In this document: positions 1 through 41,402 of the stretch, piece by piece
Layout: every line of letters starts with the position of its first letter
Position numbering within the stretch: the first letter of the stretch is position 1
DNA from: a virus
Length of the DNA stretch: 41,402 bases
Virus record (IMG/VR): IMGVR_UViG_3300022678_000086
Coordinates: 1 to 41,402 of that record
Reading direction: 5' to 3' (one strand)
Made by a program: the position numbers and the translations under genes
The notes under the pieces: model-generated
What the model was told of the DNA's origin: nothing
Databases searched by the model: none
Seen by the model: the letters and a program-made list of their open reading frames with translations, nothing else

Positions 1-115
1 CGAGACCCGCACCGGCTTCGACATCGACGGGGTCGAGATCAAGGCGCGGTTGGACTTCGGCGCCAAGGCGATCGACTGGCGCGGCTTTTACAAGAACCCC
101 GGTTCCTCGACCTGA
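1..115 (+). CDS. Phage major capsid protein, C-terminal end (partial)
   Basis: The reading frame is open from base 2 to a TGA at 113-115 and runs off the left edge, so only the last 37 residues are seen. They end in a pattern (GVEIKARLDFGAKAIDWRGFY) like the C-termini of capsid proteins, including protease-capsid fusion types, where a hydrophobic strand precedes an aromatic tail. The call rests mainly on position: a DUF2190 cement gene follows 70 bases downstream, as is usual directly after the major capsid gene. The length and the presence of a fused protease cannot be judged from this window. Confidence 0.6.
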   Translation, partial: ETRTGFDIDGVEIKARLDFGAKAIDWRGFYKNPGSST

Positions 116-184
116 TCCTGAATTTTACTCCAGTCCGACGAGCGGCCTGTTGGCCGCTTTTCCTGTCTTTGGAGACCTGATCTC

Positions 185-922
185 ATGAAAAACTACATCG
201 AACCCGGCTCGCCGCTGACGGTCACAGCGGGGGCAGACACCACTTCCGGTGACCTGGTCAAGGTCGGCAGCCTTATCGGCGTGGCCGCGGGCAATGCCGG
301 GACCGGCGAGCCGGTGGTCGTTCACCTGATGGGTGTGTTCGAGGTGCCGAAGTTGGCCTCGGACGATGTCGCTGTTGGCGATGCCCTCTATTGCGACGCC
401 GCGGCCGGACATCTGACCAAATCCGGGTCTGGTAACACCTACGCTGGTGTGGCGACCACCGCGGCCGGGATCGGCGCGACCACGGCACATGCCTTTCTCG
501 GCTACCCGCCCCGCGCAGCAGCGGTAACCTGCACGCCGGGCGATGTCTATCTGACCGCACACATCGCCGATCTGGGCAGCACCGATCCGGTTTACCTGAT
601 CGCGCCGGTGGCCGGCACACTCAGTAAGGTGCGCACGGTCGTGCAGCCTGACGCCACCTATGTCGCCGGCACGGGGGGCGCTGTCGTGGCGGCCGAGACC
701 ACGGTGACATTGGCGCTTGGATCGCCCGTGGCCGATGGCGGCACGGCGGTCACCAACGGCGTCGTCACCATCGCCAATGGTGCGGTGATCGGAGAGGCCG
801 ACGAAGCCACCCCGACGGCCAACAACCTGGTCAGTGCGGGCGATGTCCTGAGCGTGGTCAGCGACGGCGCCGACACAGCGGGGCACCCTTGCGCGGTGCT
901 GATCACGCTGACGCCTGCGTAA
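185..922 (+). CDS. DUF2190-type capsid cement/decoration protein with extra C-terminal domain
   Basis: Residues 1-110 match the DUF2190 capsid-cement pattern: an N-terminal strand with IEPG, then a GDLVKVGSLIGVA stretch, a VFEVPK strand and a short YAGVATTAA strand before LGYPP. Proteins of this family bind the outside of the capsid lattice and stabilise it. Residues 111-245 form a second beta-rich, Ala/Gly/Thr-rich domain ending VLITLTPA, which the usual 100-130 residue family members lack; it resembles stand-alone decoration domains. The start is fixed by GGAG at 171-174 ahead of the ATG. It follows the capsid gene and precedes the joining genes, the normal head-module order. Confidence 0.85.
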   Translation: MKNYIEPGSPLTVTAGADTTSGDLVKVGSLIGVAAGNAGTGEPVVVHLMGVFEVPKLASDDVAVGDALYCDAAAGHLTKSGSGNTYAGVATTAAGIGATTAHAFLGYPPRAAAVTCTPGDVYLTAHIADLGSTDPVYLIAPVAGTLSKVRTVVQPDATYVAGTGGAVVAAETTVTLALGSPVADGGTAVTNGVVTIANGAVIGEADEATPTANNLVSAGDVLSVVSDGADTAGHPCAVLITLTPA

Positions 923-962
923 TCTCCCAGTCCTTGTTCGCCTGCCCACAGTGGAGAATGCC

Positions 963-1241
963 ATGAAGACGCCGATCCTTGCGGTGAGCCTGGTCCTGTC
1001 TTTGGTCGCCTGTGCGCCGAGCGATTTCTTCGAGCAAGCGGCCAAGACTGGCGGCCACGTGTCTGAGGCGACGCAACGCCAGATGGGCCGTGCCATCGAT
1101 TCCTATTGCGGCACCGTGCCCGAAGCCGTCCGGCTTGGTCTGCGCACCGGGGTGAACCGATATGCTACGCGTGGCCAGGTCACGGTCCATTGCTTCGAGC
1201 CGGTTTCTGGGGGCGCCAGCCCAGAGGAAGAAGGGCCGTGA
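963..1241 (+). CDS. Small predicted lipoprotein in the head operon
   Basis: The 92-residue product begins MKTPILAVSLVLSLVACAP, a signal peptide with a lipobox (LVAC, Cys17), so it should be lipidated and exported. The rest contains two cysteines (Cys at about residues 46 and 72) and no recognised domain. A GTG 12 bases upstream (951) is in frame, but GGAG at 953-956 lies correctly spaced before the ATG at 963, so the ATG is preferred. Its TGA overlaps the ATG of the next gene (ATGA-type overlap), so it is translated as part of the head operon. A lipoprotein here could be a lysogenic-conversion or superinfection-exclusion factor, but that is inference. Confidence 0.75.
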   Translation: MKTPILAVSLVLSLVACAPSDFFEQAAKTGGHVSEATQRQMGRAIDSYCGTVPEAVRLGLRTGVNRYATRGQVTVHCFEPVSGGASPEEEGP

Positions 1242-1621
1242 TGCAGGCAGCCGTCAACGTTGTCTTCGCGCAATTCGGCTTGACGGCGACCTATACGCGG
1301 ATCGGCGGACAGCCGGTCCCGATCACGGTGTTGCCGAAGCGTCCCGATCGTATCGACGATTTCGACAACACGCGCTTTGTCAGCGAGACGGCGGTATTCG
1401 AAGTGCGGGTCTCGGAACTGCCCGATCCCGCTGAGGGCGGCGAGATCGCCATCGACGCCGAGCGGTTCCTCATCCAGGGCCGACCACGCCGGGAAGACCC
1501 GGATAGGCTGGTCTGGACCTTGGAGGCGCATTTGGTACCGCCGGATGGCGAGCTGGTCGCGGGCGACGACGGCTTCGGCCTGCTCACTGAAACCGACCAG
1601 GAACTGCTGGGGCAGCCATGA
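1241..1621 (+). CDS. Phage head-tail joining protein
   Basis: The 126-residue product has the pattern of small head-tail joining/attachment proteins (lambda FII-like group): an early ATYTRIGGQPVPITV strand pair, a VFEVRVSELPDP segment, a GEIAIDAERFLIQG strand pair and a final VWTLEAHL strand, all consistent with a small beta-barrel. These proteins bind the portal-connector end and receive the finished tail. The ATG overlaps the lipoprotein stop, and the gene's own end overlaps the next start by four bases. Its position between cement and tail terminator supports the assignment. Confidence 0.7.
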   Translation: MQAAVNVVFAQFGLTATYTRIGGQPVPITVLPKRPDRIDDFDNTRFVSETAVFEVRVSELPDPAEGGEIAIDAERFLIQGRPRREDPDRLVWTLEAHLVPPDGELVAGDDGFGLLTETDQELLGQP

Positions 1622-2046
1622 GCAAGGCGGAACAAATCCTTGAGGCGCTGACCGAACTGCTCCGATCCGTGCCCGGGGCTCGGGCCGAACGCAACGCCGC
1701 GGTCCCGGATCGGGTGCCTTCTGTCGGCGCCTTGGTGGTTCGAGATGGCGATCCCGGGGAGCCGGAGCGGGTGCTCGGCGGCTTCGACCAGTGCGAATAC
1801 AGCCACGCCATCCCGGTCGAAGTCTATGTCCAGGCCTCGTCCGACAGCGAGCGGGATGCGGCCTTCGACCGGCTGTTGGCCGAGATCGACCAGCGACTGG
1901 CTGGTGATCGGACGCTCGCTGGCTTGGCGCAAGGGATGTTGTGGTCGCGGCCCGAGGCGATCACCGAAGGCATTCCCGCCGCGGCTGGGATCAAGGCGGC
2001 GACGTTGATCGTCATCGTAGATTATCAGACAGAGACACCAATATAG
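1618..2046 (+). CDS. Phage tail terminator / minor tail protein
   Basis: The 142-residue product has an N-terminal helix (ILEALTELLRSVPGARAERN), a strand-rich middle with HAIPVEVYVQASS, a helix rich in acidic residues (ERDAAFDRLLAEIDQRL), and a final LIVIVDYQT strand. This alpha/beta layout, with a pair of helices framing a strand that caps the tail tube, is typical of tail terminator (gpU-like/completion) proteins. The start overlaps the preceding gene (ATGA). In an uninterrupted phage the DUF6441 gene would come next; here a ~2-kb insertion with an opposite-strand gene separates them. Confidence 0.7.
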   Translation: MSKAEQILEALTELLRSVPGARAERNAAVPDRVPSVGALVVRDGDPGEPERVLGGFDQCEYSHAIPVEVYVQASSDSERDAAFDRLLAEIDQRLAGDRTLAGLAQGMLWSRPEAITEGIPAAAGIKAATLIVIVDYQTETPI

Positions 2047-2298
2047 CGATACCTATTCTGGTCACAGGGCCAACATATCCGACCTTGCGCCTGTGTTTCT
2101 ATTGGAAGAAGACGGGATGGGTTGGCTCCCCAGTCACTGTTCCCAACCAAGCACCTCTCCTAAAAAACTTAACTCTTCAAGGCTAGTTGCGCCGCTTGCT
2201 CCATTTCGCAATCCAATTGGGCGCAAGGAAAACGCATGTCTGACGCTTCCCCACGCCGTGTTCATTCTGATCTTACTTGACCTCAAGCTCAAGTCTCC

Positions 2299-3684
2299 TT
2301 AGTCGCATTCTCCGGTTGCCTCCTGGCGTTTCATTTCCTCGACCATCGCGTCAAAGCCCTTGTCTGCTGCCTCTCCCATTAACAGAATACAGCGAGATAG
2401 CTTCGGGCTAACCAATGGTGGCAGGTAGCCTACTGAAACTGTTGCCTCTGCTTCATTGCCGATGTTATCTGCAACGCGATAACGAAAGGAAGTATTACCT
2501 GTCTTCTCGGCTTCTGTGCGGAAATCTATCGCCCGCCCGTCCGCAGTGATTGATATTTCATCTCCCTGACGTGGTGAAATCCATATAATGCGCAGCGGTC
2601 CCGGCTCTTCAGAAATATCGTTCTGCAACACATCTAATGTATAGCGTTCGTATGCATGCAGGCCTTGAAACGTGTCATCCTTAGCCAGGAGCCGAGGCGG
2701 TAAGTATTGAATAGTTACTGTCGCTTCGGCCTCGTTACCTCCTAAGTCCGCGACCCGGTAGCGGAACGACGCCGAACCCCCACTTTCGGCAGCCGTCGAA
2801 AATCTTATGGATCTTCCGTCTTCTTTGACCGAAATACTCACATCCGAAGGTGATGAGGCCCATACGATCTCAAGCGGACCAGAACTTTCTGAGTGATCGT
2901 TTGCTAGGACGTCTAGATTGTGCACTTCACCAGCTCGTAGGTCGCGAAAAAAATCATTCCTGGCTATGACACGAGGAGATTCTATCTTCAGATTCAAAAA
3001 GCCTCTACGATCCTGCATGTTTATCGGCATTAATGGGTTTGGCGGAAGATTGATTAATACCCAATTTTCGCCAACGACACGTGCCAATTGCCAGACGGTC
3101 TCACCCGCTTCAAGTTCGCCTAGGACGGAACCGTCGAAGTTAGGTCGGCTCATGACAAGCTGCGGTTCTCTTAGCTGAATGCGCTTAATCTGAGCCTCAT
3201 AACGCAGTAAACAACGTTCCATAATGGCGGGAAGACCGTTTATATTGGCTTCCATTCTCGCAATACGAAGGATGCGCCATGCATCACTATGAACATCACC
3301 CAACTCAACGCTAAACGCTAATTTTTCATTATCACCAGGGATCCATCGGCCAGCTATAGCATATCTTGAATCCCTGGGGTCAATCGATGCAATAATATGG
3401 TAATTGAGCGAATACCTTCTTCTTAGCGTGGTCAACGTTTCAGAGAGGGTATTGGTGAGGCGGCTCGATAACGGTTCACAGGGAATCTGGGCCAATTGAT
3501 CCAGGAATGGTAGCACCGCGACCCCGTCACCGCTGTTGGCCATTTCTGAAAGATGAATGGTAAGCGTGTCACCCAACTGAGCAAGGACCTCGTCAATCGT
3601 CGTTGCCCGACCCATCGAGGGCGCACTGACCACGCAAGAGAGAACGATTAGACGGAGAAGATGGCGCTGCGGCAAAAGGAACAT
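2299..3684 (-). CDS. Secreted protein with SH3-like and two Ig/cadherin-like repeats (moron)
   Basis: The 461-residue product starts with a signal peptide (hydrophobic LLRLIVLSCVVSAPSMG). About residues 185-235 look like a bacterial SH3 domain (PNFDGSVLGELEAGETVWQ... NWVLINL). Two tandem repeats of about 90 residues follow, each starting NDxF..L.A.E.., containing LDVLxND and ending FRYRVADxxGNEAEATV; they belong to the Ig/cadherin-like (Big/VCBS-type) repeat group. It should act in the periplasm, on the surface or outside the cell. The ATG at 3684 is chosen over a GTG at 3696 because GGAGGGT precedes it. The gene lies against the direction of the tail operon and is much AT-richer, both marks of a moron. 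The 250 bases on its left (2047-2298) hold nothing I recognise. Function unknown. Confidence 0.75.
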   Translation of the reverse strand: MFLLPQRHLLRLIVLSCVVSAPSMGRATTIDEVLAQLGDTLTIHLSEMANSGDGVAVLPFLDQLAQIPCEPLSSRLTNTLSETLTTLRRRYSLNYHIIASIDPRDSRYAIAGRWIPGDNEKLAFSVELGDVHSDAWRILRIARMEANINGLPAIMERCLLRYEAQIKRIQLREPQLVMSRPNFDGSVLGELEAGETVWQLARVVGENWVLINLPPNPLMPINMQDRRGFLNLKIESPRVIARNDFFRDLRAGEVHNLDVLANDHSESSGPLEIVWASSPSDVSISVKEDGRSIRFSTAAESGGSASFRYRVADLGGNEAEATVTIQYLPPRLLAKDDTFQGLHAYERYTLDVLQNDISEEPGPLRIIWISPRQGDEISITADGRAIDFRTEAEKTGNTSFRYRVADNIGNEAEATVSVGYLPPLVSPKLSRCILLMGEAADKGFDAMVEEMKRQEATGECD

Positions 3685-4028
3685 TTCACCCTCCACTTCT
3701 TTTGCATTAACTGCAGCGGCTCAAAATAGACCAAACCCCTGCAATTCCACAAAACTGCAAAACAACAATGCCGTCTCACCAAAGACAGCAGAAGGATCGA
3801 ATACTCTCTGATGGAGAAGGGTCTTGGTGTGCTCAGCTGAATGACGGCCCAGGTCGCATCATATTTTTGGACGTTGATCACGAGTTTCATTTATAGCTTT
3901 CTATCCCCGCGACTGACAAAATTAAGCACAAAAAAGTCTAACAAGCAACGACTCAGCATCTTGCCAATGCACCAATATCCGCTCTTGGAAGTCGGTGCAA
4001 TGGGAGCAATACTAATCGATCGCTCATC
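3685..4028. other. AT-rich intergenic flank of the moron
   Basis: This 344-base stretch separates the moron from the resumed tail operon and shares the moron's AT-rich composition. It must hold the moron's leftward promoter, but I see no convincing -35/-10 pair. Short reading frames on both strands here lack a Shine-Dalgarno site and family features, and I do not call them. No clear target-site duplication links this side to the bases after 2046. Confidence 0.4.
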
Positions 4029-4685
4029 ATGCCCACCGTCACCATCCACCCGCCCGACGCGCTCGCGGCGGAACAGCGCCTGCTTGCCCAAGCGGTCACC
4101 GACGCTGTCGGCACCGTCACCAGCGGCGTCAAGCGCGACCTTCGGACAGCTGTCGTCCAAGGCGGGCTGGGCCAGCGCCTCGCCAACGCGTGGCGGTCCA
4201 GACTGTACCCGAAGCGTGGCACCTCATCCAGCGCTGCTGGCCTGGTGTTTTCGCGCGCGCCGGTGCTGCACCGCGTGTTCAGCGAAGGCGCGGTCATCCG
4301 GTCGCAGAACGGCTTCTGGCTCGCCATCCCGACCGAGCACGCCTACCGGGTCGCCGGGGCACGGATTGGGCGCAAGCACATGAGTCCGGGCGAGATTGAA
4401 CAGGCGCTCGGGCAGCGGCTGCGTTTCGTCTATCGCGCCGGCAGACCGTCGCTCTTGGTGGCCGATGACGCGCGCATCACTCGGCGCACCGGCACTGTCC
4501 GCGGTCGCTCGGGAACGCTCGCCTCGACACAGAAGCGGGCGCCGGTGGTGATGTTCGTGCTCGTCCCGCAAGTCACCCTGCGCAAGCGCTTCGACATCGA
4601 CCAGGTCGTGGACCGCTGGCAGGCGCGCTTTCCGCAGGTGCTTATCACCCGCCTCAACTCACCAGACGCAACGGGGTCGTCATGA
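4029..4685 (+). CDS. DUF6441 family phage tail protein
   Basis: The 218-residue product has the core of DUF6441 phage proteins: a helix with LGQRLANAWRSRLYPKRG, an SSSAAGLVFSRAP strand, and a central WLAIPTEHAYRVAG segment, followed by a basic C-terminal half with MFVLVPQVTLRKRFDID. The family is found between the tail terminator and the tail assembly chaperone in alphaproteobacterial prophages and may help tail completion. The ATG has no good Shine-Dalgarno sequence, perhaps because the moron insertion removed the coupled upstream context. The end overlaps the next gene (ATGA). Confidence 0.75.
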   Translation: MPTVTIHPPDALAAEQRLLAQAVTDAVGTVTSGVKRDLRTAVVQGGLGQRLANAWRSRLYPKRGTSSSAAGLVFSRAPVLHRVFSEGAVIRSQNGFWLAIPTEHAYRVAGARIGRKHMSPGEIEQALGQRLRFVYRAGRPSLLVADDARITRRTGTVRGRSGTLASTQKRAPVVMFVLVPQVTLRKRFDIDQVVDRWQARFPQVLITRLNSPDATGSS

Positions 4686-5200
4686 TCAGGTTCGACAGCA
4701 CCGATTGGCCCAAGACCATTGCTTTGCCCCAGGGCGCTACCGTCACGGTGCGCCGTCCGACCGTCGAGATGCGGCTCGACTTGGCCGTGGCGACCGACGG
4801 CTTACTCGACGCGGTCCCGGTGCCCGAGAACGGCCCACAGCTCGAGCGCTTCGTCGGCCTGCAGAAGCGCCTGTTCCGCTACACCAAAGCGGTGGCGTGC
4901 CTGGGCATCGAATCCTGGGAAGGGATCGAGGACGCCGACGGCACCCCGCTGCCCTGCACGCCGGAGAGCATTGCGGCCGTGCTCGACCACGTCACCGGCG
5001 TCTGGCAGGCGCTCTACCGCGACTATGTCGAGCCGCATTTCCTTGAAGTGGATGCGGAAAAAAACGCCTCCACGCCCTCGCACGTCACCACTGGCGCGGG
5101 GGCCGGGACTATTGCCGCGCCTGCCGAGACCTCGGCGACGACTGTGGAAGCGCCTGTCCTTACGTCGCCCACCGACCAAGCAGCGTCGAAGGCGGCCTGA
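4682..5200 (+). CDS. Tail assembly chaperone, unshifted (G-like) product
   Basis: The 172-residue zero-frame product begins with a short strand-rich segment (IALPQGATVTVRRPTVEMRLDL) and a helical middle (LERFVGLQKRLFRYTKAVACLGIESWEGI... AAVLDHVTGVWQALYRDYV). After residue 128 it becomes low-complexity Ala/Thr/Ser. This matches a lambda gpG-like chaperone, which coats the tape measure during tail assembly and is not in the finished particle. It lies just upstream of the tape measure gene. The low-complexity tail starts exactly at the slippery site, which suggests selection acts mostly on the shifted frame there. Confidence 0.75.
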   Translation: MIRFDSTDWPKTIALPQGATVTVRRPTVEMRLDLAVATDGLLDAVPVPENGPQLERFVGLQKRLFRYTKAVACLGIESWEGIEDADGTPLPCTPESIAAVLDHVTGVWQALYRDYVEPHFLEVDAEKNASTPSHVTTGAGAGTIAAPAETSATTVEAPVLTSPTDQAASKAA

Positions 5201-5406
5201 TCTGGGAGGCGGCTCTGCGCTGCCAGAACCAGATCAGAGCCGTTATGGGGGCCGTGATTGGGCTTGATTTCGGCGCGATCTGGCCGGTGGCCACCGCGTT
5301 GGGGTGTCCGCCCGTCTGGATCGCCGAGCTCCTACCGGCCGTTGAGAGCGGCATGATGGCCGCGCTCGCCGAACGCGCCCAAGAAGACACGTCCTCAGAG
5401 CATTGA
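4682..5406 (+). CDS. Tail assembly chaperone, -1 frameshift (GT-like) fusion
   Basis: If ribosomes slip one base back at A-AAA-AAC (5059-5065), translation leaves the zero frame and continues in an open -1 frame to TGA at 5404-5406, adding about 113 residues to the first 128. The added part contains GGLIWEAALRCQNQIRAVM, then GLDFGAIWPVATALG and ELLPAVESGMMAALAERAQED, a folded-looking T-like domain. It fills the otherwise uncovered gap to the tape measure ATG at 5413, leaving only six bases. Programmed -1 shifting of this kind in the chaperone gene upstream of the tape measure is well known for lambda G/GT and many long-tailed phages. Confidence 0.8.
5059..5065 (+). promoter_or_regulatory. Programmed -1 ribosomal frameshift site (A AAA AAC)
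   Basis: Read in the chaperone frame the codons are GAA AAA AAC, giving the canonical X-XXY-YYZ heptamer A-AAA-AAC. Slippage places both tRNAs on AAA and moves reading into the -1 frame, which stays open for 113 codons. The bases after it are very G+C-rich, so a stimulatory stem-loop is plausible but I did not fold it. Confidence 0.8.
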
Positions 5407-5412
5407 TCCGCC

Positions 5413-8400
5413 ATGGCCGACCGCACCATCACCATCCGCATCGCCGTCGAGGGTGGCGACACGGTGGAGCAGCAGCTCGACCGTCTATCGGAGACCCTGC
5501 GCCGCTTCGGCGACGGGACGGCCGGGGCGGCGGCCGTCGACCTCTCGCCGACCCTGGGTGGTGGCGACGGGCTGGCCGAGAAGCTTGAGAATATCCGCGA
5601 GGCACGTGCGGAAAGTGTTGCGGCCTCGCAGGAGGTCGAACGCGCCGTTTCGGGCACGGCTGCGCTGGTCGAGCAGCAACTGGTCACCGCCCTGCAGGAT
5701 GCCACCCAGGCGGTGCGGGACCTGCAGTCCAGCTTCGGTGGCATCGAAGAGGCTGGCCGCGCCTTCGCCAAAGCCAATGACGACGGCTCTCTCCTGGTCG
5801 GCACGCTGAAGGCGATCGGCACCGTCGGGGTGGAATCCTTCGAGAAGGTGGTCGATGCTGGCCTCAACACCGCCACCACCTTTCTTGGCAATTTCGGCGG
5901 CGGTTTGCTGAACCGGGTGGTCACCCAACCCGTTGTGGATGTGGTTACGGCCGGGCTTGGTTTGACTGCCGATGCGCTCGGAAAACTAACGGTCGGTGTG
6001 GCGAAAACAGCAATCGACCCGTTTGTGAAGCTGGGCCAGATTGGTCTGCCCGACCTCGATGCTGATCTGGACTCCCTCAAGGGTGGGTTGGACGAGACCG
6101 GGCAAGCGGCGCGCAAGGCTGGCAACGACCTGGAAGCCGGACTGACCGGTTCCGAAGCGCGCATCCACGATTTGGTCGCGAGCCTGACCGAAGCCGCCCA
6201 GGCCCAACGGACCAACCAGGAAGCTGCCGAAGACGCGGTCCAGCGGGTGTTCGAACATGTGGACGCGTACGGCACGCTGCAGACCGGCGTAGACGAAGCC
6301 ACCGCCCGTATGGCCGAACAGGCGCAAGCTGCGACCGGCGTCGGGGCGGCGGCGGATCGCGCTGATGCGGCCGTGCGGCGCCAGGCCGAGACGACCCGCC
6401 AAGCGGTACAGGACACAGAGTCCTATGCCGAGGCGATGGCGCAGATCCGCGAACAGATGTTGGCGCTTGAGACCGCCGGGCCGGCCGAGCGGACGCGCTT
6501 TCGCGGTTCAAATTTGGTGAGCGCCCGACCAGGGAATTTCCCGGAGGAGATGGAGAAACTACGCCGGGCGTTCGATTTCCCCGACGAAGATTTTGCGCCG
6601 GCCAAGCAGGCGATCGCCGACACCGACGCGGCTGTCCAAGGTCTGCAGCAGACGCTCCAGGACACCATCGTGCCGACCGGGCGTCTGGCGCAAGCCTTGG
6701 CCGAAATGCGCGGCGGGGCGGCGGCCTTCGAAGCGATCCGGAACGCGGCTGCCGCGGCCTCGGATGAGCTGGCGCGCCAGGACGACAACCGCCAGAGAGC
6801 AACGGGTCTGGATCTGGCCGGCGTGGACGCCGCGATCCAAAGCGCCGACCGGACCAGCGAGATCGATGCCACCACGGACAGCATCCAAAATCTGGAATCT
6901 CTTTCCGGAAAAGCGACCCGAGCGGTGCAGGGTCTCGACGGAGCCTTCACCGATCTGGCCAGTTCGGCCGATGCCATCAAGACCGCGACCGAGGGCGCTC
7001 TGGCGCCGGCAGAGTTGCGCTCGCGGGCGCTGCAGGAGGCGATCCGCGATGCGGTGCAGGCGACCCACGACCTGGACGAGGCTGCGCTTGCCGGCAGCAC
7101 CAACTCCGACCGGGTCACCGAGGCGTACAACCGGCAGCGACAGGCCCTGCAAAATATTCAGGAACTGTCGCGCATTCTGGGTTCGGGCATCGACTGGCAG
7201 GGCAAGGTTGATGACCGCAACCGGCTCTTGATCGAATCCTACGAGAAGATGGCCGGCCAGCTGCAGGCCATCAACGCCGGGGCGCGGTTCCAGTTCGAAA
7301 CCGCCCAGAACGACCTGACGGCCCACGCGCTCGGGCCGTGGGTCAAGGACTTGGACAAGCTGTCAAGCATCGACTTTGACGACACCGGCGAATCCCTCGA
7401 TCAGATGCTGAACAGCCTGGGGGAGTTTCCGCAGGCGATCGACACCTTCAAGCGGTTCTTTTCCTTCTTGGAGTTCGACGGTATCGAGAAGTTCGGCTTC
7501 TTCGGCCGGCAGATCAAGAAGCTGGGCGGCGATGCGTTCGACTTCATCCTCGGCAAGTCCGATGATGTCGAAGGGGCGATGGAAGAGCTCCGACGGGTCA
7601 CCGAGGACTTGCCGTTGGGACCACGACAGGTCCTTGGCGCGAACCTCGGCGCGCCTGCGGGCCAGGATTTGGCCAGTGTTGCCGATGACGCCGTGCAGGC
7701 CGCCAATGGCTTGAGTGCTTTCGCTGCGGTCGCCGACGGTGCCCAGGTCGCCTTGGGAGCGGTGGCCGCACGCACCGGCGTGTTCGGCTCGGCCCTGCAG
7801 AGTTTGCTCTCGGGGCGGGCCTTCGTGCGCGGCGGTCCGATCGCCGCACTGGCCGCCGGCTTCTTCGCCGTTTCGGACGCGGTCGGCCGCGCCAAAGACA
7901 CCACCGAAGACCTCGAACGCCGGCTACGAGCCCTCGACCTGACCGGCCGGTTCGATCCAAGTGTGCTGTCGCAGGCCAGCCGGACCTTGGCTTCCAGCAC
8001 CGTCACCGGACTGGAGGATGCCCGCGCCGGGGTTCTGGCAGCGCTTGAGTTCGGGCGCGATGTTCCCGTCGGTGGTCTGGACCGATTCCTGGCCCTGGCG
8101 CGTGATCTGGCCGAAGTGCTGGGCACCGATCTGGTCCCGGCGGTGCAGCTGCTGGGTGCTGCCTATGCCAATCCGTCCCAGGGCGCTCAGGCCCTGAACC
8201 AGCGCATTGCGGTGCTGACCGACAGCCAGCTCGACCAGATCCGTACGCTTGACGAAGGCGGGCGGCAAATGGATGCGCTCAATGCGCTCTTGCAGGTGCT
8301 CGACGATCGTTTCGGCGGAGCAGCACGGTCGGCCTATGAGATGGAAGGCGGCCTGCACGCCCTCAGCGTCGAGGCCGATAATTTGCTGACCACCTTGGGT

Positions 8401-10329
8401 GAGCTGTCCGGGATTGATTTCGGGGCGGTTCTCAACCAGGCGGGCGGCTATCTGGCAGACCAGCTGGCCAGCGCTCGCCGGACCATCGGCGGCGCAACGC
8501 CGGAAGAACAGCTGGCCGAGATCGAGAGCCGCATCGCCGAGAAGGCGGCCGAGCTGGACCGCCTGTTCGATCGCGGCTTTCGGGAGCCAAGCTTTCTCGA
8601 GCGCTTTACGGACGAGGTGGTCGCCCTCGAGAATGCCTTCAACCGCGTGCTCTCGGGGGATTTCAGTCTGGAACCGCGCACCGCCGTGCAGGAATTGCAG
8701 GCGCTGATCGCCGAAGGCCAGCAGATCAAGGAGGTGATCGATCTCGGTGTCGAAACCCGCGCCATGATCGACCAGGCGCAGGAGGAACGGCGGCGGTCTG
8801 AACAGGCCTCGGAGCGGCTCGGCACGATGCTCGACCAGCTCGAACAGGACGTCTATGAGCTGCAGACCGACCGTGCCCAGCAAATCGCCGACCGGGCGAC
8901 CGAGCAACTCAAGGTCTTGGAAGCACTGCGGGCGGAAGGCGCCGATGCCGACGCATTGTCGCAGGCCGAAGAGCTGCTGAAACAACGCACCGCGCTGCTG
9001 GTCGAACGCGAGACCGCGTCTCGGCGCACACAGGCGGCCGACCGGCCCTCGGACCCGCCTTTGCAGCGGGTCAATCTGCTGCTCGAGCAGTTGGCTTCGG
9101 AACGCTCATTGGTGGGGCTGTCCGACCGCGAACGGTCGATCGAAAGGATGCTGCAGCGGGCGGAGTCCGCGGTGTCTCGGGGCGATGGCGGTCTGACAGC
9201 CGAGACGCGGGCGCAGATCGAAGCCGCAGCCGGCGCTTTGTTCGATGCCCAGCAGGCGGCGCGGGCGCAAGAGGCGCGCGAAGACGCCATCCGCACCATC
9301 GAGGCGCAGATCGAGGCCTTGGGTCACGAGCGCGAGGCCCTTGGGCTGAATGACCGTGAACGGGCGGTACAGCGAGAGGTTCTGCGCGCCGAAGAGGTGG
9401 CGCGCCGGGCCGGGATCGCGTTGACTGAACAGCAACGGACTGCCCTCGAACAGGAGTCCGCCACCCTGTTCGAGGCCTCCGAAGCGCACGATCGTCGCAA
9501 CCGGCTGCTGCAGGAAGGCGCCTTCCTGACCGAGAGCCTGCGCGATGCCTCGGTGGTCTACGAGGATGAGCTGCTGCGCCTGAAGGAGCTTCTCGACGAA
9601 GGCGCCATCAGCCAGGAGACGTTTGGCAAGGCGGCCGAGCAAGCCTATGATCGCATGCTGGACGCGTCGACGGAGTGGCAGCAAGGGGTCGAGCGCGCCT
9701 TCCGGCGTTATGCCGACAGTGCCGGTGATGCGGCAGCGCAGAGCGAACGCTTCGTCACCAGCGCGCTGTCCGGCATGGAGGACGCGCTGGTCCGGTTCGT
9801 CACCACCGGCGAGGCGAACTGGCGAGATATGGTCGATGCCATGATCGCCGACTTCGCCCGGCTGGTGATCCGCACCAGCATCACGGCCCCTTTAGCCGAA
9901 GCGGCTGGCATCGGCATCCGCTCGATCGGGTCGTCCTTGGGGGCCTCTCTGTTCCACGAGGGCGGCGTTGCGGGTGAGACCGCGCCGACGCGCACCGTGC
10001 CGGCGTCTCTGTTCGCGGGGGCACCCCGCCTGCACAGCGGCAATATACCGTCGCTGCTGCCGGACGAAGTGCCGAGCATTCTGAAGCGCGGCGAGATCGT
10101 GCTGTCGCCCGAGCAGTCAGCCGCGGCACGCGCGGGAGCGGCACCCAGCTATGTCATCCAGGTGGACGCGCGCGGTGCCGATGATCCGGCCGCGGTGGAG
10201 GAACGAGTCAACCGGGCCGTCGATCTGGCGATGGCCCGGCACGTGCCCGGCATCGTGCGCACCAGCGTGGCGGCCTCGAAATCCGCCGTGGTGGACGACT
10301 GGCGCCGGCGCGGAGGACGGTTCGGCTAA
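5413..10329 (+). CDS. Phage tail tape measure protein
   Basis: At 1638 residues this is the longest phage gene here. It is mostly alpha-helical and Ala/Gln/Glu-rich, with long coiled-coil stretches (roughly residues 200-600 and 1100-1420) and a few hydrophobic patches around 155-195 and 800-835. Residues about 1420-1520 match the lambda gpH-type C-terminal domain (ERAFRRYADSAGDAAAQSE, then GEANWRDMVDAMIADFARLVIR). It spans the tail lumen and sets tail length; at about 1.5 angstrom per residue the tail would be roughly 240 nm, an estimate from the general rule. The start lies six bases after the chaperone fusion stop. Confidence 0.93.
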   Translation: MADRTITIRIAVEGGDTVEQQLDRLSETLRRFGDGTAGAAAVDLSPTLGGGDGLAEKLENIREARAESVAASQEVERAVSGTAALVEQQLVTALQDATQAVRDLQSSFGGIEEAGRAFAKANDDGSLLVGTLKAIGTVGVESFEKVVDAGLNTATTFLGNFGGGLLNRVVTQPVVDVVTAGLGLTADALGKLTVGVAKTAIDPFVKLGQIGLPDLDADLDSLKGGLDETGQAARKAGNDLEAGLTGSEARIHDLVASLTEAAQAQRTNQEAAEDAVQRVFEHVDAYGTLQTGVDEATARMAEQAQAATGVGAAADRADAAVRRQAETTRQAVQDTESYAEAMAQIREQMLALETAGPAERTRFRGSNLVSARPGNFPEEMEKLRRAFDFPDEDFAPAKQAIADTDAAVQGLQQTLQDTIVPTGRLAQALAEMRGGAAAFEAIRNAAAAASDELARQDDNRQRATGLDLAGVDAAIQSADRTSEIDATTDSIQNLESLSGKATRAVQGLDGAFTDLASSADAIKTATEGALAPAELRSRALQEAIRDAVQATHDLDEAALAGSTNSDRVTEAYNRQRQALQNIQELSRILGSGIDWQGKVDDRNRLLIESYEKMAGQLQAINAGARFQFETAQNDLTAHALGPWVKDLDKLSSIDFDDTGESLDQMLNSLGEFPQAIDTFKRFFSFLEFDGIEKFGFFGRQIKKLGGDAFDFILGKSDDVEGAMEELRRVTEDLPLGPRQVLGANLGAPAGQDLASVADDAVQAANGLSAFAAVADGAQVALGAVAARTGVFGSALQSLLSGRAFVRGGPIAALAAGFFAVSDAVGRAKDTTEDLERRLRALDLTGRFDPSVLSQASRTLASSTVTGLEDARAGVLAALEFGRDVPVGGLDRFLALARDLAEVLGTDLVPAVQLLGAAYANPSQGAQALNQRIAVLTDSQLDQIRTLDEGGRQMDALNALLQVLDDRFGGAARSAYEMEGGLHALSVEADNLLTTLGELSGIDFGAVLNQAGGYLADQLASARRTIGGATPEEQLAEIESRIAEKAAELDRLFDRGFREPSFLERFTDEVVALENAFNRVLSGDFSLEPRTAVQELQALIAEGQQIKEVIDLGVETRAMIDQAQEERRRSEQASERLGTMLDQLEQDVYELQTDRAQQIADRATEQLKVLEALRAEGADADALSQAEELLKQRTALLVERETASRRTQAADRPSDPPLQRVNLLLEQLASERSLVGLSDRERSIERMLQRAESAVSRGDGGLTAETRAQIEAAAGALFDAQQAARAQEAREDAIRTIEAQIEALGHEREALGLNDRERAVQREVLRAEEVARRAGIALTEQQRTALEQESATLFEASEAHDRRNRLLQEGAFLTESLRDASVVYEDELLRLKELLDEGAISQETFGKAAEQAYDRMLDASTEWQQGVERAFRRYADSAGDAAAQSERFVTSALSGMEDALVRFVTTGEANWRDMVDAMIADFARLVIRTSITAPLAEAAGIGIRSIGSSLGASLFHEGGVAGETAPTRTVPASLFAGAPRLHSGNIPSLLPDEVPSILKRGEIVLSPEQSAAARAGAAPSYVIQVDARGADDPAAVEERVNRAVDLAMARHVPGIVRTSVAASKSAVVDDWRRRGGRFG

Positions 10330-10339
10330 GGTGGCACTC

Positions 10340-10555
10340 ATGCGACGGCAACTTGAGCTCTTCGGCCCCCGGCCGCGGCGAAAACCGCGGCGGTTGATGC
10401 ATGTTGAAGATGCGGGCCAGGCCTGCGATGGCACCCTGATCGTCCGGTTTCGATGCGGACACTGCGGATATGTCAGCGACTGGATGAAACAACGCAGCAT
10501 TGCTGAGGAAAAGCGCGGCCGGCCCTGCCCGATTTGCGCCGAGAGGGCGGAATGA
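10340..10555 (+). CDS. Small zinc-ribbon-like protein after the tape measure
   Basis: This 71-residue product has a basic N-terminus (QLELFGPRPRRKPRR) and two cysteine pairs, CGHCG and CPIC, about 30 residues apart, a likely four-ligand zinc site. The ATG at 10340 follows AAGGTGG at 10328-10334; a GTG at 10331 is in frame but sits inside that Shine-Dalgarno site. It ends in an ATGA overlap with the next gene. Small proteins of this type follow the tape measure in related prophages, so a tail-tip or assembly role is inferred; the sequence alone does not show it. Confidence 0.7.
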   Translation: MRRQLELFGPRPRRKPRRLMHVEDAGQACDGTLIVRFRCGHCGYVSDWMKQRSIAEEKRGRPCPICAERAE

Positions 10556-11124
10556 TCACTTGGCCCCTGACCTTCAAACCGATCGCGCAGGAGTTCTATA
10601 TTCAGACGCTGTCGGTGGTGTTCACCAACCCCTACACCAACCAGCAGCAGGTGTTGGAACGGGATGGTCAGCGCTGGGTCTCGCGCATCACGGTGGAACG
10701 CGGCGGCGATCTGGCGCGGGAGATCGACGCTTTGCTCGCGTCGATCCGCGGGCCCGCCGGCACGGTGTTGATGCCAGACTTTCGGACTCTGCGGGCGCGG
10801 AACGTGTTGGGCTCGCCGACGCTCGATAGCGGCTCTGGCCGGACCTTGACGGTCTCGGGCTTGAGCAACCCGCTCCTGCCCGGCGATATGATCCAGACCT
10901 CGCCCGGCCGCGGACATATCGTGACGGTGGCCAGCAGTGGCGGTAGTGTGTCGATCGAACCGCGACTGCGCGAGCCGGTGGTGACCGGCGCCCTGATCAC
11001 CGACAATGTTCGGGTGAAGATGCGGTTCGGCAGCGACGACGCGGCCCGCAACCCGACCCGACCACCGCGGCGGTCGTCCTGGACGCTGGAGTTCGTCGAG
11101 GTCTTGCCGGAGACGGCCCCGTGA
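10552..11124 (+). CDS. Tail-tip protein, distal-tail-like (paralogue 1)
   Basis: The 190-residue product starts MITWPLTFKPIAQEFYIQT and has a predicted strand-rich fold: ERDGQRWVSRITVERGG, then a helix and the LLASIRGPAGTVLMPDF turn common in tail-tip proteins. The C-terminal half (GDMIQTSPGRGHIVTV ... RVKMRFGSDDAARNPTRPP ... LEFVEVLP) is clearly shared with the next gene. Position just after the tape measure suits a distal tail or baseplate protein. Both ends overlap neighbours by four bases, so translation is coupled. No enzymatic motif is seen. Confidence 0.6.
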   Translation: MITWPLTFKPIAQEFYIQTLSVVFTNPYTNQQQVLERDGQRWVSRITVERGGDLAREIDALLASIRGPAGTVLMPDFRTLRARNVLGSPTLDSGSGRTLTVSGLSNPLLPGDMIQTSPGRGHIVTVASSGGSVSIEPRLREPVVTGALITDNVRVKMRFGSDDAARNPTRPPRRSSWTLEFVEVLPETAP

Positions 11125-11867
11125 ATCCGTGGCCAAGCGATCTGCGTCCGGCTTCGATGAGCCTGTTTATCGAGACTCTGACCGGCCGGTTCGACCCGCG
11201 CTACACGGCCCAGAGCCAGGTCTTCGTGCGCCGGATCGGCGATGAAGCTGGCAAGCGCCTGGCACAGATCGCCGGTGTCGAAGGCATCGATCGCGCCCAC
11301 GACCGCTGGGTTGCGCAGATAGACCTGGACCTGGGGCACCGGGATGCCGGCGAGATGGACGGCTTTCTGGCTCGGCTACGCGGCCCAGCGCAGGCCACGC
11401 TCATACCCGCCTGGTCGTACAATATCCAACCCGGTGGGTCTCTGCGGTCGTTTTCCGACCACGCGGCAGAGACAGGCCCGTCCGATTGGGACGACGACGC
11501 CGGTTTCGACGACGGAACCGTATTCAGCGAGGGCGCTGCCACGCCGACACTGCTCGGCGGTCGGGGCCACCGGATGTCGCTATCGGGCTTCGCGCCGAAC
11601 GAGACCGGCGTTCTCGCAGTCACCGATATGATCAGCGCCGGTGGCGAGCGGGCCCACATCGTCACCGCAGTCGGGACGACGGATCACAACGGCTATCTCG
11701 CCATCTGGATCGCACCGACCGCCCGCGATCCTGTCCCGCGCGAACCGCTGGTGACCTCGGGGGTCTCCATCAAGATGCGCCTGTCCAGCGACAACGCCGG
11801 CCGCGGGCGTACGCGGCCTCCCGTGCGAACGCAGTATCAGATCGACCTGATGGAAGTCTTGCCATGA
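11121..11867 (+). CDS. Tail-tip protein, distal-tail-like (paralogue 2)
   Basis: The 248-residue product is a longer paralogue of the gene before it. Both share a W-x-x-x-I strand, a 'single-residue helix then LRGPAxATLIP' segment, a GxRAHIVT strand, a PREPLVTSGVSIKMRLSSDNAGRxRTRPP block and an EVLP ending. It has an extra Gly/Asp-rich insertion at about residues 110-160 (SDWDDDAGFDDGTVFSEG). It starts with GTG in an overlap with the upstream stop and ends in an ATGA overlap. A role in the tail tip is inferred from context and from the shared fold. Confidence 0.6.
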   Translation: MNPWPSDLRPASMSLFIETLTGRFDPRYTAQSQVFVRRIGDEAGKRLAQIAGVEGIDRAHDRWVAQIDLDLGHRDAGEMDGFLARLRGPAQATLIPAWSYNIQPGGSLRSFSDHAAETGPSDWDDDAGFDDGTVFSEGAATPTLLGGRGHRMSLSGFAPNETGVLAVTDMISAGGERAHIVTAVGTTDHNGYLAIWIAPTARDPVPREPLVTSGVSIKMRLSSDNAGRGRTRPPVRTQYQIDLMEVLP

Positions 11868-12427
11868 CCGGGCGTCTTCCGACAGCGTCGGCAACCGAGG
11901 CTGGGGGGCCGGTCGCGCGGCCGATCCTGCTTGCGTTCTTCGATTTCGGGGGCGGGCCGGTGCGCGCCTGGTCCGGGGTCGGCACGCTCACCTGGGACGG
12001 CTACGACTGGACCGGTCTCGGCACCTTCGGCGAGGTCTCCGCGGTCGAAGAGACGACAGAGGTCCGCGCCACCGGGGCCGCCTTCCGTCTGTCGGGTGTG
12101 CCGCCAGACCTGCTGCTCGAGGTCATCAACACGCCGATCCAGGGCCGCGCGGCCAAGCTCTGGCTTGGGTTCATGACCGAAGTCTGGAATTTGGTGGAGG
12201 ACCCGGTCCTGATCTTCGACGGCCGCATGGACACAATCGAGCTCATCGACGGGGCGCAGACCGCCGTGATCACGCTCCAGGCCGAGAACCGGTTGCGTGA
12301 TCTCGAGCGGCCTCGGACGCGCCGCTACACCAACGAAGACCAGCAGTCGGAATTCTCCGGCGATCTCGGTTTCCAGTACGTGCCCTCGTTGCAGGAAGCC
12401 GAGATCGAATGGGGCCGGCCGGCCTGA
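11864..12427 (+). CDS. DUF2163-like tail-tip/baseplate protein
   Basis: The 187-residue product has a beta-rich pattern seen in tail-tip proteins downstream of the tape measure: ILLAFFDFGGGPVRAWSGVGTLTWDGYDWTGLG, VEETTEVRATGAAFRLSG, LIFDGRMDTIELIDG and VITLQAENRLRDLERPR. The 'short strand - G.. DWxG - strand' layout and the FDGRMD turn resemble DUF2163/hub proteins, though it is shorter than gene-transfer-agent gp13 members. The ATG overlaps the upstream TGA. The C-terminus (YTNEDQQSEFSGDLGFQYVPSLQ) is also typical of tail proteins that hold the tip complex together. Confidence 0.6.
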   Translation: MTGRLPTASATEAGGPVARPILLAFFDFGGGPVRAWSGVGTLTWDGYDWTGLGTFGEVSAVEETTEVRATGAAFRLSGVPPDLLLEVINTPIQGRAAKLWLGFMTEVWNLVEDPVLIFDGRMDTIELIDGAQTAVITLQAENRLRDLERPRTRRYTNEDQQSEFSGDLGFQYVPSLQEAEIEWGRPA

Positions 12428-12465
12428 ATTTCCTTCCAGATTGACCCAAGCACAAGGAGACGACG

Positions 12466-13410
12466 ATGCCCCGCGGCACCGGCGGGAACACCCGCGTTTA
12501 CCTCAAATTCGAGGACACCTACGGCACGTCCCCAGGCGGGGACTATGTGCAGATCCCGTTCAAGGGCGGCTTCGATCTGTCCTCGGAGCAGCCGGTCGAG
12601 CGCAGCGACGTGCTCGGTCTCGATCGCGAACCGGGCACCGGAGAGCGTGGCCTGATCGTCGATCGCGGCACCATTCCGGCGCCTTTGGACCTTCGCTATC
12701 TCGGCTATTGGCTGAAATCCCTGCTGGGCGCACCGGCCACCTCCGGGATGGGGCCGTACACCCACGTCTTCGGTGGTAGCGGCCCACCGACCACACCGCC
12801 CTCGTTGTCGGTGCTGGTGTTCCACCCGGACGTGCCGCGCTACTACCGGCACAACGGCGTGGTCGTGAACACCATCACGCTGCCGTTTTCGGTCAGCGAC
12901 AGGATTACTGCCCGGATCGAGGTAATCGCCAAGGGCGAAGAGACCGTCACCGATACGGCGGCCGGCACGCCGACCAAGCACGCGCTGACCAGCTTCGCCC
13001 GGCTGCAGGGTTCCATCAAGAAGGACGGCACCGCGCTTGGGCGTGTGGTCGGCGGTCAGGTCGCCATCTCCGGCAATCTGGAGCCAGCGACGGTGATCAA
13101 GACGGATGCGACCATCGACGGTGTCGATCCGGGCACGATGTCGGCCAACGGCACGGTGACGGTCCGCTTCGCCGAAGACGATCTGATGGCCGAGGCTCTG
13201 GCCGGCACGCTGGTCAACCTGACCTTCGCCTACACCATCGATGCGGAAAAGTCGCTGGTGGTGGACCTGCCCCAGGTGCAGCTGGCGACGCCGAAGCGGT
13301 CGATCCCCGGCCCCGGCGGCATCCAGGTCAGCTTTCCGTTCGAAAGCGAAACCCCCGTCGGTGGCCATTTCTGCACCGTCACCCTGACCAACGATATCGC
13401 GAGTTACTGA
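12466..13410 (+). CDS. Phage tail tube protein (Phage_tube_2-like)
   Basis: The 314-residue product starts PRGTGGNTRVYLKFEDTYGTSPGG and continues with IPFKGGFDLSSEQPVERSDVLG, the hallmark opening of the Phage_tube_2-type tail tube family, and then alternating strands (ITLPFSVSDRITARIEVIAKG; GQVAISGNLEPA; VNLTFAYTIDAEKSLVVDLPQVQL). It should polymerise into the inner tail tube. GGAG at 12454-12457 precedes the ATG. Tail tube genes usually lie upstream of the chaperones and tape measure; here it sits after them, between tip and fibre genes. No second tube gene was found upstream in the window. Confidence 0.8.
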   Translation: MPRGTGGNTRVYLKFEDTYGTSPGGDYVQIPFKGGFDLSSEQPVERSDVLGLDREPGTGERGLIVDRGTIPAPLDLRYLGYWLKSLLGAPATSGMGPYTHVFGGSGPPTTPPSLSVLVFHPDVPRYYRHNGVVVNTITLPFSVSDRITARIEVIAKGEETVTDTAAGTPTKHALTSFARLQGSIKKDGTALGRVVGGQVAISGNLEPATVIKTDATIDGVDPGTMSANGTVTVRFAEDDLMAEALAGTLVNLTFAYTIDAEKSLVVDLPQVQLATPKRSIPGPGGIQVSFPFESETPVGGHFCTVTLTNDIASY

Positions 13411-13412
13411 TC

Positions 13413-13865
13413 ATGGCGCTGGTGCGCATCAGTAATCTGCCGCGCGCTGATGCCCTGACCGGCGCCGAGCTGGTGCCGATCGTCCAGGAAGGCCGCACCA
13501 AGGCGGCGGAGATCAGCCTGATCAACGCGGCCAGCGTCCACCCGACCATCCTGGTGTTCGCCTTCGCCTGGAACAATGTCAGCCCGCGGACTCTGTTCAG
13601 CCTGGCGGCCGGACGGCGCATCCACGCCGTGCATGTCTATATCGACACTCCGTTCGACGGCAGCGGTGCTGGTTTGCGCATCGGTGATGCGGTTGATCCG
13701 GAGCGCCTGGTCGGCACCGGCCAATGCGACCCGACCAGCATCGGCATCTACCTGACGGCACCCGGCTTTCTGCCGGCGACCGCTACCGACGTTCTGTTGA
13801 CCCTGACGCCGGGCGACGGCGCCAGCCAAGGCGCCGGCAGCGTCGTCTTCAGTCTCGATCCCTAA
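13413..13865 (+). CDS. Fibre-associated tail protein
   Basis: The 150-residue product begins with ISNLPRADALTGAELVPIVQEGRTKAAEIS, a short N-terminal motif found at the start of many phage tail-fibre and appendage proteins that links them to the virion. The rest is strand-rich, with FAFAWNNVSPRTLFSLAAGRRIHAVHVYIDTPF and a C-terminal DVLLTLTPGDGASQGAGSVVF. The 'IDTPFDG... LRIGDA' strand pattern is repeated in the next gene (VVIDTTFDGAPSLSVGTS), so the two share a domain. It starts two bases after the tube gene's stop. Confidence 0.55.
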   Translation: MALVRISNLPRADALTGAELVPIVQEGRTKAAEISLINAASVHPTILVFAFAWNNVSPRTLFSLAAGRRIHAVHVYIDTPFDGSGAGLRIGDAVDPERLVGTGQCDPTSIGIYLTAPGFLPATATDVLLTLTPGDGASQGAGSVVFSLDP

Positions 13866-13882
13866 GAATACGGAGAACGGCA

Positions 13883-14572
13883 ATGTCTCTCTGGATGGAT
13901 TTGCTTGGCACGACGAAATCCTATTTCCGGCTCGGGTTGTCGGGCGTCCGGCTGAAGAATCTGGCCGGGCACCTGGGCATCCGCAATGCCGGCGACACCG
14001 CCGATGCGGCGGTGACGGCCAGCAAGGTCAACGTCTCGGGCGACGCCATCGACCTGAACAGCGATGCCGCCGGAGCCGGCGCCGACTGGAAATACACCTT
14101 GCAGCGGCCCGCGACCGGCATGACCGCCGATGTCGTGCTGACCTTGCCACCGACCGACGGCAGCCCGAACCAGGTGCTGAAGACCGACGGCGACGGCCAT
14201 ATGAGCTGGGCCGATGCCGCGTCTACCGCCTCCAACATCAAGGTGGACAGCACGCCGCTGGCGCACGACAGCACCCCGACCATCGCGATGTTCAACGCGG
14301 CCGATGGCACCGTCATCGATCGTGTCGCAGTGGTGATCGACACGACGTTCGATGGCGCACCGTCCCTCAGCGTCGGCACCTCGGGATCGGCTTCGAAGTA
14401 TCTCGGCGCCACCGACGCGGATTTGACGGCGGCGGCCAAGACCATCTTCCTCAACCATCCGGGCGAACCGGCGGTCACCGGCGGCGGTGAGGATTTGGAG
14501 ATCGCCTACACCGCCGGGGGAGCTACCCAGGGTGCGGCGCGCGTGCAGGTGCATTACGCGACGCCGAGCTGA
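13883..14572 (+). CDS. Tail fibre-like structural protein
   Basis: The 229-residue product is beta-rich and Ala/Gly/Thr/Asp-rich. Residues 25-115 contain a fibre-like segment ending ADVVLTLPPTDGSPNQVLKTDGDGHMSWAD, a phrase common in fibre shafts just before a receptor-binding or packing domain. The second half has VAVVIDTTFDGAPSLSVGTSGSA and EDLEIAYTAGGATQGAARVQVHY, matching the domain in the upstream 150-residue protein. GGAG at 13872-13875 places the ATG at 13883. It probably belongs to the tail adsorption apparatus. Confidence 0.6.
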   Translation: MSLWMDLLGTTKSYFRLGLSGVRLKNLAGHLGIRNAGDTADAAVTASKVNVSGDAIDLNSDAAGAGADWKYTLQRPATGMTADVVLTLPPTDGSPNQVLKTDGDGHMSWADAASTASNIKVDSTPLAHDSTPTIAMFNAADGTVIDRVAVVIDTTFDGAPSLSVGTSGSASKYLGATDADLTAAAKTIFLNHPGEPAVTGGGEDLEIAYTAGGATQGAARVQVHYATPS

Positions 14573-14637
14573 TCTTTCTCCTTGCGTCCTTGACGCCCTC
14601 ATCCGGGCGACGTCCCATCCGACAAGGACTTCCCAAA

Positions 14638-15711
14638 ATGGCTGTCGAGATGAACCTGCGGGGCACCTCGCAGGACAGCTTTCGTATTGGCCGCAGCAAG
14701 GCCGTGCTGGACGCTTCCGGTCTGTCTGCCGCCCGCGCCTTCGCCTTGCCCGATGCGTCCGGCACTCTGGCGCTGGAAGACAATGCTGGCCGCAATCTGA
14801 TCGTCAACGGCGGCTGCCGGGTGTCGAGCCGAGCCGCCAAATCTTTGACCACCTCTTGGCAATATGCCGAAGTCGATCTGATCGCGGCCAAAGCCACAGG
14901 CACGGTCAGCGCCGGCACCATCGTGCAGCAATGGGTCGAGACCCTGGGCAGCACCGGCTGGGCGATCCGGCTGAAGGACGTCACCTTGCCGGGACCGGGC
15001 GCGCAGGTCCATTTCCGAGTGCGGGTGGAATCCCGCGATGCGCGACGCATGAAGAACCGGCCGGCGGTGTTTTCTTGCGCCTGCCACCACGATCTGGGTC
15101 TGGCCGGCGGTGGCGACCGGCCGATCGACTGGCACGTCACGGTGAACAGGGCCAACGCTTCCGATGACTTCTCGGGCGTGACGCAGATCGCCACCGGGAC
15201 GTCCACCATTGCGCCCAACATCAACGGTGCGCTGTGGCTGGTCGTTGCCGATATGGGCGATTGCAGCAACGGCATCGAAGTCATCGTGACCGCGGACGCC
15301 GATGAAGCAACCACCAACACTTTCCATCTGGCCGATCTGCAATTGGAACCGGGCACGGCCAAGACCGTTTTCGCTAACCGGCCGATCGCCGAAGAGGTCG
15401 CCCTGGTGCAGCGTTATCTGCGTCCGTGCACCGGATTGATCGGCATCGCCAATTCCGGCAGCGTCATGCAGATCACGCTCAGCCATCCGGGCATGCGTGC
15501 GGCACCGAACTACGAGACCACCGGCGCGCTCACCTTCACCGACGCGGTCACGGCCGATTTTACGCAGTCTTCCGGGCAAATCTACCAGGTGTTCGAGCGC
15601 ACCGCCGACAAGGCGCGCATCGCCGCCGGCAATTTCTCGGGCCTGACGCCCGGCCGGGTGATGATCGAACGCGGCACCGGCGGTGTCGTTCTGGCCAGCG
15701 CCGAGCTGTGA
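14638..15711 (+). CDS. Tail fibre protein with carbohydrate-binding-like region
   Basis: The 357-residue product starts with a short fibre segment (ALPDASGTLALED), then has a jelly-roll-like region at about residues 60-240 (AKATGTVSAGTIVQQWVETL; AQVHFRVRVESRDARR; INGALWLVVADMGD). It then carries the classic fibre/CBM hinge LADLQLEPGTAKTVFANRP followed by EEVALVQRYLRPC. This hinge marks many phage fibre proteins that bind surface sugars. AAGGA at 14624-14628 supports the ATG at 14638 over an upstream TTG. Its stop overlaps the next GTG start. Confidence 0.75.
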   Translation: MAVEMNLRGTSQDSFRIGRSKAVLDASGLSAARAFALPDASGTLALEDNAGRNLIVNGGCRVSSRAAKSLTTSWQYAEVDLIAAKATGTVSAGTIVQQWVETLGSTGWAIRLKDVTLPGPGAQVHFRVRVESRDARRMKNRPAVFSCACHHDLGLAGGGDRPIDWHVTVNRANASDDFSGVTQIATGTSTIAPNINGALWLVVADMGDCSNGIEVIVTADADEATTNTFHLADLQLEPGTAKTVFANRPIAEEVALVQRYLRPCTGLIGIANSGSVMQITLSHPGMRAAPNYETTGALTFTDAVTADFTQSSGQIYQVFERTADKARIAAGNFSGLTPGRVMIERGTGGVVLASAEL

Positions 15712-16145
15712 CCCTCCCTCCAATTCGGCGCCGGCCCGACTGGCCCGAGCGCCTGGCCACGGTCATCGAAAGCGCACGGCATCGACCCTTTCTGTGGGGC
15801 CAGCACGATTGCTGCCTGTTCGTCGCCGATGCGGTCGGCGCGATCACGGGCGCGGACTTCGCGCCCGATTGGCGTGGCCGGTACGGCGACGTTATCGAGG
15901 CCCTCCGTCTGCTCCGGAAGCGTGGCTTCGGCTCCTTCCCCGATCTTATCGACGCCCTGTGCCAGGATTGCGGCTGGCCGGAGATACCGCCCTCGCAAGC
16001 CGGCCGCGGCGATGTCTGCATCCTGATCCTGGAAGACGCCGAGCATCTTGGCCTGTGCACCGGCGCCCACATCGCGGTGCCGGGCGACCGTGGCCTCGTC
16101 TTCTATTCCCGCGCCGTGGCCAACCGAGCCTGGCGTATCGGTTGA
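15708..16145 (+). CDS. DUF6950/NlpC-P60-like tail protein
   Basis: The 145-residue product contains PFLWGQHDCCLFVADAVGAITG near residue 25, the conserved core of DUF6950 proteins, where the Cys after HD sits as in NlpC/P60-like cysteine peptidases. A later AGRGDVCIL and GAHIAVPGDRGLVFYSRAV supply strands and a His. In lambda-like tails the NlpC-type gpK acts at the tail tip and may locally cleave peptidoglycan during entry; such a role is inferred here. Start is a GTG overlapping the fibre stop; no ATG is available nearby. It is followed by the J-like gene, as in lambda K-I-J order. Confidence 0.7.
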   Translation: MTLPPIRRRPDWPERLATVIESARHRPFLWGQHDCCLFVADAVGAITGADFAPDWRGRYGDVIEALRLLRKRGFGSFPDLIDALCQDCGWPEIPPSQAGRGDVCILILEDAEHLGLCTGAHIAVPGDRGLVFYSRAVANRAWRIG

Positions 16146-16181
16146 GACGCCGTCCGTCCCTTTCCTCATTCGGAGATCGCC

Positions 16182-17672
16182 ATGCCGGCAGCGGTCGTAG
16201 CCGTCGGAGCCGCCGTGGTCGGCGGCGCTGCCTCTGCTGCCGTGGGCGCGGTCGTCGGCGGCGGTGTTGCCGGTGCGGTGCTCGGCTCCATCGCTGGGGC
16301 CGCCGTGTCCATCGGCGTCAGCTATGCCGGCCGCGCCATCGCCGGTGGCCCGCAGCGCCCCGACGAACCGCGTCCCACCTTCGAAATCCCCGAGCAGGAG
16401 AAGCCCGAGGATACGCTCCAGGGTCTGCGCGGACGGACCCTGATGGTGGTCCAGCCGATCACCAACCACAAGGTGGTCTATGGCCGCGTCCGGGTCGGCG
16501 GGCCGCTGGTGTTCGTGCATACGGCACCCTCGAGCGGTTCCAGCACGAAGGATTTGCTGCACTTGGTGGTGGTGCATGCCGGGCGCGAGGTCGAGGCGAT
16601 CGAGACGGTGTATTTCAATGACGAGGCCTTGCCTCTCGACGGCAGCGGCAATGTCACCGGCGGGTCCTTCAAGGATCACGCCCGCCTGTTCAAGCATCTC
16701 GGTAGCGCGGGGCAAGGCGCGGACGGCAATCTGATCTCGGAAACCGGCGGCCGTTGGACCGATGCGCACCGGCTGCGCGGGCGCGCCTATACCCACGCCC
16801 GTTTACGCTACGATGAAGACGCCTATGCCAGCGGCATCCCCAATGTCAGCGCTGTAATCCAGGGTCGCAAGGTTCACGATCCCCGCACCGGAACAACCGT
16901 CTGGTCGGCCAATGCCGCGCTTTGTGTGCTCGATTATCTGACCGCACCCTGGGGCTTGGGCGCCGATCTCGCGACGGAGATCGATACCGACAGCTTCATC
17001 GCCGCCGCCAATATCTGCGACGAGAGCGTCGACACCCTCGACGGCACCGAACCGCGCTATCAGTGCAACGGCGTGGTCGATGTCGGCAACCGCCCAGTGC
17101 AGAGCCTCGAGGAGCTGTTGACCAGCTGTGCCGGCCGATTGACCTTCGTCGGCGGCAAGTGGCGGCTGCATCCGGGCGCCTGGCAACCGGCGCTCCTGAC
17201 CTTCAACGAAATCCAGGCACGAGCGCCGGTGACCTTGCGCCCGCGCCGCTCGCGCCGGGAGCTGGTCAACACGGTGCGGGGCGCCTTCACCTCGCCGGAC
17301 CACGCCTGGCAGGCGACCGATTACCCGCCGGTCTCCAACGCCGGGTATGTCAGCGCAGATGGCGGCGAAGTGGCGATGACCCTGGATTTGCCGTTCACCA
17401 CCTCGCACACGATGGCGCAGCGGATCGCCCGCATCGCCTTGGAACAGAACCGTCGCGAGATGCGGCTCGACTTTCCGGCCAATCTGGCGGGTCTGCGGGT
17501 GACTGCCGGCAACACCATCGCGGTGTCGCTGGAGCGTTTCGGACTGATCGAGAAGCCGTTCACGGTCGTCTCCTGGCAACTGACCGAAGACATGGGCGTC
17601 GACCTGTCACTGACCCAAGACGCACCGGAAGTCTACCAGCACGCTGCCGGCCTGCTGACGCCGATGTCGTGA
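16182..17672 (+). CDS. Tip attachment protein J-like
   Basis: The 496-residue product opens with a strongly hydrophobic Ala/Gly/Val stretch (residues 1-55), as in lambda gpI/J-like tip proteins, which may pass the membrane. It continues with RTLMVVQPITNHKVVYGRVRVGGPLVF, LLHLVVVHAGREVEAIETVYFND, VWSANAALCVLDYL and GVVDVGNRPVQSLEELLTSCAGRLTFVGGKWRLHPG, all features of the Phage-tail_3/J-like group. It is shorter than lambda gpJ (1132 residues) and lacks the C-terminal receptor-binding part, which separate fibre genes may supply. GGAG at 16171-16174 sets the ATG. Confidence 0.82.
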   Translation: MPAAVVAVGAAVVGGAASAAVGAVVGGGVAGAVLGSIAGAAVSIGVSYAGRAIAGGPQRPDEPRPTFEIPEQEKPEDTLQGLRGRTLMVVQPITNHKVVYGRVRVGGPLVFVHTAPSSGSSTKDLLHLVVVHAGREVEAIETVYFNDEALPLDGSGNVTGGSFKDHARLFKHLGSAGQGADGNLISETGGRWTDAHRLRGRAYTHARLRYDEDAYASGIPNVSAVIQGRKVHDPRTGTTVWSANAALCVLDYLTAPWGLGADLATEIDTDSFIAAANICDESVDTLDGTEPRYQCNGVVDVGNRPVQSLEELLTSCAGRLTFVGGKWRLHPGAWQPALLTFNEIQARAPVTLRPRRSRRELVNTVRGAFTSPDHAWQATDYPPVSNAGYVSADGGEVAMTLDLPFTTSHTMAQRIARIALEQNRREMRLDFPANLAGLRVTAGNTIAVSLERFGLIEKPFTVVSWQLTEDMGVDLSLTQDAPEVYQHAAGLLTPMS

Positions 17673-17699
17673 TCTCCCCTCCGAAACAGGACAGTGCAG

Positions 17700-18275
17700 A
17701 TGCCCAAGGATGCTCGCCTGGCGATTGCCGGCGTGCGTGCGGCCTTGTCCGGCCGGGCCGCCGCCGACCACACCCACACCCTCGCCGAGGTCAGCGGTCT
17801 CGAAGGCGCGCTCGACGCCAAGGCGCCTCTGGACAGCCCGGCGCTGACCGGCACGCCGACGGCGCCGACACCCGATCCAGGCGATAATAGCACACGCCTC
17901 GCCACCACGGCGTTCGTCACCGCGGCCGCCGGTAGTGGCGGCGATCCCGCCGACTTCGTTGCCCAGAGCACGACCGTGCCGCTCGCCTTCGACATCTACT
18001 ACAACGCCTGGACGATCGCCGGGGACGCGGTCTGGCATGCCGGCAACCTCGATCCGGGGGACCTGGGTGGCGGCCTCCCGGTCGCGTCCGGTTGGTCCAA
18101 TCCAAGCGGCACCGGCTACAACAAAGGCAGCTTCAACGCCGATGATGAACACCCCCTCAGCAATCCACCCACCGGCTCCGAAGTCCAGGCCCTGCAGGAT
18201 CGCCTCAAGGACACGCGCGCGGTGCTGCGCGCCCTGATCCTGGACCTGAAGACCATCGGCATTCTCGGGAGTTGA
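17700..18275 (+). CDS. Tail fibre protein with DHTH and fibre-repeat motifs
   Basis: The 191-residue product has the collar-like DHTHTLAEVSGLEGALDAKAP motif, then the fibre phrase LTGTPTAPTPDPGDNSTRLATTAFVT, both typical of phage tail fibres. The C-terminus ends in a heptad-like helix (EVQALQDRLKDTRAVLRALILDLK) that could drive trimerisation. Start: the ATG at 17700 has AGGA 8 bases upstream; a GTG at 17694 is too close. The last 46 codons are repeated in the next small ORF through a 172-bp tandem duplication. Confidence 0.75.
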   Translation: MPKDARLAIAGVRAALSGRAAADHTHTLAEVSGLEGALDAKAPLDSPALTGTPTAPTPDPGDNSTRLATTAFVTAAAGSGGDPADFVAQSTTVPLAFDIYYNAWTIAGDAVWHAGNLDPGDLGGGLPVASGWSNPSGTGYNKGSFNADDEHPLSNPPTGSEVQALQDRLKDTRAVLRALILDLKTIGILGS

Positions 18276-18481
18276 GGCGATGGCCAAGATCGATGACATT
18301 TTGGTCAATGCCGATGATGAACACCCCCTCAGCAATCCACCCACCGGCTCGGAAGTCCAGGCCCTGCAGGACCGCCTCAAGGACACGCGCGCGGTGCTGC
18401 GCGCCCTGATCCTGGACCTGAAGACCATCGGCATTCTGGGAAGCTGAGGCGATGGCCAAGATCGACGACATTTTGGTCAAT
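18138..18481 (+). repeat. 172-bp tandem duplication between fibre and tailspike genes
   Basis: Copy 1 is 18138-18309 and copy 2 is 18310-18481, directly adjacent, with only a few base differences. Each copy holds the 3' end of the fibre gene, its TGA, and the first ten codons of the tailspike gene. Because the unit crosses a stop and a start, copy 1's start now reads into copy 2's fibre end. I compared the copies by eye. Confidence 0.92.
18280..18447 (+). CDS. 55-residue chimaeric ORF: tailspike N-terminus fused to fibre C-terminal helix
   Basis: The ORF opens with MAKIDDILVN, the same ten residues that start the tailspike, then continues with the last 45 residues of the upstream fibre (ADDEHPLSNPPTGSEVQALQ ... 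LILDLKTIGILGS). It arose from the tandem duplication. GAGGCG precedes the ATG exactly as at the tailspike gene, so it is likely to be translated. If made, the peptide would carry a virion-attachment tip and the helical trimerisation segment but no body, and could act as a short cap or dominant competitor; it may also be a neutral by-product. Confidence 0.55.
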   Translation: MAKIDDILVNADDEHPLSNPPTGSEVQALQDRLKDTRAVLRALILDLKTIGILGS

Positions 18482-19849
18482 GGCGCAACCGTTTCCAAGC
18501 TGGATTTGCGCCAGTATCTCGCGGGCCGAGAGGTCGCCTCGGTGCACGATTACGGCGCCGTCGGCGATGGCATCGTCGATGATGGGCCGGCCATCAACGC
18601 CGCCTTGGCGGCCGAGGGCGCGGTGATGCTGCCAAAAGGCACCTTCCGCATCGCCACGCCGGTGGATGTGCCGAGCGGCGCGTCCTTGATCGGCACCGGC
18701 TACCAGACCGCGTTGATCGGCGACGACATGTCGATCCACGTCGTCCGCGTGGTCGGCGGCGACGCGCTGGTCCGGGGTTTGCGTATCGTCAACGGGCATG
18801 TCGGCTTGCGCTTCTGGCCGCGCGATGCACACAATTGGCATTGCCGCTGCGAACTGCTGGTGATCGAAGACAGCAATATCGGCATCCTGCTGGACGGATT
18901 CAGCGCCGGCGGGTACCGCTGCTATTGGAACCACTTTCAGCAAATCACGGTGCTACGTCCGCGTTCCTATGGTGTCCTGCTGGACAAATCGCCCGGCGGC
19001 ACCGACGACGACGCCCCCAACGCCAACAAGTTCCGCGACCTGCACGTGTTCTCCAATGGCCAGCCGATCCCGGGCGGCAGCGGCATCTATATCAAGCAGG
19101 GCAGTTTCATGAACTCGTTCGTGGACTGCGAAGCCAATATGCACACCGACGCCCACTCCTGCGTCCGTGTCGGCGCCGGCCAGAGCAACACCTTCGTGAA
19201 CCTATACACCGAGACGCAGGCGATCGTGGACAATGTCTATCTTGATCCGGAGTCGAGCGACACGCGCCTGATGAGCGTCTTCCACGTCTCGGCCGGCTCG
19301 GCGATCCGCGACTTCTCGGGCGGTGATTTCGACGCCTTCCGCGCCGGCTATCCGGATTTGAATACCTTCAAACGGACGCGCATCCGCGACGCGGTGATCG
19401 AACGGCTGCGCTACAATGTCGAGATCATCGAGACGCCCGGCACCCACGTTATCGATGCCGCCAAGACGCTGTACCGGGTCTCGGCCTTCTCCGGAGCCGT
19501 CACCATCGAGCTGCCGCACCCGAACGATTATCCGGGCGTCGTCCTGACCGTGAAGAAGAGCGACGTCTCGACCAATGCCGTGACGGTGAAGGGGCAGGAC
19601 GTGCACGGCATCCATCCGGAGGGTTATCCAGCCGTCCTGTCCCAGCAGTATGACTTTGTGACCCTGATGAGCTTCGGCGGCGGCTGGGCGATCCTGAACC
19701 GCGGCTTCCCGAACCCGATCGGTCCTTGGGTGACCCACTCGACCGCCTTCGGCCGCGACTTCAACGCCGACACAGCAACCACCTGGGACTGCGCCGTCGC
19801 CATCAACAGCCTGATCCTGGACTTGAAACTGAGAAGGATTTTGGAGTGA
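18452..19849 (+). CDS. Beta-helix tailspike (pectate-lyase-fold)
   Basis: The 465-residue product has a short N-terminal attachment segment, then VASVHDYGAVGDGIVDDGPAINAALA, the standard opening of right-handed beta-helix tailspikes, and PKGTFRIATPVDVPSGASLIGTG. The middle (residues 90-300) has repeating short strands and turns (GLRIVNGHVGLRF; GILLDGFSAGG; GSGIYIKQGSFMNSFVDCEAN; SNTFVNLYTETQ). The C-terminal domain (residues 340-465) ends in ATTWDCAVAINSLILDLKLRRILE. It probably binds, and may cut, a host surface polysaccharide; I cannot assign catalytic residues. A 3' copy lies at 27842-28086. Confidence 0.82.
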   Translation: MAKIDDILVNGATVSKLDLRQYLAGREVASVHDYGAVGDGIVDDGPAINAALAAEGAVMLPKGTFRIATPVDVPSGASLIGTGYQTALIGDDMSIHVVRVVGGDALVRGLRIVNGHVGLRFWPRDAHNWHCRCELLVIEDSNIGILLDGFSAGGYRCYWNHFQQITVLRPRSYGVLLDKSPGGTDDDAPNANKFRDLHVFSNGQPIPGGSGIYIKQGSFMNSFVDCEANMHTDAHSCVRVGAGQSNTFVNLYTETQAIVDNVYLDPESSDTRLMSVFHVSAGSAIRDFSGGDFDAFRAGYPDLNTFKRTRIRDAVIERLRYNVEIIETPGTHVIDAAKTLYRVSAFSGAVTIELPHPNDYPGVVLTVKKSDVSTNAVTVKGQDVHGIHPEGYPAVLSQQYDFVTLMSFGGGWAILNRGFPNPIGPWVTHSTAFGRDFNADTATTWDCAVAINSLILDLKLRRILE

Positions 19850-19853
19850 TCGT

Positions 19854-19890
19854 AACCGGTGTTGGGGCCACAGCAGTCAGCTCACCGGTT
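19854..19890 (+). terminator. Hairpin after the tailspike gene
   Basis: AACCGGTG (19854-19861) and CACCGGTT (19883-19890) are perfect inverted repeats separated by 21 bases, beginning five bases after the stop codon. The following CTTCCTCT is pyrimidine-rich without a strong T run, so it may be a weak terminator or an mRNA-stabilising stem. Confidence 0.4.
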
Positions 19891-19960
19891 CTTCCTCTCA
19901 CCTGCATCGTAGCAGTGGGCTGCCGAAGACAGGCGCCGCTGCTGCAACGACGGCAGGCCT

Positions 19961-20076
19961 ATGACGCCTGTCCTGGCACGCTCCTCCGGTGTCGACCGCC
20001 TCTGTGCCACCACCGTTGCGCCGCGTGTCACCGCGGCCTCTCCGGCGGTCCCGGTGTTTCTCGGGTCCTGGTCCTC
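19961..20076. repeat. ~116-bp direct repeat, left copy, flanking the STAND gene
   Basis: It matches 25302-25417 along its whole length without large gaps, at roughly 85% by eye. The best-kept part includes the stem GCCGCGTGTCACCGCGGC (6-bp arms, 6-base loop). Read on the minus strand both copies give similar peptides (GEAAVTRGA.. AQR.. TPEE..GVIG), so they could be remnants of a coding or mobile sequence. Confidence 0.8.
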
Positions 20077-20361
20077 TTCGTCCCAGGCTTCGGCAGCCAT
20101 GTTTGGAGCCGACTGGCTGCAACATCGCGCGAAAGTCTCTTTCGATTCCAGTCACAAATGTATTATACCCGCTCACTATTTAATTAACACCCATTGAGTT
20201 TTGCGAGAATAGCAATTAGCGCACACAATGACACAAACCGTTGCGCCGTTTTATTCTGATAGATTCATCACGTAGCAACTTGACAAAGCCCATTGGTCCT
20301 TTTACCATGGAATTTGTTAAGCGTTCTGCTCTTGCTGGATATGGTGAACCTACGGATTGTC

Positions 20362-23300
20362 ATGGCCAAGACCGGGTCCTCCACCAAAGGGCCTCCACCT
20401 CCTACCTGTGTCTTGGTTGACACCCTGCGGCATCTAAAACCTGCGGGGCCATGCGGCATTGAAGGTTTGGTCCGCGACCTATTGGAACAGCTCACCGGCC
20501 GGACCTACAGACTGGCCCGTTCTGGCGGGCAGTTCGGTCACGATGCGCGGTCAACCGACTCTGCGGCTCCCGTCATTTTCGTCGAGGCAAAGAAATACGA
20601 GGACAACACCGGACTGAGCCGCCGCGAACTCGCCGGCGAACTGGCTGAGGCGGTTGACCAGTTCAAGCACGTCGATCTGTGGGTCCTTGCAGCCACCAAG
20701 GAGGTCGGCAGCAATGAGGACGGGCTGGTCAAACGGATGGGCGTCGAACGGGGTGTCGAAATCCTTATTCTGGATACGCGGGAGGCCGGAGCAGGCCCCT
20801 TGCAGGTGCTCTGTGCCGCCTATGCCGATACGACCACGGCGTTCATGAATGCGCACGCGCCGGCCGGAGCGGTGGACGTCGACGTTCTGTCCCAGCGCCT
20901 CGATGAAATCCGAAAGGGCGCCGGGTACAATAACAGATTGCAGGCGCTGGAAAAGACCATCGGAGGACTGCTGCTTGGCTATGCCGACGCGTGTGCCCGG
21001 ATGGCTGACTGGCTGCGCAGGCACATGGCGACTGTCGCCGATTCCAGCGTTGCCTTCAACCAGGACGTCGCTCTGACCGCGAAAGGTCGCTACCCAATCC
21101 GCCGAGAGTTCATTGCGCGGGACTTGGATGCCTGGTGGGCCGCCGACGCGCCAGCTCACTTCGCCCTGTTGGGGGCGAAGGGAACAGGAAAGACTTGGGC
21201 TGTTTTTAGCTGGCTGCTCGATCTTCTCGACTCGGACGACGCATCGCTGGTGATTCCCGTCACCTCCAACATGGCCCCGCGCGCGGACGTGCTGGACGTC
21301 GTCGCCGATACTCTGGAGCGCTGCCTGCGTGACACTCTGGGCAAACCCTCGCTGTGGTGGCGCCGCCGGATCGCTTTCTGGCTGAGTGCGCCTGCGTCCC
21401 CAGTGCGGTTGCTCCTGGTGCTGGATGGCCTGAATGAGGCGCCGGAGGCCCCCTGGCGCGCGCTGCTGGCGAGCGCCGGCGCTACGGACATCGGCACCCA
21501 TGTGCGCCTTCTGATGACCTGCCGCGAGCCATACTGGAATGAGCGCATCCCTGTGGCCCCCGGAAGCGCCACGGTGCGCCGCACCACTGGCTACGAGGGC
21601 GACGACGACACGCACAAGGAGTTGCGCCAAGCGCTTGGCCCCAGCCTGACGCCAGAGAAACTACCGAACGAACTTCTCGCGTTCGTCCGTCAACCACTCT
21701 ATTGCGACCTCGTCGTAACCCACTTTCGGGAACTGGTGGAGACGGAAGATATCACGGTCGAGCGGCTATTGTACTTGGAATCGCGCGAGAACTACCACCG
21801 GAAGCTAGGACAGCCGATCACCGACCAGCAATTCCACGAAATATTGGGCTGTCTCGCCAGGCGTCATTTGAAGGCGTGGAGGGAAGGCGGTCAAAAGCCG
21901 CGGTTCAGCAAATCCGACCTGACGGCATTGGTTCCTGCCGGCAACAACGCCCCGGCTATACTTCAGGACATCATCGACGGCGGGCTGTTGCGGCCGAGCG
22001 GACGGCATTCTCAGCCCTACGAGGTGGACGCAAGGCGGCTTACCTACGGCCTCGGCATGCTGCTGGCCGAGCACCTTGAGGACTGTGACGCGGCCACAGT
22101 GGACGACCTCGCCGAGGCGGCGCAGGCATGGTTGGAGCCGCATCCAGACATGGACCTGAAGACGTCGGCCGTCGGTGCCGCCGTGTTCTTCGCACTCGAC
22201 CAGACGATGCCGGGCTATCCCGCGCAGCACCGGCAGGCGCTGCTGCGCCTGTGGATCAAGGCCCGCAACCGTGATGAGCCGACCGGGCACGCCGTGGCCG
22301 CCTATTTTCGCAAATGCCCGGATGACATTCTTGCCGTCGCCGATCATTTCTGGCGCGTAGCGCACGATCATCCGGCAGCGCAGAGGGCCTATGCAACGGT
22401 CCTGCTGGAGCGGTGGAATAATCCAGCGCTGCAGGATCACTTGGTGGCCGCGGTCGGACGCTGGATGGGATATGTCCACGCCAATGGACACCCCGTGCAA
22501 CGCTTAATCGCCGAACACCATCCGGAACGCCCCAGTCCGGCCGATCGCCTCGCTCAAGAACTGGGTATTTCAGCTAAGCCCGGAACCGCAGTGCCGTTTC
22601 ACGACTGGGACCTGCCGATTACCGACGATGACGGTCACCTTCGGCTCGCCCGTTTCGCTGTGATGCTGATGTCAGGCGGGCGGCGCCGACCGTTCCTGGA
22701 GGGATTCGTCCGGTGGGCGGTTTCACGGCGTTTGATGGAGTTCCCGGACGAGTGTTGTGATGAGGTGGCTTGGACGTTGCGCCTGGCGGACGAGGAACTT
22801 TGGCCGGCGCTGGAGCCCACGCTGTTGGCGATGGCTGGGTCAGCCAACGATACGGTGCGGCGATCGGCCGATATGGTCCTCAAAGCGCTGGGTGACTGCG
22901 AGGCACTATCCTTGCGGGATCGTGCGTTGGCAGGGCTGCACGAAGTCAGCGACGAACGCCGCACCCATCTCGCTGATCCCTGTACCGCTCATTATGCCCT
23001 TAAACGTGACCAATGCGAGCCCTGTCTTGGCCGACCTGATGTCGCGCTCCATCGCCTTTTGGAGAAGGTCGGTCGATATTTCGTTGACCCATCGCTGTTA
23101 GCGCAAGAAGCCTTTGTGGAACGGCTGCGGGCTTCAGCCAGGAATTTTGCTGGTGATCATTTTTGGCGATTCGACGGCGCATCCGCCGAAAGCCTCGCTG
23201 CCGAACAGCACCTGCCCGCATTGGCTCGCTTTGCTCCGGACGCCCTGGGAAATCTCATGCGGCAGGCCTGGAAATCGCGGGAGGCACGGACATCGGAAAA

Positions 23301-25152
23301 CACCCGTGGGCTGATGATCAACTTGAAGGCTATCTCGCCGTTGCTACCACCCGGGACAATGATGGAGTTGGGAGCCTTTCTCTCATATGTGCCGGTTGAC
23401 GATGCCAGTGGCCGGAGCGATGGTCGAACAGCCGAGGCGTACGGCTTCGTGGCGCTCGCCATGATCCTGCCATCCGAAGCGACGGCGTTGCGTCTGGTCT
23501 ACCGCTCGCCTGCGGCATTGGACCTGACCATATTGGAGCCCTGGCTCCGTCCGCTACCACCCGGCACCGTTACCGTATTCGCCGAGCGCTTGCTGGTGGA
23601 AACCGATCCCGTTCGTGCTGCGCGCATCCTCTGGCTTATGCAACGCGCCAAGCCGACGCTCACGGATCGTCACCGCTCCGTCATCCTGGCGGCCGCACAA
23701 GGAGATCATCACCGCCTATCCGCGGCGGCGCTGGAGTTCATTGTCCGAACCCGCGATCCTGATCTGGTGTCAGGCATCCTCGAGGGGTCTTGCACTTTCA
23801 CATCGATCGATGATCGCAGCACGAGAAACGACTGGGGCATCGCCGTGCTCTGCGGGCACGCCGACCGGCTGAGTTTTGCGGATTTGCTCGAGCGCCTTCC
23901 AATCAGCGCTATTGGGCGGGCTCTTATCCGCCGCGGGACGATGGAGCGAGATGCCAACTGGTATGCGGACATCGTCGACGCCGCATGGCGTGCCCTTGGA
24001 GGGACGAACCAAGGTGGGTTCGATCTGGAACCGCCGGAGATCACCGTTGACGGCGTTGATGGTGAACAGATTCCCCGCGTCGGGGAACCGCGAAGGAAGG
24101 GCGAGACGCGGTTCGTGTCGATGGCCAGCACCTGGGGCGGACAGGCCATCGACGCCACAGCAGACGCCATTCGCGCCGCGCTGGCGCCCGACCCGAACGC
24201 GCTGGAACTGCGACAGAACCGCTACTTTGAGGCGTTCTACCAAGCTGTGAAGCAGGATCAGAATGGGTTCTGGAGAATGCCGGTCAATACCGACGTGCTG
24301 CGCGCGATGTATGCAGTGCGCCCGGACTTAGTGCGAAGCTGGGTCGATGCCGTCATGTGCGACAAGGGTGTCGCCCGCAGCCTCTTGCGCCGAGCTGATG
24401 CTTTCTATCAATCGCTGTGCCATGCTCTGGTGAATGTCGATCCGCGACGCGCCTTCGAGCTGCGCGATCGACTCCGGCGCATCGGGCACATGCGCTTTCT
24501 CGTCACAAAGGCTGGTTCCGACGAGTTGACCGCCCTGCCGTTCTCCGCCCCGGAAACGCCGGACGCTTTGGCGGCGCGGCAGGCGATGCTGGACGAGGCC
24601 ATGAGCGATTCTGCCCTACTGGATCTCGCCACGATGGCCACCGCCTTCCGTCGAGGCGATTGGATCGCCGAGAAGGCACGCGAATTGGCATCCTCACCGT
24701 TCCTGTGGCGTAAGGCCAAGGGAGCCATGCTGGCGACCCTCTCTGACCTGGACGAGGCTGTGGTTGACCACTTGTTGAGTGGCGTCGAAGAAGACGTGGC
24801 CGGGTCCTGGGTCGAGCGGCTTATCCCCGCCATTCGCGAGAAGCACCAACGCAACGGCTGGGCACGGTATTGGTACCGCCAATTCCTCGCTGCTTCGAGC
24901 TGGGACGAAGCGTACGCCGCCTTTACGCTATTCCTAAACGCAACGGACCGCCGCTGCCGCTTATGGATGGACGTGGAAGACGAAGAGGCTCGTCGAGCCG
25001 ACGGATTCGACGATCGGAAGCTCTCTTACCGTCGTACCAACGAAGATGCTGTCGACCGCGCCATAGACGTCAACGAGAAAGGTTACCATAGCCGTTTCTT
25101 GACCCTTCAATTCAAGCCTGGGCAACTCGTGCCGTTTGGTGCTCCTCTATAG
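20362..25152 (+). CDS. Large STAND NTPase with N-terminal PD-(D/E)XK nuclease-like region (candidate Avs-type antiviral protein)
   Basis: The product is about 1597 residues from the ATG at 20362; earlier in-frame starts at 20341 (ATG) and 20293 (TTG) are possible, and no start has a strong Shine-Dalgarno site. Residues 30-110 have a restriction-endonuclease-like pattern: G-I-E-G, then SGGQFGHD (Asp61) and FVEAKKY (Glu75, Lys77), i.e. D...ExK. A P-loop GAKGTGKT lies at 271-278, a Walker B LLLVLDGLNEA with Asp near 355, and an LLMTCRE sensor-like strand near 383. The remaining ~1100 residues are helical with no domain I can name. Nuclease + STAND NTPase + long C-terminal sensor is the layout of Avs anti-phage proteins, whose C-terminus recognises a phage protein; it could instead be another NACHT-like NTPase. 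It sits alone in a cargo position of a prophage. Confidence 0.82.
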   Translation: MAKTGSSTKGPPPPTCVLVDTLRHLKPAGPCGIEGLVRDLLEQLTGRTYRLARSGGQFGHDARSTDSAAPVIFVEAKKYEDNTGLSRRELAGELAEAVDQFKHVDLWVLAATKEVGSNEDGLVKRMGVERGVEILILDTREAGAGPLQVLCAAYADTTTAFMNAHAPAGAVDVDVLSQRLDEIRKGAGYNNRLQALEKTIGGLLLGYADACARMADWLRRHMATVADSSVAFNQDVALTAKGRYPIRREFIARDLDAWWAADAPAHFALLGAKGTGKTWAVFSWLLDLLDSDDASLVIPVTSNMAPRADVLDVVADTLERCLRDTLGKPSLWWRRRIAFWLSAPASPVRLLLVLDGLNEAPEAPWRALLASAGATDIGTHVRLLMTCREPYWNERIPVAPGSATVRRTTGYEGDDDTHKELRQALGPSLTPEKLPNELLAFVRQPLYCDLVVTHFRELVETEDITVERLLYLESRENYHRKLGQPITDQQFHEILGCLARRHLKAWREGGQKPRFSKSDLTALVPAGNNAPAILQDIIDGGLLRPSGRHSQPYEVDARRLTYGLGMLLAEHLEDCDAATVDDLAEAAQAWLEPHPDMDLKTSAVGAAVFFALDQTMPGYPAQHRQALLRLWIKARNRDEPTGHAVAAYFRKCPDDILAVADHFWRVAHDHPAAQRAYATVLLERWNNPALQDHLVAAVGRWMGYVHANGHPVQRLIAEHHPERPSPADRLAQELGISAKPGTAVPFHDWDLPITDDDGHLRLARFAVMLMSGGRRRPFLEGFVRWAVSRRLMEFPDECCDEVAWTLRLADEELWPALEPTLLAMAGSANDTVRRSADMVLKALGDCEALSLRDRALAGLHEVSDERRTHLADPCTAHYALKRDQCEPCLGRPDVALHRLLEKVGRYFVDPSLLAQEAFVERLRASARNFAGDHFWRFDGASAESLAAEQHLPALARFAPDALGNLMRQAWKSREARTSENTRGLMINLKAISPLLPPGTMMELGAFLSYVPVDDASGRSDGRTAEAYGFVALAMILPSEATALRLVYRSPAALDLTILEPWLRPLPPGTVTVFAERLLVETDPVRAARILWLMQRAKPTLTDRHRSVILAAAQGDHHRLSAAALEFIVRTRDPDLVSGILEGSCTFTSIDDRSTRNDWGIAVLCGHADRLSFADLLERLPISAIGRALIRRGTMERDANWYADIVDAAWRALGGTNQGGFDLEPPEITVDGVDGEQIPRVGEPRRKGETRFVSMASTWGGQAIDATADAIRAALAPDPNALELRQNRYFEAFYQAVKQDQNGFWRMPVNTDVLRAMYAVRPDLVRSWVDAVMCDKGVARSLLRRADAFYQSLCHALVNVDPRRAFELRDRLRRIGHMRFLVTKAGSDELTALPFSAPETPDALAARQAMLDEAMSDSALLDLATMATAFRRGDWIAEKARELASSPFLWRKAKGAMLATLSDLDEAVVDHLLSGVEEDVAGSWVERLIPAIREKHQRNGWARYWYRQFLAASSWDEAYAAFTLFLNATDRRCRLWMDVEDEEARRADGFDDRKLSYRRTNEDAVDRAIDVNEKGYHSRFLTLQFKPGQLVPFGAPL

Positions 25153-25490
25153 TCGTAAGGTCCGGCTATATTCGGTGATACTGTTTTGTTATCTGGGCCG
25201 GCGAGCGTTACATCAGCTTTCGTGCCGGCAAAGTTCCTATTTTCTTTGCGGCGGTCTTGATCGGCTTCCCCAAGAGACTCTCCCGACACGCAGACCCACC
25301 AATCACGCCTGACCTGCCATGCTCCTCCGGGGTCGCCGGTCTCTGTGCCACCGCCCTTGCGCCGCGTGTCACCGCGGCCTCTCCGGCGTTCCCGGGGTTT
25401 CTCGAGTTCCGGTCCCCTACCTTCCGATTCTCGCGGCCAAGGTCGGCAGACGCCCTCGCGCCCACCGGCCCTTGGCCTCCTCAATTCACC
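25153..25490. other. Non-coding stretch after the STAND gene
   Basis: Holds the right copy of the direct repeat and short flanks. Immediately after the STAND stop the sequence is briefly AT-rich, then G+C-rich. No supported gene. Confidence 0.5.
25302..25417. repeat. ~116-bp direct repeat, right copy, flanking the STAND gene
   Basis: Partner of 19961-20076, in the same orientation and offset by 5341 bases. It lies about 150 bases after the STAND gene's stop. The shared stem is conserved exactly. Only these two copies were found in the window. Confidence 0.8.
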
Positions 25491-25820
25491 TCACGCCCGC
25501 GCCGACCTCTTCTTCTCCACCATCTCGATCAACTGTTCCAGCTCGGCCTTCAACGCGTCGGTCGCCTCGGTCATCCGGCCGCCGAGCCAACCGAAACCGT
25601 CGGAGTAGCCGTTCAGGACGTCCGGGCTTTCCGAGATGCCGGCGACCAGCTGGGCCATACTGTGCAAATCGTGAACCCGCTGACTGGCGTTCATCAGCGA
25701 CTGCCGGGCTGTCTCGTAGCAGTCGCCGGATTTGCCGGCCTTGCCAACGTGGCTCTTCTCCACCGCATCCAGTGCCGAACCCAAGGGTCTCGATGTCGTG
25801 CTATCCTCATCATCAGCCAT
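25491..25820 (-). CDS. Small hypothetical protein, helical, acidic start and basic end
   Basis: The 109-residue product starts MADDEDSTTSRPLGSALDAV and is predicted all-helical, with a heptad-like C-terminal helix (DALKAELEQLIEMVEKKR) suggesting a dimer. A middle segment (SMAQLVAGISESPDVLNGY) is weakly hydrophobic. I do not recognise a family. AGGA about 13 bases ahead of the ATG is a weak ribosome site. It lies downstream of, and in the same direction as, the repressor gene, and could be expressed from the lysogenic promoter. Confidence 0.6.
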   Translation of the reverse strand: MADDEDSTTSRPLGSALDAVEKSHVGKAGKSGDCYETARQSLMNASQRVHDLHSMAQLVAGISESPDVLNGYSDGFGWLGGRMTEATDALKAELEQLIEMVEKKRSARA

Positions 25821-26008
25821 GATGGCTTTTTCCTGCTGTCAGAGCGATTGTGGTCAGGACCGGTGCGGGTGTTGGGAGCACCCACATCGGTCCGCATTCT
25901 GCCGACCATTGGTGAGGCCGGCGAGAGACAGGCGGCCGTGTTTTCGCGGCCAAGTCAACGGCGTCGGTGAAGAGGCAAGCAAGTCAAGGGCGGGTATTCA
26001 TCCTCCCC

Positions 26009-26025
26009 TTCCGAACACTTCGGAA
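26009..26025. promoter_or_regulatory. 17-bp perfect palindrome (TTCCGAA-CAC-TTCGGAA)
   Basis: Seven-base arms around three bases, lying between the repressor gene's 3' end and the start of the small minus-strand gene. A further TTCCGAA half-site occurs at about 26042. It may be an operator for the small gene or a hairpin ending repressor transcription; no T run follows on the minus strand, which favours an operator. Confidence 0.4.
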
Positions 26026-26064
26026 TATCAGTGACACCGTCTTCCGAAGGCGGGGAACCGGAAT

Positions 26065-26751
26065 TCATCGGTTCACCTTTCTCCCGCCACGGTTTTTCCT
26101 CAGAACCCGAAAATAGCTCGCCACCATACCCGCGCGATCCTCCGAGTCGAGCGTGAACCCGCGCTCCGCCGCTTGGCGATCGACTTCCATCACGGCCTCG
26201 TGGACCAACTGCTCCAGCGGCGGCACCTCCTTCGCCTTCCCATCTGATACATCCGGCCTTTTCTCATAGCTCCCGCCATCCTCCCGCCCCAAGAGCAGCC
26301 AGTCCAGCGACCAACCCGTTGCCGCGGCCAGCTTCACGGCACTATCCGTGTCGCCGAGCAGGGCGCGCTGAATTGTCACCTCCTCGATCCCCAGCCGTCT
26401 TCCACACTCTTCCGGCGATTCATTTCCGAGACGTTCTCGGATGCGAGTCGTAACGCTGGATTCCTCGAATCCCCTCCGTTCAATTGCGAATCCTTCGTGG
26501 TCAACAAAGGCGATCCAGTCCAGCGAGCGACCCACCGCCTGGGCGATCCGCGCGACCCCGACGAACTTCGGCCCGGCATGCCCGTTCAGCCAACGGCCGA
26601 TCTGCTCGCCCGAGACGCCGGCAATCACACCAGCTTTCTCTTGCGTGCCGATCAGCTCAACCAGCATGCGCAACCGTTTCCGCATGCCGAGCGGCGCCCG
26701 GTCGCCCTCTTGAGCTGTCTTCCTTCGCTTCCTCGGTTTCTTGTTCGGCAT
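26065..26751 (-). CDS. CI-like phage repressor with two helix-turn-helix-like regions
   Basis: The 228-residue product has a basic N-terminus (NKKPRKRRK), an XRE-like region at about residues 25-85 (RMLVELIGTQEKAGVIAGVSGEQIGRWLNG, then ARIAQAVGRSLDWIAF) and a second similar region at about 100-150 (ERLGNESPEECGRRLGIEEVTIQRALLGD, then AAATGWSLDWLLLG). The C-terminus is a helical EQLVHEAVMEVDRQAAERGF segment; no S24 peptidase domain is visible, so RecA-stimulated self-cleavage is unlikely. The start at 26751 has GCGGTG ahead of it; an ATG at 26772 is possible. A palindrome lies just upstream, consistent with autoregulation. Confidence 0.75.
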   Translation of the reverse strand: MPNKKPRKRRKTAQEGDRAPLGMRKRLRMLVELIGTQEKAGVIAGVSGEQIGRWLNGHAGPKFVGVARIAQAVGRSLDWIAFVDHEGFAIERRGFEESSVTTRIRERLGNESPEECGRRLGIEEVTIQRALLGDTDSAVKLAAATGWSLDWLLLGREDGGSYEKRPDVSDGKAKEVPPLEQLVHEAVMEVDRQAAERGFTLDSEDRAGMVASYFRVLRKNRGGRKVNR

Positions 26752-26772
26752 CGTTACACCGCTAAAAGGCAT

Positions 26773-27227
26773 ATTTCAAGTTTGCATACTATAGCATGCA
26801 TTGCCCCCGGCAAGCGCCACAGGATATTGCCCGGACGAGCGCCTTGCCTTCAGGGGCCATTGCCGGTAGCGTTCCCATCGACGCGGCTAATGATGAGGAA
26901 ACGCATATATTTGGCGCCCGTCGTGCAGTCGCCCGGCTCGCTCGAGGGGCGGCAGCTACGGACCAAACCCGCAGAAAGCGGCGATCGACTCGCCACTTTG
27001 CCCGCGTTTGCCAAAGAAGACTGCGCATTCATCGGAGAACCAGCAGAACAATCCGCAGACATGTCCTCCGGACTGCCATTACTCAAGGCGAAAGGCAAAC
27101 GAGACAAGGGGGTGTCGCGCCAATGAGCAGATCGTAAGCGGAGCCGTACGCCGAAGCCGCCGTCCAAGCGGCAAGTGCCAACGGTCTCGCCGCCGACCAG
27201 GGGCCTGAAAAGCTGCGTGAGGAGAGT
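26773..27227 (+). other. Region between repressor and RHH gene
   Basis: A divergent early operon would normally begin here. A candidate frame from the ATG at 26893 to 27126 (77 residues, MRKRIYLAPVVQSPGSLEG..) and another from 26796 to 27137 exist, but neither has a Shine-Dalgarno site or a recognisable domain, and they overlap in different frames. I call neither. The region also carries the palindromic operator near its left end. Confidence 0.35.
26783..26800. promoter_or_regulatory. Near-perfect 18-bp palindrome, probable repressor operator
   Basis: TGCATACTATAGCATGCA differs from its reverse complement only at one symmetric pair (positions 6 and 13). It lies 31 bases upstream of the repressor's chosen start and includes a TATAG core that could be part of a -10 box on either strand. 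Position and symmetry fit an operator bound by the adjacent HTH repressor. Confidence 0.55.
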
Positions 27228-27762
27228 ATGAAGGATACAGCCTCACAGCGACGCCGACCGACGAAAAAGCGCGTGACGGTGAACGGCCGGCGGCTCGCCC
27301 TGGGCCTTCAGACGCCCGTCTGGACCGCTCTGGAGAAGGAGGCTGAAGCGACAGGGGACCGATGTTTCGACCATCCTGGGCGCCATCGAGACGGCCGGGA
27401 AGCAGGTCGGATTATACGGTGATCCCGAGACGCGGACGGTGCGGCTGCCAGAAAGGGATATTGCGCTTTCGCTCGAGCCGATCGTCTGGCACTCCCTGGA
27501 GCATGTGGCGACCCGGGAAGGCACCACGACCGAAGACCTTATCGACAAAGTCGCCAGCGAGGTGCTCCGGAAGCGGCTCTATGACGCGCTGTGGGCTTTC
27601 ACAACCACCTATATGCGGATTGATGCCAACGCTGATCTGGCTGGAAACGCCGAGTGGTCAGGCTCGTCGGATAAGCATGACCAGGTGAGCGCGATTCGGC
27701 CCGGCGGCAATCCGCTTAAGAGGGCTTTGGCGGCTTGCGAGATCGCGCTCACGGGCGAGTAG
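27228..27762 (+). pseudogene. Tandem ribbon-helix-helix (RHH_4-like) regulator, frameshifted
   Basis: From ATG 27228 (GAGGAG upstream) the frame reads KKRVTVNGRRLALGLQTPVW and then ALEKEAEATG, the start of an RHH_4-type domain, but shifts at a GGGG run (27354-27357) and stops at 27422. Removing one G restores GTDVSTILGAIETAGKQVG, then a second RHH-like unit, TVRLPERDIALSLEPIVWHS..EHVATREGTTTEDLIDKVA, and a C-terminal segment to 27762. The intact protein would be about 177 residues with two DNA-binding RHH units. It may be a true pseudogene or a homopolymer sequencing error. Its place beside the repressor suggests an early or anti-repressor regulator. Confidence 0.72.
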
Positions 27763-27777
27763 GCCTGTCCGGAGCCG

Positions 27778-28086
27778 TTGATAACACCGCATTCTCAATA
27801 TTATCCGAGCGACGTCGCAGCGAAAGGCTACGAATTTCTACACGGCGTCCATTCGGAAGGCTACCCCGCGCTCCTGTCGCAACAGTATGATTTTGTGACC
27901 CTGATAAGCTTCGGCGGCGGCTGGGCCATCCTGAACCGCGGCTTCCCGAACCCGATCGGCCCGTGGACCACCCACTCGACCGCCTTCGGCCGCGACTTCA
28001 ACGCCGATACCGCCACCACCTGGGACTGCGCCGTCGCCATCAACAGCCTGATCCTGGACTTGAAGTTGCGGCGAATATTGGAGTGA
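27778..28086 (+). pseudogene. Tailspike C-terminal remnant
   Basis: From about 27842 to 28086 the sequence matches the last 82 residues of the tailspike (HG.H.EGYPA.LSQQYDFVTL .. NSLILDLKLRRILE), with near-identical protein and perhaps 85-90% DNA identity by eye. The upstream 60 bases are weakly or not related. Only a TTG at 27778 could start it, so it probably is not translated as a working spike. It lies in the same orientation as the tailspike, 8237 bases away. Confidence 0.8.
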
Positions 28087-28140
28087 ACCCGTGCCGACGG
28101 CGGCGAGACAGGCTCCAAGCCAGCGCGCCGGCACGGGTTC
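28085..28140 (+). terminator. 12-bp perfect inverted repeat after the spike remnant
   Basis: GAACCCGTGCCG (28085-28096) pairs with CGGCACGGGTTC (28129-28140) across a 32-base loop and begins at the remnant's stop codon. No T run follows. It parallels the hairpin after the intact tailspike, though the sequences differ. Confidence 0.4.
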
Positions 28141-28295
28141 GATTCACCATTCACGATATCCAAGAACCGAGGCCGGTAATCCGGCCGCAGTGGGCCAAGG
28201 TTTATTCTCCCTCTTTATCGCCGCCAGCGCTACCTTCGCCTTGAACACCACTGACTGATTCCCACGTGCCCGTCTCGCGAGCGTCCGCCTCCTGA

Positions 28296-28529
28296 TCCTC
28301 GGCAGCATCGCCGCTCTCAGGCAGAAAATCCACTTATCGCCGAGCCCAGATTCTTCAGGCCACCTCTGTCGAAGTCGCGCAGAACGTCCCGGCCGAGACC
28401 CAGTCCGCCATCCTGCCGCTGGTGCCGTATCTCGACACCCTGCGCTGGGTGTTCATCACCGTGGCGCTCTTAGGCGTCGCCGTCACGATCTACGCCCGCC
28501 TCGACGACTGGAAGCGGGGGCGTCGATGA
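28296..28529 (+). pseudogene. 3' remnant of a membrane-anchored phage lysis protein (endolysin-like)
   Basis: An open frame with no start codon ends at TGA 28527-28529 and encodes QNVPAETQSAILPLVPYLDT, then LRWVFITVALLGVAVTIYARLDDWKRGRR: one transmembrane helix followed by a positively charged end. In related prophages such a tail ends a lysozyme or lysis protein directly before Rz. The frame has a stop at 28293-28295 and the expected catalytic part is missing. Its TGA overlaps the ATG of the next gene, the normal coupled arrangement, so only the 5' part has been lost. Confidence 0.6.
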
Positions 28530-28782
28530 TCACCGCTTTTCTCACCGGGATCGCCGCCAGCCCGTGGCTGCGGGCGGCCCTGCGCTACGGCGCCATTGCG
28601 CTCGCGGGTTCCTGTTCCTGCTCGCACTCCGGCGTTCCGGCGAGCGCGCCGGCCGTGTCGCCGAACGTCTCGAAACCACGGAGAAGGTCAATGACGTCCA
28701 ACGCCAGATGCTCGACGCGGCGGCTCGCCGTCCTCGCGATCGCAACGATCTCGCTGACCGGTTGCGCGACGGGCGGTTCTGA
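28526..28782 (+). pseudogene. Rz-like inner-membrane spanin, frameshifted
   Basis: The frame starting at ATG 28526 encodes MITAFLTGIAASPWLRAALR and YGAIALA, then leaves the spanin sequence at GGG (28606-28608). In the -1 frame it continues as GFLFLLALRRSGERAGRVAERLE, then TTEKVNDVQRQMLDAAARR to a stop at 28782. One more G in the run would give a normal ~85-residue Rz-like protein: one N-terminal membrane helix and a periplasmic coiled coil. This is a decayed gene or a homopolymer error. The Rz1 gene begins inside it in another frame, as in lambda. Confidence 0.72.
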
Positions 28783-28966
28783 GACAAGACCCGTCGCGGT
28801 CTGTCCGCCCGTGATCGAGTACAGCCGCGAGTTTCAAGCGCGGGTGGCCGAGGAGTTGGCGCTGTTGCCAGAAGACGCGGCGATCATCGAGATGCTGAGC
28901 CACTACGCGGTGATGCGAGAGCAGGCGAAATCTTGCAAATGCCTTGGTTGTCGTATTGGCACATAG
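28691..28966 (+). CDS. Rz1-like outer-membrane spanin lipoprotein
   Basis: The 91-residue product begins with a basic stretch and hydrophobic segment ending in a lipobox (SLTGC, Cys25), then CPPVIEYSREFQARVAEELA and IIEMLSHYAVMREQAKSCK. This 'CPPV.EYS.....VA.EL..LP.....M...YAVMREQ' pattern is that of o-spanin lipoproteins in alphaproteobacterial prophages. It is embedded out of frame in the Rz gene. The last ten residues (CLGCRIGT) look unlike the family and coincide with the switch to AT-rich DNA, so the true 3' end may have been replaced. Confidence 0.75.
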   Translation: MTSNARCSTRRLAVLAIATISLTGCATGGSETRPVAVCPPVIEYSREFQARVAEELALLPEDAAIIEMLSHYAVMREQAKSCKCLGCRIGT

Positions 28967-28997
28967 CCGGCCATCGCAAGATCGCCACTCTGTACAC

Positions 28998-29798
28998 TCA
29001 GCTCTCGCTCCGATATCGACGCAGCCACTCATCCTTGACGTCATTTCGTTGCTGTCTGATGTTGACGGGAGCAATCTCCTTAACGGGCGCCACCCCGAGG
29101 AACCTTAAGACGTCAGACATTCGCTCCTCAAAAACATCGCAAAGGTCTTCGTAGATCACCTCACTGCAAGGCACTCCCCACAGTGGAATTGTTTTATCCA
29201 AGAAGGCGTCAAGAGAGGCCAAGTATCTAATGCATTCATCAATTCTTTCTCTGCAATAGATAATCTCTGATGCATCTTTTTTCATAGGTTTCTTGATCGA
29301 TCCCCAGTCTGGATCATCAATCCACTGGTCGGTCTCTTGAGCCACTATGAGAGAGATTGCTTGTTTGGCGAAATCCGAACGCCTGATTCGGATAATTTTG
29401 TTAGCAAATACTTCACGCGGTAAATCAATCAAGCGCAGATGCTCCATAAAAAAATGACTCGCATGAATTTTCATTCCGAAAATTCCATTTGGAGAAGTCC
29501 GAATTCCAACTAGATGATCAATATATTCTGATACCTTTTTGCATAGCACAGCTGTCCCGCTTCTCCATAGTGTTTCGCTGGCCAAATTCGGCTGTGAAAT
29601 AGAGAAGCGTTCTGAGAAATCCTCGATAAAAGCGGGCGCGAGATACTCCTCTGGTGCGCCCGCGACTCCGGACTGCCAAAGGGCTCGAACAAGCATATTA
29701 CTTCCGCTTCGCGGCGTTGACAGTATGAGGTAGGAAATCTTAGGTTTTCCCTCCCATACTGGGAAGTCGAATTCCGGCATGTTTGTCTTGTATTTCAT
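28998..29798 (-). CDS. Stf0-type sulfotransferase
   Basis: The 266-residue product has the PAPS-binding signature ISYLILSTPRSGSNMLVRAL at residues 21-40 (5'-phosphosulfate loop STPRSGS), followed by SGVAGAPEEYLAP, and a 3'-phosphate segment IIRIRRSDFAKQAISLIVAQ with ETDQW, all typical of Stf0 (trehalose 2-sulfotransferase) proteins. It should transfer sulfate from PAPS to a hydroxyl acceptor; the acceptor is unknown. ATG at 29798 lies one base after the upstream gene's TAA, so the two are translationally coupled; an ATG at 29846 would overlap. It is AT-rich compared with the prophage. Confidence 0.85.
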   Translation of the reverse strand: MKYKTNMPEFDFPVWEGKPKISYLILSTPRSGSNMLVRALWQSGVAGAPEEYLAPAFIEDFSERFSISQPNLASETLWRSGTAVLCKKVSEYIDHLVGIRTSPNGIFGMKIHASHFFMEHLRLIDLPREVFANKIIRIRRSDFAKQAISLIVAQETDQWIDDPDWGSIKKPMKKDASEIIYCRERIDECIRYLASLDAFLDKTIPLWGVPCSEVIYEDLCDVFEERMSDVLRFLGVAPVKEIAPVNIRQQRNDVKDEWLRRYRSES

Positions 29799-29799
29799 T

Positions 29800-31215
29800 T
29801 TATTTTGCCGGCGAATAATAGAGAGTTTTTGTTGATTCTGGGTCAATATAAGCTGTGAGGTTCTGAGTCGCGCGCCCTAACTCATGAAATCGCCTGACCT
29901 CCAACTGACTTGCCATTGGGGAATTGGGCTCCGGCATGTAAGCGACACCGTTCCAAGGAAAGCAGGTACCGATCTGTGGCACCGCCACCTGGCCCGGTTT
30001 CGCATGAATGGTTGTCCGAATTGATCCCGGGAAAACCTTGTTCAGCACATCATGCCGCTTTATCAAGATGTTCTCGGCGGCATAGGCCACCGCTATCTCG
30101 GTCGCCTTCTCGCCAACCAATTCGTGGAGTTCGATGACTCGATCCGGCTCATCTCCATCAAGCTCGCTCCAGTTACATATTTTCCATAGACATTCTTCAG
30201 ATACTTCGTTTTCGAAAAACCTTGTGCTGAGGTTTTGCCTCATCCCTCTTCTCAACACCCAAAACGCTTCTGCTGATTTTCCTTCAGTCTTCCGGCTAAT
30301 ATCTATTATTTTATCGTAAATCGTCTGGCGGTCTCTCGCGAATTCCTTTTCGCAGCCGGAGCGATAGTGATCAATTATCTCCTCTAGATCTATGATAGAA
30401 ACAGTGCCGGTTAGGTTTAATTTGGTTCTTTCGCCCTTCAATTTCCGAAGATAAGAGTCAGCATCAGCGGGATCTATGCCAAACATATCGGCATAAAAAT
30501 TGCCGTCCGCAGAAATCAGCCAGTCAACTCCCCAAGGGTGAAATTGGTAAAATGCAAGGCAGAGCAAATGCAATCTGATGAGAAGAGCCATCTCGCCAAG
30601 GTCAAATGCATCGGGCTGAGCATTGCGCGTTCGCAATAAGCTTTGGTCTTTGAATGGAAAAGCAGGCAAAAGACACAAGAGGCGCGACTCCGTTTCTGCC
30701 CACTTATTTATTTTCGGCTCTAGATCATTAAAGGGCGCGAAATTTCGGTTTTTTTTATTCCCAAGTTCGGCATCGGCTAAGAGTGCCCTAAAGTTTTCAA
30801 AAAGGTTCTGCTCTGTATGGCGATCAGTACTTCTATAGTATCGGTACAGCATGTGTCTCTCGCATGACAGCATATACTGTTGGAACACATTTGGATCTGC
30901 ATAGCGCTGTTCAGATACTTTTGGAAGCAGAGGTGGGGGTGCTTTCTCTCTTGCGCCCCCGAACTCTCCTTTCACAAACGCCAAGAATGCATTTTCAACC
31001 CAGGATTCATCTGGCGCATCTTTTACATGGAAATATTTTATCGGATCTTGCCAATACTCCACCGGTGAAAAAGACACGCCACTAAGTGCATCGAAGCTTT
31101 GGATTCTCCTCCGCTGGATTGAGTGCCCCGGAATGCGGACATCCCACACCCGCTCAAGCTTTGACTGAGGGGAGAAGTGCCCAAATGGCTCTACGAACTT
31201 GTCCAGCATAGCCAT
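29800..31215 (-). CDS. DIT1/PvcA-family isocyanide synthase homologue
   Basis: From the ATG at 31215 the product has 472 residues. Residues 180-250 carry the family core: LLCLLPAFPFKDQ, FDLGEMALLIRLHLLCLAFYQ and WLISADGNFYADMFGIDPADAD. Near the C-terminus IRTTIHAKPGQVAVPQIG and FPWNGVAYMP also match. PvcA/IsnA enzymes condense an amino acid with ribulose 5-phosphate to give an isonitrile; substrate here is unknown. It is longer than bacterial PvcA (about 330), with an extra ~110-residue N-terminus. The frame extends upstream to 31458 only by running into an IS remnant, so I reject that start; GGAG lies ahead of 31215. Coupled to the sulfotransferase. Confidence 0.82.
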   Translation of the reverse strand: MAMLDKFVEPFGHFSPQSKLERVWDVRIPGHSIQRRRIQSFDALSGVSFSPVEYWQDPIKYFHVKDAPDESWVENAFLAFVKGEFGGAREKAPPPLLPKVSEQRYADPNVFQQYMLSCERHMLYRYYRSTDRHTEQNLFENFRALLADAELGNKKNRNFAPFNDLEPKINKWAETESRLLCLLPAFPFKDQSLLRTRNAQPDAFDLGEMALLIRLHLLCLAFYQFHPWGVDWLISADGNFYADMFGIDPADADSYLRKLKGERTKLNLTGTVSIIDLEEIIDHYRSGCEKEFARDRQTIYDKIIDISRKTEGKSAEAFWVLRRGMRQNLSTRFFENEVSEECLWKICNWSELDGDEPDRVIELHELVGEKATEIAVAYAAENILIKRHDVLNKVFPGSIRTTIHAKPGQVAVPQIGTCFPWNGVAYMPEPNSPMASQLEVRRFHELGRATQNLTAYIDPESTKTLYYSPAK

Positions 31216-31355
31216 CAAATACCATCTCCACCGTTGTGGGCTCCATGATGAACGAATTGACCGGGGAGCCGCAAGGTTGTTCGCGCGTGCCGAGAGAGAC
31301 GGTCCCCGATTCCCGAACAGTCTGGCGGCCTCGCTACGTTTGAAACGGTTCTCCT

Positions 31356-31541
31356 CTATGCCGCCAGTTCGATGCCTTTGAGGCCGGTCTGGGCCTCGAA
31401 GGGTGTTCGTCCGTCGAGGGCCGAATGGGGCCGCTCGGTGTTGTAGTACCTGATCCATCTACCGTTGCCGACCATTGCCTCAGAGCCGGTCTCGAAGGCG
31501 TGGAGGTAGACGCACTCGCATTTCAGCGACCGCCAGTCAAG
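31356..31541 (-). mobile_element. IS3-family transposase (OrfB) 3' fragment
   Basis: The minus strand encodes DWRSLKCECVYLHAFETGSE, then RWIRYYNTERPHSALDGRTP and FEAQTGLKGIELAA, the end of an IS3-type integrase core (the ERPHSAL phrase is diagnostic). The rest of the element is missing. It lies between the two divergent arms of the cluster. Confidence 0.8.
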
Positions 31542-31576
31542 GACCGCAAGCAGAGAGAGGCGCTGCGAACCGCTCC

Positions 31577-31994
31577 GCCTCCGCGTGGCCGGCCGCGCAA
31601 GGACATGACGGCGCGCGAACGCATGGACCGCCGCCTGCGCACCAAATGCGGCCGCGAGACCTATGCCAAGCGCGGCAAGACCATCGAGCCGGTGTTCGGC
31701 CAGATGAAGGGCACCCAGGGCGTCGGCCTGCTCATGATGCGCGGCCTTGAGGCCTGCTCGGGCGAATGGCAACTGGACTGCCTGCCCCACAATCTGAAGA
31801 AACTGCACGTGGAGTCTGTCCGCAGGGCGGAAGAAGAGGCGAAAATGACGGCTCACCGAGCGAAATGGATGGAAAAGGACGAGACTACCCGCTACAATAG
31901 GACCAGCGCAACACCGAAGCGGGCTTCCGAGCCACGTATCTCGTCGGCGGCGCGGGATTGGGCAACAGGCTCCCGAGATCCAGCAGTGCGTTAG
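31577..31994 (+). mobile_element. IS1182/IS5-group transposase 3' fragment
   Basis: The plus strand encodes RRLRTKCGRETYAKRGKTIE, PVFGQMKGTQGV and GLEACSGEWQLDCLPHNLKK, the end of an IS1182-type DDE transposase (the EPVFGQ.K phrase). The catalytic N-terminal part is absent. It abuts the IS3 fragment on its left and the amidotransferase start on its right, so this control region is a patch of two elements. Confidence 0.78.
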
Positions 31995-31997
31995 CGA

Positions 31998-32723
31998 ATG
32001 AGTGCGAAGCCCAAACCTCAAACATGCCGCCGTCCCGTGCTATGCATAGCGCATAGTGATAACAATACGTTAGGACGATTCCCGTCGGTTCTTTCAACAC
32101 TTCAATGTAGCATCGAGCGCGTAAACTTTCTTTCAGGCGGGACCCCCGATCATAAGGCACAACGCTACGATGCGGTCATCATATTCGGCGGCCTGGCGTC
32201 TACAGCAGAAGGGCTCGGAGCTGAATTTGTTCCTGAGATAGAGTTCATTGAATGCGCTGTAAGAGCTACGACTCCGGTGTTGGGCATCTGCCTCGGCGGG
32301 CAAATTCTTTCCGAGATTTTTTGCTCGCCCTTGAGAGCTACGGTGTCGTCGGTTCCCGAGGTCGGCTTCACGGAAATTATACCAAGCTCTCCCGACTTGA
32401 ATAGTTTTTGGAGCCATAAGAGCTTTTTTCAATGGCATTGGGACTCAATGCCCTGTCCCACTGATGCGATCAACCTCGGCCGAACGGAGAGATTCGAATG
32501 CCAAGCATATTCAATTGACAACGCTGTCGCGCTTCAATTTCACCCAGACGCGACAATTGACACCATAAGATCGTGGATCTCGCTCGGGGAGCAAACAATC
32601 CGAGATCATAGCGGCCGGACTCCCGAAGAACATATCGCTGAAGCTCAAAGTCATGAAGATGGCGTACATCAGTGGACCACGGAGTTAATGCGGTCGCTAA
32701 TCGAGAGAAAGGACATGCTTTGA
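31998..32723 (+). CDS. Class I glutamine amidotransferase (GATase1)
   Basis: The 241-residue product has the GATase1 layout: VLCIAHSDNNTLG at the start, YDAVIIFGG, the nucleophile elbow PVLGICLGGQI (Cys98) and VALQFHPDATI with His182. It would release ammonia from glutamine for a partner enzyme. The residue after His-Pro is Asp184 where most GATase1 enzymes have Glu. No synthetase domain is fused, so the acceptor enzyme must be separate; the aaRS-like or PLP enzyme of the same operon are candidates. The start is next to an IS remnant with no clear Shine-Dalgarno site, so the true start may differ. Confidence 0.82.
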   Translation: MSAKPKPQTCRRPVLCIAHSDNNTLGRFPSVLSTLQCSIERVNFLSGGTPDHKAQRYDAVIIFGGLASTAEGLGAEFVPEIEFIECAVRATTPVLGICLGGQILSEIFCSPLRATVSSVPEVGFTEIIPSSPDLNSFWSHKSFFQWHWDSMPCPTDAINLGRTERFECQAYSIDNAVALQFHPDATIDTIRSWISLGEQTIRDHSGRTPEEHIAEAQSHEDGVHQWTTELMRSLIERKDML

Positions 32724-33412
32724 GCGACGAAAACGATCCTGAACGACGTCTAGGCAAGGGCTTAGCGACTGCGACCGGCGGTGCACTCATCGGAGCCGCG
32801 ATCGGCGGTCCTGTGGGTGCGGTTATCGGTGGCGCTGTGGGTCCCTTATCTGACTATTTGCTCGAAGCTCGGAAGAGACAGCTGGAGCGAGCCAGAGCCT
32901 TGGCGCTTCGCTCATCACAACTTTCCGGCCTTAACCTGGATGAATTCCTTGTTAAACTTTCGAGTGATGAGCGACTATCAGATATTGGCCTCCGACTGCT
33001 CGAAGTTGCGGCAAAAAGCGACAACCCAGATCGAGACAACGCCATGGCGATGCTCTTGGCGGAGGCATTGACAAGGGATGCAGCCACAGAAATCGACGGA
33101 TATGAGGTTCTTGCAGAAGTGCTGGCAGATCTCCGGCGCCCTCATATCGATGTTCTAATGCATATCTTTGATGCAACGCGAACGGACGAAAGTGAAACGA
33201 TCTCTCCAAAAGAGGTAGTTGATAATTTTCCAAATTTCTCAAGCATAATAAGAACTGTTATAAGAACTCTTGAGTTGCATGGCCTAATACTTGATGAAAA
33301 TCGACTAGCCGATCCGCCATCGAATGAAATTAAATGGCGAGTTAGCGAACTTGGAGAGGCCCTCGCATCGATCGTAAGAAGTGCGCAGGAGGAGGTTGGA
33401 AAAAATGAATGA
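32720..33412 (+). CDS. Glycine-zipper membrane protein with winged-helix-like C-terminus
   Basis: The product has about 230 residues. Near residue 20-45 is a glycine zipper (GGALIGAAIGGPVGAVIGGA), which should insert in or pack against a membrane. The remainder is mostly helical; the last 80 residues (SPKEVVDNFPNFSSIIRTVI, RTLELHGLILDEN, IKWRVSELGEAL) look like a winged helix. I know no matching family. The TTG at 32720 overlaps the amidotransferase stop and has AAAGGA upstream; a GTG at 32672 is a longer alternative. Its end overlaps the next gene's start. Role unknown: self-protection or membrane anchoring are guesses. Confidence 0.6.
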   Translation: MSDENDPERRLGKGLATATGGALIGAAIGGPVGAVIGGAVGPLSDYLLEARKRQLERARALALRSSQLSGLNLDEFLVKLSSDERLSDIGLRLLEVAAKSDNPDRDNAMAMLLAEALTRDAATEIDGYEVLAEVLADLRRPHIDVLMHIFDATRTDESETISPKEVVDNFPNFSSIIRTVIRTLELHGLILDENRLADPPSNEIKWRVSELGEALASIVRSAQEEVGKNE

Positions 33413-34550
33413 TAGAATTCATCTCAACAACGCAGGTGCATCGCTGGTATCGGATGCGACACTCTCAAAGATGGTGTCTTTTTTAGAGCTAGAACAAAAA
33501 ATTGGTGGTTATGAGGCAGCTTCACAATGCTTAGAGGATATCGAGCGTTTCTATTCTGTTGTTGCGCGTCTCATTGGTTGCGAAAAAGAACAAGTTGCCT
33601 TTTCTGAGAGCGCAACGCGCGCGTGGAACACGCTGATCTTTTCCCTAGAAATGAAGCGCGGTGATCGAATTGTCACGACATCAACCGAGTTCGGTAGCAA
33701 TGTTGTTTCACTGCAAAGCGTGGCCGAAAAAGTCGGTGCGGATTTAGTCGTTCTGGACGTTCAAGATGATGGGCTCATTGATATTTCTGAGCTGGAAAAA
33801 TACATCGACGGCAACCTAAGGCTGGTTGCACTCTCGCATGCGCCTGCACATTGCGGAAGTGTGATCAACGCAGCTGAGATAGGTCAACGCCTCAGGGGCA
33901 GCCAAGCATTGTATCTGCTTGACGCATGTCAGACACTCGGCCAATTCCCACTATCTGTTGCTGACATCGGCTGCGATGCTTTGGTCGCAACGGGACGAAA
34001 ATGGCTCCGAGGACCGAGGGGAACTGGCTTCTTATATGCGAATGATCGTGTGCTCTCGTCAGCCAAGTCGATTGCCGTTGATCTGGCGAACGCAGACTGG
34101 CTGTCTGAGCCCAAGGATGGGAGCCAAGTATCATTTTTTAAGAAGGCACAAAGGTTCCAAACGTGGGAACGTTCACTTGCGGGCCAGATCGGCCTTACAA
34201 ACGCAATAGATGAGTATCTCGAAAAAACGAGCGAAACTTCGGTTACCGACGCTATACAAAGGCTTCGATCTCTTGCGGCAGAAGCCGTGCGAAGCAACTC
34301 GAAACTTGTCGAATACCCAGGCGGAAATGCGGGCAGTGGAGTTTTTACCTTCTACAGTAGATCGGTTGAGGCGGGAGATATAAAAAATACGCTCTCAAAG
34401 AACAACGTAAATGTTTCTTTAATGAGCGATTGGGATGCGCCATGGGACTTTGCGGCAAAGAAATTGCCAACGCTGGTGAGGGTCTCGCCGCACTACATTA
34501 ACTCACAGTCCGATCTCGACGTTTTTTCGCAAGTTGCTAGTGAAATTTAG
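33405..34550 (+). CDS. Class V PLP-dependent enzyme (aminotransferase/cysteine-desulfurase-like)
   Basis: The 381-residue product has the fold-type I, class V pattern: HLNNAGASLVSDATL, AFSESATRAWNTLIFSL, LVALSHAPAHCGSVINAAEI, LLDACQTLGQFPL (Asp173, PLP pyridine) and ATGRKWLRGPRGTGFLY (Lys199, Schiff base). No desulfurase-type active-site Cys loop is obvious, so it is more like epimerase, lyase or EgtE-like members. AGGAGG lies ahead of the ATG at 33405. It overlaps the preceding gene by eight bases and the next gene begins three bases after its stop, so it belongs to one operon. The substrate is unknown. Confidence 0.85.
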   Translation: MNDRIHLNNAGASLVSDATLSKMVSFLELEQKIGGYEAASQCLEDIERFYSVVARLIGCEKEQVAFSESATRAWNTLIFSLEMKRGDRIVTTSTEFGSNVVSLQSVAEKVGADLVVLDVQDDGLIDISELEKYIDGNLRLVALSHAPAHCGSVINAAEIGQRLRGSQALYLLDACQTLGQFPLSVADIGCDALVATGRKWLRGPRGTGFLYANDRVLSSAKSIAVDLANADWLSEPKDGSQVSFFKKAQRFQTWERSLAGQIGLTNAIDEYLEKTSETSVTDAIQRLRSLAAEAVRSNSKLVEYPGGNAGSGVFTFYSRSVEAGDIKNTLSKNNVNVSLMSDWDAPWDFAAKKLPTLVRVSPHYINSQSDLDVFSQVASEI

Positions 34551-34553
34551 GCA

Positions 34554-35678
34554 ATGGTGAAAATTATTCATCACTTCTCGGCCGATGTGCACAATCATTT
34601 TCACGTGCACGGACCGGATGATCTGTTTGCTGAAATTCGTGGTTTGATCATAGTGCGAAAGAATGCTGGTCGCACCGTTTTCCTCACACTTCGGGACGTG
34701 ACTGGCGAAATCCAAGTTTTGCTATTAGCTGAGAACTTTTCGGAGGAGGATTTTTCGTCGAAGTGTAAGGCATTGCGGAAAGGTGATATTGTATCGGTGA
34801 CTGGCAGAGTTGAAAAGAGCCGCGCTTCAGAAACCGTGTCAATCTTGCCGAGCGAGCCGCCAAAAGTTGTGCCGATTGATGCCGAAAACACGTTCGAATT
34901 GGATCAAGTCCCATATCTTGCCTCTGGCTCCAAGATCATCCAGGCGCGGATTGTCGAAGGCATAGAGCGCTCATTGCGTTCGCTGGGCTTTCTCGAGATC
35001 GAGCCAAAGCTTCTATCGACGGAGTGGAATGGTAATGGCTTGGAGCCGTTGAGAGCGGAGTTTCCCGGCTTCGGCCATAACGTCTATCTCGTTCCCTCTC
35101 CATTACCTCAGCTGTTTGAGGCGTTGATATCAACTGGACATCGTGCTTTTTTCGCAACGAGCAAATGCTTCAGCACGAGTTACCGAGACATTCACTCAAG
35201 TTCGGAAGCTACTTCAATTTTTTCGATTGAACGGATGCCTGATGACGTAAAAGATATCAATAACGTTTCTAGAACTGCGCTCAAGTGTTTGAAAGATCTC
35301 TTTTCACGCACAGGTACAGCGCTACCTGAGATTTCAGAATGGTTTTCTCGGAATTTATTTTATCATTCTGAAGGAGGGTGGCCTAATAACAGGTGGAATG
35401 AGATAGGTATTGGCATTTTATCGGTTTCGAACCCGCGAATTCCGGGGCGTTTATCCGATGGCAAAAGCTCAAATTTGGGGCATGTTCAGATCGAAAGGTA
35501 TCTGAGAGTAGTTTTAAATCATAATGGCTCACGATATAACTTGGCGGAATCTACAGTAGAAGTGCGATTCGGTGCGCTTCGTGTGATTACAACAACTATT
35601 CATACAGAGCACTTGCTTAGCCTGTTTTCGACAGCGCCGTTTAGGTCGCTTCGAACTTCAACATTCTGGAGCGAATAG
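34554..35678 (+). CDS. Divergent class IIb aminoacyl-tRNA-synthetase paralogue (Asn/Asp/Lys group)
   Basis: The 374-residue product starts with an OB-fold anticodon-binding-like domain (IRGLIIVRKNAGRTVFLTLR, DVTGEIQVLLL, GDIVSVTGRVEKS) as in AspRS, AsnRS and LysRS. The second part looks like a class II core: motif 1-like IIQARIVEGIERSLRSLGF, a PSPLPQLFEALISTGHRAFF stretch (motif-like PQL and active-site strand), and a motif 2-like YRDIHSSSEATSIFSIE with a single Arg. The usual motif 3 glycine-arginine end (GxGxGxxR) is not seen; VEVRFGALRVIT may be a remnant. It is smaller than true AsnRS (about 440-470). It probably activates an amino acid for the pathway and is unlikely to serve general translation; this is inference. 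Confidence 0.75.
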   Translation: MVKIIHHFSADVHNHFHVHGPDDLFAEIRGLIIVRKNAGRTVFLTLRDVTGEIQVLLLAENFSEEDFSSKCKALRKGDIVSVTGRVEKSRASETVSILPSEPPKVVPIDAENTFELDQVPYLASGSKIIQARIVEGIERSLRSLGFLEIEPKLLSTEWNGNGLEPLRAEFPGFGHNVYLVPSPLPQLFEALISTGHRAFFATSKCFSTSYRDIHSSSEATSIFSIERMPDDVKDINNVSRTALKCLKDLFSRTGTALPEISEWFSRNLFYHSEGGWPNNRWNEIGIGILSVSNPRIPGRLSDGKSSNLGHVQIERYLRVVLNHNGSRYNLAESTVEVRFGALRVITTTIHTEHLLSLFSTAPFRSLRTSTFWSE

Positions 35679-35682
35679 AGAG

Positions 35683-36009
35683 ATGCCGATTGTTGACGTA
35701 TTTGGGAGAGGTGCGTCACTCGATTACGCGAGGGCAGACTCGACCTTTTTGTTGGCACTGACTGGCGACGAGCTGAGCGATGAGGAATGGCCTATCGACG
35801 GGGACCACATAAGTTTGAGATTTATAGAAGTCGACGGCAGGCAGATTGGCGATTTAGAGCTTGTGATATCGGCACATTCATTTACTGGTCGAGCAGATAG
35901 AAAGGACGAAATATGCTCGCGTATTCGCAAGTGTTTGGAGGAGCGCTGGAAGGTGGAGGTTCGGGTGTGGTTAAAGTTATTTGATATGGGATATGGGGTG
36001 AAAGATTGA
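35683..36009 (+). CDS. Small hypothetical protein at the end of the operon
   Basis: The 108-residue product has mixed alpha/beta character: FLLALTGDELSD, HISLRFIEVDGRQIGDLELV and a C-terminal helix EICSRIRKCLEERWKVEVRV. I do not recognise a family. It begins four bases after the aaRS-like stop (AGAG upstream) and is AT-rich like the operon, so it is probably co-transcribed. It might be a carrier or a regulatory subunit but nothing in the sequence shows that. Confidence 0.6.
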   Translation: MPIVDVFGRGASLDYARADSTFLLALTGDELSDEEWPIDGDHISLRFIEVDGRQIGDLELVISAHSFTGRADRKDEICSRIRKCLEERWKVEVRVWLKLFDMGYGVKD

Positions 36010-36357
36010 GCGACCGCTGTGGGTGGTGTGTATCTTGTGTTTGTGTCTACTAGGAAAGAGTTGATGGGATAGTGGAGACCTACTTCAGGCAAATTTTTTT
36101 TGTCGTCAGCGAGCACTTGGGCCACCTGGAGCTGTGCGGGCGGGTAGATGATTTTGATGGAGAACGTTCGACCCCGGTCCTGTCCGCTCCGCCAGTGCCC
36201 GTCGGCTCGACACTCTCAGACGGCGTCCGACTCGGAAAAAACTTCCCTGTTTCAAAGGAGTTTAGCGACAGGGACCGAACTGCCCAGTGGCTTGAAATGG
36301 TTGTGTCCCGGGAAGTGGTGTAGCAGGAGCCGGTCTTCGGAGGGTCCGAAGGTGAAC
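36010..36357. other. Gene-poor stretch after the operon
   Basis: A frame from GTG 36072 to 36323 exists but has no recognisable domain or ribosome site and I do not call it. Composition moves back to high GC within this stretch, which marks the right end of the AT-rich cluster. Confidence 0.4.
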
Positions 36358-36540
36358 TACGCTGCTATGGCGAGCCTTCCGTTGTCCGCGTAACAGAGGG
36401 GTTTCAGGCTCTCCACACTCATATACCCTCTGGCGACGGTCCATTCGTCATTCTGTTCCAGCATGAGCGCGCCGACAAGACGTACAACAGCCCAGGATCC
36501 GGGATCAACTTGCTTCCGTTTTGCCTTGACAGCGCTATTG
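36358..36540 (-). mobile_element. IS256 (mutator)-family transposase 3' fragment
   Basis: The minus strand encodes KAKRKQVDPGSWAVVRLVGA, then LMLEQNDEWTVARGYMSVES and a stop at 36358-36360. The 'AVVRLVGA.L.EQNDEW...R.YM..ES' phrase is the standard end of IS256-type transposases. The rest is not present. Confidence 0.75.
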
Positions 36541-36751
36541 GCGGCGGCGGCCCCGATTTGGGCAGCTGGCGGGTCGCATGCGGGCCATTGATGACCAGGA
36601 TTTTCGCGTTATGCGAGTCTCTCTCGGTGGCTTTGCACGTAGAGCGAGTCGTCGTGCTGGCGTCCAGGCACGGGGGCTTGTTTCCGCGCCTGTTTGCGGG
36701 CGCAGTCGGGTGGAGCCGGAGATGGAAAATGGGTGGGGTGTGGGCGCCGAC

Positions 36752-38116
36752 CTAACCCGGCGGGCTGGGCTGTAAATCCCTGATTGTCCGGCGCGCGGCC
36801 AGCAGCCGGGCCAACACATGACCAGTCTCGCTGATGCGGATGATCAATTGCCGGGATTTGCTCACGACGCGCCCGGGCAGATTGATCAGGTGATATCGAA
36901 CCGCTTTCAGTCGTCGAGACACCCAATTCGGCCCGAGGACTAAGCGCTTCATGGCAGCATTCAGGTTGTGGGAGAGGATCATGGTCGCCCACCAAGCGGC
37001 ATTTGCCCCGAACCGCCCCGACGGTAACCGGCCGCCGGCAAGATCGTCCTTCATGACGGCGTGAACTTCTTCACTCTTGCCGCACCGTTCTCGAAGCCAC
37101 CAGATCACCTCGTCGCCGGGAATGTTTCGGTTGGTCACGATCCCGAACAGTTTCATGCGCCCTTTCTTGTCGAACTCTTCGGTCGGAAACGGAAGCTGGT
37201 CGGCATCTCCAATATCCAGTTGCCCAAATGGCTCTCGGAGTGCAATGAACCGGTATTCCGCCCGGTTGCGGCTGTTTCCTGCCCAACTCGGAACGAAACA
37301 CACCTCCGCCCACTCCTGATCGGTCTTCGACGGAACACCGTCGATCGGCCGATACAGCGGTCGCCAGTCTGCGTCGGACACAGACAGAACCGCCTTGCGG
37401 AACTCCCGGGTTACGTCGGCGGATACGGCGAATTCGATGACCCCCAGCGCCCGCTCCGCAGGATCGCTCCGGTTTTCCGGTTCGGCGCACCAGCAGTTCA
37501 ACGGCTGGTAGGCCTTGAACCCCTTATAGCAATGAAAGGCTTGGCGCTTGCTGGTTTCGATCAGCGTGGCATCCATATCAAGGGTCGCCACCGTTTCAGG
37601 GTGATGCGCCTGAATTGAAGCAACCAAAGACTGGTTGACCTGCCAAAGGCTGCGAAGGGCCTCGGTCATCGGCCAGATGAAGGCCTTGCCTGCGACGCGG
37701 GCCTGCTCCGCAGTTTCGTCGTGAAACCGCGACAGCCATTCCAAAGCTGAGGACGGCGATGGAACCGCCCGAGACCGCTGCTTGCGCCAACGGCTCTTCA
37801 AGGATCGACGTTCGGACCGTGACAGAACGCCGCGTTCAATCTCCCGGAGGACCCGCTGAAATCCGGCATCGTGTTCCAGACGCTCCAGGTCCTCGACGCT
37901 CTCGCCGCCAGCCAGGTTCAGGAAGATCAAAGCCAGAACCATCTGCAGGTCCAGCCAGCCCTGTGCCCCCGCCACCCGCACGAACCGCCGGATCGCCGCC
38001 GTCAAGCCCAGCTTGACCGCCAGGTCAAGGTAAATCGGCAAGCCGCCCAGCGCCGTTGTGCCGCTCGTTCCCCTTTCTGCTTGGTACTGGAAACCAAGAA
38101 CGCCCTGTGCCAACAT
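36752..38116 (-). mobile_element. IS1380-family transposase, apparently full length
   Basis: The 454-residue frame is uninterrupted and has the IS1380 pattern: FLNLAGGESVEDLERLEHD, the first catalytic Asp in TLDMDATLIETSK with FHCYKGFKAYQPL, RFIALREPFG, KLFGIVTNR, WWLRERCGKSEEVHAVMKDD with the late Glu, AWWATMILSHNLNAAMKRL and a final IINLPGRV-type segment with KSRQLIIRIS. Length is normal for the family. I could not establish the terminal inverted repeats or a target-site duplication. The element lies at the border between the foreign cluster and what looks like host DNA. Confidence 0.9.
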
Positions 38117-38173
38117 CTCATCACCCCGTTAGTGAAAGCTCCGTCGTCGCAAACGCAGCTTAAATCCCTGATT
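36773..38173. repeat. 13-bp exact repeat bracketing the IS1380 gene
   Basis: TAAATCCCTGATT occurs at 36773-36785 (inside the transposase 3' end) and 38161-38173 (upstream of its start), in the same orientation. The right copy is part of a hairpin, CCCTGAT-TC-ATCAGGG. It may be terminal or regulatory sequence of the element, or chance. Confidence 0.4.
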
Positions 38174-38232
38174 CATCAGGGCCAACGGGGCACTTCACAA
38201 AATCTGATCGGCGATTACGGGGTCATTCCAAA

Positions 38233-39096
38233 CCTCTGACCGACGTCTTCGCCGACCACCTGATCCTGGCCGGCTACGTCCGGCTGCGTCGGGATTTTCG
38301 CTTCTGTCTCACCGGCTTCGCCGCGCATCTGGAACCGGAGGCGCTGGCGCTGCTGCCGCCCCCGGCCCGGAACGGAGGCTTCTGTGCACTGGTCTCGCTG
38401 GCCGGCGCGACCGATGACACGGCCGGGACCTTGGCGCCGCTTCTGGCACGGCTGCGGCACCAGGCCGAGCAGGAAAGCCGGCCGGCGCCTGACCTGCCGC
38501 CGGTATTGGCGCAGATAAATCAAGTGATAGAGCAGGACTGCGCCGTCGACGACCGTACCAGAAACGACGGCACCGAGGAGGCTGAGACGTTCCTGGTGCG
38601 CCTGGGCCGCTTGATCGAGACGATCACCACACCAGCCGCCTCCGAGCCGACCGCGCCCGAGCCGGCCAAACCCGATCCACTGCGCCCCTGGCTGCTCGCC
38701 CGCGCCGCCGCCCTGGCCGAACCGTTGCCCTTGCCGGAGCGGGAGGCGCTGCGCCGGGCCGTGTGGAGGCACGACCGCTTTCTGCACCGGGACCTGCTGT
38801 GCGCCGGCTGGGGCGCGTTCACCGACATCGGTGCCCTGCCGGATGAGGACATCCAGACTCTGATCCGGCAGGTCACCGCCATCGACCTGGCCGAAGCCCT
38901 GAAGGCGGCCCCGGCCGATCTGCGCGCGCGCTTTTTCGACAACATCGCCCCGCGCGCGGCCGAATTCCTGAAGGAGGACATGGACGCCATGGGCCCCGTC
39001 CGGCTGCGCGATGCGCTCGACGCCCAGCGCCGGATCATGGACGCGGTCCGGTCTCTGATCGCGCGGGGCGAGATCACGGGGTGGGGTGGGCGTTAA
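38233..39096 (+). pseudogene. FliG C-terminal-domain-like protein, 5' truncated beside IS1380
   Basis: An open frame continues from just after the IS side (about 38233) to 39096, about 288 codons, but has no ATG or GTG and its first TTG is at 38431. The end is strikingly FliG-C-like: FLHRDLLCAGWGAFTDIGAL, PDEDIQTLIRQVTAIDLAEA, LKAAPADLRARFFDNIAPRA and EFLKEDMDAMGPVRLRDALD. The N-terminal part (ADHLILAGYVRLRRDFRFCL...) is not FliG-like. The gene therefore looks like a host gene whose start was removed or displaced at the element's border. Confidence 0.65.
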
Positions 39097-39162
39097 GGGA
39101 GCGCGCCGGCCAACCCTTCGTTGAGCAACGCCTGCCGGATGGCATCCTAACTCCATACTGGC

Positions 39163-39912
39163 CTATGGCCGGATATCGTAATGATTATTTCTGACCAGGA
39201 CGCGTGGCGGACGCCCGTTATCAACGAAGAACTGATAACCAGGGACCAGCGTTTCCCGAAAGCCCCGCCAAGGGTCATGTTCTGCCAAGTAATCTAGATT
39301 GTATGTTCGATCCATGAGGTACGGGAAAATGTGGACGGGAATGGACTCTTGGCCGGCTCTCAGCGCCGCTTCGATGATTGTATAGATATCTTCGATTCCC
39401 TCGTCTGTCATAGCGAAACAGCCAACCGACGCGCAGCCACCGTGGATCATAATGGCGTCGCCGGTTCGCTCCAGGGCTTGATCAAGAGCGTTGGGATAAC
39501 CGATATTGATCGCCAAATGGAAAACGCTCCAGGGCGCCAAGCTTTCAGGGTATATTTCATAGAAGCCCTCCGGCGAGCGAGTATCATGCTCCTCCTGTTT
39601 CGGCCCCCGCTCTGACGACATGAGAGCGCATACCGGGTAATCCTTGAATAGCTTGTACTCTTCCTGTGTTTCGACCCAGACCTCAAGCCAGCTCGCCTTG
39701 CGGTAATCGTGAGCATAGCGCGCCTTGAACAGCCTCAGAAAGACCGGTGCCCCCCATTGAAGCCCTGCTTCCTCAAACTCGGCCTCCAGGCGCAAGCCAA
39801 CACGTTCGGTTATCTCCTGGCTCTTGCTGGTCTCAAAAATTTCCTGTGCGGCCGCAATTGAACCGTTCGCGCACAGGGCAAGCAAGCACAAGAGCCATGT
39901 CCGGTACATCAT
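39163..39912 (-). CDS. YafK-type L,D-transpeptidase-family protein
   Basis: The 249-residue product starts with a signal peptide (LLCLLALCANGSIAAAQ). The core has PVFLRLFKARYAHDYRKASW, YKLFKDYPVC, a HDTRSPEGFYEI segment, FHLAINIGYPNALDQ and IMIHGGCASVGCFAMTDEGI; the HGxCxSxGCxAM motif holds the catalytic Cys of the YafK/ErfK-like L,D-transpeptidase group. It should act in the periplasm on peptidoglycan cross-links or lipoprotein attachment. GAGGA precedes the ATG at 39912. It is convergent with the FliG-like remnant. The function is by family; the exact substrate is not shown. Confidence 0.85.
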   Translation of the reverse strand: MMYRTWLLCLLALCANGSIAAAQEIFETSKSQEITERVGLRLEAEFEEAGLQWGAPVFLRLFKARYAHDYRKASWLEVWVETQEEYKLFKDYPVCALMSSERGPKQEEHDTRSPEGFYEIYPESLAPWSVFHLAINIGYPNALDQALERTGDAIMIHGGCASVGCFAMTDEGIEDIYTIIEAALRAGQESIPVHIFPYLMDRTYNLDYLAEHDPWRGFRETLVPGYQFFVDNGRPPRVLVRNNHYDIRP

Positions 39913-40096
39913 GGGTAATTCCTCAATCCTGCGTCACCGAGTCGAGTCTCGTTATGCTCCCGTTCCCCTGCTCGCGCACAGCGTCGAGCTGCCCCCTTCC
40001 GTCCCATTCGCTCTTGTTTGTATCGATCTCTATCCGTCCGGTACCGGCCCGACAAGGAACCTGCGACAACCGCGCCGCCGGGCCCACGCCGCCGGG

Positions 40097-40456
40097 TCAG
40101 CGCCGGCGCAGGAAAACGGCAGCCAGAGACACCAGCGCACCGCCGCCGAAGATCGCCGCGACCCACTCGCGGTCGTAGAGGATCGCGAGGCAGACCGCGC
40201 CGATCGCCGCCAGGGTGACGATCAGCGCGAAATATTGTGGCCGTCTGTGCGCATGATCCTCCTCCGACCGGGATCGGCTGTATGGATTGCGCGGCCGGTA
40301 CTCCGAGAACGGTGGACCATCCGAGTATTCTGATCGAAGCGGAGGACGGGACCGGAGATCGCCTTCATTCACAGGGCGTGGCTCTACGTCACGTTGTGCC
40401 CCCCGCCGCGGAGGACGGGACCGGAGATCGCCTTCATTCACAGGTCTACGGACCAT
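40097..40456 (-). CDS. Small membrane protein with duplicated basic N-terminal segment
   Basis: The 119-residue product has a long Arg/Pro-rich N-terminus containing two exact copies of RPVNEGDLRSRPP, 23 residues apart, then two likely membrane helices (FALIVTLAAIGAVCLAILY and AAIFGGGALVSLAAVFL). The C-terminus is basic. I know no family. An ATG at 40456 opens it, without a strong ribosome site; the last third is more certain than the start, because the N-terminus is built from a repeat. Confidence 0.55.
   Translation of the reverse strand: MVRRPVNEGDLRSRPPRRGAQRDVEPRPVNEGDLRSRPPLRSEYSDGPPFSEYRPRNPYSRSRSEEDHAHRRPQYFALIVTLAAIGAVCLAILYDREWVAAIFGGGALVSLAAVFLRRR
40339..40444. repeat. 37-bp direct repeat pair inside the membrane-protein gene
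   Basis: Copies at 40339-40375 and 40408-40444 are identical and 69 bases apart, a multiple of three, so the repeat is in frame and encodes the duplicated RPVNEGDLRSRPP segment. Confidence 0.85.
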
Positions 40457-40502
40457 TGCAGCCTCAGTTTTCTGTCGATGTCGTCTTCACCGCTTGTCCC
40501 CA

Positions 40503-40952
40503 TCACCGCGCCCCTGGCGGCACCGCGCCGAACAGCACGACCCGGACGGTGTCGCCCGTGATTTCCCGGCATTTGGCGATGTCGGTCACCCGACCATCGA
40601 CGTGCATGGTCATACGGTCGGTGCCGACACCGTTCTGGATGATCACGGTCTGGTCAATATTCACCGAAACCTGCCGGCGCAGATCGGCGAAGGCGACCGC
40701 CTCGGCGACCAGGGAGGCACGCCGGACCAATTCGGCGCGTGGCGGGCAGGCGCCGCCGGCCGACCCCGCTCCTGGCGCCGCCGCACACTGATGCGCCATG
40801 CTCGCCTGGCCCTGTCCCATCAGAACCGTGGCGGCAATGTCGCGCCAGCCGGACTCGCAGGCCTCCAGAGTTTGCGCCACCGGTCCCGAAGGCAGCAACA
40901 GCCCCAGGATCAGGACCGCCGCCAAGGATCGGAGGAACAGTCGGATCGGCAT
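40503..40952 (-). CDS. Secreted protein of unknown function
   Basis: The ~149-residue product has a signal peptide (IRLFLRSLAAVLILGLLLPSG then PVAQ) and a mature part with several cysteines (LEACESGW, HQC, GGACPPRAE, DIAKCREITG) that could form disulfides. A strand segment NIDQTVIIQNGVGTDRMTMH is followed by VDGRVTDIA. I recognise no family. ATG 40952 or GTG 40955 may start it; AGGAAA upstream suits either. Confidence 0.65.
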   Translation of the reverse strand: MPIRLFLRSLAAVLILGLLLPSGPVAQTLEACESGWRDIAATVLMGQGQASMAHQCAAAPGAGSAGGACPPRAELVRRASLVAEAVAFADLRRQVSVNIDQTVIIQNGVGTDRMTMHVDGRVTDIAKCREITGDTVRVVLFGAVPPGAR

Positions 40953-41010
40953 CACCGTGGACTTCCTTTCTCGTCCCTCGTTGAAGTGGCGTCGCAGCCG
41001 GTCGCCGGCA

Positions 41011-41040
41011 TTGCCGCGCGCATTTAAGCCGGATTATAAC
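41011..41040 (+). promoter_or_regulatory. Possible sigma-70-type promoter for the last gene
   Basis: TTGCCG (41011-41016) and TATAAC (41035-41040) are separated by 18 bases, and lie about 40 bases ahead of the next start. Judged by eye only. Confidence 0.35.
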
Positions 41041-41080
41041 CAGGGCCGATGGGCCGATGAAACAGCCGAGAGGGGCGGAA

Positions 41081-41402
41081 ATGCGCCGCGTGTCGATCCT
41101 TGGCCTGATTGTCGCAGGAGTATGCGCCCTGGCTCTGCCGGGCAGCCCGGCCCTGGCCGCGTCGAGCGCTGGCATCGACCTGCCACCCGACGCCGGTCCG
41201 GCGCACTGCCGCGTTGCGCGTGACCAGTTCGAGGCTGCCTTCGCGTCCTTCGGCGCCCCGCAACCGATCGCCGTGGCCCGCCCCCTTTGGGAACGGACCG
41301 CTGCGGAGCGGGACCGGCAGTGGCGGGACTGGTACGAGCAGGCGCTCCGGCTCGGCCGTGATCTCCGCAGCCGCCAGGGCGACAGGACGGAGGCCGGGAA
41401 CC
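41081..41402 (+). CDS. Secreted protein, N-terminal part (runs off the window)
   Basis: From ATG 41081 (GGGGCGG just upstream; an ATG at 41057 is also in frame) the frame is open to the right edge. It opens with a signal peptide (RRVSILGLIVAGVCALAL, then PALA before ASS) followed by an Arg/Trp-rich region (ARPLWERTAAERDRQWRDWY). I recognise no family in the 107 residues seen. Confidence 0.6.
   Translation, partial: MRRVSILGLIVAGVCALALPGSPALAASSAGIDLPPDAGPAHCRVARDQFEAAFASFGAPQPIAVARPLWERTAAERDRQWRDWYEQALRLGRDLRSRQGDRTEAGN

Follow-up and report, generated by a model that had tools for sequence, protein, structure and literature searches.

Does a gene block built around an isocyanide-synthase homologue on a viral record encode a small-molecule pathway, and which of its genes belong together? 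This question was raised by a window of 41,402 nucleotides, IMG/VR virus record IMGVR_UViG_3300022678_000086, in which positions 28998-36009 carry seven real, intact and AT-rich genes (Table 1).

Table 1. Features of the gene block and of its insertion sequences
Feature	Coordinates	Strand	Family evidence
Stf0-type sulfotransferase, 266 aa, ATG at 29798	28998..29798	-	PF09037, 79.8 bits (cut-off 22)
Long-form PvcA/DIT1-superfamily protein, 469 aa, N-terminal extension of ~160 residues	29803..31209	-	PF05141, 57 bits (cut-off 26.4)
Insertion-sequence fragments between the arms, both truncated	31356..31994	IS3 C-terminus (-), IS1182 C-terminus (+)	PF13683/NF033516, PF13751/NF033551
Class I glutamine amidotransferase (GATase)-like protein	31998..32723	+	PF00117, 41.9 bits (cut-off 22.8)
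Glycine-zipper protein, probably starting at TTG 32720, which overlaps the GATase stop	32720..33412	+	Sub-threshold YMGG/C19orf12 matches
Class V PLP enzyme, EgtE-like subfamily	33405..34550	+	PF00266, 159.7 bits (cut-off 21.5)
aaRS-like protein with retained OB fold, degenerate class IIb core and Ser in place of the motif 2 Arg	34554..35678	+	PF01336, 41.2 bits (cut-off 27)
108-aa orphan protein, final gene of the operon	35683..36009	+	No family match
IS1380-family transposase, right border of the block, outside the pathway	36752..38116	-	NF033539, 151.5 bits (cut-off 180)

Organization and setting of the gene block

In the minus-strand arm, the stop of the PvcA-like gene and the ATG of the Stf0 gene are one base apart. 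The genes of the plus-strand operon are joined by short overlaps at first and by 3- and 4-base gaps later on, as the first-pass annotation had described, and its statement that the genes are AT-richer than both flanks was also reproduced: GC content is 46-53% in both arms and mostly 59-68% outside. The same annotation had regarded the arms as a simple divergent pair. This does not hold, because fragments of IS1182 and IS3, which had gone unnoticed, intervene. About 0.6 kb of truncated IS DNA separates the arms, the GC content of that kilobase is 60%, and the IS3 fragment weakly matches Azospirillum. A prophage lysis-type gene of the viral record lies ~30 bases ahead of the block. A NACHT-like protein is encoded near the block. 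As part of the explanation that fits best, the block would consist of horizontally acquired accessory genes that are adjacent to a prophage of alphaproteobacterial type or carried by it.

Pfam backed the families proposed at first reading for the Stf0, PvcA-like, GATase, PLP and aaRS-like proteins; the 108-aa protein had no match. For the glycine-zipper protein, the gene call stood and the Pfam matches remained below threshold.

The PvcA-like protein has the family fold and altered invariant residues

The PvcA-like open reading frame of 552 aa extends into the IS DNA. Because homology to a relative from groundwater (see below) suggests a protein of 469 aa, the true start likely lies near position 31209. 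The core of an AF2 model reached a pLDDT of ~75-93 (medium confidence), and a Foldseek search with this model retrieved PIsnA (9dh4, E 4e-10) and PvcA (3e59, E 1e-9), implying a shared fold. The next fold neighbors after PvcA were TyrRS and cyclodipeptide synthase, both of which are tRNA users; these matches were weak (E 0.01-0.4).

The protein keeps the core residues LPAFPxK, D203, E206, D235, Y253, R398, H402, P418 and W419. Compared with residues invariant in 80 PvcA loci, Lys193 is replaced by Arg, His420 by Asn and Pro403 by Ala; 15 other columns of this alignment are invariant. The K193R and H420N exchanges, both shared with the groundwater relative, leave isocyanide formation by this protein unproven. 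The NCBIfam equivalog TyIsonSynPvcA was missed by far (29.2 versus 600 bits), and no PvcB-type oxygenase was found with Pfam and NCBIfam among the identified genes. Enzymes of PF05141 are usually annotated as isocyanide synthases, and their partners include oxygenases, NRPS domains and P450s. Membership in PF05141 leaves the product unfixed, since yeast Dit1 reportedly is no isocyanide synthase (PMC7345447).

The aaRS-like protein has lost its motif 2 arginine

LysRS and AspRS matches of the aaRS-like protein in NCBIfam were far under cut-off. Conserved positions of the OB fold are largely kept (11/16 in the window protein, 12/16 in its groundwater relative) versus 9 of 43 positions of the catalytic core in either protein. 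The motif 2 arginine (FRxE) is absent from both, the sequence being FSTS in the window and FSNE in the relative. Motif 3 (GxDR/ER) reads EH in the window, and ER is retained in the relative. The AF2 model of the window protein had a pLDDT of 33.5, too low to show class II geometry. Given that neither copy has the motif 2 arginine, amino acid activation, the role first assigned to the aaRS-like protein, is probably not its function. The ligand of the OB fold might also be a molecule other than tRNA.

A groundwater locus pairs the PvcA-like and aaRS-like genes

A 4-kb contig of a groundwater metagenome-assembled genome (MAG), named L010 here and belonging to an unrelated genome, encodes a long-form PvcA relative, the only one found besides the window protein (31% identity over residues 14-455 of 469, E 3e-57). 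Just 12 bases upstream of the PvcA-like gene, on the same strand, lies a relative of the aaRS-like gene (27.6% identity, E 2.9e-19). In the PvcA tree the window and L010 proteins are sisters (support 99/98), and in the aaRS-like tree the window protein joins that of L010 (support 100/100). No homologue of the aaRS-like, Stf0, GATase, PLP, glycine-zipper or orphan protein was detected at 79 other PvcA loci (1.48 Mb). Judged from one additional locus, the link between PvcA-like and aaRS-like genes is conserved, because L010 has the pair adjacent and the 79 other PvcA loci have no such neighbor. This supports the first-pass annotation in placing these two proteins together, their closest relatives being adjacent and co-directional. 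It had named lack of co-occurrence elsewhere as grounds for abandoning the cluster; for the PvcA/aaRS pair, co-occurrence was found at this one locus.

Linkage of the Stf0, GATase, glycine-zipper and PLP genes to the pair was observed in the window alone. The L010 pair has no tailoring genes nearby on a contig of only 4 kb. The rest of the MAG, analyzed as 43 contigs with the long ones truncated at 12-20 kb, yielded no homologue of the Stf0, GATase, glycine-zipper or orphan protein and a single weak PLP match. Among the contigs of its MAG, L010 deviates most in composition (distance 0.285, followed by 0.242), which leaves the organism that carries it uncertain.

IMG/VR searches with the PvcA, aaRS, PLP, GATase and Stf0 proteins gave no close relatives. 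On plasmids, tblastn with the PvcA, glycine-zipper and 108-aa proteins gave no match, the aaRS-like protein found distant LysRS-type matches exclusively, and the neighborhoods of PLP and GATase homologues revealed no common cluster. A PvcA-long profile was run against 399 genomes of Pseudomonadota, 369 of the class of genome G323, 377 of Actinomycetota, 189 of Planctomycetota, 172 of the phylum of L010 and 58 of the phylum of genome G010; it recovered the long form solely in the genome of L010 itself, most samples containing no positive control. Literature searches returned no paper pairing "isocyanide synthase" with "tRNA synthetase", papers with "PvcA" and "tRNA synthetase" that did not look relevant, and none placing PvcA and a sulfotransferase in one pathway.

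Further proteins of the block

The Stf0 protein retains the PAPS-loop motif LSTPRSGSNML and is 25-28% identical to alphaproteobacterial Stf0 proteins; the TrhSuTaseStf0 equivalog was missed (62 versus 400). In the GATase alignment the cysteine (GICLGG) and the histidine are kept, and the glutamate of the triad is replaced by aspartate (QFHPD). Its score against PRK06490 was 116 (cut-off 339), and it matched TM1158 (1o1y, E 2e-17). A function as ammonia supplier, as first suggested, is unlikely because no partner synthetase is present.

The PLP enzyme retains K209 (ATGRKWLRGPRGTGF), is 35-38% identical to plasmid homologues and missed the EgtE equivalog TIGR04343 (147 versus 400 bits). PADLOC reported a weak resemblance to DndA/SspA. 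No cysteine occurs in the last 70 residues, and assignment as a desulfurase or DndA/SspA was dropped on account of the missing catalytic cysteine. The 108-aa protein had no match in Pfam, NCBIfam, PHROG, PDB or plasmids. The residues MPIVDV in it had pointed to a Pro1 tautomerase/CHMI, which was rejected (hhalign probability 0.1, no HMM score), as was a counterpart in the DUF3830 protein of L010, which could not be aligned.

Proposed pathway and alternative explanations

Tentatively, and at somewhat less than an even chance, we propose that the block encodes an undescribed small-molecule pathway whose conserved core is the long-form PvcA enzyme and an aaRS-like protein that lacks activation and keeps its OB fold. 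The individual reactions, the use of tRNA and the assignment of the Stf0, GATase, glycine-zipper, PLP and 108-aa proteins to the pathway are our inference. In ascamycin biosynthesis, the AlaRS-like AcmF has lost most ATP-binding residues, retains the tRNA-recognition domain and acylates a natural product from Ala-tRNA; the IleRS-like SbzA uses Ile-tRNA (PMC12945691). By analogy, and as the likeliest working model, the aaRS-like protein might bind a charged cellular tRNA and either transfer the amino acid to an intermediate of the pathway or present it to the PvcA-like enzyme, which would modify the amino nitrogen (isocyanide or formyl). A hydroxyl could then be sulfated by Stf0, and side chains could be tailored by the PLP and GATase proteins (of C-S lyase and of gamma-glutamyl or amide hydrolase type). 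The narrower proposal that the PvcA enzyme acts on a tRNA-attached amino acid, brought to it by a protein that derives from a class IIb aaRS and lacks an activating site, is in our view unlikely.

A smaller pathway is doubtful, though a serious contender: the PvcA-like and aaRS-like proteins, possibly joined by Stf0, would act by themselves, and the genes for the GATase, the glycine-zipper protein, the PLP enzyme and the orphan would be unrelated cargo assembled by insertion sequences. IS1182, IS3 and IS1380 remnants inside and beside the block, recurrence of the pair by itself and the frequency of PLP and GATase families elsewhere without PvcA are consistent with this explanation, but the aaRS-like gene is embedded with precisely these cargo genes in one operon of overlaps and 3-4 base gaps. 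Alternatively, the block could be a phage-carried module for defense or stress, in which the glycine-zipper protein would be the effector in the membrane and the enzymes of nucleotide or tRNA type would sense or produce signals. Its location right behind phage lysis genes in a viral record, the nearby NACHT-like protein, the weak DndA/SspA likeness of the PLP enzyme and the AT-rich cargo would suit such a module. We judge this decidedly unlikely, since PADLOC found no other defense family, the PvcA fold is that of small-molecule enzymes, and L010 is not visibly phage.

The scheme of the first-pass annotation, in which a free amino acid is adenylated by the aaRS-like protein, the GATase gives ammonia, the PLP enzyme reshapes the amino acid, PvcA turns it into an isocyanide and Stf0 sulfates the product, agrees with the family assignments and with the linkage in L010. 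It has become quite improbable given the loss of the motif 2 arginine in both aaRS-like proteins, the EH in motif 3 of the window protein, the missing ammonia-using synthetase and the K193R and H420N exchanges. An ordinary canonical isocyanide cluster with unrelated neighbors would account for the PF05141 membership and the PvcA/PIsnA fold. The very low score against the PvcA equivalog (29 versus 600 bits), the changed invariant residues and the lack of a PvcB-type oxygenase among the identified genes render it very improbable.

Relation to known systems

A divergent PvcA subfamily linked with a degenerate tRNA synthetase, as we propose, would widen the substrate range of PF05141 enzymes and bring a new aaRS lineage into the small set of natural-product enzymes that use aminoacyl-tRNA. 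If true, a tRNA-dependent PvcA would be the first link of an isocyanide- or formyl-type N-modification to charged tRNA, and with the aaRS-like protein the AcmF/SbzA group would gain its first member of class IIb. The window and L010 proteins, at ~30% identity, offer a concrete pair open to testing.

The PLP, Stf0 and GATase proteins of the window share family folds and main catalytic residues with EgtE-like PLP enzymes, Stf0 and PRK06490-type GATases, but all are far under the equivalog cut-offs and the GATase triad has Asp for Glu. With the PvcA/IsnA/DIT1 family (PF05141), the PvcA-like protein shares Pfam family, conserved core residues and fold (3e59, 9dh4). It differs in its 469 aa with a long N-terminal extension, in the absence of an identified PvcB-type oxygenase, in K193R and in the exchanges of TPWHG for FPWNG and of IHPQP for IHAKPGQ. 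The aaRS-like protein resembles LysRS/AspRS and the LysRS paralogue PoxA in its OB fold and weak core homology, whereas the motif 2 arginine is lost, ~20% of invariant core positions are kept and insertions are shorter. Like AcmF, it is shortened, has lost ATP-binding residues and keeps a putative tRNA-binding part, and like AcmF and SbzA it is an aaRS-derived protein in a small-molecule context. Its ancestry is class IIb (matches to Lys/Asp/AsnRS) rather than AlaRS (AcmF) or IleRS (SbzA), and its predicted partner is PvcA-like, whereas AcmF and SbzA serve sulfamate or sulfonamide pathways.

Gene block and its setting

All seven genes proposed in the first-pass annotation for 28998-36009 were found with intact open reading frames, and the block was AT-richer than its flanks, as claimed (GC 46-53% versus mostly 59-68% around it). 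The genes also lie in two arms as described, but the space between the arms carries truncated insertion sequence ends. Because the longer open reading frame of the PvcA-like protein extends into this insertion sequence DNA, its start was placed at about 31209, short of the longest frame. One base separates the PvcA-like stop from the ATG of Stf0, and the pair is therefore probably translationally coupled.

The window, an IMG/VR virus record of 41,402 bases, harbors tail genes in its left part, including one for a J-like protein (PHROG 5616, E 4e-95). The nearest phages are Roseobacter phages, and the host is probably alphaproteobacterial. The block starts 32 bases after the gene for a short protein that looks like a spanin and is followed on the right by genes for an IS1380 transposase, a FliG_C-domain protein, and a YkuD protein; it may be phage cargo or else host DNA adjoining a prophage. 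Two duplications, 19604-19849/27841-28086, which is the 3' end of the tail-fibre gene, and 19958-20077/25299-25418 (89% and 86% identity), flank the gene for a protein of 1619 aa (20293-25152) whose NACHT match is sub-threshold; this duplication-flanked region is a cargo slot in the prophage. A tandem duplication of 181 bases (18133-18313 and 18305-18485, 96% identical) lies at the boundary between two tail genes. Within the tail region, an AT-rich gene on the opposite strand (2299-3696, minus) encodes two bacterial Ig (Big_9) domains and is moron-like. An exact direct repeat of 37 bases occurs at 40339-40375 and 40408-40444.

Features of the window and of the groundwater contig L010
Feature	Position	Remark
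Short spanin-looking protein	end 28966	PHROG 26778
Truncated IS1182 and IS3 ends	31356-31994	between the arms
DUF3830 (cyclophilin-like) protein	L010:166-579	directly upstream of the aaRS-like/PvcA-like pair
aaRS-like protein	L010 about 626-1723	GGAGG precedes gene
PvcA-like gene	L010:1736-3115	

The PvcA-like and aaRS-like genes are paired in a second locus

Degenerate patterns from the window PvcA-like protein and solved PvcA structures were used to scan 84,980 species genomes, and the best 80 of 126 PvcA relatives were retained. Among these, the only near-full-length match to the window protein (31%, residues 14-455, E 3e-57) was encoded on L010, a contig of 4,080 bases with three consecutive genes. 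The aaRS-like proteins of the window and L010 share 27.6% identity (E 2.9e-19). A profile of these two sequences found no further match among the best 80 of 126 PvcA loci; genuine LysRS/AspRS genes elsewhere reached only about 20-39 bits. In trees of either protein, window and L010 grouped together on long branches. Chance is a poor explanation for the adjacency, in loci as dissimilar as these, of genes that are mutual best relatives. The proposed co-occurrence held for this pair in one extra locus but not for Stf0, the GATase, the PLP enzyme, the glycine-zipper protein, and the 108-aa protein, for which neither a homologue nor a linked copy was found in the best 80 of 126 PvcA loci. A DUF3830 counterpart was sought in the window and not found, and about 1,560 sampled genomes searched directly with profiles yielded no other long-form PvcA. 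Further copies may exist, since the pattern scan demanded exact short motifs. The source organism of L010 is uncertain, because the contig is the composition outlier of its MAG. With this one supporting locus, sequence comparison strengthens the core idea of a putative undescribed pathway centered on a PvcA homologue together with an aaRS paralogue; the chemistry initially proposed has to be revised.

Revised roles of the encoded proteins

The GATase retains Cys and His, with Asp in place of Glu, and the block holds no synthetase partner. For these reasons, the enzyme seems more likely to hydrolyze a gamma-glutamyl or amide bond than to supply ammonia, the role originally suggested. The PLP enzyme belongs to an EgtE-like subfamily, retaining the lysine and lacking the desulfurase cysteine. 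It is speculated that the two would suit the logic of thiol-forming pathways, with a C-S lyase and a gamma-glutamyl hydrolase. Stf0 looks functional from its sequence.

The PvcA-like protein falls into PF05141, with a predicted fold like PvcA and PIsnA; 29 members, including it, share 15 invariant columns. The next fold matches of the model, class I TyrRS and cyclodipeptide synthase, were weak (E 0.01-0.4), and the PvcA fold may have the HUP-type Rossmann core in common with them. K193R, H420N, and T417F are common to window and L010, at positions near-invariant in the 78 other PvcA proteins. As these residues sit in conserved motifs, an altered substrate or donor is plausible. An Actinomadura flavalba protein (L011:9587-10840) is intermediate between canonical and long forms, with K retained, Q at the H position, and an N-terminal extension. 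An isocyanide product should not be assumed, because yeast Dit1 of the same family was reported to yield formyl tyrosine rather than an isocyanide (PMC7345447).

The aaRS-like protein has a clear OB fold. Aligned with three LysRS-type proteins and one AspRS, it kept 11/16 invariant OB and 9/43 core positions (L010, 12/16 and 9/43). Motif 2 FRxE is replaced by FSTS in the window and FSNE in L010, and motif 3 ends in EH and ER, respectively. With the motif 2 arginine gone from both, the ordinary amino-acid activation first envisaged is unlikely. Favored by analogy is a role in which the protein would either carry out aminoacyl transfer off tRNA or offer charged tRNA to the PvcA-like enzyme, because the same pattern of lost ATP residues and retained tRNA recognition was described for AcmF (PMC12945691), an enzyme that acylates a natural product with alanine taken from Ala-tRNA.
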